DNA of 64,000 nucleotides from Cliona cf. orientalis. Its lineage: Eukaryota; Porifera; Demospongiae; Clionaida; Clionaidae. The translations under genes were made by a program, and so were the position numbers. The notes beneath the pieces were generated by a model. That model made no database searches and was not told where the DNA came from. It was given only the letters and a program-made list of their open reading frames with translations. The stretch spans positions 8,577,501 through 8,641,500 of the forward strand of contig OZ005699.1 of assembly GCA_963930775.1 (NCBI GenBank), written 5' to 3'. Positions 1 to 64,000 of the stretch are shown in pieces (the stretch's first letter is position 1; each line of letters opens with the position of its first letter).

Positions 1-190
1 AATGGCAAATGTTTATGCTTTCAATTTGATTTAACAACTATAGTGATGGATAATATTATTTATTATTCCTTGCGTACTCTATAACCATCAAAAGTTAACT
101 CAATTAAGTTGCACATGTGTACCTTAACTCACCATTCACTGTTTTTGTTGTTAGTTATTAGCTGTTGAATTTTGTTTTTGTTGTTTGCAG
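1..190. other. Intron of gene A (left edge)
   Basis: AT-rich sequence ending in the acceptor TTGTTTGCAG at 181-190. From about 121 on it matches the intron before the equivalent exon of gene D (34470-34541), so it belongs to the A/D duplicated block. The upstream exons of gene A lie outside the window. Confidence 0.7.
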
Positions 191-3100
191 TGGAACGATC
201 TATTCCAAATCCACCAACTGACCTTCAAATCTCGGATGATCTTGACACACGAGTTGGATTTTTTGGACATGCGATTCTCAACATCTCCTGGCAGAGACCA
301 CAAAGTATAATAATATAACATACATTTATAATACAGTATCACCACTAGCTACTACTGTTAGCTCTTTACTCCCATACACTGCAGATAGTGTATTTTTGGA
401 AAACTTTACTGTGAGTATATCTCCCACGATGGACGATACTGCAACAGTGTGTGGTAGTGACACCATGAACATCACAGTATCATCAGTAAGTCGGATGTAT
501 AGTATGAACATGCATACAGAGAAGTATATACATACGTGAATTTTAGTGTAAGATAAAATTAATGGCTACTTGCATACTTGTAGAGTTCAATGTGTACAAC
601 AGCTGAGTTGCTTACTGAAATTACAGAATGATAATTTTGCTTGCACACTGAATAGTGAACGGCACTACTTGTCTGTGGTAAAAATGTAGTGACAATCACT
701 AACATTTTGTCACAGATAATATCACTACCAAGTAGTGATATTCACTATTCATTATTACAGTGTGTGTATGCGGAATCAAATTGTATTGATGACTACAGTG
801 GGAAATTTGCATACATATCGTATGGGGAAAAAAATTTGAAATCCTGAATCTCACAACACACGGTGGATACTGGTAACTATTTTAGCATTTTATGTACCAA
901 GTAATTACATCTTTGAGTGGTCTACTATATTATTATGAAGAGATCTATCAGCATGAGTCCTTTGCTGCATATGCTATCTTGATAATTAATAGGAGAGCTC
1001 TATGGGAATGGTCTTGCAGCTTAGAGCACATTAATTATTATTCTGTGGGGTTTTGTGGCCAGATAATTATATGAAAATTTGCGCCAACAACTTAAATAAT
1101 TTTCTCAGTGTCTACAGTGTTTGTACATACAGGTTCAGAGTTGTGTATGCATAGACTGATCGTTAGATTATGAGCAAGGTTTGTGTATTCACAGCAGTGG
1201 TACTCCCCTCCCAACTTCAAAGATCTTGATTATCAGATTGTCTCAGTACATAATAGTAGCTAATGTGTGACATGTGTGCTTTGGTTTACGACTTTGAGTA
1301 ACCTTTCAGTCAAAGCAACAACAAGCTAGATCATGATCGATTAAATTGTTTGTGGAGAAGCTATCAAATTATCAGATCTGTACTGCATCTAGCTTTCATG
1401 TTCAAAGTGCTCTATATATAACATAATACTGCTCAAGATGATCTGCTAGATACTCTGGCTACCTACTAGTTTCATTCTTATCATGCCGCTGCTGGTGAAC
1501 GCTACATATAATATATTAGATTTTTATACAAGGTTTGCTTTCTACGGTGTCATAGTTGTTACTCTCTTTGGACTTGTAAGGAATATGTGTTGCTTGTTTA
1601 CTAATTTGGTTCCGTTGCTTTCCTTCTAGTTGTTTACAGCATCATAGCCGCTGCGTTTGCATGCCGTTGGTTTCAGAAATAAGCCAATATCTGCTATTCC
1701 CATTTCAGTGTAATCAACAGCCACGCGGAATAGCACATTTCTAAACACATTATGTTTTATACGAATGTAAATATTTATCAGAAGTTTGTATACCCACCCC
1801 ATGCACTGCTTGAATAACACGATGTCATAATAATATTATTGATTCACAGAATGAAACATGTATCCTTGTGGAGGCTGAATCGCGTTTCTCCTTACCAGTG
1901 ATAAACTGCTCCTACAGGATTGATGTAAATACGTACTGTTTTCATTTTCACACTTTTAATTATTACGGTATTGCTTTGTTTTTCACAGGTTTATTCCGTG
2001 GGACCTGATGGGTGCAGTGAACCATTAAGTTCGGATGGACCTTATAGCATAGAAACAGTCTGTAAGGATAATAAATTTTAGCATTTACATGCACTCTTTT
2101 ATTGCACTCAGCATACCAGAAAAACTATCATCCAACTAGCCTTGCATGCATACAGACAGACCTGGATGTTAAACTGGTGTTATTTTTCACAATTTTCTAC
2201 CTACTTATGTACTAACAGTTTGGTCCCTCTCATTCTTAATTAGTGCTACTATAGATATAGCTAACCACTGCATTTTTGTTACACCTGCAGTTAGCAGGGA
2301 TTACATTGGATTTGAATGTGAGAGAATATGGGACTCTGAGAATTTTTGGTTCTCATTTAAGTACATCTGGGACCTACCACCTTATATTCTTGACGATAAT
2401 GTCATCATTGGATCAACACTCATACCCAAGTGGCTGGTCATGGATTCAAGTCAGCGCACTTCAGCGAAAACAAAATTTAATGACATGATGGCAAGTCGTT
2501 TCGTCTTCTTTCCATTTGAGAAGGTAGCTATATTATATAAATTATTATTGTGATGGGCTATTTTTAGTTCTTCTATTACATCACTCTACAGGATGATTCA
2601 GGTGTTGTATCGTACATTCTTGATACTAATAACACAGACGCTCACGCTGGACCCCGAGGGGTGGAGTATCACAGGCCTCGGCCTGCCGACAGTAATCTTA
2701 TGTACTTATTTGAGGTGAACATGTAGATCTAAGCTAGCTACTAGACAACACCAGGGCAACCACCCATGCACTCTCGAGTAAGCACCCATTCCTGGATAAG
2801 TGCCCAAGGATTCCTAGGCTAGCTCGCCAGACTAAAGAATCCCTTGATATCCCAGGCAAGTATCCTCTCTTATAGGTACAAATCATATAAATTTCCATGT
2901 GTAATGTCTTGAGTTATGTATATTTAATTGCCCATGTATAGCTAAGGCTGCTTACATGCACCTGGGTGTCTACGGTAGCTATAGCTATATTACATTAATT
3001 TTTTTTACTTTAGGCTAATGTGACGTGGAATGACAGCAACATTCCGTACGTTCCTCCAAGACTTACATCATTTGGATTCGACTATGAATGTAGTCTCAGC

Positions 3101-6100
3101 ACTCTCTCTCCCCCACCTAGTCCAGTCACGAACCTTGAACTTGAATCATATAATATTAGACAATTTGATATCACACTGATGCTTAGGTGGTCCCCCCCTT
3201 CCTTTCCAAATGGATTATTGGCCCCCTATGATGTGTGTGTTGGTAAAATGCCCCTTGGACTTACACAAGAGCCAGAGTTAGGGAATAATCTTGCTAGTAT
3301 GCATTACTGTGGTACTATTGATGAAGATTCGAATGGCACAGTGAAATTGACATATCTTGATCGTGGTGATTCCGAGGATGTCTACATTCAAGTAAGCTTA
3401 AAAATTCTATCGTATTTAGAATTGAGAGTTGTCTCCATGATACTAGATGCGTGCACACAATATGTTTGTACCGGGCAATTGGAGTGACCCTGTTATTATC
3501 TCGAGAGGTAAGCGTCTTCCTTCATTAATTGCAGGGGGTCTTACTCCTTTGCATATAATTGTCAGTGTGATAGCTTGCGTTTGCATGATTATTAAAATTA
3601 ATGCGTAAATCTTAATTTCATTCTCAGTTGCTATCTGTAAAAAAGCAAATGAAGATTCTCTGTGGAAAACCCAACTGTTCAATAAATTATTTGCCAACAT
3701 TTTGGTTAGTTCCTCATACAGGTCATCGCAGGTTCCACAGAGAATCTTTGTTTGCTTAATTTTGAGTTTCATCTGTGACTAATTACTGAACGTATACCAC
3801 CATAATTACCTCCTGCACTCACTGCATTTCACTACATGTACAGCTGCTACCACGGAATCTACAGTTATAGCTAGCCAAGAGCCTGCAGCAAAAACATTTC
3901 CAGGTATACTAACCTGCTAGCTGTATATATTATGTTTATGCTTCTGTCAGGAAGGAAGGGCTGAATAGAAATGACAAACTGTGAGATATCTGTATCTATA
4001 AACAAGGCTGCATTGCTGTTGTTACCAACTATAATATTGTATGATACTATATTATACACAAGCTAGTGCACTAGTTTCTCGCTAAACACAATGATGATGA
4101 AAACTAGTGATACACATGCACACATACACACAAACTTATTCTCTTTCTCCCTTGCTTCCCTCTGTCTCCCTCCCCCCCCCCCCCCCCCCTGTCGTTCTCT
4201 CTCTCTCTTCCTCTCCCTCTCCCTCCCTTCTCTCTTTCTAGTAGCCATTGTGGTGGGTCCATCTATCAGTGGCTTAATCCTCTTATCTCTACTGATGTGC
4301 TGTGTGTGCCTGTGTGTCTGCTATGTAAGAATATTAAGAAAGCGGAAAAGGATGTGGAAAATAGCACAGGTAAGTGCAATTATGAGGTCATGAACCACGG
4401 TTTTTGAACATCAGCTTGTACTCTCATGTGGGGGGCATAGATCACCTTGTATAGTTAAAGTGTTTCAAATTATAAGGATTAGCTATACCATTAAAATTTC
4501 AACCATCGCTTGTGACTTTTATCCGATAAAACTCACAAGTGATGGTCAAAATTGAATGGCTGTCTTTGTATAGTCCAGAGTCAGCATCTTGGCTTGAAGG
4601 AAGGTAGTATATTATAATATGTTATTCACTCATTGACAATCAAGGATGGTGCAGTGAGAGCTGCACTCTGCCATATGCTGGCAATCACGGTTGTTTGTTT
4701 CACAGTTGTTAGCTACTGGTATACAATGCTGCCACTATCGACCAAATTATTATGCTATAGGGACTTCACCAACTGAATCTGCATGGATTAAAATTTTCAT
4801 GCAGTTTACAAAGCTACAGCATTTGTATCACAATTGTGAATATCAAATTGACAATGTAGCTGTATTGAATTGTGGGATGGGGTATAATAATAATAATAAT
4901 ATGGTATCTGCTCAATCCTCTGGTGACTATCGCAGAGCATGCAAGCGCATGGTACAGTTGATTTACTGTCTTGAGTATTAAAAACATCGATTTTGTTGTT
5001 AGTACCAGTCTGAGATTTAATGAACTTGGTAAAAAAAATCATAAATTATATAAGGAAACTTTCATTATACTACATTAATGTTGAGCATTATCAAATTCGT
5101 ACTAGAACTGGTAAACTTATGTACTATGCACTTAATTATTATTGCAATGTTACAGGATTATCATGACCCTATGTTTGATAGTGGACCAAAGAAACATATG
5201 TTTGAGCGAATGATGTCCGATACTCCCCTTCTGATGTCACCGCAGATGGACGAGTGGGAAATCCCCGCCAATGAGGTCATCATGGAGAAGCAACTAGGAG
5301 AAGGAGCGTTCGGCGAAGTCTACAAGGGAGTCATCAAATGTCCGATCGTTAATCCGAAAGTGAAACTGTCCGCTAAAAATCCCATTTGTACTCCAGTAGC
5401 TATCAAGCTGCTAAAATGTGAGTACTGAGAATGAGTTTCTTTAAATATTATGTGATTTGAATAATATTATATGCAATTGTATGTAGTGTCTGCCAAAGGA
5501 AGTGAGAGGCAGGACTTCATCTCAGAGATTGAGATGATGAAGAAGGTAGCTGAGGGTCAGAATGCTCATGTGGTTGGTCTCCTTGGCTGTGTCACCATCC
5601 AGGAGCCACTCTGCCTTATCACAGAGTTCGTCAAATTTGGGGACCTTCTCTCCTATCTCAGGACCAACAGAAGAATGGTACATAATACCATAATTAATCA
5701 AGGTCTCAGGATTTGAGATGTAGAGGTAGCCACCTAAGCTTCAAGAGGGTTCTGTGTCTGGAAAGCTATCCATAATGAGAGTCCATGGAAGGATCACTTT
5801 CTGCTAAATTATGCTACAGTTGTAGTAGAGAGGTGGGGTGGGGTGGGATGGTTTTCCGGCAACCAAGAAATAAGTAAACTATGATAGCCCCTGCTTCCTG
5901 AAATTCTGACTGCACCCCTGGGATGAGGATAGCTAAAATTAATCAATTCTTTGACCTAGCTTTTATTGTGTAGTACACAAACTGTGGCACGGATGAGGAT
6001 GCAGTTAATGATGCATACGTGAAACTTGGAAATGTCTCTTCAGTGGACCTGGTCTCCTTTGCCTATCAAATTGCCACGGGAATGGTAAGCAATTTTGAAA

Positions 6101-7420
6101 TTGTATGATTATTCTGAGTGAATGATCATTAACATTCTATGTACAGGAATACCTCTCCAGTCTTGGGATCATTCATAGAGATCTTGCTTGTAGGAATATC
6201 CTAATCGATGATGGAAAGGTGTTGAAAATCAGTGATCTTGGAATGTCTCGTGAAACGGATGAGATTTATGTTCAGAAGCGGACAGGCCGTGTTCCACTGA
6301 AGTGGATGGCCATTGAGTCCATCATTGCTAGAGAGTTCACATCAGCTTCAGATGTCTGGTCTTATGGTGTTATCCTCTGGGAAATTGGCACTCTGGGTAT
6401 GTGTGTGATCGAAAGCTCATTCTATATTGTGGAAGAATGAGAACACTAATTTTGTTTCATGACAATACTATAGGTGGGTTTCCTTATCCAAGTATTCAAA
6501 ATGAAGATCTCCTTCCAATGCTCAGGAGTGGATATCGAATGGAGAAGCCAGATAACTGCTCCCCTGACGTGTAAGTCACTGCATTAAAGTGTGTAGAACT
6601 GAAAAGCTATACTAGCCTGATCAAAGTAAACTAGGACTAGAGATGTTTACGTTCTTGTAGGTATGAAATAATGAGGATGTGCTGGGTAGAGGATCCATGG
6701 AAACGACCTACTTTCTCGGATCTGAGAAGCAAATTCGATGCCATGCTACTTGCTGAGAGAAACAATGAATATATCGACCTCCGTATCAACAACGACAAGC
6801 CTTACTATAGGCTGGACACCGCAGCTACGCTTCAAGCAACCGCTAACAGCAGCAGCATGCCACAGCAACAACAAGCATCCTCCCACGCCGGTGTAACTCG
6901 TCAAGGTAGCTTCCTTCTCTCTCAGTTTGCCACCAAAGAGCCCTCTCCAAAGCCATTGCCAACGCCTGATTTGTCTCCAAGTCGTAAATCACAGATCAGC
7001 GGTGGTGGCGCTTCTGAATCAGCTCAATTCAGCCCTGGTAGGAAGCCAGGTATGAGTCTGGCTACATCCTCGCATTCCGTCGGTGCTCACTCTTACAGTG
7101 GAGGTGATCAGCAAGCAAGTGCACTAGATTCTGAAAGAAGAAGCCTGGAAAGGGGGAGAGATCGTACACCACTCGAGAATGGACGTCCTTCCAGCTTGCT
7201 TCTTCCTCAGGAACGGGAGAGGAGAGAGAAACAGAAGCAGAACCCTTACGTCGATGAGCCTTCGAGAGCAGCTGCCACTACGCTGGCTCTTCCTAACAGC
7301 AATGGTATCCATACGAGGCTAGGGAGTGATGGAGCTATTGAGATGAGTCATCTTGGGAGAAGCAGTAACAGCGTGTCAAGGGGAGAGTGCCCCGAGATAC
7401 AGATTACTGGTGAAGACTAA
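191..7420 (+). CDS. Gene A: receptor tyrosine kinase with FN3-like ectodomain (5' partial)
   Basis: Single-pass plasma-membrane receptor that would phosphorylate protein tyrosines on ligand binding. Exons: 191-304, 385-485, 1850-1924, 1989-2061, 2291-2523, 2592-2714, 3014-3391, 3447-3507, 3844-3903, 4242-4369, 5156-5417, 5487-5677, 5974-6084, 6147-6396, 6474-6570, 6661-7420; all GT-AG and in frame, 1004 codons plus TAA. Order: FN3-like domain (191-2061), a second beta-rich domain (2291-2714), FN3 domain ending in GNWSDP (3014-3507), Thr/Ser stalk (3844-3903), transmembrane segment followed by RKRKR (4242-4369), kinase (about 5260-6760), tail. Kinase marks: GEGAFG 5297-5314, VAIK lysine 5405-5407, HRDLACRN 6174-6197, DLG instead of DFG 6234-6242, [19 protein letters not shown]. 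The motif set resembles RET/FGFR-type kinases (established family knowledge; subfamily is inference). The tail has NEYIDL right after the kinase and NPYVD further on, both plausible SH2 docking sites. The 5' end, with signal peptide and Cys-rich domain, is outside the window. Confidence 0.9.
4150..4241. repeat. Pyrimidine microsatellite before the TM exon of gene A
   Basis: A long C run and (CT)n/(CCCTCT)n tract running straight into the acceptor TTTCTAG of the transmembrane exon. The gene D copy (about 38980-39057) keeps the CT tract but has only a short C run, so the length changed after the duplication. The tract probably serves as an extended polypyrimidine tract. Confidence 0.75.
5790..5930. 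repeat. Intron repeat with GGTGGGGTGGGGTGGGAT core
   Basis: A block starting near GGATCACTTTCTGCTAAATT, with a G-rich core and ending at CTGACTGCACCCCTGGGATG. It recurs at about 23838-23995 (kinase relic), 34350-34475 (before gene D exon 8) and 40580-40705 (same intron in gene D). Family unknown. Confidence 0.6.
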
Positions 7421-7622
7421 TGAAACGAGTATGTGTGTGTGGAACAATTTTAGCACCTAAACGATGATCATTGTGTGCTTTTGTTATTTTTGCATTAGCT
7501 ATGACTTTTCTCATCATGCAATGTCATACAGTAGTAGTTATGAATCCCCTGTAATCAAAATTTAATGATGGTGATTTAGCACAAAAGAATGTGGATATGC
7601 ATAGGCATTAATTACTTTCACA
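7421..7622. other. 3' flank of gene A
   Basis: Probable 3' UTR and spacer. The first ~60 nt after the stop match those behind gene D (42221 on) and behind the kinase relic (27898 on). No AATAAA lies near the stop codon; the first one seen is at about 8241. Confidence 0.4.
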
Positions 7623-7975
7623 AACTAGAGCTCTATAGAGCACATACCCCGCGTGCTGCAGGGTCGATCATTGGATGTAGAGAGCTCGAACTCCATGCAT
7701 GTCCATTGACGACCTTTACCTACATATTGTGCCAGGTAATGCGCATGAGCACATGGTGGGTAGTGTTGATAGGCGTGGTCAACAAAATGCAGTATTTGCG
7801 ACGATCATGGACCTTGCCAAACGATTCGAAGCACAATGAAGCCAATTTTTCGACGATATCGACGGATATGCTATACTTACGAGTCGCTCAGACGCCCGGT
7901 AGATTTTCAGATCTGGCGATTTTCGATGACAGCGATTACTTTACCCCTTGCGCATGCGCGCGGGATAATTATGGG
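7623..7975. repeat. Dispersed repeat, AGAGCTCTATAGAGC family
   Basis: Starts with AACTAGAGCTCTATAGAGC followed by ACATACCCCGCG. It contains a TTGACGACCTTTACC block and ends in a GC-rich terminus, ACCCCTTGCGCATGCGCGC. Further copies lie at 9461-9811 (inverted), 11033-11434, 21083-21786, 33223-33545 and about 55600-55895 (inverted). No coding capacity; class unknown, probably a non-autonomous DNA transposon. Confidence 0.65.
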
Positions 7976-7978
7976 CTA

Positions 7979-8077
7979 TTACCGGTGTCATAAAATTTTG
8001 GGGACCCCACGAAAATGGGGATCCCGGGTCCCCATTTTCATTATAATTCCCCAAAATTTTATACTGTGACACCGGTA
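7979..8077. repeat. Perfect-looking fold-back
   Basis: The left arm reads ACCGGTGTCATAAAATTTTG and the right arm ends CCAAAATTTTATACTGTGAC then ACCGGT. The loop is itself nearly palindromic around GGGGATCCCGGGTCCCC. Likely a very short MITE; could form a cruciform. Confidence 0.75.
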
Positions 8078-9050
8078 CTAGCTAGCTACAGCAAAAGCCA
8101 GTGAAGCCTTATACACCGACCCAAGTAAGTAATAATATTTGTTGGGTGTGTGAACTACTATTAGTCTGTAGCTAGCTATGTGATGCCTGGTAAGGTAGCT
8201 ACATTGTAGCTCTCTTGCCTCATCTGGGCATTCTGTGAGGAATAAACGAACATAGCTAATATTATGAGCACTGCGATGTATTATGAATTAATATAACTTC
8301 AGTCAGTACACAGCACAGGAACTGATACAGAAAATTTGCATGGAAGGTGGCTGATGGTGTGGCTATCTATAGTAAACCATACTGGTGCAAAGGGGGTGCC
8401 GGGCTGGTTAATTATAATGGTGAACATCTCCTATACTACGTTGTATAATAAAAATTTAATTTACTGAAGGGGGTGGCTAGCCACCCTATTCATCCCACAC
8501 TAGCTACGTACTCTGATCGTATCATTGACTGATCCTCTAAATTAGAGGACATGTTCTCTATAATAATAATATTATTATGTGGATAGACATGTGCATGCTG
8601 CGAGGCTATGATAGCTGATAGCCACTCTCACGTAAGGGATGCTGCCCTCCCTGCACAGGTAGCTATCGTAGGTGAGTTCTATAATTTCCCTTGATATATC
8701 AATACCCTGTGATGCCTATCAAAATAACAGTAACTGCCTTACACTGTGTGAAGGATGTACCTGTTTATTGCATAGTAGTACATTGTGCTCCACGAAAATT
8801 AATTATATTCATGGCGGTAGTTCAAAGTGTTCAGTGCTTAGAATCGAGTTTCATAAAAAAAGACAGTACAGATTGTCTGTGGCGATATTTAGCATTAATT
8901 CAAGTAAGACACACTCCTATTCCATCATGGGTAGCTATATACAGAGCTTTGCAATGGTAATGGGAAGAGGGGAATGGACCAGGTGTGTTTTCCTACCACT
9001 AGAGTGACTAATTGGATTGTGGACAACTGTACAGCCAGCTCAGCGCAGCC
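8078..9050. other. Intergenic spacer without recognised content
   Basis: AT-rich and rich in TAGCTAGCT-type words. Two overlapping open frames near 8672-9007 have no recognisable domain, no paralogue in the window and no splice-consistent partner, so no gene is called. Confidence 0.5.
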
Positions 9051-9054
9051 TAGG

Positions 9055-9460
9055 GAATGCACTCAGTACAGTAACTGTGTAGTACACAGCTGCAGTGCAG
9101 TGCAACCATAATAGGGATGGTGTGGTTTTGACTAAGGCCAGTGGTACAGCTAGGGACTGTACGTAGTACACAGCTGCAGTCTAGTGATTGTGCTGCAATA
9201 CTCAGATTGTGCGCATGATTACCTGTTTTCATTTCTGTTTCCTTCCATTTTGGCACATTCTACTTAGTGCAACTGTTAGCTAAATGGTGGCAGGCAATTT
9301 TGACCCTTCTGCTATGTGTAGTACACAGCTGCAGTCCAATGGTAATAGGAAATGGTGTGGTTTTGTACTACTAGGTGACTAATTGGATTATGGCCAACTG
9401 TATATCTAGTACACAGCTGCAGTCCAGTGATTATGTAATTGTGTGCATTATTACCTATTT
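9055..9460. repeat. Diverged tandem repeats with GTAGTACACAGCTGCAGT
   Basis: The word TAGTACACAGCTGCAGT occurs at about 9082, 9167, 9319 and 9408, each followed by similar text. A related block without it lies at 9800-9990 and shares TTTCTGTTTCCTTCCATTTT and GGCAGGCAATTTT. The spacing is irregular, so these are old duplications rather than a satellite. Confidence 0.6.
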
Positions 9461-9811
9461 TTACCCCGCACGCATGCGCAAGGGGTAATGTGATCAGTTT
9501 TATCTGTCGTCTGTTGTTGTCTGTCGTTAGCACAAAAATCACCAGATCTGGATATCTAGGCATCTGAGCAACTCGTAAATACAATGTATCCATAAATATC
9601 ACTGAAAAACAAGCGTTGCAAATACTGCGTTTTGTTGGCCATGCCTATGGACACTACCCACTATGTCCTCTCTGCTCATGCACACAACCTGGCACAATAA
9701 TATTATGTAGGTAAAAGTCGTCAACAGGCTGCAAGCTCTCTGACCAGATAGATATGCTCTGACATCAATGCTGCAGCGCGTGCCGGGTATGTGCTCTCCA
9801 GAGCTCTAGTT
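9461..9811. repeat. Inverted copy of the AGAGCTCTATAGAGC repeat family
   Basis: Begins TTACCCCGCACGCATGCGCA and ends in the reversed GTGCTCTCCAGAGCTCTAGT terminus. It carries the TCGTCAAC block in reverse relative to 7623-7975. Confidence 0.6.
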
Positions 9812-10420
9812 ATTTCTGTTTCCTTCCATTTTGGTGTGTTCTACCTAGTGCATGATGGCAGGCAATTTTAACCCATCTGCTATTGGATCCAGGGGAATGG
9901 TGTGGTTTTGGTGACTAATTGGATTGTGGCCAACCATTCAGCTAGGGACTGTACACAGTGATTGTGCTGCAATGCTGATTGTGCACATGCGCGTGTGCAC
10001 GTGCGCCTATTTTCATTTCTCTTTCCTTTTATTTTGCAACTGTACGTGCATGTTAACCGATTATGGGCAGGATTGTACGGGTCAATTGAACTTTGAACTC
10101 CGATATTTTTAATGTAAAGAACAAAGCGTCCTATAAACAAGCTTATTGTAGCTAAGTGACCGGCCTTAGCTACCTCTAAAGGCTTTGTTGACAACTACAT
10201 AAGTCGCCATGAGCGTCATATTCTCCTATCCTACTGTACACTGTTGAACTAAATGTAGTAGCGTCTAAAAGCTTAGAAGCCTACTTACCTCGAACATGGC
10301 TACTGTCTTCAAGTCTAAAATCTTCAATCCACAAAATAAGAAGCAAGCGTACATTGAGGGATTTTTCCTTGGAAGCAGTCCATAATCTCAGGGAGGAACT
10401 TTTTTATGGCAATCAAGCAT

Positions 10421-10474
10421 GTCACCAAATAGCTAGGCTTTGCCCTGTGGTTTAAATACCCACCTACAGTACAG
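10421..10474 (+). promoter_or_regulatory. Candidate core promoter of gene B
   Basis: A ~50-nt block containing GCCCTGTGGTTTAAATAC then CACCTACAGTACA lies just upstream of the gene B start. It is nearly identical to 28503-28552 upstream of gene D, although the sequence around it differs. TTTAAATA could act as a TATA element. The ATG is only about 40 nt further on, so the 5' UTR would be very short if this is right. Promoter role is inference. Confidence 0.4.
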
Positions 10475-10490
10475 CTGCCAAATCGCTATC

Positions 10491-13400
10491 ATGCTATCAA
10501 TATTTGCTGCCTTCATGATGATTGTGATTGCTGGAAAGTTTGTGGCCATCACCAGCATTTTGAATGACGAGCTGGAAAGCAATATTAATGATACTTCCAT
10601 GACAGAGCAAGTTTGTGCAGTTTCTAGTAACTCCATGAGCATGATAGAACTGGAGCAACGCTGCTTCCTCTCCTGTGATGAGGTACGTGATTCACTATAA
10701 TAATAATAATATTATAGCATTATAGCTCACTAATGTCACAGAGTAATATCAGATTCTATAATACCATGAGGGAGATCATGTTGCTGTCATGATGATAACA
10801 TGCATAACCATGATACTTGCTGCTGTGTATTAATATAATATTATGTTGTCGTTAAACAAAAAGTTAAGTCGCAGACATGCAAGGAACAGAAGATTCCCTG
10901 GCTATATAATTATCACTATATGGATGAAACTCACTCCAGTGAGTTCGATCTCATCAACAATATGCATGATTCTTTCGTCAAATTAATGTAGCTACTACCT
11001 TAATCATTGGTAGCTAGTTATAAACTAGAGCTCTATAGAGCACATACCCCGCACGCTCTATAGCCACTGTAGCGTAGTACTGCAACACTCTGCGGCAGAG
11101 CTGTTTTATGACCTGACAACCCTTTCCAACACTGAGCTTGAGCATGCACAGTCACATCAGCATGCTAAAAGAGTGGGTGTGGTCGATAAACCACAGGCAT
11201 GTTGAACAGAAAATGCACGATTTGTAGCACTAGCAAGCCTTTTTGAGCAATTTGAAGCCCGTACAAACCAGTTTTTCACCAATATCTATATACCTATTGG
11301 TTGTGCTTACAGCACGCACAGATGCCTAAAACTTGAGATCTGGCGATTTTCGTGCGGACGACGATGACGACGACGATGACAATAGACATACAAACCGATG
11401 GCTTTACCCCTTGCGCATGTGTGCGGGGTAATTATTAGAGTGTAACTATAGGAGTACACATGGTGCCAATAGTGCCTGTGTGAGCAAAGGAATGAGTGAG
11501 CATGCATGAGCTATACTCTTCATAACGGGACATAAGGGACACAGATGATTTTAATATTTGATACCACACCCCTAGCCACATCTCCATTAATTGCTAACAA
11601 GCTGAAACGGCAACTCCAACAATGATTAGCTCTATATCTACTTCCAGTATTACAGCAGTTATTGATGATCCTTGCTGACCAACATTGTTGGTAGAGGCTG
11701 AGCATTCAATCGATTTTCTATACCCCCAGAATGGTTAATTATTGATTAATTAGTTATGGCTTGATGACATAAAATCTAAATATCTAAAGTACACATGGGG
11801 AGTTTGATGTACGTGCGGGCAGGGACAAGAAACATAAAAATAACTTTGCAATAACGATTATTCATCAAATCCCGAAGGAGAAGTAACATACTATGAGGAT
11901 ATCTGAAGTGTTTTAAATATTAAGGTATTTCTCCCCTATATATGTCAAGAAGATTCAAAGGATCGATAGCACGGGCACATGCATGAGAATAAAAAAAGCA
12001 AGCGTATAGGGTGTATCGAGGATATGATTATCTCTGCAAATCTTGTTTGTGCACTTTTTGGCACTGCCATCCCTATTTCATCCTTCAAATTTATTCAATT
12101 ACCACAAATAATCTTTAATAGGGCAGAAATTGATTGGAATGTACTAACTATAACAATTGAATGTTCAAACCTAATAATATGTGTTGTGAGTGAATCATCA
12201 TATGACACGATTGCATGTTACTGATCATGAACAAAGTAGTCACGCAGTGTCGCTTGTCTTGCTGATGCATGCTTTAGGTTAACAATCTTGTCAATATTTG
12301 TAATTGAACTGACAGACAAGGCTTCATGTCCATGCCCTTTATAACCAAAAAAAAAGCACACATCTTCCAAAGCAGTTATAAGCCAGCTTACTTGTAAGTT
12401 GTCAATCTGGGAAGGGGTTCTTGTTGATCAACGTCATTATCCTATCATTACCATCTCCTTCCATTAATTTTGCTGAGGAGCTGGTTATGGACTTGAAATA
12501 CTATGTGTGTATCACCTCAGAGTCTATGAACCTACGCCTTACATAGATAAGATGTGGACTCATTAACATTATTCCAGTGGCCTTGTTTAATAGCTATCAT
12601 GTACGTACATTTGCATCTGCGTGCGCCTGGTAGTGTGGGTGTGGCACATTTTTGAGGGCATGGTTTCCTGGTGTCCGTTATTTAGAAGTGAATTTGTATT
12701 GGAAAGTCACATTGGGAGCTGGACTCTTGTTCGCGGTCTGCAAACGATAAGCGTCCGCTTCTCGGAGGTTGCATAAGTACTACAATAATGCTAAATCCAA
12801 TCCGTAACATGACGCTTGTCCGTTGTAGAGAGGTTGTCCTCTTCTCGGAGGGTCCGTTATCGGAGGCTCGACTGTATATGGTTGTATCTGACCAATTTTA
12901 AACTAGCAGCTTCTTCTTTGTTTCTTTAGTCTGGATCATTGAACTATAGTCTTTCTAACTATTGGCCATATGTGAATATTGATGAAAATGATTGTCAAAC
13001 CTCCCGCGATGTAAGTTCCATTATTGTGCTTAATCATAGTAAGTGTTGGTTATATTTTTTATAGCTCTATCAGTGTACACTTGGTTGTGTACAGTATTTT
13101 ATTAGTGAATCAGAGTTATCCTGTCGTTTCGACTGTGTAAGTAATTAGTATATGTAACAGTTATATATTCGTGCTAGGTAACTGTTTACATTATGTACAG
13201 CAAGGTACTTGTGAAACATTTATCAAGACACTAAAATGTGATGGTCTAACTCCTCTGTGCCACCCATGGATTAGTCAACAGTGCACGGGCACAGTTGAAT
13301 GTCATCGAAATGTGTTTCTCGTAAATAATGTGTGATATTGCATTAAGAACTATGCATAGCTTAAATACAATATGCAGAATAGAAATCCCTGTAGACGTGG

Positions 13401-16400
13401 CTGTGAATTAGCAGATGAATTGCAAATGTCAGGTATAGAATTAATGTGTGACTATTGATTATGAGTATGGTAATCATAATATTATTATGAATATTGTTTT
13501 CATAGATCAAAACGATCCATCACAAGTGCCCCCTGCTCCTGAAGGACCTCCGTGGCTAATCCCTGTGCAGGATTCTGAGATAGCTGGACAGTTTATTATT
13601 GATTTATCGGGCACCATTCCCCAACGTCATAATTGTGAGTCTACCGTTGAGAATGCTGCACAGCCTGTGGTGTTTCCATTCAAATTTGAAAATGTGAACT
13701 CACATAATATTTCATTCAATTGGACAGTAGGTTGAGCCAAATGATGTACATGCTAGCCAGTGGATGCAGCTTGTATCGATTACATTATGCAGGCATCTCC
13801 TTTTGCACATTTAAATCTCACTGGTTATGCTTGTCAAGAACTTCAAGTATCTTTTGCAGTTGGTAATATCGCAGGACTTTCTGAATTCTCTCCAAAAACA
13901 ACCATCAAAATTAACCCTGACAAGAGTTAGCACACTTAAATTTGTATGCATCAATGTCAATTTCTGAGCTCACACATATCAGTGTGGATTGCATTGAATT
14001 TCTATACTATTTCAGATGAAATGATGATTTCCACAGTCAATCCACCATTAAGCTTAACAGTTGAGGAACTAATAGACACACAGATTGAATTCTTTGGTCA
14101 TGTGATCCTCAATGTTTCATGGATTGGACCCTATGGTATGCATGTGTGTATATGTGCATGCTTACATGATTGTGTGTACATGTAGTTACTGATGTAACAG
14201 TGGAGACTGGTGGGACTAGCTCATAATTGCCAACCCTGTAAGAAATGGATGTGGGACACGCGTGCGAAGCACGCATGAAAATTTTGGGGCCACGCCCATT
14301 TTTGCATTGCCACACCCTCTATTTCGGCAACATCCGCGATCACGCACAAAAACACCTACCACGCCCACTAAATCTCGAGATATACGGACAAAAACAGGGT
14401 AGTATACCAAGGTTAGGCTTGTGCCACACCCCTTTTGTGTATTATACGTAGTGGCGTACTATGATGTCAGCGGATGGGGAATTCGGGACAAGAGCGGGAC
14501 ATACCGTATTTCCTCGAAATCTCGCCGCACCTCGAAATCCCGCCGCCCTCGAAATGTCGCCGCATCTATCTGCCATCTCGTCCCAATAAACGCCACCCTC
14601 GAAATCTCGCCGCATGGTAAGGGGTCGATAGAAATTTCCGTATGCGCAGGGACATTTTACGTGCATACAACTAGGCTTATTATTGAAGCTGTGTACGTGG
14701 CGTGGGTATCGATCTCTGTAGACGCCGCCCTCGAAATCTAGCCGCCCTCGAATTGTCGCCGCACCAAACGGAGCCTTGAAATAAAATCTCGCCGCGGCGA
14801 GATTTCGAGGAAATACGGTATCCAATATTTTCGGAACTGTCCCGCCGGTTTCGGGACAGTTGGCAACTATGCTAGCTGTATGGTTACTAAATTAATGAGA
14901 CAGTAGTGACTGATAGGACTGTATAGTTAATGATGTGACACAATTATATTATGTACATCATAGCATAGTAGTAAATGAATATAACAGTATAAAGAAAATG
15001 ATATTCATTAATTGTGACGCTTACATGAAGTATTATCCTATTTTTTATTATCACAGATGAATCAGATGTGTATTTTGATCACTTCATTGTTACTGTTGCT
15101 CCACATTACGAGGCATCTAGGTGTGGTTGTAACACTTGGAGCAGGACTATCCCCCGTGTAAGTTCATATATAAATTAAATATTATACTATGCTACTTTCA
15201 GACAAAGTGAAAATTAATATTGTGGTAAATGAACATCTTTGCATGGGTATTGATCAAGAAATCTACAGAGTGATCCAGCCGGTACTAAATTAATGATTAT
15301 GAGATGGTATAAATAATATGATTGGAATCAGGGTGGATTTTTCAGAACCATCTCCTTGCATTTGTTAGCTGTAGATATAAATTAAATTTCCTATTGTAGG
15401 AGCAAAATGCTGTACTTGTTGAAGCTACTTCAAATGTCTCCTTGCCGTTGATGTCATGCCAATATATCATTCAGGTGAATATTATTAATTTTGGCACTGT
15501 CATTTACTCAATCTGCATTGATTTCAATAGGTACGTGCTACTGGACCTTATGGTACAAGCTATCCCCTAACGAGTATACATAATGTAAACACCACATGTA
15601 AGTCTTGAATAATAATTACACTTAGCTATAGTCTATTGCCAATGGATGTATCAATGATCTGTAATGGGTCATTAACTTACTACAAATCATTGTGGAGAGG
15701 AGGATCACATTGTACAGCTCTTTTTTTAACTATCATAATATTATTAAATTTTGTGTATCAGTTGATCCAAATAGCATCAATTTTGAATGCCAAAGACTAT
15801 GGCAAATTCGTGGATTCTCATTTAACCTAACCTGGATTCTTCCTGATCAGCTTCACCTTGGCAATGCAATTAATGAATTTGTGGTGCTTCTCAAGCTGAT
15901 TGATGGTACTGATAACATATCAGTACTAGTAGATAACAGCACCATTCCATTTCAGGACCAGAAAGTATTGTGTTCATAATTCATATTGAGATTCTAATTA
16001 ATATTCTACTTTTTAAGGAGTCTCAGAACTTTTCAGTGATATTCAATTCCAGTAATCAGTTTATAAATGCTTCTTTTCACTTATTTGAGGTAATTTTTTG
16101 ACAATTTGGGCAAAAGTGTAGTGTTAACAATATTGAATACTACAACTGCATACTATTTTGCAGATGTATGTGAACTGGAGCAGTGATATTCCCTACATTC
16201 CACCGAGATATTTCTATGACTGCATGATAAGCACCGTATCCCCCCGGCCGTATCCTGTTGAAGATTTTATGGTCACCAGCTCATGCTCTATTAATGACTC
16301 TACAATTATTTTATTCATAGACTGGTTTCCTCCCTCTATAATCAATGGAGTACTGGAGTCCTATGATATATGCCTTGGTAATGTTCCTCTGGAGCCCAGC

Positions 16401-19400
16401 GAAGAAATATCCAATAAGAGTCATAATTGCCACAACTCAAAGCAAAATGTATGCTAGTTGACCATGGGTGTCCATTATTGACACTATAATAACCAGTATA
16501 TACATTCAAATGATTACTTAGAATCAAGTGCACAGTTATAATATTATGATTGTCACCAAAAGCAGTTATCCTCTCTACATCCAAGTAAGCTGAATTTTCT
16601 CTAGGTATACAAGATTAGTAATACACATCTTGTTGATTTTTGTTCAAAGATCCGTGCCAATAATTTCCATATTTCCGGAAATTGGAGTGAACCCTATGTT
16701 ATTGGTGAGCTTCATAAAATTATTCTCACACTGTCATGTACTTAATTGGTAGTAAATTAAATACACTAGTACATATTAGTAGTTGCTACTTCAATCACCT
16801 TCATTACCTTGTGAGCTATTGCTGCACGCATGTTAATTGGTGGCTAATATACCCTATAGAAATATTGGCGGGAATTAAATTTTGCGGTTGAGCCCAAAAT
16901 CGAATATAGGCGGATTTAAATTTGGCGGTTCGGTACGGGATCGCCATACGTATACATGCGAATAGGAAATTTTGGCGGATTTTAACTTAGTGGTTGTAAT
17001 ATAGACCACCAAACCGCCAGATTTTCCGGCCATACGGTAATATTAGTTTTCATGTAGACTCCATATGCAATGAATCCTCCACAACGAGTAGTAATGAAAC
17101 TTCCACTAGTACAAGCAGTGGTCCTGATGAATCCTCTACTACAAGCAGTGGTGCTAATGAATCCTCGACTACCAGCAGTGGTACTGATGAATCCCCCACT
17201 GCCAGCAGTGATACCAATGAATCCTCCACCACCAGCAGTGGTACTGATGAATCCCCCACTGCCAGCAGAGTTCCTGACGAATCCTTCATTATGAATAAGT
17301 GTGCTGTTTCTAATAACTCTATGAGCATGGTTGAACTGGAGCAACGCTGCTTCCTCTCCTGTGATGAGGTATGTGATTCACTATTATAATTATGTGACTG
17401 GCTATGAGAAAAGGGACCACTAGCTAAAATGGAAATTTTCGTACTTGACAACTGCTTTTTAGCATGGAACTAATGGTGCAAGTTTTATGAAAGGATATTG
17501 ACCACAAATGGAGTTATGCATAACCATTAAAATTTTATGCACTGGGTAGATAGCTAATCTTCGTGACACTACCTCTATGTACAACACCATGCAACAACAA
17601 TTTCAACATAATTATCATCAATCACAATAATATTATTATTATTTATGACAATTAGTACATACATGCCAGCCCCATCTATAGGCGATCTACAATAAAATTA
17701 ATGGTTCTATTCAATTTTCCCTTTTTAATTATAAAGTGATAGGACTGAGCAAGTTCATGTATAATAATTAAATTATGTGACTTATTTCATCTTGTCTCTT
17801 CATCTCTTCATATCATTCATGACATTGTGTCAATTAAAAAATCTATGGGATCCATGCAGACACTTTCTTTTTCCAAATATTATTTATTAGCTATAATGTC
17901 ATGATTTTATAAACAGCATCCATAATATTATGTATTAGACCAAATTTAAATCAGCTTCTTTCTTTGTTTCTTTAGTCAGACTCTGGATCATTGAATTATA
18001 GTCTTTCTAACTATTGGCCATATGTGAATGTTGATGAAACTGATTGTCAAACCTCCCGCGATGTAAGTTTCATTATTGTGCTTAATCATAGTTACTATAG
18101 CTAACTTTTAGTTATGTATAATATTTGTGTAGCTCTATCAGTGTACACTTGGTTGTGTACAGTATTTTAGAGAACCAGAGTCATTCTGTTATTTCGACTG
18201 TGTAAGTAATTATTTAGTACGTCTGTAACCGTTGTATAATATTTTTAGTGCAAAGTAACTGTTTACATTATGTACAGCAAGATACTTGTGAAAAATTTAT
18301 CAAGACACTAAAATGTGATGGTCTAACTCCTCTGTGCCACCCATGGATTAGTCAGCAGTGCACGGGCACAGTTGAATGTCATCGAAATGTGTTTCTCGTA
18401 AATAATGTTTGATACGCCCTTGCATTAAGAATTCTTATAATTATTTTTAATAAATACAATATACAGAATAGAAATCCCTGTAGACGTGGCTGTGAATTAG
18501 GAGACATATTGCAATTGTCAGGTATAGAATTAATGTGTGACTATTACGTGTTACAGTATGATAATCATGATATTTTCACAGATCAAAACAATCCATCACA
18601 AGTGCCCCCTGCTCCCGAAGGACCTCCATGGCTAATCCCAGTGCAGGATTCTGAGATAGCTGGACAGTTTATTATTGATTTATCGGGCACCATTCCCCAA
18701 CGTCATACTTGTGAGTCTACCGTTGAGAATGCTGCACAGCCTGTGGTGTTTCTATTCAAATTTGAAGATATGAACTCACATAATATTTCATTCAACTGGA
18801 CTGTAGGTTGAGCTAAATGATGTATGATGTACATGCTAGCCAGTGGATGCAGCTTGTATATTACATTATGCAGGCGACTCCTTTTGCACATTTAAATCTC
18901 ACTGGTTATGCTTGTCAAAAACTTCAAGTATCTTTTGCAGTTGGCAATATAGCAGGAATTTCTGAATTTTCTCCAACAGTAACCATTCAAGTTAACATGA
19001 GTTAGCACCATCAAGCAAAATTTAATTTTATGCATACATGTATTCTGCACAGCTAGTAATTACATTACTTTTTCAGACAAAACGATTTCCACATTCAATC
19101 CGCCATCGAGTTTAACAGTTGAGGAACTAGTAGATACACGGGTTGGATTCTTTGGTCATGTGATTCTCAATGTTTCATGGATTGAATCTCATAGTACGAA
19201 TGCATAATAATATTATTATTATATTAGTTATATGCCTATTGTATTAGTGTAAGTGTGTGTTTAGGATGCATAATACAATAATATAATTATTGCTTGATAT
19301 ACAGATGAATCAGATGTGTATTTTGATCACTTCATTGTTACTATTGCTCCACATTATGAGGCAACTAGGTGTGGTTGCAACATTTGGAGCAGGACTATTC

Positions 19401-22400
19401 CCCGTGTAAGTTCATCAGCTAATTTCAGTGCATGCACAACATTGAGCTGTATATTGGATTCCACATAGAGATAAGGCTATAAATTATTGTATATATAAAC
19501 ATAGACCTTTGGTATTGGTGTTAATTGAAAAAATCAATTAACATCTGGTAAAATAAGAATGATTTTTGGCGATGTAATTGAACAAAAGAGGACTTTTTGG
19601 AACTGCCTCCTTGCATCCTTAAAGTATAATTTTCCCAAACATTTCTTTTATATTATAGGAACAAAATGCTGTTGCTGTTGAAGGTACTGCGAGGAGTGTG
19701 TCTCTACCATTGATGTCATGCCAATATATCATTCAGGTGAATATTATTAATTTTGGTTCTATAATTTACACATCATTGATTTAAATAGGTACGTGCTACT
19801 GGTCCTTATGGTACAAGCCATCCCCTAACGAATATACATGATGTGAAAACTTCATGTAAGTCTTGATAATTATACTTTGTCTTTCAATCTATGATGATAG
19901 TAGACATATTGACAAAATTATTACTGGAGGGGTACATTAATAGTTATCACACAATGATTTTGTGTATCAGTTGATCCAAATAGCATCAAATTTGAATGTC
20001 AAAGACTGTGGCAACTTTGTGGATTCTCATTCAACCTAACTTGGATTCTTCCTGATCAGCTTCGCCTTGGCAATGCTATTGATGAATTTGTGGTGCTTCT
20101 CCAGCTGATTGATGGTACTGATGACATATCAATACCAATAGATAACAGCACCATTCCATTTCAGGACCAGAAGGTATCATACTCATATTAATTAACAAAG
20201 ATCAAATTGAGATTGTAATAATTATTCTTGAAAAGAAAATCTTTTCAGTGATATTCGATTTCAGTAATCATTCTGTAAATGCTTCCTTTCATTCATTGGA
20301 GGTAAATATTATCATGTGATACTTTGGGCAAAGTAATGTATTAGTATGCTATTTTGCAGACATATGTGAACTGGAATAATGATATTCCCTACATTCCACC
20401 AAGACACGTCTATGACTGCATGATAAGCACTGTATCCCCCCGGCCGTACCCTGTTGTAGACCTTACGGTCACCAGCTCATGCTCCATTAATAACTCTACA
20501 ATAATTGTATGCATAGACTGGTTTCCTCCCTCTATAATCAATGGAGTACTGGAGTCCTATGATATATGCCTCGGGAATGTGCCTCTGGAGCCCAGTGAAG
20601 AGATATCCAATGAGAGTCATGACTGCCGCAACTCAAAGCAAAATGTTAGTTAACCATGCATATGGGTGCAAATTGTTGATACTATCATACATACTATACT
20701 TAGAAACAAACTAACAGTTATATGATTGTAACCAAAAGCATTTATCCTCTCAATATCCAAGTAAGCTGAATTTTATATAATGTACATAGGTACAAGATTA
20801 GTAATATGTATTATGTTTATTTTTGCTTAAAGATCCGTGCCAATAATTTTCATATTTCCGGAAATTGGAGTGAACCCTATGTTATTGGTGAGTAATAGCT
20901 TCATAAAGAGGATTACTCTCACACTATTGTACAGTAGGCACAACAAGCATACTCAGCTTAACCTTATAGACACAAAAATCAAATCAATGGACGCAAAAGA
21001 AGAGTTACATAACAAACTCAAAACACCTACATGCATGCACATGCAATCAACCAAAACCTACTAAGTAACGCAACCATATATCAACTAGAGCTCTCTAGAG
21101 CCCAAAACCCTCGGTGCATTGTATGGCACTTGTCTCACAATTAGGCAAGAATACAATATTAGGCGATGCATATGCAAACTGCATTGACTTCCTAGGTTAG
21201 CACAAGTAGTTGCACATGCATTAATCCTCCTATTTTGATGAATGAGGGGTATGGCAGCAATCTATGGGCTGACTAAGGTACAAACTCCTTATCTAGTCTT
21301 GTCCCAAGTTTGGGATGACTGTAGCTTGTGTAGAGTATATTATCCATCTCTGAAAACTGCGAGCTTGATAATGACACATGCTTTGCTGGGCGAACCATAG
21401 ATGCTAGAAGTATTCTAGACTGAGAGCGTAGCTATCTATATGTCCCGAGATCCCGCCCTCGTAACCCTCGTGTGCGCATGCATATAATGGGCCTATGCCA
21501 TATATAGCGTGAGACACATAACGTTCTATTCAAGTTATACGTAAAGTCATAGCAGAGTGCTGGGCAGAAGGAAGTCAAGAAGCTTAGAATCAGCAAATGA
21601 CGCCAAAACTGGCCAACAAAGCGTTTTCTACGAAATCCACACAAATCATGCGTTTGGAACGCCATAAGGAATGTTATAACACCGCAGTTTGGACTCGCAA
21701 ACGAGGTATGTAGCAGTTAGCGTGGTAATAGACAGACAGACACACAGAATGACTATAGTAACCCTCGCGCATGCGCCGAGGCTTAATGAGCCATGAAATT
21801 ATTCACATGCATAATTACATGTAACTGCATGCGCATGCGTGAGAGTGTGGTAGCTAATTAGATGATTCCTAACCACTAGAGTAGCTGCTACTTCAATCAC
21901 CCACAGCCTTGCATGTGAGCCGTAATAATAAAAAATTATTACCGTATTTATGCGAATAGAATGCAAGCTAAAAAATAACGAATTTAATTCAAGTTAGCGC
22001 AATTTTCTGGTAAAGGTCGTCACACTCTACATTATGAGAACGCAAATTTTCTTGCGCTAATTAGATCTTGCATTTTTTTGCATAAACATGGTATGCATTA
22101 ATTGCCACATGCATGATAGTTGCTAGCTATTATTAATAACTTTTCATATAGACTTACCAGTATTAATGTGCAATGAATCCTCCACAATGAATATTGATGA
22201 ATCCTCCGCTATACATGGTAAGTAGCTGGAGAGACATTAACAGGAGATGCAAACTTTGAATCCATGCATGTCAGGATGTTACATATTTATTATAATTAAC
22301 TATAATTCATACAGTTAGCATCATAGCAGGATCTCTGACTGTTCTGGCACTATTATGCCTGGGTACAGTAACTGCATTATCTTTCTTTGTTTTCTGCAAG

Positions 22401-23145
22401 CGAAAAAGAAGTAAGCTGTTGCAGATAACAACACAGGTACATACAAGTTGTATATTAAATAATATACGTAATTATCAAGCTTTATAGCAGTATAGCCATG
22501 CACAGTCACTGTGATATCCATAAGTACGATTACCGTATAGCCGGAAAATTTGGCGGGGAATGAAATTTGGTAGTTTGGTGGTCTATATTACAACCACCAA
22601 ATTACTCGCACATATTATACATGCATAATATGGCGATCCCGTACCGAACCACCATATTTAAATCTGTCAATATTCTTGCAATAGCGATTTTGGGTTCAAC
22701 CGCCAATTTAATTCCCGCCTGAGAATATTTCCAGCTAGTATATATACGGTATTAATAGGAACCATATATTAATTTATTATGATTCAATATTCCAGGATAC
22801 TGTAAAGACGTATCTATCAAGATCTGCTACTGAGGATCACACTCAATTCCGTACATCAACTAGCTATTATCATAATAGATGTTGACCTTTATAATAATAT
22901 TTATTATTTCAGAGAAATGTCCCCATGATACTACAAATGGACATGGAGGTGCTGAAAAGGATCAGTCTAAAACGGATCAAACAATGCTACGCCCTTTAAG
23001 CATGAATAATGTTGTTATTGCTGATGATCAAGCTGGCAACCCATACGTTGATCTACCGTCAAAAGTTGGCACTACAGCTACTGCTTCTTTCATGTTGCCA
23101 CCTGGAGGTATTGAAGCAGATAAACCCACAAAAACAGAGACTTAA
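10491..23145 (+). CDS. Gene B: kinase-less transmembrane receptor with duplicated ectodomain
   Basis: Thirty-six GT-AG exons: 10491-10682, 12930-13010, 13065-13136, 13201-13320, 13378-13432, 13506-13726, 13793-13925, 14016-14135, 15057-15157, 15400-15474, 15531-15597, 15762-15964, 16018-16089, 16164-16448, 16522-16584, 16650-16704, 17058-17368, 17976-18062, 18133-18201, 18278-18397, 18467-18521, 18582-18802, 18874-19000, 19077-19193, 19305-19405, 19659-19736, 19789-19855, 19971-20173, 20236-20301, 20360-20644, 20704-20760, 20833-20887, 22152-22217, 22315-22436, 22796-22850, 22913-23145. They sum to 4410 nt (1469 aa and stop) with no frame break. The start MLSIFAAF gives a signal peptide. Each module has a 15-Cys domain with a Frizzled-CRD-like end (PCRRGCE) and FN3-like domains ending GNWSEP. 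The exon at 17058-17368 joins module 1 to the Cys-domain start of module 2. The TM (22315-22436) is followed by CKRKR. The two tail exons encode about 95 residues with NPYVDLPS and no kinase. Likely a decoy or adaptor-like receptor (inference). The acceptor at 20235 and the two tail exons are the least certain parts. Confidence 0.85.
11033..11434. repeat. AGAGCTCTATAGAGC-family repeat in gene B intron 1
   Basis: Same ends as 7623-7975: AACTAGAGCTCTATAGAGC at the left, ACCCCTTGCGCATGTGTGC at the right. Between them, a (GACGAC)n-rich stretch near 11355-11380. Confidence 0.6.
12100..12892 (-). mobile_element. Tigger/pogo-like non-autonomous element, truncated copy
   Basis: Reverse-orientation copy of the element at 48863-49751: shared blocks include CCATGTCCTTT/TGTCTGTCAGTT text, the CTCCTTCC block and a terminal stretch ending TCGGAGGCTCGACTG followed by TA. 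The far end (left here) lacks the matching terminus, so it is truncated. It lies inside gene B intron 1 (10683-12929). Confidence 0.6.
14226..14870. mobile_element. Nested TIR elements in gene B intron 8
   Basis: The outer element has TTGCCAAC at the left and GTTGGCAA at the right. Inside it, 14502-14820 is a second element with near-perfect 27-bp inverted ends (TACCGTATTTCCTCGAAATC then TCGCCGC). This inner element also contains at least five diverged copies of CCTCGAAATCTCGCCGC, so the terminus itself has been internally amplified. No ORF. Confidence 0.75.
16850..17040. repeat. MITE-like repeat with GGCGG/CCGCC words, copy 1
   Basis: Contains TTGGCGGGAATTAAATTTTG at one end and CCGCCAGATTTTCCGGC then CATACGGTAAT at the other. 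It sits in the intron just before the stalk exon 17058-17368 of gene B. An inverted copy occupies 22535-22750. Confidence 0.6.
17128..17286 (+). repeat. 30-bp coding minisatellite (Ser/Thr stalk)
   Basis: Five and a half units of 30 bp inside the gene B exon 17058-17368. Each unit encodes ten residues of the type DESSTTSSGT, DESPTASSDT or NESSTTSSGT. Likely a heavily O-glycosylated rigid spacer between the two ectodomain modules. The second module's stalk exon (22152-22217) has only two diverged NESS/DESS units. Confidence 0.85.
20888..22151. other. Gene B intron 32 with repeats
   Basis: Holds an AGAGCTCT-type element at 21083-21786 (ends AACTAGAGCTCTCTAGAGC and ACCCTCGCGCATGCGCC). It also holds a short TIR element at about 21949-22093 with ACCGTATTTATGCGAAT against TTGCATAAACATGGT. 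No coding evidence. Confidence 0.55.
22535..22752. repeat. MITE-like repeat with GGCGG/CCGCC words, copy 2 (inverted)
   Basis: Inverted counterpart of 16850-17040, with ACCGTATAGCCGGAAAATTT at its left end. It lies between the transmembrane exon and the first tail exon of gene B. Confidence 0.6.
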
Positions 23146-23837
23146 TAACAAGTATTAAAGTGTGCAACTATTCTTAATCTTAACAAAGGGAAGAATTATT
23201 AGTTAGCTATTAACCTAGGCTTTAACTATAATTATTACAAATTCACTTGGTAATAATAATTTTGGCAACAATCTATAGAACACTTTTTTGGCCTTAGGAT
23301 ATAAATTTTTTATTTGTTGTCGATCTTTCAAATTAATTTGGTGCAAGTGAGCACACCTGCTTATTATAAGTTATCCAATCATTACAACATGCAAGAAACG
23401 AGTAACTAGTACACATAGAGCTAGCTAGCTAGATTACGGTTTTGTTATCCATACAGGGACTGATCCAGTGTATATAGATCTACTGACATAGTACAATACA
23501 TGTTACTTTGACTGTCACTATAATTGTGCTATAACATCCTGGTTAATTTTGCTATGATTATAAAGCTGCATAATAATATATAATAATAATATCTATCTTG
23601 TGCATGCATGCATTGTACTTTTATTCATCTAATTCTGACTTAATTAATGGGATATATAACGTTATAAAATAAATATTGCATTCACTGATGATTTGGGATT
23701 TGAATCACCATGGCACTGTTAAAAATGGGGTGTACATGCAGTGACACAGCCTCATTCCCAGGCCCTATATATATTCAAGACTTATGAGGCATCTAATTTA
23801 GTTTCAAAAAAGTTCAGGGTTTGCCATGGAAGCTACA
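23146..23837. other. 3' flank of gene B
   Basis: AT-rich, non-coding, with TAGCTAGC runs and ATAATAATA microsatellites. Nothing recognisable before the kinase relic. Confidence 0.4.
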
Positions 23838-24627
23838 ATGAAGTACTGGGATCACTTTTTAGCTTTCAAATCATGCTATGGTCATAATTATATTATAGTA
23901 GGGGTGGGGTGGGGAGGGAAGCTATAGGGTTTCCTGGGTAACCAAGAAGCAATTATAAACTATGCCCCCTGCTCCCCGAGGCTAGCTGAAATTCATTGAT
24001 CGAGATCTTGCATGCTTGTAGGTCCTAATTATAAGGAATATCCTAATATTATTGATGATGGAAAAGTGCTATCTTGGGATATCGGCCTGTGAAATGGATG
24101 AAATTTATGTTCAGAAGCGGACAGGTCGTGTTCCACTGAAGTGGATGGCCATTGAGTCCATCATTGCTAGAGAGTTCACATTAGCTTCAGATATCTGGTC
24201 CTATGGTGTTGTCCTCTGGGAAATAGGCACTCTGGGTATGTGTGCAATCGAAACTTCAATCTACATGTACATTGTGGAAAAATGAGAACACTAACTTTAT
24301 ATAATATAATGCTATGTTAGGTAGTTTTCCTTATCCAAGTATATTCAAAATGAAGATCTCCTTCCAATGCTCAGGAGTGGGTATCGAATGGAGAAGCCAG
24401 ACAACTGCTCCCCTGAAGTGTAAGTCACTGCAATAAAGCATTATAGCTACAACTGAAAAGCTACTAGCCTGATCTAAGTAAACTAGGTCTAGAAATGTTT
24501 ACATTCTTGTAGGTATGAAATAATGAGGATGTGTTGGGTAGAGGATCCATGGAAACGACCTACTTTCTCGGATCTGAGAAGCAAATTCGATGCCATGCTA
24601 CTCGCTGAGAGAAACAATGAATATATC

Positions 24628-25437
24628 TTTTATTTATTTATTTATAATAATTTCTGCTCAAAAAACAGAACAGTGGTTAACATGATTAGCTGGAGATAGC
24701 TAAAACTAGCATGTAACCTATGGAGGGAGTGCAAATAAGAATGAGTTAAAAATTAAAATGCTGACTGAGGCCTGACTTAAAAGAATTGAGGGAGAGAGAT
24801 GACAGAAGTGATGAGGGAAGAGAGTTCCAGAGAGCAATTATAGTTTTTGGGAAGAAAGAATTATAAAACTGGTTAGTTCTAGCCTGGATGTTGACTAACT
24901 GCAGGGGATTGGTGTACCTGTTGACATAAACAATATCTCTTTGCTGGATGGGATTCTCAGGAAAGTCACACAAATTGTTTACAATTTTGAATAGATGTTC
25001 CAGCCTAGCATTAGATCGTCTCAGAGTAAGGGGAGGTATCATCGACCGTGAATACAATTGACTATGGTCAAGAGACCAGTTTTTCAAGCACATACGCAGA
25101 GTGAATCGCTGGACTTTCTCCAGGGCCTCTATGTCCTTGGAGAGGTGTGGATCCCAGACAATTGCACAATATTCCAGATGTGGTCTGATAAATGACTTAT
25201 ATAGTTGGAGGAGAGTGGCTGTGTTAGCATGCTTGTAAAAACGACGGTAAAGTAACCCAATAAGCTGTCTGGCTTTGGCACATAAGTGGGATACATGAAG
25301 AGACCATGAAAGATCTTGAGTTAGTTTAACTCCCAAATATCTTACACTTGTCACACGCTGCAATGGTGTTCCAGACACATAGAGAATGGGTGGAGGAAGG
25401 CTGGAGGTTCTCTTCCTTGATACCAACATGTAGCAGC
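24628..25437 (-). mobile_element. 5'-truncated LINE, RT C-terminal part
   Basis: The minus-strand frame (25437 to 24746) encodes the end of a non-LTR reverse transcriptase of CR1/L2/Jockey-like type. Marks: YLGVKLTQDLSWSLHV, LYKSFIRPHLEYC, and the C-terminal IIALWNSLPSSL. The 3' tail is a (TAAA)n-type microsatellite at 24628-24650. Target-site duplication ATATC at 24623-24627 and 25438-25442, splitting the NEYIDL codons of the relic tail exon. The intact frame suggests a fairly recent insertion. Confidence 0.85.
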
Positions 25438-26021
25438 ATATCGATCTCCGTATCAACAACGACAAGCCTTACTATAGGCTGGACACCGCAGCTACGCTTC
25501 AAGCAACCGCTAACAGCAGCAGCATGCCACAGCAACAACAACAAGCATCCTCCCACGCTGGCGTAACTCGTCAAGGTAGCTTCCTTCTCTCTGAGTTTGC
25601 CGCCAAAGAGCCCTCTCCAAAGCCATTGCCAACTCCTGACTTGTCACCAAGTCGTAAATCACAGATCAGCGGTGGTGGCACTTCTGAATCAGCTCAATTC
25701 AGTCCTGGTCGAAAGCCAGGTATGAGTCTGGCTACACCCTCGCATTCCATCGGTGCTCACTCTTACAGTGGAGGTGATCAGCAAGCAAGTGCACTAGACT
25801 CTGAAAGAAGAGGCCTGGAAAGGGGGAGAGATCGTACACCACTCGAGAATGGACGTCCTTCCAGCTTGCTTCTTCCTCAGGAACGAGAGAGGAGAGAGAA
25901 ACAGAAGCAGAACCCTTACGTCGATGAGCCTTCGAGAGCGGCTGCTACTACGCTGGCTCTTCCTAACAGCAATGGTGTCCATACGAGGCTAGGGAGTGAT
26001 GGAGCTATTGAGATGAGTCAC

Positions 26022-27814
26022 TTTTTTTTTTTTTTTTCAAGGGGACCACACACTAAGCAGAAAAAAAATGGTCCAAAAACCACCACACAGTTGAGCTGGA
26101 TGCATAGTAGAGCCATACAATGCAAGCAGGCATCCTAATAGCCATATACACAATATTCGGTAAAGGGTCGTCAACGTACCCCGCGCGCCCGTAATTTTTT
26201 TTATGGGCAAACATTGCTTCCTATACAAACATATGGGTAAACTTTCAAGGACCGTAACTTTAATACTAAGGCGTGAATCAAAATTCTTTCAGGTCAAATC
26301 TCTAGTTTCGACCCATTCTGCGTGCCGGTGCAAAAATTATGTCTCCAAGTGCTCCCAAACCCCCCATGAATTAGATTATTTAATTATTTAATTATTTAAA
26401 TTTGCTTTTTTTTTTCTACTTCTTCTTCTACTTAGTGTGTAATTTCTCTATGACAATTCTGCATGAAATGCAAGGATACACAAGATAGTGATACAACACT
26501 AATGATGAAATGTATACCCTGACTATAATGACTAAGTAATAAAAGTAAGATGTTATTATATTATACTATTAATGTTAACTATTACTAGGAATAATATAAC
26601 TTGAAAGATTACGCTTAAATGATTGGACAGATGGAGCAGAGACAACTGACTTGGGAAGTGAATTCCATAATGATATAATAGAGGGGAAGAAGGAGTGATG
26701 ATATGTGTTGGTACGAGCAAAGGGTTGAATATAGGTATTCCGATTGCTTGAGCGAGTGTTATGGTCACACAAACGAGGGACAATGATGCCATCAGGAACA
26801 GTCATTAGGCCATTTGCAGCTTTGTAGAGGTATAAAAGACTTAAGATTTTTCTACGATCTGAGAGCTCAGGTATCCCGCTTTCACGGAGAAGTTCACTGT
26901 AGCTACAGTTCCATTTCTTTAGACAGACCTTTAGAGCAAATTTTTGCACCAATTCAAGTTTTTGCATATCTTTATGTAAATAGGGGCTCCACACCTGCAC
27001 AGCATACTCAAGATGGGGACGGATAAAGCTTAGATAGAGTTGGAGCAGTGCCCTTGAACTTGACCATTTATAAAAACGTCTATACAGCATACCAATCAAT
27101 TGCCTTGTTTTGCTAGTAATCCTATCAATGTGAGGAGACCAAGATAAATCGTCACAGATAATTACTCCAAGGTACTTATAGCTTTATACTCTCTCCATCA
27201 GTTGATTGTGAAGCATCATTGCCTGACATGGGACAGCTCTAGATTTTTGTTTAGATACTACCATATATTTGCATTTACTAGCATTCAAAGTCAAATTGTT
27301 GTTATCCACCCAGCAAGCAAAGGTATCAATATCATTCTGTAGTTGGATGTAATCAAAGGTTGAGGTGATTATTCGGTAAAAGAGAGTGTCATCAGCAAAG
27401 AGATTCATTACGTTTCCAGTTGACAGCGGCTCATGTTCAGCATCATTAATGTAAATGAGAAATAGCAATGGTCCCAACACTGATCCTTGTGGTACTCCGG
27501 ATATAACATCTGTGGTAGGAGACCTTTCACCATTAAGAATCACATACTGCTTCCTGTTGCTCAGATAAAAAGTGATCCATCTCAGAATATATGGATTTAG
27601 GCCAATAACTGTGAGTTTTTCAATAAGTTTTCTATGAGGGACCGAGTCAAAGGCCTTCTTCAGGTCAAAAAATATGGCACATACTTCGTTTCCCTTATCG
27701 ATCTCCGACGCCCAGGTGTTATATACGTCCAAGAGAGCAGCGGTTGTTGATTTTTTTGGTTGGAATCCCCACTGATGTAGGCTAATTGGAGAATACATTT
27801 CTAAGTGTGTGGCT
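26022..27814 (-). mobile_element. 5'-truncated LINE with reverse transcriptase
   Basis: Minus-strand frame from 27814 to 26575 with RT marks [33 protein letters not shown] and LFADDT, then IRPHLEYAVQVWSP. One in-frame TAA at 27184-27186 breaks it just before SYKYLGV. Probable target-site duplication AGTCAC at 26016-26021 and 27815-27820. The 3' end seems to be the T-run at 26022 (a poly-A tail on the minus strand), with 26022-26550 as 3' UTR or a further repeat. The part 26022-26410 recurs at 52140-52660, so an older repeat may have been carried along. Confidence 0.8.
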
Positions 27815-28502
27815 AGTCACCTTGGAAGGAGCATGCAGTAACAGTGTGTCAATTAAGGGGAGAGTGCCCTGAGATACAGATTACTGGTGAAGACTAATGA
27901 AACGAGTATGTGTGTGTGGAACAATTTTAATTAGTACCTATAAATTAAAGCAATGATCATTGCATGGTTTTATTATTCTAGATATTGCATCGTACGTTAT
28001 TAACAGCTATGACTTCTCTCATCATGCATATTATACAATGTCATGCAGTAGCAGTTATGAATCCCCTGTAATTAAAATTAATGATGATGATTTGGAACAA
28101 TGAACGTGGATGTTCTCAGGCATAAAATTAATTTACAATGGGAGATATGCGGTAAAGGAATGCCTATAAGCTTAATTGTAAGTCTGTAGCAGCGTGGGTA
28201 CAAGGCTTTCTCAGCTCAGGCTCGGCCCAAATAGGCCCTGCATGACACTAGTTATTAAATAATATAATATTAGCTATTACTAATGTGGTAAAAGGATGCC
28301 AATGAAATTGTACTAAATCTATAGCATATGTACATTCATAAGGTCTATACTAGTGGCTCTGGAGCTTAGATTCCATTCTGGAGGCTTGATTCCATTCACG
28401 ATTCTCATTCCCAGACCCCATCACAAAAGGAGCAGGGGGGCTGGAGAGTTTTATACAAATTATTGTTGCTCCCTGGAGGGGGGGGGCAGTCATGATCAGG
28501 AA

Positions 28503-28552
28503 GTCAACCAAATAGGCTTCGCCCTGTGGTTTAAATACTCACCTACAGTACA
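28503..28552 (+). promoter_or_regulatory. Candidate core promoter of gene D
   Basis: Near-identical to 10421-10474 (GCCCTGTGGTTTAAATAC, CACCTACAGTACA). Here the ATG is about 100 nt further downstream, which gives room for a normal 5' UTR. A second TATA-like word, TATATAAAT, lies at about 28626. Role is inference from conservation. Confidence 0.4.
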
Positions 28553-28999
28553 ATTTCAACCAATAAGTGGTTGAACATTTCAGCCAACCATTAGTGCTAC
28601 TAATTATTTCATATAATATACCTGCTTATATAAATCGTGTTCTCAGCTATCATGCTATCAATATTTACTGCCTTCATGACGATTATGATTGCTGGGAAGT
28701 TTGTGGCCATCACCAGCATTTTGAATGATACTTCCATGACAGAACAAGTTTGTGCAATTTCTAATAATTCCTTGAGCATGGTAGAACTGGAGCAACGCTG
28801 CTTCCTCTCCTGTGATGAGGTATGTGATTCACTATACTACTAATAATATAGCTATTATAGCTCACTAATTAACTTTATTATCATAAGAGTATAATATCAT
28901 ATTCTATAATACCATGAGGAAGATCATGTTAATTGCTGCATAATCATGATACTTGCTGCTGCCTATAATGGGAAATGTAATAAGTTGCAGACATGCAAG

Positions 29000-30800
29000 C
29001 ACCAGAAATTCTCTGGCTAATTATCACCAATTGGATGAAACTTGCTACAACGAGTTGGATACCATTATAATAGTACAATATTATAATAATTATAATAAAC
29101 TAGTAATAATAATTATATTATAGCTATTATGTAATGGGCTGGCTGCAGCTGACCATTTGGGGTTATTTTGCATTATGTACCTTGCTGTATGGAGTAATGT
29201 TATTATGACATTGTATACTATAATAGTATAGTACATACTCACATTTGTTCCGGTTGTATCACTGATACAAGTATACTATAGTATTTCGATGTAGAAAGCA
29301 AGTTGGATTGTTGTTTCACGAAACAATGCAGAACCCTCACACGACGTTGTGCGTGACTGTGTGCATGCATGCCTGTTCAATATCAGTTCTCTTCAGCCTA
29401 AGTCAGTGCATGATCTAGGAATTTGGGGGAAGGCACCTGCATGGTATATCACTAGTCTATATAAACTGAAAGCCTCTGTGACATACCGGTACTTCAACTT
29501 CATAAATCGATGTACAGAGATCTTAATTAGATTATTGGTCTCTTTATTTCATTCATATTCCCTTTTATTCTAAAATTAGCCATTTCACAGCATTAAATTT
29601 TTTAAAAATCGTTTATTTCTTTAGTATGGATGCTGGACAAATGATAATAAAGTGATAGTAATTCAACAAAATTAATTGTCAAAATGGGAATGATTCTTCT
29701 CAATTCTTCAGGAACACTACCGGTATAATCTAAGAGAATACAAAGAATACCTTAAAATATTAGTATAGCACCTAAAAAATCAACAATTTCACAAAAGGAA
29801 ACACAGTTAAAGACATTCATTAGTTTTCATACTCCATGTCCTCCCTTAAGCGTCACTGCTTGAAATATCAGACAGTACAGTAGAATTTAAGTGCCAAGAC
29901 AGCTCAGAATTACAGCCTTAACACTACATAGAGTAAACGATCAATTGTCGGACACACCAATTATTCGGACACCAATATCGGGAGAATGGAAATAGCTACG
30001 ATCGTCGATCTTACGCAAGGATGTAGCCCCACCAACGTAATGCTTGCAAATCGAATGGGAGCTTGGAGCGAAATTTAACATTGAATGTTGAACTATCCAA
30101 TCATTGAAAAGATATGCACTTATTTGATCATGTTGGAGCAATTAGATTGTTCCGAGATAATAGTCCCCATAACAACGGTATCCTGTCCAGGTACACGACA
30201 GTTGAGTCCAACTTAACGTGAGTAACATGTTTGTGTCGACATGACAGGGTATACATCCATTAATTTAGCTAGACACCTGTGATTAGATCGTACAATGATA
30301 ATGAGTAAGTAGATAACAATTATTATCAATTTTGTGTCACTTTGAGTACAATCATACTATTAAGGACCATCCATGGTAACTGTTCTGGCCCTTTGAAGTT
30401 TCCCATAATGTTTGTATAGGGAATCCATGCATTTGCAATGTTTTCCGCCCACGCACTACGTGAGGGGCGGGGCTTCGCGCGCACATAAACGTGACGACCT
30501 TCACCAGCTGTGCCAAAATTGAAGTTTAGGTGAAACTCACTGGAGTTTACAGCATCTCCTGTTTGCTGCTATAGCGGTTCAGCTATTATATGATAATTAA
30601 TTAAAAAAGATTATCAAAATTGCGGGATCTCTTAGCATGCCCGCTAAAGAAAATTGATCAAATTATTTGTCAATTAACTTGAAAGGAAAGGTCCATGGGA
30701 TCGATCCAGGCTCTTTCTCGTTTCCAAAATTTATTAGGTATAACATAATATATTATAACACAGGAGCTTATGGATGCACAGTGCTAGGGTATATAGTCAT
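29000..30800. other. Gene D intron 1, first part
   Basis: Mostly AT-rich filler. At about 30370-30500 there is a reverse copy of the block with TTCCGCCCACGC and CTACGTGAGGGGCGGGGC also found near 26200 and 52230-52640. No exons seen. Confidence 0.5.
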
Positions 30801-30803
30801 ATT

Positions 30804-31085
30804 AGGCCAGGCAAACTGAATTCGCAGTTTATCGTCACCGCCCGCATGGATTTTCAGATTTTCTCAAAATTTTCATATTTCAGATTGTATGCAGCAACTA
30901 TATGGCACTTTGGCCCCGCCCCCTCGAGCGCTGCAATTGAAGGGCGTGGTCTCGGCGATCGCGAGTTCGAACCTAGCATTTCTCGCACTCTTTTACTAGT
31001 TTGAAATCTGAATAATGACCGCCCGCCCGCATGCAAAATCGAAAAGTCTGTGACGATAAACTGTGAATTTAGTTTGCCTCGCCTT
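30804..31085. repeat. Inverted-repeat element in gene D intron 1
   Basis: The left arm around GGCAAACTGAATTCGCAGTT and TATCGTCAC pairs with the right arm GTGACGATAAACTGTGAATT then TAGTTTGCC. The central part contains GACCGCCCGCCCGCATG-type words shared with 50740-50810. MITE-like, no ORF. Confidence 0.7.
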
Positions 31086-31109
31086 AAGGCTCCTGATAAA
31101 GTTTAATAG

Positions 31110-31300
31110 CTATAAGGAGGGGTTGCTGTTGAGCGTTAACTTAAAACGTAGTTGGAAAGATCTGCGAAGCAGAATGTTTCGGACCGTGGTCCTTCATCAG
31201 CTGCAAATGCACACTAGACTGATACAAAACTGAGATAATAAATATCGCAGATCTTTCCAACTACGTTTAATAATGCCCCTCCTTATCAACAACAACGTAG
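31110..31300 (-). mobile_element. Fold-back element with hammerhead-like core
   Basis: Arms CGTAGTTGGAAAGATCTGCG (from 31147) and CGCAGATCTTTCCAACTACG (31246-31265) are inverted, with an outer AAGGAGGGG/CCCCTCCTT pair. On the minus strand, 31200-31176 reads CTGATGA, then a self-complementary GGACCACGGTCC, then GAAAC, which is the hammerhead ribozyme core layout. Hammerheads are known from Penelope-like elements and retrozymes. One extra A after CTGATGA, and unclear stems I and III, leave activity open. Confidence 0.5.
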
Positions 31301-31824
31301 TCACGTTCAATAAGTTTAATAGCATTCACATAATACCTGACAGATTTTAAACTAGCTTCTTCTTTGTTTCTTTAGTCATACTCTGGAATATTGAATTATA
31401 GTCTTTCTAACTATTGGCCATATGTGAATGTTAATGAAACTGATTGTCAAACCTCCCGCGATGTAAGTGTTATTATTGTGCTTAATCATAGTAGCTAACT
31501 GTTAGTTATGTATAATATTTTATAGCTCTATCAGTGTACACTTGGTTGTGTACAGTATTACAATAGTGAATCAGAATTTTCCTGTCTTTTCGACTGTGTA
31601 AGTAATTATTTAGTATGTATATAACAGTTGGTGCAAAGTAACTGTTTACATTATGTACAGCGAGATACTTGTGAAACATTTATCAAGACACTAAAGTGTG
31701 ATGGTCTAACTCCTCTGTGCCACCCATGGATTAGTCAACAGTGCACGGGCACACTTGAATGTCATAAAAATATATTTCTCGTAAATAATGTTTGATATGC
31801 CCTTACATTAAGAATTATACATAG

Positions 31825-32060
31825 GGCCATATAAAATAACTTACTTGATTCTCATCCCCGCCCGTCCCAATTTTTACAGGCCGTCTCTACGCTATCGCGC
31901 GTGCGCAGTAGCGACCCTTTACCAAATATTTCGAAAATCTGGTCCAGATACTAATCTTTCTAGTGTCCTAATGAGTAAAAAATAAAAATAAAATGCCTCC
32001 TCCCGCCCCTATTTTTTGGAAAAAGGTGGATGAAAATCAAGTAAGTTATTTTATATGGCC
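31825..32060. mobile_element. 236-bp MITE in gene D intron 4
   Basis: Inverted ends GGCCATATAAAATAACTTAC and its complement at 32041-32060, extending through TTGATT..CATCC on both sides. Flanked by TAG on each side as a possible target duplication. Absent from the equivalent introns of gene B (13321-13377, 18398-18466), so it inserted after the copies separated. Confidence 0.85.
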
Positions 32061-32699
32061 TAGCTTATAGTTATTTAAATACAATATGCAGAATAGAAAT
32101 CCCTGTAGACGTGGCTGCGAATTAGGCAAATTGCAAATATCAGGTATAGAATTAATGCGTGACTATTATGATTGTGTATGTACAATAATCATATGAATTT
32201 TGTTTTCACAGATCAAAACAATCCATCACAAGTGCCCCATGCTCCTGAAGGACCTCCATGGCTAATCCCTGTGCAGGATTCGGAGATAGCTGGACAGTTT
32301 ATTGTTGATTTATCAGGCGCTATTCCCCAACATCACAGTTGTGAGTCAATTGAGAATGCCACACTGCCTGTGGTGTTTCTATTCAAATTTGAAGATATGC
32401 ACTCACATAATATTTCCTTCAATTGGACAGTAGGTTGAGCAAGCTAAATTATTTTAAAATGATGTACATGCTAGCCAGTGGATGCAGCTTGTATAATACA
32501 TTATGCAGGCGACTCCTTTTGCACGTTTAAATCTCACTGGTTATGCTTGTCAAACTGAACTTCAAGTATCTTTTGCAGTTGGTAATGTCGCAGGACTTTC
32601 TGAATTCTCTCCAACAATAACCATTAAAATTAAGAGTGATAATAGTAAGTTTGTTTGCATGCTAGTTTCTGTATATGTATTCTGCCAAGCTCACATAGT

Positions 32700-32990
32700 G
32701 AATACGTATACATTCTATACTCCTCACAGTCAATCCTACGGTGGCCGAGAGGGACACTGGTACAGCGGCCCGAGCCACCGTGAGGTGCCCAAGGTCCGGC
32801 GCCGCTGTTCGACTGCGGCTGGCCGCCGCGGCTAACTGCCATCGAGCCGTGCCTCGGCCGCTCACGCCAAATCCTTGAAGTTGTTATTTAGAAAAAAAAA
32901 ATTAATGTGTGGAAGCCGAAAGGAGCCGAGAGGGGAGAGGGGCAATCCGATCGAATCCGATACTTTCGCCGATCTATCACAATCATTACA
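32700..32990. other. GC-rich island in gene D intron 7
   Basis: About 160 bp of strongly GC-rich sequence (32725-32875), followed by a purine-rich block, in an otherwise AT-rich intron. It contains an inverted pair ACGGTGGC/GCCACCGT about 25 nt apart. Open frames exist on both strands (32503-32865), but there is no recognisable domain, and no rRNA or tRNA fold is evident by eye. Origin unknown. Confidence 0.5.
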
Positions 32991-33222
32991 ATGTACAATG
33001 TCATGTACTGATAATAAATCTACCACAATCACTAGCTACTGTAACAATGTACAATGTCATGTTGTACTTAGACCATACACTAGACTAGACTTGGTACTAA
33101 GCTAGATAATTTCATTATGCTTAATAGCTAGTGATCATGATAATAGTTTATCCCTTACTTTAGTTCTGTGGCATAGCTAGTGACTTTAATTTGTCCTGCC
33201 ACAGAATAGTTCAGTAATAAGT

Positions 33223-33545
33223 GTATTACTCCGCGCGTCCCATAGCGCGCATGCGCAAGGGGGAAAGTAATAGGTCGTGTCGTTATCCTTGTCGTTGTCG
33301 TGAGCACAAAAATCGCCATATCTCGAAATTTAGGCATCTAAGCGACTCATAAGCACAACAAATCAATCGAATTCGGCGAAAAACTGGCTTCAGTGTGCGT
33401 CAAATCGATGGATACGGTCCACGGGCGTCACAAATAGTGCCTATTTGATGGCTAACGTAGCCACACCTATTGACAGTGCCTACAGTACTCAATGCATAAT
33501 GCATGCCCATTGTGTTTTCTGCTCATGCGCATAACTAAGTAGCCA
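33223..33545. repeat. AGAGCTCTATAGAGC-family repeat, partial
   Basis: Has the GC-rich end ATAGCGCGCATGCGCAAGG and the internal ATCGCCATATCTCGAAATTT block in the same order as 9461-9811. The far AGAGCTC terminus is missing; a LINE fragment follows. Confidence 0.5.
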
Positions 33546-33915
33546 AGAAAATTCAGAACCATTGCCAGTAATTTCCGGAGTTCCTCAAGGGAGCATCCTG
33601 GGACCATTGCTATTTCTTATCTACAAAAATGAGCTACCTGAACAAGTGGACTACACATCATGCTACCTGTTTGCAGACGACACCAAACTTCTAAAAGCTG
33701 TCATGGGTGCATGTAAATGATGAATCCCAGCTCCAGCAGGATTTAGACACCGCAAATAGATGGTGCAATAAATGGAAATAAATGCAGTTCAATGAGGCTG
33801 GCTCTATCTAGCCACTCCACACATCAAATGGGTACCTACTCTATCAGCAACAGAGATCTTGAAACAACTCGTTCACGAGACCTGAGAGTAGTGGTGCAGA
33901 AAGATCTGTTATGGA
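33546..33915 (+). mobile_element. LINE reverse-transcriptase fragment
   Basis: Plus-strand remnant with [19 protein letters not shown] and LFADDTKLL (33568-33700), then a frameshift into DESQLQQDLDTANRW and stops. Dead fragment of a CR1/L2/Jockey-like LINE, a different copy from the two at 24.6-27.8 kb. It abuts the RTK exon fragment at 33916. Confidence 0.8.
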
Positions 33916-34345
33916 CGGATCTGCCGAGGACCTCTACATTCAAGTAAGCTTAAAAATTCTATCGTATTTACAATTGAGAATTGTCTCCATGATACTGATG
34001 CGTGCACACAATAATAGTTTGTTCCAGGAAATTGGAGTAACCCTGTTATTCTCTTGAGAGGTATGCCTCTTACTTCATTAATTGCAGGGGGATCTTACTC
34101 CTTTACATGTATTTGTCAGTATGATAGCTTGCCTTTGCATGATTATTAAAACTAATGTGTAAACCTTAATTTCATTCCGTGGTAGCAGCTGTAGTGAGTA
34201 CAGGAGGTAATTTATTTAAGGTGCATGGTAGAGATTTGATAATTAGTCATAGATGAAACTCAAACTTAAGCAAACAAAGATTCTCTGTGGATCCTGCGAT
34301 GACCTGTATTAAGAGAATCTTCATTACGTAGCCTCGAACCCAGGC
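33916..34345 (+). pseudogene. Orphan exon fragment of an A-type RTK
   Basis: Matches gene A 3370-3770: the end of the large FN3 exon (ATTCAA then GTAAGC), the intron, and the short exon with TGCGTGCACACAA and AATTGGAGTAACCCTG, followed by the start of the next intron. It sits upstream of gene D exon 8, out of order, so it is a leftover of another copy or of unequal exchange. Small indels break its frame. Confidence 0.75.
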
Positions 34346-34846
34346 TCACTTCCTGCTAAATTATACTACAGTTGTAGTAGGGAGGTGGGGTGGGGTGGGA
34401 TGATTTCCTGGCAACCAAGAAACAATTAAACTATGCTTCCTGAAATTCTGACTGCACTGGGTACGAGGCTACCTTAATTCACCATTCACTATTTTTATCG
34501 TTAGTTGTTAGCTATTAAATTTTGTTTTTTGTTGTTTGCAGTGTAACGATCTATTCCAAATCCACCAACCGACCTTCAAATCTCGGATGATATTGACACA
34601 CAAGTTGGATTTTTTGGACATGCAATTCTCAACATCTCCTGGCAGAGACCACAAAGTATATAATATGCATTTATAATACAGTATCACTACTAGCTACTAT
34701 TGTTAGCTCTTTACTCTTACACACTGCAGATAGTGTATTTTTGGAAAACTTTACCGTCAGTACGTATATCTCCAACCATGGACGATACTGCCACAGTGTG
34801 TGGTAGTGACACCTTGAATATCACAGTATCATCAGTAAGTTGGATG

Positions 34847-35336
34847 TATAGCAGTGGCGTAGGAAGATGTTTTTGAGCAGGGGGGCTGAAAGTAAGCAGG
34901 TGAAGACTTGCTTTATGCGCGCGTAGCGCGCGAAAGCTAGGGGGGTCTGGGGGCATGCTCCCCCAGGAAAATTTTGGAGTTTTAGACCTTCTGAGAGCTT
35001 TTCTAGTGCATTTTCGAGGACATTCTGGACTCTTAGCTTGTCACATGTGAACACAGATCAGTAGTGACTACTGATCTGTATTCACATGTGACAATTATTG
35101 ATATCTACACACCGTGGGGCTAAGATACACCACAATCATGAATAATTCAACCCTGATTGTGGCAACAGATGAAAAAGAAAAGTGCAAACCTCAGAGGGTG
35201 AGCCCCACCCCCTGGCTTGTAGCTACAGCAGTCTAAAAATCAGAGGGGCTCTGCCCCCCCCCCCCCCCAATCTTATGACTGGGGGGGGGGGGGGCAATTG
35301 CCCCCTCCCCAGCCCCCCTGGTTCTTACGCCAGTGT
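34847..35336. mobile_element. TIR element in gene D intron 9, absent in gene A
   Basis: Ends CAGTGGCGTAGGAA and CTTACGCCAGTG are inverted. The flanks (T)GTATAG occur on both sides, while gene A has a single copy at the matching site (about 499-510). The interior has a C-run/G-run hairpin (35254-35294) and GGGGGCATGCTCCCCC. hAT-like by its target duplication length, which is inference. Confidence 0.8.
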
Positions 35337-38300
35337 ATAGTATGAACATGCATACAGAGAAGTATATACATAAGTGAATTTTAGTGTAAGATAAATGGAT
35401 ACTTGCATACTTGTAGAGTTCAATGTGTACAACAGCTGAGTTGCTTACCGAAATTGCAGAATGATAATTTTGCTTGCACACTGAATAGTGAACGGCACTA
35501 CTTGTCTGTGGTAAGATGTAGTGATGGTCACTACATTTTGCCACAGATAATATCACTACCAAGTAGTGATATTCACTATCATCATTATTACGGTGTGTAT
35601 ATGCGGAATCAAATTGTATTGATGACTACAGTGGGAAATTTGCATACATTTCGTATGGGGAAACAAAAATTTGAAACTCCTGAACCTCACAACACACGGT
35701 GGATACTGGTAGCTATTTTAGTGTTTCATGTACCAAGTAAGTCTTTGAGTGCATGGTGACACTGTACTATAATATAATTACTATTATGACGAGACCTATC
35801 AGCATCAGTCCTTTGCTGCATATGCTATCTTGATACTGTAATAGGAGAGCTCTATGGGAATGGTCTTGCAGCTTAGAGCACATTAATTATTATTCTGTGG
35901 GGTTTGTGGCCAGATAATTATATGAAAATTCGTGCCAACAACTTAAATAATTTTCTCAGTGTTCTACGGTGTTTGTACATACAGGTTCAGAGTTGTGTAT
36001 GCATAGACTGATCGTTAGATTATGAGCAAGGTTTGTGTATTCACAGCAGTGGTACTCCCCTCCCAACTTCAAAGATCTTAATTATCAGATTGTCTCAGTA
36101 CATAATAGTAGCTAATGTGTGACATGCGTGCTTTGGTTTACGACTTTGAGTACCCTTTCAGTCAAAGCAACAACAAGCTAGATCACGATTGATTAACGTG
36201 TTTGTGGAGAAGCTGTCAAATTGTATATCAGATCTGTACTGCATCTAGCTTTCATGTTCAAAGTGCTCTATATATAACATAATACTGCTCAAGATGATCT
36301 GCTAGATACTCTGGCTACCTACTATACCAGTTTCATTCTTATCATACCGCTGCTGGTGAACGCTACATATATTATTAGATTTTTATACAAGGTTTGCTTT
36401 CTACGGTGTCATGGTTGTTACTCTCTTTGAGTTTGTGAGGAATATGTATTGCTTGTTTACAAATTCGGTTCCGTTGCTTTCCTTCTAGTTGTTTACAGCA
36501 TCATAGCCGCTGCGTTTGCATGCCGTTGGTTTCAGAAATAAGCCAATATCTGCTATTCCCATTTCAGTGTGATCAACAGCCACACGGAATAGCACACTTC
36601 TAAACACATTATGTTTTATACGAATGTAAATATTTACCAGAAGTTTGTATACCCACCCCATGCAGTGCTTGAATAACACGATGTCATAATATTATTATTG
36701 ATTCACAGAATGAAACATGCATCCTTGTGGAGGCTGAATCGCGTTTCTCCTTACCAGTGATAAACTGCTCCTACAGGATTGATGTAAATACGTACTGTTT
36801 TTATTTTCACACTTTTAATAATTATTGATTCACGGTGTTGCTTTGTTTTTCACAGGTTTATTCCGTGGGACCTGATGGGTGCAGTGAACCATTAAGTTTG
36901 GATGGACCTTATAGCATAGAAACAGGCTGTAAGGATAATAAATTTTAGCATTCACATGCACTCTTTTATTGCACTCAGTATACCAGAAAAACTATCATCC
37001 AACTAGCCTTGCATGCATCTGGATGTTAAACTGGTGTTATTTTTCACAATTTTCTACCTACTTATGTACTAACAGTTTGGTCCCTCTCATTCTTAATCAG
37101 TGCTACTATAGATACAGCTATCCACTGGATACTTTTTATTACACCTGCAGTTACAAGGGATTACATTGGATTTGAATGTGAGAGAATATGGGACTCTGAG
37201 AATTTTTGGTTCTCGTTTAAGTACATCTGGGACCTACCACCTTATATTCTTGATGATAATGTCATCATTGGATCAACACTCATACCCAAGTGGCTGGATT
37301 CAAGTCAGCGCACTCCAGTGAAAATAAATGACTTGATGGCAAGTCGTTTCGTCTTCTTTCCATTTGAGAAGGTAGCTATATATAAATTATTATTGTTATG
37401 GGTTATTTTTAGTTCTTCTATTACATCACTCTACAGGATGATTCAGGTGTTGTATCGTACATTCTTGATACTAATAACACAGACGCTCATGCTGGACCCC
37501 GAGGGGTGGAGTATCACAGGCCTCGGCCTGCCGACAGTAATCTTATGTACTTATTTGAGGTAAACATGTATATCTAAGCTAGCTACTAGAGTAGCTACTG
37601 TACCATCGTGTCCTGGGCAACCACTCATGCACTCTCGAGTAAGCACCCATTCCTGGATAAGTGCCCAAGGATTCCTAGGCTATAGCTTGCCAGACTAAAG
37701 AATCCCTTGATATCCCAGGCAAGTATATTCTCTTATAGGTACAAATCATATAAATTTCCATGTGTCATGTCTTGAGTTATGTATATTTAATTGCCCATCT
37801 ATAGCTAAGGCTGCTTACATGCACCTGGGAGTCTACGGTAGCTATAATTTTTTTTACTTTAGGCTAATGTGACATGGAATGACAGCAACATTCCGTACGT
37901 TCCTCCAAGACTTACATCATTTGGATTCGACTATCAATGTAGTCTCAGCACTCTCTCTCCCCCACCTAGTCCAGTCACGAACCTTGAACTTGAATCATAT
38001 AATATTAGACAATTCGATATCACACTGATGCTTAGGTGGTCTCCCCCTTCCTTTCCAAATGGAATATTGGCCCCCTATGATGTGTGTGTTGGTAATATGC
38101 CCCTTGGACCTACACAAGAGCCAGAGTTAGGGAATAATCTTGCTAGTATGCATTACTGTGGTACTATTGATGAAGATTCGAATGGCACAGTGAAATTGAC
38201 ATATCTTGATCGTGGTGATTCCGAGGACGTCTCCATTCAAGTAAATTCTATCGTATTTAGAATTGAGAGTTGTCTCCATGATACTAGATGCGTGCACACA

Positions 38301-41300
38301 ATATGTTTGTTCCGGGAAATTGGAGTGACCCTGTTATTATCTTGAGAGGTAAGTGTCTTCCTTCATTAATTGTAGGGGGTCTTACTCCTTTGCATGTATT
38401 TGTCAGTATGATAGCTTGCCTTTGTATGACTATTAAAATTAATGTGTTAAGCTTAAATTCATTCTCAGTTGCTATCTGTATCGTAATGAAGATTCTCTGT
38501 GGAAAAACTAACTGTTCAATGAATTTGCCAACATTTTCAAATTGGTTAGTTCCTCTATACAGGTCATCATAGGATCCACAGGGAATCTTTATTTGCTTGA
38601 TTTTGAGTTAACTTTCATCTGTGACTAATATTATTGAAATCTCGTATACCACCTTAATTACCTCCTGCACTCACTGCATTTCACTACAGCTGCTACCACG
38701 GAATCTACAGCTAGCCAAGAGCCTGCAGCGAAAACATTTCCAGGTATACTAACCTTGCTAGCTGTATATATGTTATGCTTCTGTCAGGAAGGAAGGGCTG
38801 AATAGAAATGACAAACTGTGAGATATCTGTATCTATAAACAAGGCTGCATTGCTGTTGTTACCAACTATAATATTGTATGATACTATATACACAAGCTAG
38901 TGCACTAGTTTCTCGCTAAACACCATGATGATGATCCATGCACACATACACACAAACTTACTCTCTCAGTTCTCCCTTGCTTCCCTCTGTCTCCCTCCCC
39001 CTGTCTCTCTCTCCCTCTCTCTCTCTCCCTCTCCCTCTCCTTCCCCTCTCTTTCTAGTAGCCATTGTGGTGGGTCCATCTATCAGTGGCTTAATCCTCTT
39101 GTCTCTACTGATGTGTTGTGTGTGCCTGTGTGTCTGCTATGTAAGAATATTAAGAAAGCGAAAAAGAATGTGGAAAATAGCACAGGTAAGTGCAATTATG
39201 ACGGTAACATTGTGAACCACGATTTTAAAACACCAGCTTGTACTTTCATGTGGGGCAAGCTAGCCTGCTATATATAGTTAAAGTGTTTCAAATTATAAGG
39301 ATTTTACCATTAAATTTTAACCATCGCTTGTGACTTTTATCGATGATCAAAATTGAATGGCAGTCCTTGTACACATAGTCCAGAGTCAGCATTTTGGCTT
39401 GAAGGAAGATAATAATAATAATAATAATATTATGGAATTTACTCAATCAGGATGGTGTGGTGAGAGCTGCACTCTGTCATATGCTGGCAATCACGGTTGC
39501 TTGTTTCATAGTTGTTAGCCAGTGGTATATATAATGCTGCCACAGTCCACCAAATTATTATGCTATAGGGACTTCACCAACTGAATCAGTTTACAAAGCT
39601 ACAGCATTTGTATCACAATTGTGAATATCAAATTGACAATGTAGCCATATTGAATTGTGGGATGGGGTATAATAATAACAATATGGTATCTGCTCAATCC
39701 TCTGGTGACTATCGCAGAGCATGCAAGCGCATGGTACAGTTGATTTACTGTCTTGAGTATTAAAAACATCGATTTTGTTGTTAGTACCAGTCTGAGATTT
39801 AATGAACTTGGTAAAAAAATCAAAAATTATAAGGAAACTTTCATAATACATTAATGTTGAGCATTATCAAATTCGTACAAGAACTGATTTATGTACTATG
39901 CACTTAATTATTAATACAATGTTACAGGATTACCATGACCCTATGTTCGATAGTGGACCAAAGAAACATATGTTTGAGCGAATGATGTCCGATACTCCCC
40001 TTCTGATGTCACCGCAGATGGACGAGTGGGAAATCCCCGCCAATGAGGTCATCATGGAGAAGCAACTAGGAGAAGGAGCGTTCGGCGAAGTCTACAAGGG
40101 AGTCATCAAATGTCCGATCGTAAATCCGAAAGTGAAACTGTCCGCTAAAAATCCCATTTGTACTCCAGTAGCTATCAAGCTGCTAAAATGTGAGTACTGA
40201 GAATGAGTTTCTTTAAATATTATGTGATTTGAATAATATTATATGCAATTGTATGTAGTGTCTGCCAAAGGAAGTGAGAGGCAGGACTTTATCTCAGAGA
40301 TTGAGATGATGAAGAAGGTAGCTGAGGGTCAGAATGCTCATGTGGTTGGTCTCCTTGGCTGTGTCACCATCCAGGAGCCACTCTGCCTCATCACAGAATT
40401 CGTCAAGTTTGGGGACCTCCTCTCCTACCTCAGAACCAACAGAAGAATGGTACATAACACCATAGTTAAAAAGCATTATGTCCAGGCCCTGTTCAAGATT
40501 TGAGATGTAGAGGTAGCCACCTAAGCTTCAAGAGGGTTCTGTGTCTGGAAAGCTATAATATATGATGAAAGTCCATGAAGGGATCACTTTCTGCTAAATT
40601 ATACTACAGTTGTAGTAGGGAGATGGGATGGGCGGGATCCCGGCAACCAAGAAACAACTAAGTTATGCCCCCTGCTTCCTGAAATTCTGACTGCACCCCT
40701 GGGATGAGGATAGCTAAAATTAATCACTTCTTAACCTAACCTTTATTATGTAGTACACAAACTGTGGTACGGATGAGGACGCAGTTAACGATGCATACGT
40801 AAAACTTGGAAATGTCTCTTCAGTGGATCTGGTCTCTTTTGCCTATCAAATTGCCACGGGAATGGTAAGCAATTTTGAAATTTGTATGAGTGAATGATCA
40901 TTAACATTCTACGTACAGGAATACCTCTCCAGTCTTGGGATCATTCATAGAGATCTTGCTTGTAGGAACATCCTAATTGATGAAGGAAAAGTGTTGAAAA
41001 TCAGCGATCTTGGAATGTCTCGTGAAACGGATGAGATTTATGTTCAGAAACGGACAGGTCGTGTTCCACTGAAGTGGATGGCCATTGAGTCCATCATTGC
41101 TAGAGAGTTCACATCAGCTTCAGATGTTTGGTCTTATGGTGTTATCCTCTGGGAAATAGGCACTTTGGGTATGTGTGCGATCGAAAGCTCATTCTCTATT
41201 GTGGAAGAATGAGAATACTAATTTTGTTTCATGATACTACTATAGGTGGTTTTCCTTATCCAAGTATTCAAAATGAAGATCTCCTTCCAATGCTCAGGAG

Positions 41301-42220
41301 TGGGTATCGAATGGAGAAGCCAGACAACTGCTCCCCTGAAGTGTAAGTCACTGCAATAAAGCATAATAATTATAATAGCTATAACTGAAAAGCTACTACT
41401 AGCTAGTAGCCTGATCAAAATAAACTAGGACTAGAGATGTTTACGTTCTTGTAGGTATGAAATAATGAGGATGTGTTGGGTAGAGGATCCATGGAAACGA
41501 CCTACTTTCTCGGATCTGAGAAGCAAATTCGATGCCATGCTGCTTGCTGAGAGAAACAATGAATATATTGACCTCCGCATTAACAACGACAAGCCTTACT
41601 ATAGGCTGGACACCGCAGCTACGCTTCAAGCAACCACTAACAGCAGCAGTATGTCACAGCAACAACAAGCATCCTCCCACGCTGGCGTAACTCGTCAAGG
41701 TAGCTTCCTTCTCTCTCAGTTTGCCACCAAAGAGCCCTCTCCAAAGCCATTGCCAACTCCTGATTTGTCTCCAAGTCGTAAATCACAGATCAGCAGTGGT
41801 GGCGCTTCTGAATCAGCTCAATTCAGCCCTGGTCGAAAACCAGGTATGAGTCTGGCTACATCCTCGCATTCTGTCGGTGCTCACTCTTACAGTGGATCAG
41901 GAGGTGATCAGCAAGCAAGTGCAGCAGATTCTGAAAGAAGAGGCCTGGAAAGGGGGAGAGATCGTACACCACTCGAGAATGGACGTCCTTCCAGCTTGCT
42001 TCTTCCTCAGGAACGAGAGAGGAGAGAGAAACAGAAGCAGAACCCTTACGTTGATGAGCCTTCGAGAGCGGCTGCCACTACACTGGCTCTTCCTAACAGC
42101 AATGGTATCCATACGAGGCTAGGGAGCGATGGAGCTATTGAGATGAGTCATCTTGGGAGAAGCAGTAACAGTGTATCAAGGAGAGAGTGCCCTGAGATAC
42201 AGATTACTGGTGAAGACTAA

Positions 42221-45200
42221 TGAAACATGTGTGTACTGAACAATTTTAGTAGCTAATCAAATAATATTAATATGATCATTGTGTGTTTTGGAATTCAATA
42301 AATTAATACTCGTGGATGAGCTCAGGGATGAATTTTTCACTTTTAATGGGAGATACTATTATGGTAAAGGGATACCAATGAACTTGTAAGTCTGCAGCAG
42401 CTAGTGTATGATATTACATGTACATTAATTGTATTCATAAGGTCTACTGGCACTAGAGGCATTAGTCTCATCCCCAGATCCCACCCCAAAAGGAGGAAGG
42501 GATTGGGGACTAAAGTAAAATTCCATGCAAAAGTAGCTATAATTAATTATTCAATTTCTTTTAATTGTCCTCGCATACCTGTGTGTAGCCAAATATTGAT
42601 ATCCCATCTGATACTGCATGTGAGCAAAGGCTCACCCTCTCAATTATTTGCATTGATCCTATAGTACTAATCTTTATGTTGCACAAAGCTTTCACATACT
42701 CTCTGACCCTTAGCTACTCTGTATACCACACCAACTTGCATGGTAAATAAATGTGCAAAGCTATAGGTTGACTAAATTAAATAATTAAATTAATGAAGGG
42801 CCGGTAACCATAGTGGGCTAACCAAATGGACACTTAGTATGGCATACAGAGTAGCTACTAGTCGGTGAGTATGTGAAAGCTTTGTGCAACATAAAGATCA
42901 ATACTATAGGATCAACGCAAATAATTGATGGGGTGAGTCTGCTTAAGATCACAGTATCAGATAGGAAATCAATGTTTCGGTTGACTTTTCTTCTTTATAA
43001 TAATAATAAATTAAATTAAAATTAAAATTAAAATGGGACCGAGAACCATGGTGGGCTAACCCCAAATTAAATGTGGGGAATTGTCTAAAAAGCCCAAAAA
43101 TGGACTAAAAACCATACATTGTACTCTTAGACTACCAAATTATTGAAATTTTCAGAAATATCAATTTCTATAGCTCATGAGACACATTTTAAACATATTT
43201 TCAAGATTTGGGGGGCTAATTCAACATTTTTGGGTTAGCCCACTATGGTTCTAGGCCCTTCTAATGTTCTTTCTTCTTTCTCCGTCTTTATAGGGTGAAT
43301 TTTTGATGTTCGGGTGCAATTTGGCCGTGCTAACAGTTAAGTGTCAACACTGATGCATTGAGTAATACTTAGTCAAGTGTAATACCAGTGCAGGCAATGT
43401 GGCTGATTTGTATAATTATTATCTGGGTCTCCTATCCCTGCCTGCATGGGCCTGCTGTTTAAAGAATCAAAATATTCTATTATCCTTTCGACTCATGCAT
43501 CACAGTCACTATCTCAAAGTTGTACAGTGTAAGCCTAGCACACCTGTTTAAAGTGCCAATCATCACAGCAAGAAGCATGTTGTAGCTATACAGTATAGAG
43601 TAGGTATTAAGTAAAGAAGAATTGTAATATTTATCCATACTTGTAGCACACCTGTCTAGATGCCGGCCAACATGCAATCTAGGTACTATTCAGATGCACA
43701 CTGACCCATCCCCACAGTGACAGGTGTCCCTGGAGATAGCAGCAGTTACTCTGTGTGTGGCATCTTAGTTTGTTTGGGCTATCTACAAAATTAATACCCG
43801 AATAGATAGTAGACAATGGATATACCCCAGCATGTATTTCATAATGATACTAAAGGCTTCTCATTCAGAAGCACAATATTATTACATGCATGTATGCGTG
43901 GGGTGCATGTACATAGATTGGTACTACAATTAGTTTTATTGTTGGTCCAGTGATTGTATAGCATGATATGGATGTATACTACTCTACAAGTACATGACAC
44001 ACAATACTATCGTACTAGATTATTCCTTGTAAGTTATTACGACTTTATTGTTGTTTGTACTATTGTTTTTGCTTTACATGTAGCTAGTTTTTCATAACAA
44101 TATTATTGGGGCGAGCCTGAGCGAGCCCCACACTAATCAGTACTACGAAAAAACCGCTGTACTTTTGTATGTATGACATGTATGTTTGTAGCGATACGTC
44201 AGCCGCGTGTTCGATCGCTAGCTCACAGCGCATGCACATAATCATTGCGGTAAAGATCGTCAACGTTGGCCGCGCTAACTCTAAATGTAGCTCACCAAAA
44301 GATGCAGCTCTCGTACGTACAGCTCGATTAGACGGCTAGAAAACAAGCAAAGGTAAGGCATCAGTACACAAGAAAAGTTTCTACAGCAATAAGGCCACGT
44401 AGTCTAAGTCTAAGTAGCTATGATCTAATTTCTGTGATCGGCTACGAAGGCGGGTCCGGCCAAGCTAGTAGCTCAGCTATAGTTGCCCAGACAATTCTGT
44501 CTGAGCCTCATAGGGGCCAAAGCTCCCAACATACTGGAAATGTAGTACACAATTAAACTATACATTTTCCCTCCTTTTTGATCTTTATAGCTACAATAGT
44601 CTACGCTCAACGACGATAGCTATAGCTACTTGTACCGGCATGTACTTTGGATCGAAGATACTAGGCTACTACTGAGAGTAGAGGATAGTTATCAGTATGC
44701 TTTATTAGGTACCAACCACAATGGTTATTAAAGTAAATAGGCTTACCCTTACTACACAAGCAGGCAACACATCCCTAGTGTCCATGTACGCTTGTGTTGT
44801 AGGTATGTAGGACGACGTAAAAATGTCCAAAACCTCCCGTACAATGTGAAACGTTTGGAATTATACCCAAGACTTGGTGCTGAAGAGCCCCTCACCCAAC
44901 TGGGTGGTTTCTCTATCACACAGGGGACGGATGGCAGTGTGGGCAGGCACCGGAGGATTCAGTGTACCCACTTGGATCCATAAAGAAAAGTTCATAGTAT
45001 CGCTATGCTAATATATAGTGAACTGGAAATATTGGACCGTGGGAATGACAAAATCGCCACTACAAAGGTATTGGTGGACATAAATTTGGCAATTCAGTAC
45101 ATACACGTACAATGTCATAATATCGGTGGTTACAAAGAAGGACTGCCAAACTGCCCACCGTGAATTTCTGACTGTATAGCTACAGTATTAAATTTTATTT

Positions 45201-45824
45201 AGTGACTGCAGGATAACTTTTCTTGGGTTTCTTTGCTGCCGGGGGAGCTTGGCCAGTAGCAGAGGAGCTGGAGGAATTCTCGTTTCAAGTGGACAGCTGT
45301 CACAGATACACTTCATTGATCATGACTAGCCTATCAGTAGCCTGAGGTCCTCCAAAAGTCACTTGGAGCCTGTTCCTACCTCAAGCTAATGGAATTCAAG
45401 TTTAGTTCACTAGAGTCACATGCATGATTATTTATGATGTCGCCGAATTTGAATCTTGGCAGTGAGGTCAAAGGTCGTGCCCTGGGTACGCGCCTTCAAT
45501 ATCCGCAGATCGCGCGTTGCAAACTTTCGCGTATTGCGATTATTTAACCTCGTTTAAGCATCCAGATTTGTTGAGAATCGCTCTCAGGCTCCATCAACAT
45601 TCAACATCTCTGCGATTGAGGCATCTGTGTGCGCACTAGCTATATCGACGACCTTTCATATGCATGGTCAAGTGTAGACAGTAGCTACACTTAGAAAAAG
45701 TTTGTGTGAGAAGGAAAAAAAGAAGTCAGAGTGTATTAAAAGCGAGATTCAGTGAACCTATCACGTACTATTCGGCACTAGACCATCGCTGCTGGCAACC
45801 ATTATCTTACCCAATTTAACTATC
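42221..45824. other. Spacer between genes D and E
   Basis: Contains a fold-back with ~130-bp arms (42590-42726 against 42840-42973). Overlapping it is an inverted pair around ACCATAGTGGGCTAACC (42808-42824) and GGTTAGCCCACTATGGT (43236-43252). A GAGCCCCACACTAATC terminus at about 44125 resembles the ends of 60362-61080. Open frames at 42404-42664 and 44792-44983 show no recognisable domain. Confidence 0.6.
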
Positions 45825-48800
45825 ATGGTATACATTATGTTCATGTTTACTGTATTCTTAATCTCTGGCAAGATTGTAGTCATTTTGGCAATGAGTGGAG
45901 AGGTGGCAACTACTGCAAGCAAAGAATCAGATGCTACCATGATAGAGCAAACGTGTGCTGTTTCTAATAATTCCATGAGCATGGTTGAACTGGAGCTACG
46001 CTGCTTCCTCTCCTGTGATGATGTATGTGATTCACTGTGATAATAAAAATAATTAATAATTACATAATATGTGACTGGCTATGCGAAAAGGGACCACTAT
46101 TATAATAGTGGAAATTTTCATACTTGAAAACGAGTTTATTAATCATAGAGTCGGTAGACTCAATAAGTAGGGATGGCCCAGATATGCCATATATGTAATA
46201 CATTACAAATATCCAAATATCTCAAAATAGGTAATTATGTGAAATTTCTAAGTATGAAAATCAGAATCTCCAGCAAATTATCTGTCTAACAAGACCAAGA
46301 TCATGCATCAAATCAATTGTGCATGCCAGAACCAGATGTTCAAAAAAAATGGCCATTTGTCAATCTTTCTTTCTAGTTTCCAGGGCTAGCTCAAGATTGC
46401 CTTGATCTCTCATCTTAGTTTAAGTGTAAATCCATTCCATTTAGTAGCGCGCAGTGCAGTGGCACGCTAATTTAGCGCTAGCTTGACAGTTACGTAATAG
46501 TGGGTGTGTTCGGCGCTCTGATTGATAACTGGGCGTATCTGATACGCCATTTTGTGATATAATGCGCATGCTCAGAATGTGTTGCCATGGTGAAGTCATG
46601 TGACAGCTCCCTGGCCCTCAGCAATTCACGCATGCAGCGCTAGTGCTAGTGTGCTGAAACATAGATTATATATATGAACCCTTGACCATCTCCCCAGTAG
46701 CTGCACAGTGTAATGGTGCATGTGGTAAAAGGTCGTCAATAGAATGCGTACACATCGATCGATGCTGGCCCCAGAAATCATGGAGATGGTGTCTAAGATC
46801 GATTCTCAACCTTGATAGCGACAAGTTTCGATGCTTCAATCACAGAGACGAACTCGATAACACAGTATTCCTTCCGAAGTTCAGGTTGGTCACGCTGCTG
46901 CAGTCGCGCGCGGGCCAGCCCCTTGTGGCAGTGATGCGTGCTATATATAGCGCAAGGCTAGCTTTATTTATCCATGGCATTACGTAAGCCAAGAAAACAC
47001 GTGAAGTTCAACCTACAGTACTTCTCAGAGAAAGTAGCGCTCAGCTTATAATCTATTCGCTGGATACACGCGTAAGATACTCTACATATTTACTGATTTT
47101 CAAGTCTCAGAAAGGCTCCAGCGAGGCCCTGAATTTTCTCATAATTACCTCATAGATTACCTAAGAGATTACACCATAGGTTTCATCATAATTACACTAT
47201 AATTACCTCATAACCACAGAAAAGTAAATTGCTACTGGGGAGATAATGAACAACTTGGAGACTACGTCCAGAGTCCCTCATGAATAAGCCGCCATAAATT
47301 CGAACTAGGACACATTGACAAACCGCGCATGCTCCGTATACGAGTACAATATTGGGGCGCGCGGCTTGAGCCGGTTGACCTTCGCCTGCCACGTGCTCGA
47401 CTGAATAGGGAAATCCCCCTGCCCTGAAAGCAAGCTCGCTAGAGAAAGCGAACTGAGAGAAACGCCATAAGGATATCATCGGATAGTCCACGATGTCTTC
47501 TACGCTAGGCTCGAATTCTGGGCCCCAACAAGCTTTCATGCGTGCTAAACATTTTGAAACAGTCTTAACCGCATTTTCGTCATATTTTACATCATATTTT
47601 ACATCACAATTACCTCATCGGTCGGCCGAATAGTTTTTTTCTAATTGGGACTCTGGACGTAATAATCTATGGCTGAAATCAGGATCGATCAAGGATATGA
47701 AAGCGCAAGACTCGAGGAATGGTAAGGCGCTAGGCATATTAAAGCGAGCTACTCGCTAGCGTGTGCAGCGCTAGTGCTCCGCTGGATAGATCATGATGGA
47801 TATGAAGCCTGCGCAAGGCCGGCGGCTCGAGGATCGACTCGGTGGTAACGTACAAATTAGCTGCTGCCAATAATGAAATTTATAACTTGGTTTTCTCCCT
47901 AAAAGGAAGAGTCTCATCGCTACATCGATATCGGCCGCCTAACAATGCCTTCTTTATCAGCCTCATAGGCATAGGAAAGCAAGTTAACGAGGGGCGTGGC
48001 TAAGAATTATGATCTTCCATCTTCTACAATGGAATATTGATAGCAAACCATGTAAGATAAATTATACTGAGAGCAATAAAAAAAGAACAGAAACAAGTAT
48101 AAAAACAATATAAAATTGAAGGATGAAGTAGGGATGGCAGGATCAAAAAGTACATAAACAAGATTTGTAGGGATAATCACATCCACTATACATCCCTACA
48201 CTTGCTTTTTGAGCGGTGCAAAAATCTTCCACATGTAAGTCAAGAGTGCTTAACGAACAACTTAGGTGCATGATAATCGAGAAAAGACAGATAGATTGTA
48301 GTCATTTTGGCAATGAGTGGAGAGGTGGCAACTACTGCAAGCAAAGAATCAGATGCTACCATGATAGAGCAAACGTGTGCTGTTTCTAATAATTCCATGA
48401 GCATGGTTGAACTGGAGCTACGCTGCTTCCTCTCCTGTGATGATGTATGTGATTCACTATGATAATAAAAATAATTAATAATTACATAATATGTGACTGG
48501 CTATGCGAAAAGGGACCACTATTATAATAGTGGAATTTTCCATACTCTTGAAAACGAGTTTATTAATTATACATTCTTCCCTAAATTTTATGCCAATTTC
48601 CGAGACATTGATAGGGCAGTGGGAATGTAGCTATATATTATAGTTGGCACAAATTATAAAATTTACAGTACAATGCTCGTGGGTGGGGCTATACATCCTC
48701 ACACAAGACCATGCAAGATCATTAATTTTGCATTCTCCTGATATTGGCATCCAAATAATAACATTATGTGTCCGGCAATAATTTTTGATCACCTACTCTA

Positions 48801-51800
48801 CTTGTAAATAGCTATTTGTCACCGTACCTTAATCCAAGCAAAATAATTAGCTATTATAGTACAGTCGAGCCTCCGATAACGGACCCTCCGAGAAGTGGAC
48901 AACCTCTCTACAACGGACAAGCGTCATGTTACGGATTGGATTTAGCATGATTGTAGTACTTACGCAACCTCCGAGAAGCGGACGCTTCTCGATTCCGGAC
49001 AGCGGACAAAAGTCCAGCTCCCAATTAACGTGTACTTTCCAATACAAATTCGCTTCTAAACAACGGTCAACAGGAAACCACGCCCTCAAAAATGTGCCAC
49101 GCCCACGCTATCAAGCGCACGCGCGCTGATGCGTACATGATAGCTACTGGCCACTATAAGGGGAATAAGCTCGAGTCCACCAACTCCATCTTGTCTAGGT
49201 AAGGCATAGGTTCATAGAGGTGATAGCTACACACAATGTCATGGTAGCTACACGTATTTCCAGTCCATAACCAGCTCCTTAGCAAATGGAAGGAGATGAT
49301 GATGATGAGGACAAATTATGGCATTGATCAACAAGAATCCCTTATAACTTATTTACAAAGAAGCTAGCTATAACTGTTTGCTATAGTATACTTTTAAATT
49401 TTGAGTAGCTATAAAGGACATGGACATGAAGCCTTGTCTGTCAGTTCAAATATTGACAAGATTCACGGTTAACCTAGCTAAAGCATGCCATCTGCAAGAC
49501 AAGCGACACTGCGTGACTAGTAACATGCAATCATGTCATGCAATGACGTACAACACATAATATATTGATTAATTTATTAGGTTTTGAACATTTAATTGTC
49601 ATAGTTAGTACATTTTTACATTTCAACGAATCTCTGCCCTATTAAAGATTGTTTACAGCCAAAATGTGACAAACCTCCGAGATAAGGACAACCTCCAAAA
49701 AAAGGACAAAAGGCCCGTTCCCAAAGTGTCCTTTGTTCGGAGGCTCGACTGTAGCTATTCATTCTTCTTTATTTTAGGTGCAAATGTGGAACTATAGCCT
49801 TACTAGTCAATGGCCATTTGTGACTCGTGCAAACTGTACTACTTCTGATAGAGTTAAGTCACTTATTAACTATTTAATTTAATGTAATTTAGTCTATATA
49901 AAATAGCTAAAGGGTCGATACTGCATGCATGTGCAATAGCAATAAATTTGCATAGGTGGCTTGTAAAAAATAAATTATTATGAAGGGCAGTGAATCAGAT
50001 GAGAACCATAAATTTATATAGCCTAATTTCTTATAATATTATAGCTCTACCAGTGTACAGATGGTTGTGTACAGTCTCAAACTCATGGTTTCAGTAGTCA
50101 ACTCTACATGGTTCTGGGCGGATCCACTTACTGCGCAGAAACATTATGTGTAAGTTAAGCAAAGACAAACTAAAGGATGGCAATGCCAAAAGTATACAAA
50201 CAAGAATTAGTCTGGGTGCCAGGCCCTTCACAAGAGGGAGGAAGGGTCAGGTACACTTCGCACCAACAACTTGTTCTGCTGAGTCAGCAAAAGTAGCTCT
50301 AGCAAAGTGGGTGTGAACATAAATTTGGAAGTGCTAGACAGGGGATCGAGTTTGAAACGGCTACTATATCGTTCTTTTGTGAGCGCGATCCAATGATATT
50401 GGCTCAGTCAAGGACAGAAACGCTCGCACGCTCCACTAAACGCGAGATCCAGGCCTACGCCGACGGTACAGCTAGCTAGTCTCGTACTTCCCGCTGCCTG
50501 AGTACGAGTACAAGAGATGAACTCCTAGACGAAGCGCCTAGCCCTCAAAATGTACCTGAGAGAAGCACAGCTTGTCAGCTACTCAGGCGCTGAGTCAGCG
50601 TGATCTTGGCTAGCTAAGGCCACTCCAAATCAATTAGTTGTTTCTCATCCCCCCTCAATTTCCGCCCGCATGTATTTCCATCAGCACTATATAGCACAGT
50701 ACAAAAGTACGATTTTTTGGACTGCTGAACTTATGGTTCTGACGACCTTTTCCCATCAAACTTGTGATTAAACGACCATTTCCAGCCGCCCGCCCGCATC
50801 AGTTTTTTGGCTCAGGGGGGATGAGAAACAATGAATTAATTTGGAGTGGCCTAATGGCCGAATCCATGACTATTAAAATGAAATAAGCTATCTCGTGATT
50901 TTGTTTTTGTTTGTCTGTTTTTTTTTTCAAGCTAGCGTGCACACTAAGCAGAAAAAAATTGTCCAGAAAACCACATAATACACCTAGGGTGCACAGTAGT
51001 AGGCAGATTACATCAAAATTTTAGATTATCCCTTACACTTTCTTTGCTACACGTAATACTAAAGGAGGCTTCAAGATACAATTTAGTCTTTGTTCCGTAA
51101 AATTTCATTGAGTGGTTGCGGAGATATGGCTGTTTTAATATTTCTAAACATCACAATTTTTCTGCCAGGCTTGTGTGTACTATTCCAATAGGCGAATGGC
51201 ACGTAACATGTTGATTGCTTTAGAGGCCTATAACTCAAAAACTACACTACTGATTGACTCCAAACTTGAAATATAGCATGTAAGTACCTCTCTGCTTATT
51301 CTACTGATGAATTTAACATGCATTAATGAATAAAAAAAATTTGGTGTGCATACTGGTTTGACTGTTATTGTAGCTAATACTTCACTGCCTCAGAATTCCA
51401 GAAGCTGACTTCATGCATGATTTTTTGAAATTTCTAGTTTAAGTGTCCACTCAAACACATACATAAACTCTCACAGTGGTACACACACATGTTCACACAT
51501 GTATATGCACATTATACACATATTAATATTATTTTCTGAAGTGGAATCTATTCTTAAAGTGTAAGACAAGCCCCGAGTTCCTTAGAAGCAACAAAGAATT
51601 TAAAGTGCGTGCACTTTCTATGTAGCATATTTTTTGGCAGAAATAGTCTAGCTAGGGGTAGTTTGAGCCAAAAATTTCATTTTTCATATTTTCAACGCAT
51701 TTTCTCATATGTACACATGCTATTTTACACAAAGTAAAATGCTGATTGAGCTCTTTTCGACCAAACACTTCAAAAATGGTTGAAACTACTGAAAAATTTG

Positions 51801-54800
51801 AAATCAGCACCCTGAAGTACCCCTAGAAGCATAAAATGCCCTGGAAATGTGAGCAGCATGGAGCAAGTTGAAGTTATCCATTAGCAATATTTGTGTGCCA
51901 CAGCAGTTGAGTATGTGGTATTTTATGGAGTTTTCCTGAAGCCCTGCAATGCCGGAAGTGTTTACAACCCAACACTTTAGATACTGCAGTGTAGTGCTAT
52001 CTTTGCTGAAGCCTGTGGTGCAAGTTTGGTGTTCGTAGCACATTGTAGTGAGTAGTTATGATCCCTGAAACTTCATAATATTTAAATGTGTGCAGGTTTT
52101 TTATAGGCAATTTTTTATGATTCTGACATGCCTAACAGTAGAGCCATACAAAGCAAAGAAACAACCTATACTCCAAATTTGAGGAAGTTTCTAAATAACG
52201 CACACCACGGGTATTCCCCGTTTTTCACGTAGCGCGTGGGCGGAAAACATTGCAAACGCATGGCTTCCCTATACAAACATATGGGAAAACTTTAAAGGGC
52301 CGTAACTTTAATTCTAAGGCGTGAATCCAGGATCAAAGCTCTAGTTTCGACCCATTCTGCGTGCCCATGTCCCCCCAAGTGCTCCCAACCCCCCCCCCAT
52401 GAATTAGATTATTTAATTATTTAAATATGCTTTTTTTCAAGGAGACCAGAACACTAAGCAGAAAAAAAATTGTCCAAAACCACTACGTAGTTGAGCTGGA
52501 TGCTTAGTACAGCCATACAATGCAAGCAGGCAGCCTGTACTCCAATTTTGAACAAATCGGGTAAAGGTCGTCACATTTATGTGCGCGCATGGCCCCGCCC
52601 CTCACGTAGCGCGTGGGCGGAAAACATTGCAAATGCATGGCTTCACTTTATTCATCAGAGGTTTGGAGTCATCACAATCGCTGTAGAGGAGTGCTGCTGT
52701 GTGTGTGTGTTGGGGGGGGGGGGTTAGATTAATCATGGTGAGTATAATGTAGACCAGTATCAGGCATGCAGACAAGAATTACGTACTAGCTGGCACACAG
52801 CAAATACACACACATGCAGCGGTGGCAGAAGGTTGCAACATAATAATAACATTATACTGTAATTATGGCACAGAGTGTGGGCCTAGCTAGACTAGCACCG
52901 TCGCTAGGCTAGTAAGGCCACTCCAATGAGATTCATTGTTTCTCATCACCCCAGTATCTCCTGGAGGATGCGGGCGGGCGGTCATTATCATTATTCATTA
53001 TCCAATTTAGCATATTCTTTACCATACTATCACACTTGTAGCAATACGTTTTGACGACCATTACCTAAAATAGTATTCTTGAGCATGCGCAGTAAGAATT
53101 CACAGTGCTCAGTGGCTTCAGTCGTAACCAACAGGCACCAAATAATGAGTAATGAGTTTAGACGTGTTGCTCAAAAAAAGTAGGCGGGCGGGTGATGAGA
53201 AACAATGAATCTCATTGGAGTGGCCTAAAGGTTTTCAGTTTTAGAACAGGCCCATTCATGTTCAGTGATTCACCATCCTACCTACTGGCTTGGTCATTGC
53301 CAAGCGTATGCAATAAATCGTATAGATAAGTACATACATAAGTTTATTTACCTCGAAACTCTAAGTTTCTCCATAGTGATCTTGAGCTTCACTGAACTTG
53401 ACTTGATCATCTAGTTTCCTAGACGTAGACTCTAAACGTAGTGCCTACTTCGCCTGTCCGTGTAGCTAGGAGCGCCGTTCTTGGGTCGATTGCTTCGCCG
53501 CTCGGACATCACCGTAGGCTTAAATATTTTTAGTAGCTCTTGTTCATTAGCCGCTAAGGTGACCTTTGCGCGACCTCCAACAAACCCGCAGGTATGCTCG
53601 TTTGGCCTGCTAAATTAATATGAAGTACGCGATTGCGCGAACGCGTCATAGCCTGCGATCGAATTTGTACAGACTCTATGGCCGTGCGTGAAATACGGGA
53701 TTTCCCTCCGCGTTCCAGCACTAAAACTCACATTTACTGGGATACGAAAGTGAAACTAAAAATTCCAATTGGAACATTATTCAAGATTTTTCTTCCTCTC
53801 TCTGTACATGCAAATTTATCTCGTAAAACTCTTGCAACTCGTCTTGCAATAAGCAGATAAGTTAATTATCTAATTACATTACATTACTCATACGGAAATT
53901 CTTTTATCTTATGGTGTAACTACTTAGTTAGGGTATCCAACGAAAAAATCAAACTTTCCAAAAGCCGCTCATTTTGCGGCATTTAGCTAGCCTACTGCAG
54001 GCCCGTACACAGGGGGGGTTCGAGGGGGTTCGGACGAACCCCCCTTTTTTGGCCACCTAGCATACTAGCACTAGAAATAATCCAGGTGTAACTTACATGC
54101 TTCTTTACAAAACGAAGTGTTATTAATTTTTCCAAATAACGCACACCGGATGTGCAATAGTCAGTGTACATATACAGTGCAACCAAGCAAGAGAGCAAAA
54201 CTTTTTTATTTCAGAATTTGAGCCTATTTTGACTCATAAAATAAAATCTATTATAGATACGAGTTTGAAATTTGGTACCAATCTTCTTCAACATAAACTC
54301 TACATAGAATTTAAATTATGGGATGTAACCATGATTACTTCCATTTTTATGGCTTCGTAAGATAACATGGCTCTCCAAAATATGTTAGGCACATTAAATG
54401 AGTATTGTTTTCGGTTAAGAGTGTCCGCTCTACCCAGTCATGCACATCCATATGAAGTTAATTGGACATGAGTGTAGAGGCTGTGCAGTGCATTGCTAAC
54501 CAGATATTGTCCTAAAATCCCTTTCGGAGGGCCAAATATGTTAGGCACATTTTTTCCTAGTTAGTTCTAGTTAAGAAATTCCACTTGGTGGGCTGATAGC
54601 ACTTGTAATAAAGTTACTAAATCCCAAATTTGAAGTCTTGACTCCTTACCACTTCCAAGATATAGCCATTTTTATCCAAAATCAGTGAAAAATCTATGAA
54701 ATCTGGCCTGCACATATGTGGCTTCTGTATTAGCTATATATGGGAAATTTACAATTTTGTAAAACACAATAAAAATGATTGTTGTGACCATTTTGATATC

Positions 54801-57800
54801 AAGTAGGTCTGTCTGTATAGTTTTTAGCCCAAAAATATGGTTTTAAAAAGTTTTGCTCTCTTGCTTGGTTGCACTGTACATAGTGTTAGTCTAGTAGCTA
54901 GCAGCATGAGCCCATAATTGTAAACCACTGTCAGAATGCCTCAGAATCACCCTCAAAGAGTCTAAATTTCCAAAATTTTCTGGGGGAGCATGCCCCCAGA
55001 TCCCCCTAGGTGGGCTGTGGGCTAATACCCACAGCATACCTGTCTGAGCCACGCCCCCATGTAACCCCCCTTTGAGAAAGTCTGCGTACGGGCCTGTACT
55101 GGGACGGTCCCTAATTCTCAAATGCAGTGGCGATTTTAGGTTTATCTACAGAGGGGGCCTGAGTGAAGTACATCACTAAAATTATGGTCAAATGATACTG
55201 TGCAAAATTACTCTTACGTGGAGATACAAAAATTTGGCGTTTTTTGGCGAAATTGTCGCGCCAGATGGTTAATATGCTCCAACCTGTGATTTATTGTGGC
55301 TGCCTTACTAAATTGATTGTCCTCATCCAGTGACAGCATGAGGAAGCGTTTACCATACTGTATAACGATGGTACCCCACGTTTTGGCGAATTTTGCCAAA
55401 ATTTGGAGAATAATTAAAGTCTCGATATCTCGGCAAATGAACATGGGGGCATGACCTGGAGTGAGAATTAGTGTCAGTCCAAGAACATCTTCGTCCTACC
55501 AGAGTTTTGAGAAGTTTTGAAAAACTTCAGTTTTTTGTGTGGAAACCCTAACTTAGTGTATAATTTCTACTTAGTGTGTAATTAGTGTGTAATGTTGTTG
55601 TTGTCAATCAATCCCCTCCGTTGCTATTAGCTTTTATGCGATTGTCCGGAATTGCTAGGACTTGTAAGCATATATATCAAATCCGTGGAAATCGTCGAAA
55701 ATTCTGCTCTATTAGCTATGCTTCGAATCGTTTGATAATTAAGGTCCACGAGCGTCGCAAAACTTCGTTTTTATTGGCCACGCCTATCAACTGCACACCC
55801 CTTGCTCATGCGCACAACCTATTGTAGGTAATGGTCGTCAACAAGTGTGCAGCGCGCGGGGTAGCTATGTGCTCTAGAGTCAGAGCTCTTGTTATATTGC
55901 TATCATCAAAAAGCAAGTGTAGGGATTAACCTTATTATTGCAGCACATGAATTGTATGGATGCTCTGATGTGTGATGGTCTAACACCTCTGTGCCATCCA
56001 TGGTTTAGTGAAGAGTGCAGTATCACATGTTATAGCAGTTCAAACCATGTAAATGGCTTAATTTTTTGAAATTGAAGGTTGGCATGCATGATTGTTTTAA
56101 CACGCAGCCTGATCATCCCTGTCTCAAGGGCTGTAAGTTGAAGGATGAACAAGGTAATACTATAAGATTATAATAATTTATGTGTAGCCGGAGTGAATCG
56201 CCGTGTAGCGCCTGCGTCTCAGGGACCGTGGCAATTCAATATCTTTTCATCAAATCAGCACGCTGTGCACACATACAGACTGAGCATACACTAGCAAAAT
56301 CACAGCTTAAATAGTCAGGAAATTACATAATAAAATCAAAAATTAAATTCCAGTTCTAATTATACATATAGTTCAAGTTTCATCACACCCGCTAACAGAC
56401 AGAGACCATTGAATTTGATCAAATCTGGGCCGTATTAATACCTTGTATTGATTTTGATTGTGTGATTCTACACCTGTATATAATCTAGTTGTTTAGTTGC
56501 TATCATGCAGACTCAAATCCATGCATGGGACCAAAGTTAATATTAGTTTGTCCATTTAGCTATTATATAGCTAGCTATAATATTATATGTATGTATAGTT
56601 ATATAGTTTGGATATTCAGCCATTATATCACGGCCTTTATTGTCAGGTGTCTGAAGTTTTGGTGCGTGGCATTAAGTGGGGTTAATTTGGAATATATAGC
56701 TACGTATTATGTCTTCGGCTTTTTAGAGGATTATAGCTAAACATGTATTATAATAATATTAAATTATTATTGTCACAATGGCATGATTCCATTATTAGAA
56801 AAGCTAAATCAGTCACGAGCTCCTCCTGCCCCTGTTGGTCCTCCGCTACTGATTCCAGTGCAGACTGAGTCAGGGAGAGTACTAGCCGGGCAGTTTACTG
56901 TTGACTTATCAGGTGCTGTCCCTCAGCTTGAGAATTGTGAATCCGCAAATGAGAATGACATCACTATGGTATCAGCTGTGGCATTTCTTTTTAAATTTGA
57001 AGATGTAGATTCACATAATGTCTCATTCAATTGGACAGTAAGTGCCATCGTGACTGAGGGGTCTGAAGCATATACCTGGTCCAGTGTTTAATCATGGTAA
57101 TTAGTAAGTCCTTTTCCTTCAACATAGGAGAATCCCTTTGCTCAGATGAATCTTACTGGGTATGCTTGTCGACAACTTCAAGTATCATTTGCAGTTGGTA
57201 ATGCAGCAAAACTTTCTGAATTCTCTCCAATGGCACTCATCAAATTATCCTGTAATAATATTATTATGTACTCTTGATTGAGCTTGGCCCACTTACTTGC
57301 ATACTACATGAGTAGCCTCGTCCCCAGGCCTTCTGAAGGTAGCCTCATTATCAGGCCTCCCCACATTCAGCAAGCATGCGCAGGCCTGGGAACTAGATTA
57401 TGTATAATATTATACGTAACATACTGATTGAGTTTCTATCACTTATAGATGAAACGATGAATTTCACAATCAATCAATCAGCGACCTTAACAAATATCTC
57501 GGAGAAAATTGACACACGGAAAGGATTCTTTGGCCATGTCATCCTCACGATTTCATGGCTGGGACCCCAGGGTACATAATAATATTATATTATAATATTG
57601 CATGCACGCGTACGATTAGAGTGATTGAAAATGCTCTGCCCATAAATATATTATGTAGACCTGCAAATCTAGGTACCTCATTTAAACCCTATATTACTGT
57701 ATATTATTATTACTGTAAAATATTTCACTAATTAAATATACTGACGATCACTGTGTACATTTTGCCACAGCTACTACCTAATAGTGACATTCACTACATT

Positions 57801-60800
57801 CATTTTTTACAGTAATACTAGCTATTGGAATCTGATAGCTATAGCGCTATACCCCGTAATATTTTGTGCTTTGGGCCAGATGCGTTAAATTATAATCTAG
57901 TATGTGACTACAAACTATAATTGCCATCATCGACTTTCTATAGGACCTATAGCAGCCTGGGAAAAATTAATATTCTTGCCATTTGAGCACACAGAAAGGA
58001 CAACACCTTGAAATATCTGTATAGCTATAGGACGCAAAATTTGATTCACATGTCACCTTATACATTTTGAAAAGTCTCCCATGTGCTATACAAGATGGGT
58101 GTGGCTATGTTTACTCACAAACTTGATGATTACCTTTACCTGATCTGCTCAGAATTTAGTACCTAGCTGCTCACTAGGCCTGAGCCTAAACTGTTGCTCA
58201 TTTTTTCCTATTATTCTTTCTAAACTCAGTCTGCCTAAAATTCTCGTTTATTTTTTGTAATAAAGTGCAAAATGCTCAGCATGTTTTTGTTGCTGTTGTT
58301 GCTAATACCATGCAGTAGCTACTTCAAGGGAGCCTGACACACTATAAGCCTAATAATTATTGTGCCTTGGAATAAAAGAAAATAGCATAATTGATCATGA
58401 GTCTCATGCAGAATAATAGGGAGAACTGGAGCATATTTGTAGCCAGGAATCTCATGCAATTGCGCATGTGTAGCTGCAAAAATTATAATGTTGTTACCAA
58501 AAATTAATGTTGCAGATGTGGCATATCTAGATGATTTTGTTATTACTGTTGCCCCACGAAGTGAGGTAAATGTGATTGACAACATATGTGGCTGTAACAT
58601 ATGGAGCAGGCGTCTTTCATATGTAAGTTAATGGGTATATTGAATTCTGCATGTGTACTGGTAGCTATATGTCTGTTTGCATTGAAACAGTTTGTAACTG
58701 CATGTTCTAACGAAAGTGAAATATTAATTAGATGCCTAGCAGCTGAACCAAGCTCGTGCAATGCAACGGCCATGAATTTGAGTGGTGAAGTGTGGAGTGT
58801 TACTTGCATAATCTATACACATGGCAATAAAAGCTTCATGAATGGTATTCTCATGCAGCTATAATATCTCACAAGTCTACCAGTGCATGGCTAAAGTGTA
58901 TTGAAAAGTGGGATGATGCTTAATAAGTATATATACAGCCAAGATTTACGTGTTAGGAACTGGTATTTAGGCTAGTAAACACAAGCTCAAAAGGAAGTTA
59001 AGCTTGTCAAATAATCTTTGTGAAGATGGTGTGCGTGGTGAGAACCACACTCCTGGCTATGCATGCCACTGCCTGAGGACCAGGACAAACATTCATATAA
59101 TTTAAAAGTAAAATGCATGTATATACATGCCATGGTAATATAATTATATTATAATATCAGTTATCATGCATGTATTTTAATTTTTGGCGCTATATATAAT
59201 TAGAACTTTTATGGTAATGATTATTATAACTATATATAGGACCAAGATACAATAGTTGTTAAAGCTGATGCAAATGGATTCTTACCAATAATGGGTTGCC
59301 AGTACAATATTCAGGTAACATGAAGCATTCATGCATTATTAGTTAATATGCCTTTTTATTTGCATGCTTGTGCATGCATAGTTAATATTAAATTTTTAGC
59401 TGCCTACATGTAATAACTTTAATAATATAGATGTTTGCCGTCGGATCCTATGGTACAAGCCAGCCAGTGAAGATAATACATGATACAAACACCACATGTA
59501 AGAGCTATGGCCACAAGCATGGGCCAAAAACCATGCATATGCTTATAAGGGGCATGAATGTATGCATCTTCTCTTTGCATATTATATAGTTGATCCAAAA
59601 AGTATCATATTATTTGAATGCAAAAGGCGGTGGGAAGCTCTTGGATTCTCGTTCGACCTTAATTGGACACTTCCATGTTATGTTGGCAATGCTATTAATC
59701 AATTTGTTGTTGAATTAAAGTTAACAGATGGTACAGAGAATGTCTCAATACCAATAGATAATCACACCTTTATATTGCAGGATAATGAGGTAATTTATAA
59801 TAATAACAAGAATTTAACCTATATAAAATTATCATAGTTTGAAGAAGAAAGTTTGGAGCCTGTGATAATTTCAAGGTTATTCAACTCCAGCAATCATTCA
59901 ATAACAGAATCCTTTCATTTCTTTGAGGTGAATATAATTGGAGCTGACATTTTTAAAATTATATGTATACTATACCATAATATGGTGTCCCAGGCAAGGG
60001 CCCACTCCCATATAGCTAGTGCATTTCAAAGGTTAATGTAACAGTAACTGTACAGGTGGATGCATATAAAGCTAGTGGAAGTGTACTATGGTATACATGT
60101 ACTATAGCACTATTAATAATGTAGGTACTATAATTCCATGTAGACAGTCTACTGTTAATACATGATATGTTATACTATACTGACTGTGATAGTGTAGTGA
60201 AACATGCATACTGTGACAGGCTATTATATTAGGTAAACAACAAAACTACACATGCATAGGATGGGTGCACAGGTACATGGATTGGGTGCAAATTAATGAA
60301 TCCCCTGGCGACACCACTGTACTATAGCTAAGAGATGATGTTTTAACATCTGATTCAATGTGGCGAGCCCCACACAAGTACAAACAAGGCTATATACACT
60401 GAGATAATTTGGAATTTATGAAGGTTAGCTATAGCTAGTGGCCTCATAGTTCAGCCATGATTGTTTGGCTAGCATGCAACAGTCACTTGTTTCTGAGCCT
60501 TTAAGGTCTTGAATTTGGAGTCTCACATCAATCCTCCACACTCAAGATGTTTCGCTCTGCCTGCCTAGAACGTTTCCTCTCTGCATGAGTCCGAATCTGT
60601 TCTTGTGTCTCTGTCTATATAATTGTCCTTTTATGATCAGATTTTCTGTTTCTGTAGTTCTCAGTCTTTCTTCCTTTTTAATGCTACTTGATGAGCATGT
60701 GCCCTTTCTCTTAGACTAGGCCTTCTAAATGTCCGCTTGCTCCCTTGCACTTGGCATTGGAGACCCTGTCAGAGCATGCATAACCAAGAAATTTAATAAT

Positions 60801-62707
60801 TTTAATAATGGGTTTGGGTTTTCATGTGTATAATTTAAAATATCATTTATTTATTCTTTATACCTAATTCATGCACTTAATATTATGTCATTTCATGTGT
60901 ATTTAAATAATATTATCATCTTTGAGTAAAGAATGAAATAATAATTGCATATTCGTTGAAATAGACAACATAATATTATTATATAATACATGTATACGGA
61001 ATGACATGTAGATGGAAGATAATATTAATATAAATATATAGAAAATCTCGATTGATATCACTTGTGTGGGGCTCGCTTCAATTGGCTTGCCCCAATAATG
61101 CAGATGTACATGATATGGAATGGTGATATTGCTTATCGTCCCCCAAGACACCAATACAACTGTACAGAAAGCACAATGGCTCCTCGCCCATATCCTATTG
61201 AGAACTTGAAGGTCACTTCATGCTCTGAAAATGACTCAGCAATAAGTTTATCGTTAGAGTGGTCTCCTCCTTCCATTGTCAATGGCCGACTAGATTTTTA
61301 TGATGTTTGCATCGGAAATGAACCTCTGGAACCAGATGAAGAGGCATCTAATACAAGCTATAACTGCTTAAAGCAAAGCGTCTGTTAAATAATAATTATA
61401 CAGAATTATAATAATAATGATTTTTCTGCATTCTATAAACTAGAAAGAAATGACCAGTGATACGATCATAATCCAAGACCAAAGTGAATACCCCATCCAC
61501 ATCCAAGTAAACATAAATTCTATGAACTTGAATATTATGGTTAAATAAGCCTACTTTTGTGCACTAGATTCGTGCCCATAATTTGTATGCTCACGGAAAT
61601 TGGAGTGAGCCTTCTGTTATAAAAGGTGAGTGTTGTATTAAAATGAACATCGATCTGATTCTCAGCAGCTAAATCAAACATTATTGTAGCCATGACAGAT
61701 TGCATAATAGTTATGCATGTATTACATGCCTGCATTTGGTTATGCTATTAATAATAATAATAATAAATTATAGCTTCTCACATAATAATAATATCATTCA
61801 TTATTGATTTGTGCAGAGCCAATAGTGCAGATGTGTGGAGCGTCTTCAACTATGATAATGACTGACAGTGGTAAGCACCACTACTATACAAAATCATGTA
61901 TGCTGTACAGTTACTTTGTAGCCGTATAATGTATCCGGCAATATATTATATAGCATGCATAAAAATTTCCCATCCCCATTTCACACAGACAATATTAGTG
62001 CAGGATTGCTTGGTGGATTCATACTTCTAGCTCTTCTCGTATCCTGTATTATAATAACTACAATAGTACTTTACGTCTTCTGGTATGTGCGGAATAAGTA
62101 TGGATTGGTAATACCAACACAGGTACGATGATTTTTAAATTTTAATAGCAGCAAAAAGCATATACACTTTCATTCATTAGGAGCCAATTGATCCAATCTT
62201 CAGTAGTCGGCCAAATACTCTCCAATTGGAGAGAAGAACTTTACATGTGGCCTCACTGCCACAGCCAGATAATTGGGAAATTCCTTCCAAAGAAATCATT
62301 ATGGAGGATCTACTTGGAGAGGGGGCATTTGGTGAAGTCTACAAGGGAGTGATCAAGTGTCCAATTATTAATCCAAAAGTTCAACCATCTATGAAGAGTT
62401 CCATTTGTACTCCTGTGGCAGTTAAGCTGCTGAAACGTAAGAGTTCAATAATAATTATTATTAGCTGTTGATTATAATATAGGATATGATCACCTTTTGA
62501 AACATTATAGTGTCAGCTCAAGGAAATGAGAGGAAAGACTTCCTCTCAGAGATTGAGATGATGAAGAAGGTAGCTGAGGGTCAGAATGCTCATGTGGTTG
62601 GTCTCCTTGGCTGTGTCACCATCCAGGAGCCACTCTGCCTCATCACAGAGTTCGTCAAATATGGCGACCTCCTCTCCTATCTCAGATCAAACAGAAAGAA
62701 GGAATCT
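45825..62707 (+). CDS. Gene E: diverged RTK of the same family (3' partial)
   Basis: Exons: 45825-46022, 49778-49852, 50045-50149, 55944-56048, 56108-56153, 56799-57037, 57128-57251, 57449-57571, 58516-58622, 59240-59314, 59431-59497, 59590-59789, 59838-59927, 61104-61379, 61444-61506, 61568-61625, 61817-61870, 61989-62122, 62181-62436, 62511-62707. They sum to 2592 nt (864 codons) without a break, and phases match genes A, B and D. The start MVYIMFMFTVFLISGK is a signal peptide. The 15 cysteines of the Cys-rich domain are all present, with PCLKGCK at its end. FN3-like domains end GNWSEP. TM at 61989-62122. The kinase N-lobe has GEGAFG, VAVK and the EIEMM helix, then ITEFVKYGDLLSYL. The catalytic and activation loops lie beyond the window or beyond an intron over 1.3 kb long. 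Donors at 49853 (GTTAAG) and 61380 (GTCTGT) are weak. The most diverged copy, probably the oldest split in the cluster. Confidence 0.85.
46130..48290. other. Gene E intron 1, repeat-rich stretch
   Basis: AT-rich to mixed composition. A GGTCGTCAAT block with GCGCGCGGGCC near 46727-46920 belongs to the dispersed GC-ended repeats. The text around GACTACGTCCAGAGTCCC (47261-47278) is mirrored by GGGACTCTGGACGTA (47648-47662), suggesting an inverted-repeat element. The ORFs here (46682-46987, 47192-47539) have no domain and are not called. Confidence 0.5.
48294..48545 (+). pseudogene. Duplicate of gene E exon 1 (3' part) inside intron 1
   Basis: Near-identical to 45870-46125: the last ~50 codons of exon 1 (from VVILAMSGE to LSCDD), its donor GTATGT and ~100 nt of following intron. 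It lacks the original ATG and most of the signal peptide. The possible acceptor TTGTAG before it would not keep frame, so it is probably never used. Confidence 0.85.
48863..49751 (+). mobile_element. Tigger/pogo-like non-autonomous element
   Basis: Inverted ends CAGTCGAGCCTCCGA and TCGGAGGCTCGACTG flanked by TA on both sides, the target site of Tc1/mariner-superfamily elements. Subterminal repeats of ACCTCCGAGAAGCGGAC are typical of pogo/Tigger ends (established for the family). No transposase frame. It ends 26 nt before the acceptor of gene E exon 2; the partner copy is at 12100-12892. Confidence 0.8.
50621..50862. mobile_element. MITE with AGGCCACTCCAA ends, copy 1
   Basis: Left end AGGCCACTCCAAATCAATTA then GTTGTTTCTCATCCC, mirrored at the right by GGGATGAGAAACAATGAATT and TTGGAGTGGCCT. 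The interior has CCGCCCGCATG words. In gene E intron 3. Confidence 0.85.
50915..52650. repeat. Stacked copies of the CACTAAGCAGAAAA repeat
   Basis: The T-run plus TTCAAG..CACACTAAGCAGAAA occurs at about 50925 and 52435 and also at 26030. CATATGGGAAAACTTTAAAG and CGACCCATTCTGCGTGCC blocks at 52280-52365 match 26230-26330. At least two units are stacked here, one with a ~1.1-kb extra interior. Possibly LINE 3'-UTR sequence, given the association at 26022. Gene E intron 3 (50150-55943) is essentially all repeat. Confidence 0.55.
52916..53229. mobile_element. MITE with AGGCCACTCCAA ends, copy 2
   Basis: AGGCCACTCCAATGAGATTC at the left and GAATCTCATTGGAGTGGCCT at the right, both continuing into ATTGTTTCTCATC and its complement. 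Same family as 50621-50862, with a different interior. Confidence 0.85.
53996..55098. mobile_element. TIR element with a second element nested inside
   Basis: Outer ends AGGCCCGTAC and GTACGGGCCT with flanking G-runs. The interior shares GGGGGAGCATGCCCCCAGAT with the 34847-35336 family. Nested at 54174-54880 is an element with long inverted ends CAGTGCAACCAAGCAAGAGA then GCAAAAC, bordered by TA, so Tc1/mariner-type. No transposase frame in either. Confidence 0.8.
56154..56798. other. Gene E intron 5
   Basis: AT-rich. The open frame at 56489-56740 is not conserved in genes B or D at this position and has no domain. Nothing else seen. Confidence 0.4.
57572..58515. other. Gene E intron 8
   Basis: AT-rich intron. 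The text around TGTACATTTTGCCACAG..ACTACC near 57760 resembles part of the A/D intron at 35520-35560. No exon seen. Confidence 0.4.
60362..61080. mobile_element. Inverted-end element next to a gene E acceptor
   Basis: GGCGAGCCCCACACAAGT at the left against ACTTGTGTGGGGCTCGC at the right (61060-61076). The interior is AT-rich with no meaningful ORF. It stops about 20 nt before the acceptor at 61103, so the branch point and pyrimidine tract are largely element-derived. Confidence 0.75.
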
Positions 62708-64000
62708 GTAATGTCTTTATATTATGTAATAGAATTTAGATCATATCTGTAACAAATACTGCAATTTGATTGGCTACTGACAGGTATCTATGTCTCATAG
62801 TCACCTACAAGCTTCTCATAGTCACCTACAAGATTTTCACATAGTCACCTATAAGTTTTGCCCTCTGGCTCTTAGCAATACAAAATTAGCTATATGAACT
62901 TGTTAGACACTGTTTAGTCGGTTTCTATGTGATTTAGAAGACCTTAGGGCCCTCGCTTTGCTCGGAATTCTATATAGAGTATGTCCTTCTGTCTTCTAAA
63001 TCACATTCAAACCTCCTAAACAGTGTATATAGTTGTAACAAAATTAATACTATGATCTGATTGGACACTCAGAGGTCTCTGTTTCTCATAGTGACCTACA
63101 AGTTTCATAGAGACCTACAAGTATAGCCAAGGAAGGCTCGAGGCTGTAGCATCCCGAGTAAAGCGAGGGTGCTACTAAGGGCCTGAGAGTCTCTGAAAAG
63201 CGTAGAGACCATTGGACGAGAATAATTATAGCAACTGTAACCGTGGTAGCTAGTTGACCTGAGGACTAGGCGCGTGGGATTGATGCTAGGCAGCAGTTTT
63301 AATAGCTATATGTCAAGCCTATCATATGAGCATTGTTGCTAGGATCTAAAGTTGTTAGACTCTGTTTAGAAGACCTCAGGGCTCAGCAGAACCCTCGCTT
63401 CGCTTGGGATTCTACATAGAGCCCTTAGGTCTTCTAAATCACATAGAAGCCTCCTAAACAGTGTCAAGTATTATGTAGGACCTTGGACTCGGTCTCTAAC
63501 TATTAATAGTTATTGACCAACTCCCGAGGTTTGTATGCAGTATATAGAAGCACAAATCCTGAGGGAAGAGCCCAAGGGATGAGTGCTTCTCTATACTACA
63601 TACAAAGCGAGGGATTGGTCAATAACTATTTTCTAGCCCATTGTTTCCATGGATAGTGTTTAGCTCTCAAGAATTTTATGAATGTTTGCCCAGGCCCTCA
63701 GGAACTGTACAATAGTAAATAATTATTATATTAGCTATATGGATATGAGCCCTACAAGGAGGGACTGTATCATATATACAGTACCTATACCATAGCAACC
63801 ACATAGCAATGGGCTAGAAGTACACACTTTATTATACTAGCTATATACAATGAAAAATATTTTTCAGACGATTATTTTTTCGTATAATTATAGTCCATGT
63901 CCTAACCTGGAGAGCATAAAAGATGCGCTCTGCTACAAGTTTAGAAGGCCCATGATAGGTCAGAATTGCAGTGCTGTGTGCACAAAGTTGAAACAAGGGT
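62708..64000. other. Right edge: gene E intron with fold-back elements
   Basis: Threefold CATAGTCACCTACAAG repeat at 62795-62855. Inverted pair ACACTGTTTAG / CTAAACAGTGT with ATTTAGAAGACC / TCTTCTAAATC at 62907-63027, and a second related copy at 63352-63465. A hairpin with ~40-bp arms around ATAGTTATTGACCAA and TTGGTCAATAACTAT lies at 63505-63635. The next kinase exon is not found. An open frame from 63868 to the edge (CPNLESIKDALCYKF...) is not recognised. Confidence 0.6.

Follow-up and report, generated by a model that had tools for sequence, protein, structure and literature searches.

In the sponge Cliona cf. orientalis, a tandem array of cell-surface receptor genes, many with a receptor tyrosine kinase, includes one gene (gene B) that lacks a kinase and is followed by a broken one. 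The locus raises the question of whether a receptor has lost its kinase here, and whether the remains behind it are that kinase. The window, the whole stretch analysed, comprises 64,000 nt of OZ005699.1, and a 244-kb region was examined. The kinase of the neighbouring gene A is assigned to PF07714 (Pfam, E 2.6e-76). Genome-wide, 18 FN4 exons related to the array were found, 13 of them followed by a kinase exon at no more than 5 kb; the five without belong to four genes, B, F, G and H.

Structure of gene B

Gene B is modelled as 36 exons at 10491–23145 (plus strand, as are all its parts), with 35 GT-AG introns and a single intact frame of 1469 aa that encodes two tandem FN3-like ectodomains, a Ser/Thr repeat exon between them, a TM exon and a 95-aa tail. 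Ectodomain unit 1 (10491–16704; 16 phase-consistent GT-AG exons) comprises a signal peptide, a Cys-rich part and FN3-like modules, with one fn3 match in Pfam (E 8.8e-5) whose 23.1 bits lie below the 25-bit cut-off; signal peptide and TM segment were assigned by eye, without a predictor. All 15 modelled exons of unit 2 (17976–20887) match unit 1. The Ser/Thr-rich linker between the units is a fusion exon (17058–17368), recognised by repeat and exon alignments. A 30-base repeat runs through it for about 5.9 copies; the 5' part of the exon aligns with the link exon ahead of the TM exon (22152–22217), and its 3' part, joined in frame, corresponds to the 3' portion of a first exon and aligns with exon 1 (10546–10682). 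This doubling was not part of an earlier sequence-only reading of the locus.

The TM exon (22315–22436) ends in phase 0, as in gene E, and is followed by a cytoplasmic 55-nt exon (22796–22850) and a last exon of 233 nt including the stop (22913–23145), all with GT-AG sites and compatible phases; the junctions that the sequence-only reading had proposed are exactly the splice sites of the model. An ATTAAA at 23154 lies nine bases past the stop. The donor of the 55-nt exon (TCC/GTACAT) is weak, and the exon can be skipped in frame if an acceptor at 22915 is used. No source of this exon was detected: neither the juxtamembrane exon nor the last kinase exon of gene E is supported as one, as 141 and 44 of 200 shuffles, respectively, match as well.

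The last exon is homologous to the C-terminal tails of the receptor kinases of the array, with the putative last exon of gene E as the best match, and retains the array motif N.YV[DE].P as NPYVDLPS. None of 2000 shuffles reaches its score against the exon of gene E as read from the DNA (z 8.1), the DNA-level match beats 200 of 200 shuffles, and a tail HMM scores gene B at E 1.1e-4, the best of 2000 shuffles reaching 0.23. Across the six-frame translation of the 244-kb region (487,996 residues), [NS].YV[DE].P occurs 14 times, once in gene B and otherwise in tails of kinase genes, including the relic and the putative last exon of gene E. Shuffles, HMM and motif count thus bear out the kinship with kinase-gene tails that had been suspected from the motif. 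Similarity to the tail of the gene at -34371 is not significant (253 of 1000 shuffles are as good). A genome-wide search with the TM exon and tail (E up to 10) gave three matches, all gene B itself. In Pfam, the tail and the FN3a+FN4 part of unit 2 have no family match at E up to 1, and linker plus Cys-rich part gave a single chance-level match (E 0.27). Gene E, too, has an apparent separate last exon past a phase-1 intron (65060–65496); that the two genes share this intron is likely, not certain, since the last acceptor of gene B is about 36 bases from the position aligning with that of gene E, and the donor in gene E (GTTAAT) is weak.

With 15 kinase exons from four array genes as queries, no kinase exon was detected at 22437–23985 (best E 0.11), and the lower values obtained (E 0.033–0.058) all fall at 23986–24030, the start of the relic. 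No trace of gene B's own former kinase was found, nor any convincing kinase remnant between its two ectodomain units (best E 0.032). Gene B as modelled therefore lacks the intracellular tyrosine kinase domain that a receptor tyrosine kinase has in the same product, yet its ectodomain and open tail, homologous to those of kinase-bearing neighbours, indicate descent from such a receptor, as had been suggested. Signal peptide, ectodomain, TM segment and intact frame without a kinase are also what is expected structurally of a kinase-free decoy.

A functional gene or a young pseudogene

Our preferred explanation, to which we assign, from the sequence, a probability of roughly 0.6, is that gene B encodes a functional type I receptor without a kinase and arose among the tandemly arrayed receptor tyrosine kinases of the sponge. 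The most probable alternative, though in our opinion an unlikely one, would make gene B a young pseudogene that has lost expression or never had it and is merely unbroken so far. Such youth would fit a dS of only 0.17 between the two units, a w against gene C that for unit 1 does not fall clearly below 1 (0.59, 0.31–1.13; for unit 2 0.49, 0.29–0.97; both from 221 codons in 6 of 15 exons), and the in-frame stop that the adjacent copy, gene D, already carries in its own second FN3-like exon (34544–34546). Against it, all 36 exons and 70 splice dinucleotides are intact, and constraint is evident between the units (w 0.386, 0.25–0.55); unit 2 against gene E gives 0.345 (0.26–0.45). In simulated neutral drift none of 500 runs stayed free of stops at d 0.086 (mean 13.6 stops) or at d 0.05, and 11 of 500 did so at d 0.02, although w and simulation alone are no proof of constraint on the present gene, as the constraint may date from a time when the units belonged to separate genes, ahead of their fusion. 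Neither disabling lesions nor, between its units and against gene E, neutral evolution, the marks of a pseudogene, were seen in gene B.

The broken kinase behind gene B

The kinase and tail exons with indels, lacking N-lobe exons and broken by two insertions, that had been described downstream of gene B could all be mapped. The relic (plus strand) begins with kinase exons of an A-type gene at 23986–24627, namely a fragment of the catalytic-loop exon that starts near 23986 and carries indels, the next exon, frameshifted by a 2-base insertion, and the last kinase exon; no N-lobe exon was detected. A LINE-like insertion on the minus strand (24628–25437, ATATC at both ends) follows, which has no Pfam match and whose minus-strand ORF (24749–25459) looks, on inspection by eye, like the C-terminal portion of the second element. 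The relic tail (25438–26020) is open and 96% identical to gene A. It is followed by a minus-strand LINE with reverse transcriptase pieces (26021–27814; RVT_1, E 2.2e-27), with a poly-T end and AGTCAC at both ends, and by a 3' flank (27815–28138, plus strand) that is a 75% copy of 7346–7623 in gene A and extends the relic homology, beyond what had been noticed earlier, to about 28138.

If this kinase had once been gene B's own, so that the two formed one gene, exons 22796–23145 would have been recruited from elsewhere. Position and order would fit, and since array genes are chimeric (in gene C a B-type N-terminus precedes the A-type gene D), a B-type ectodomain followed by an A-type kinase is conceivable. 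We nevertheless consider this quite improbable. The tail exon of gene B is of kinase-gene origin in its own right, with gene E as its nearest counterpart, while the relic owns a distinct, A-type tail exon. Distances and trees conflict with it as well: dS between relic and gene A is 0.09–0.12 in three stretches (A against D, 0.09–0.16), and the relic groups with A and D (99/98), whereas unit 2 of gene B lies nearer to gene E (dS 0.84 over 14 alignable exons of 15) than to gene A (dS 1.8 over 7 of 15). A tree of six concatenated exons (five in the four P genes) splits B and E from nine other rows (98.5/99); a tree of the FN4 exon alone does not group B with E (71/81) and is too weak to place B. 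Finally, the junction from the relic's end to the start of gene C duplicates that from the end of gene A to the start of gene B (7346–7623 with 27815–28138, 10434–10473 with 28513–28552, and 10485 onwards with 28646 onwards), as expected if a further A-type gene had the relic as its 3' end. Judged by dS, tree and junction, the relic is an A/D-type copy, and the broken kinase most likely belonged to another gene nearby. Of the conversion of a receptor kinase into a decoy or docking receptor that the sequence-only reading had envisaged, the kinase-free descendant stands, by its tail homology and missing kinase exon; the identification of the relic as its lost kinase does not, the ectodomain of gene B going with gene E.

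That gene B represents only one of the transcripts of a longer kinase gene, its TM exon also being spliced across 17 kb to the juxtamembrane exon of gene D and the short tail serving as an alternative ending, is very improbable, for although both sides are in phase 0 and the kinase exons of D (from 39928 on) are open while its second FN3-like exon has the stop at 34544–34546, the relic, gene C and the TM exon of D would need to be skipped, and gene B has its own stop and ATTAAA.

For the functional kinase-free receptor that we prefer, we suggest a history in which adjacent A- and B-type genes would have been duplicated as a block, and two B-type units fused exon to exon with loss of all that lay between, giving the doubled ectodomain. 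In a gene of the B/E type, juxtamembrane and kinase exons would have been deleted and the TM exon joined via a small exon to the tail exon, with fusion and kinase deletion in either order; the A-type gene between B and C would independently have been reduced to the relic. The product is most likely a membrane ligand trap or a kinase-free partner. It may bind ligands or partners of its kinase-bearing siblings via two linked ectodomains and so damp or gate their signal, and the tyrosine of NPYVDLPS, if phosphorylated beside an active sibling, could dock the usual adaptor. Gene B makes these decoy and docking-partner roles directly testable.

Kinase-free receptors in the array and elsewhere

Gene B is accompanied by other kinase-free genes. 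Gene F keeps its TM segment and has lost the kinase, tail remnants beginning 75 bases past the TM match, and its tail has an additional 180-base in-frame deletion. In gene H the ectodomain is joined at a phase-1 end to sushi-like exons, a TM segment and a tyrosine tail, and in gene G, likewise at a phase-1 end, to an ephrin-receptor-like/FN3 module. One may tentatively, and with considerable doubt, regard the array as a paired-receptor system, in which kinase-bearing and kinase-free siblings with matching ectodomains would have arisen repeatedly within one chromosomal cluster along more than one path, B and F by internal deletion of the kinase, H and G by joining of the ectodomain to other modules. 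If true, this would resemble the activating/decoy pairs found among vertebrate immune receptors, in an animal without lymphocytes. The array displays kinase loss at several stages side by side: open kinase genes, two kinase-excised copies (one with the tail tyrosine kept, one with it lost), two copies with the ectodomain joined to parts of other membrane proteins, and one decaying copy.

Receptor relatives that lack a kinase have been described in vertebrates and nematodes. Insect insulin-receptor decoys and the IRLD genes of C. elegans are, like gene B, kinase-free duplicates of receptor kinases, and belong to another family. Among the matches listed for open-licence papers, by title and start of abstract, there was no report of kinase-free receptors from sponge kinase arrays; one paper mentions sponge-specific kinase families and, in the passages concerned, not kinase-free copies (PMC8662651).

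FGFRL1, the kinase-free fifth FGF receptor, first called a decoy, is described as having one TM segment and a short tail that is barely conserved save for a few motifs, of which the tyrosine-based YxxLYxxI acts in trafficking (PMC12026108). Gene B resembles it in combining a receptor-kinase-family ectodomain, one TM segment and a short tail with a tyrosine motif in the absence of a kinase. However, the ectodomain of FGFRL1 is of Ig type (PMC3820611) and single, whereas that of gene B is FN3-like and doubled, and the tyrosine motif of gene B is the array's own tail motif. The Ig-type FGFR ectodomain that marks the FGFRL1 family was not found, as unit 1 gave fn3 only and no Ig in Pfam at E up to 1, unit 2 being partly scanned. 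DAF-2B, a truncated insulin receptor of C. elegans, is reported to sequester ligand without the signalling part, to arise by alternative splicing and to be likely secreted (PMC7041946). Gene B likewise keeps the ectodomain without the signalling part; unlike DAF-2B it is a gene in its own right and has a TM exon, and its two covalently linked ectodomains without a kinase look like a natural single-chain ligand trap.

Setting of the receptor genes

The window lies at 8577501-8641500 of contig C11 and was read together with flanks of 100 kb on the upstream side and 80 kb on the downstream side, a joined region of 244 kb without any N, in which negative coordinates denote window coordinates upstream of base 1. 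Genome searches covered 216.8 Mb in 149 contigs; an excerpt of the report on assembly odCliOrie1.1 (Cliona cf. orientalis) gives 19 chromosomes and 217.17 Mb, with 9.46 Mb for chromosome 11 (PMC12639293). Exon searches of the 244 kb found an extended series of receptor tyrosine kinase genes of the FN3 type, most of them on the plus strand among the matches listed. Gene A, whose kinase matches PF07714 (E 2.6e-76) and has as its best PDB matches chains named EGFR, RET and FGFR, ends at 7418 and is followed in the window by the kinase-free gene B (10491-23145) and a dead kinase, the relic (23986-28138). Next come C (28652-32633), which stands ahead of D (34543-42218), and E, starting at 45825 or 48340 and with its stop at about 65669 if the putative last exon is correct. 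A 279-base stretch containing part of E's first exon occurs twice (45871-46147 and 48293-48571, 97.8% identity).

Gene B, the relic and the C/D region

Cut at GT-AG borders, the 36 exons of gene B form 4410 bases in a single frame and encode 1469 residues, with 38 N-x-S/T sequons overall and two tail tyrosines. The ectodomain is doubled: each of the 15 exons in unit 2 has its match in unit 1 (552 codons, dN 0.066, dS 0.172), and w between the two units is 0.386 (bootstrap 0.25-0.55). The exon between them (17058-17368) is composite, as its 5' part (17063-17113) aligns with 22166-22215 of the link exon that precedes the transmembrane (TM) exon, its middle holds 5.9 copies of a 30-base repeat, and its 3' part aligns with exon 1 of B (10546-10682). 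A deletion that began in one gene's link exon and ended in exon 1 of the following gene would yield such an exon, and would also have taken out the TM segment and kinase of the first of the two genes. Inverted copies (75%) of a short repeat occur in the intron before this fusion exon (16859-17024) and in the intron after the TM exon (22563-22731).

The sequence-only reading took the relic for the kinase that B had lost; its affinities lie with A. Three segments (24034-24627, 25438-26020 and 27815-28138) are joined to A 6192-7623 by blastn at 87, 96 and 75%, and dS against A is 0.099 over 191 codons of the tail, 0.092 over 38 codons of the last kinase exon and 0.124 over a further 47 codons. 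For comparison, A and D differ by dS 0.134 (251 codons) and 0.163 (86 codons), and by 0.089 in the ectodomain (169 codons), while for B unit 2 dS is 0.84 to E, measured over 14 of 15 exons, and 1.8 to A, with which 7 of the 15 could be aligned. The relic groups with A and D in a kinase tree of 11 rows (99/98), and a six-exon ectodomain tree of 12 rows, from which C, D, G and H are absent, splits both units of B plus E from the nine other rows (98.5/99). The order from the relic's end to the start of C also repeats that from the end of A to the start of B. Because of these blastn matches, distances, trees and the repeated junction, the relic is most simply interpreted as an A-type gene that once stood between B and C after a block duplication and was later reduced, with two retroelement insertions.

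In C, 6 of 15 exons can be aligned with B, at dS 0.13-0.16 and w of 0.49 (0.29-0.97) and 0.59 (0.31-1.13). Across 28652-42218 this B-type N-terminus stands ahead of the A-type gene D, and as judged from sequence the two together are a chimera of two array types. At their seam, near 33535-33717, a reverse-transcriptase-like fragment was noted by eye. D has an in-frame TAA at 34544-34546 (GAA in A), just past the acceptor of the second FN3-like exon, and its kinase exons are open; the gene may be dead, or may start elsewhere.

Further copies that appear kinase-free

With one ectodomain exon of B (FN4) as query, the genome yielded 23 matches at E up to 1, of which 18 had E <1e-7, and a single kinase exon yielded 29 at E up to 0.001, all these counts being lower bounds. 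Seventeen of the 18 lie in the array and one at 2.22 Mb on C11; the one at 8676857 carries an internal stop. A kinase-exon match follows on the same strand within 5 kb downstream in 13 cases, and none was found in that interval for the two units of B and for copies F (match at 8561373), G (8502270, minus strand) and H (2224024, minus strand). The last three, examined at the level of exon cores, are kinase-free as judged from sequence.

In F (L020, C11:8557.9-8562.7 kb) the kinase is missing between TM exon and tail. Its seven exon cores are stop-free (dS 0.05 and w 0.36, 0.14-0.88, against neighbour Y), and the TM exon is followed by tail remnants ending in GIEIKITSEKN, NPYVDEPS having been lost through an extra in-frame deletion of 180 bases. 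The tail acceptor is ambiguous, with a stop immediately after the nearest AG. G (L014, C11:8501.9-8507.1 kb, minus strand) is an inverted ectodomain copy with six stop-free cores (dS 0.12 and w 0.38, 0.21-0.63, against relative Z), continuing in phase 1 with an ephrin-receptor-like piece (19.7 bits, with the cut-off at 23.1) and then an fn3 domain (39.3 bits). It may be damaged, since in one core the match spans 60 of 67 residues and the donor present in Z is missing. H (L030/L031, C11 about 2222595-2227804, minus strand) is an A-type ectodomain some 6.4 Mb from the array, again with six stop-free cores (dS 0.115 and w 0.33, 0.18-0.57, against A). A sushi exon (30.5 bits) comes next in matching phase, then an exon that is sushi-like by eye and has no Pfam stretch, and then a TM exon, also recognised by eye, and a tail with the tyrosines YEEI and YEHI. 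The joints in both G and H were judged by eye.

The tail of gene B and its proposed working

Downstream of B's TM exon lie exon sequences of 55 and 233 bases. The last exon resembles most closely the putative last exon of E as read from DNA (z 8.1, none of 2000 shuffles as good), followed by the tails of the downstream genes L033 and L032 (z 6.1 and 5.8) and the end of A's tail (z 5.7), with none of 1000 shuffles as good in each case, and by four longer kinase-gene tails (z 4.2 to 4.8, equalled by 1 or 2 of 1000 shuffles). Against the tail of the gene at -34371 z is 0.7, and the likeness there is therefore not significant. When window ORFs were searched with a tail HMM, only the tails of A, D and the relic beat shuffles besides the ORF of B's own exon.

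The conserved letters of these tails are, in order, R-P-L/V-S, NPYVD.PS and LP. In A, D and most other genes read, this conserved stretch shares one exon with the kinase end; in E it seems to be a separate exon preceded by a phase-1 intron (65060-65496). The pattern [NS].YV[DE].P occurs 14 times in the 244-kb region, every time on the plus strand and within a tail. Last exons were read for 13 kinase genes, relic excluded, and 11 of these carry the pattern, E in its separate exon; it is absent from the gene at -83845 and from the truncated one at 101687.

B would be a membrane protein with two linked receptor ectodomains and no kinase, which is expected to bind ligand or sibling receptors without signalling by itself. 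As its tyrosine motif is kept and is common to most array tails read, the tail suggests that B is still usable as a substrate of sibling kinases, holding the same adaptor; the sequence-only reading had proposed a decoy, or a kinase-free receptor keeping a docking tyrosine. Going by extracts of the respective papers, the nearest parallel in design is FGFRL1 (PMC12026108), and in effect DAF-2B (PMC7041946).
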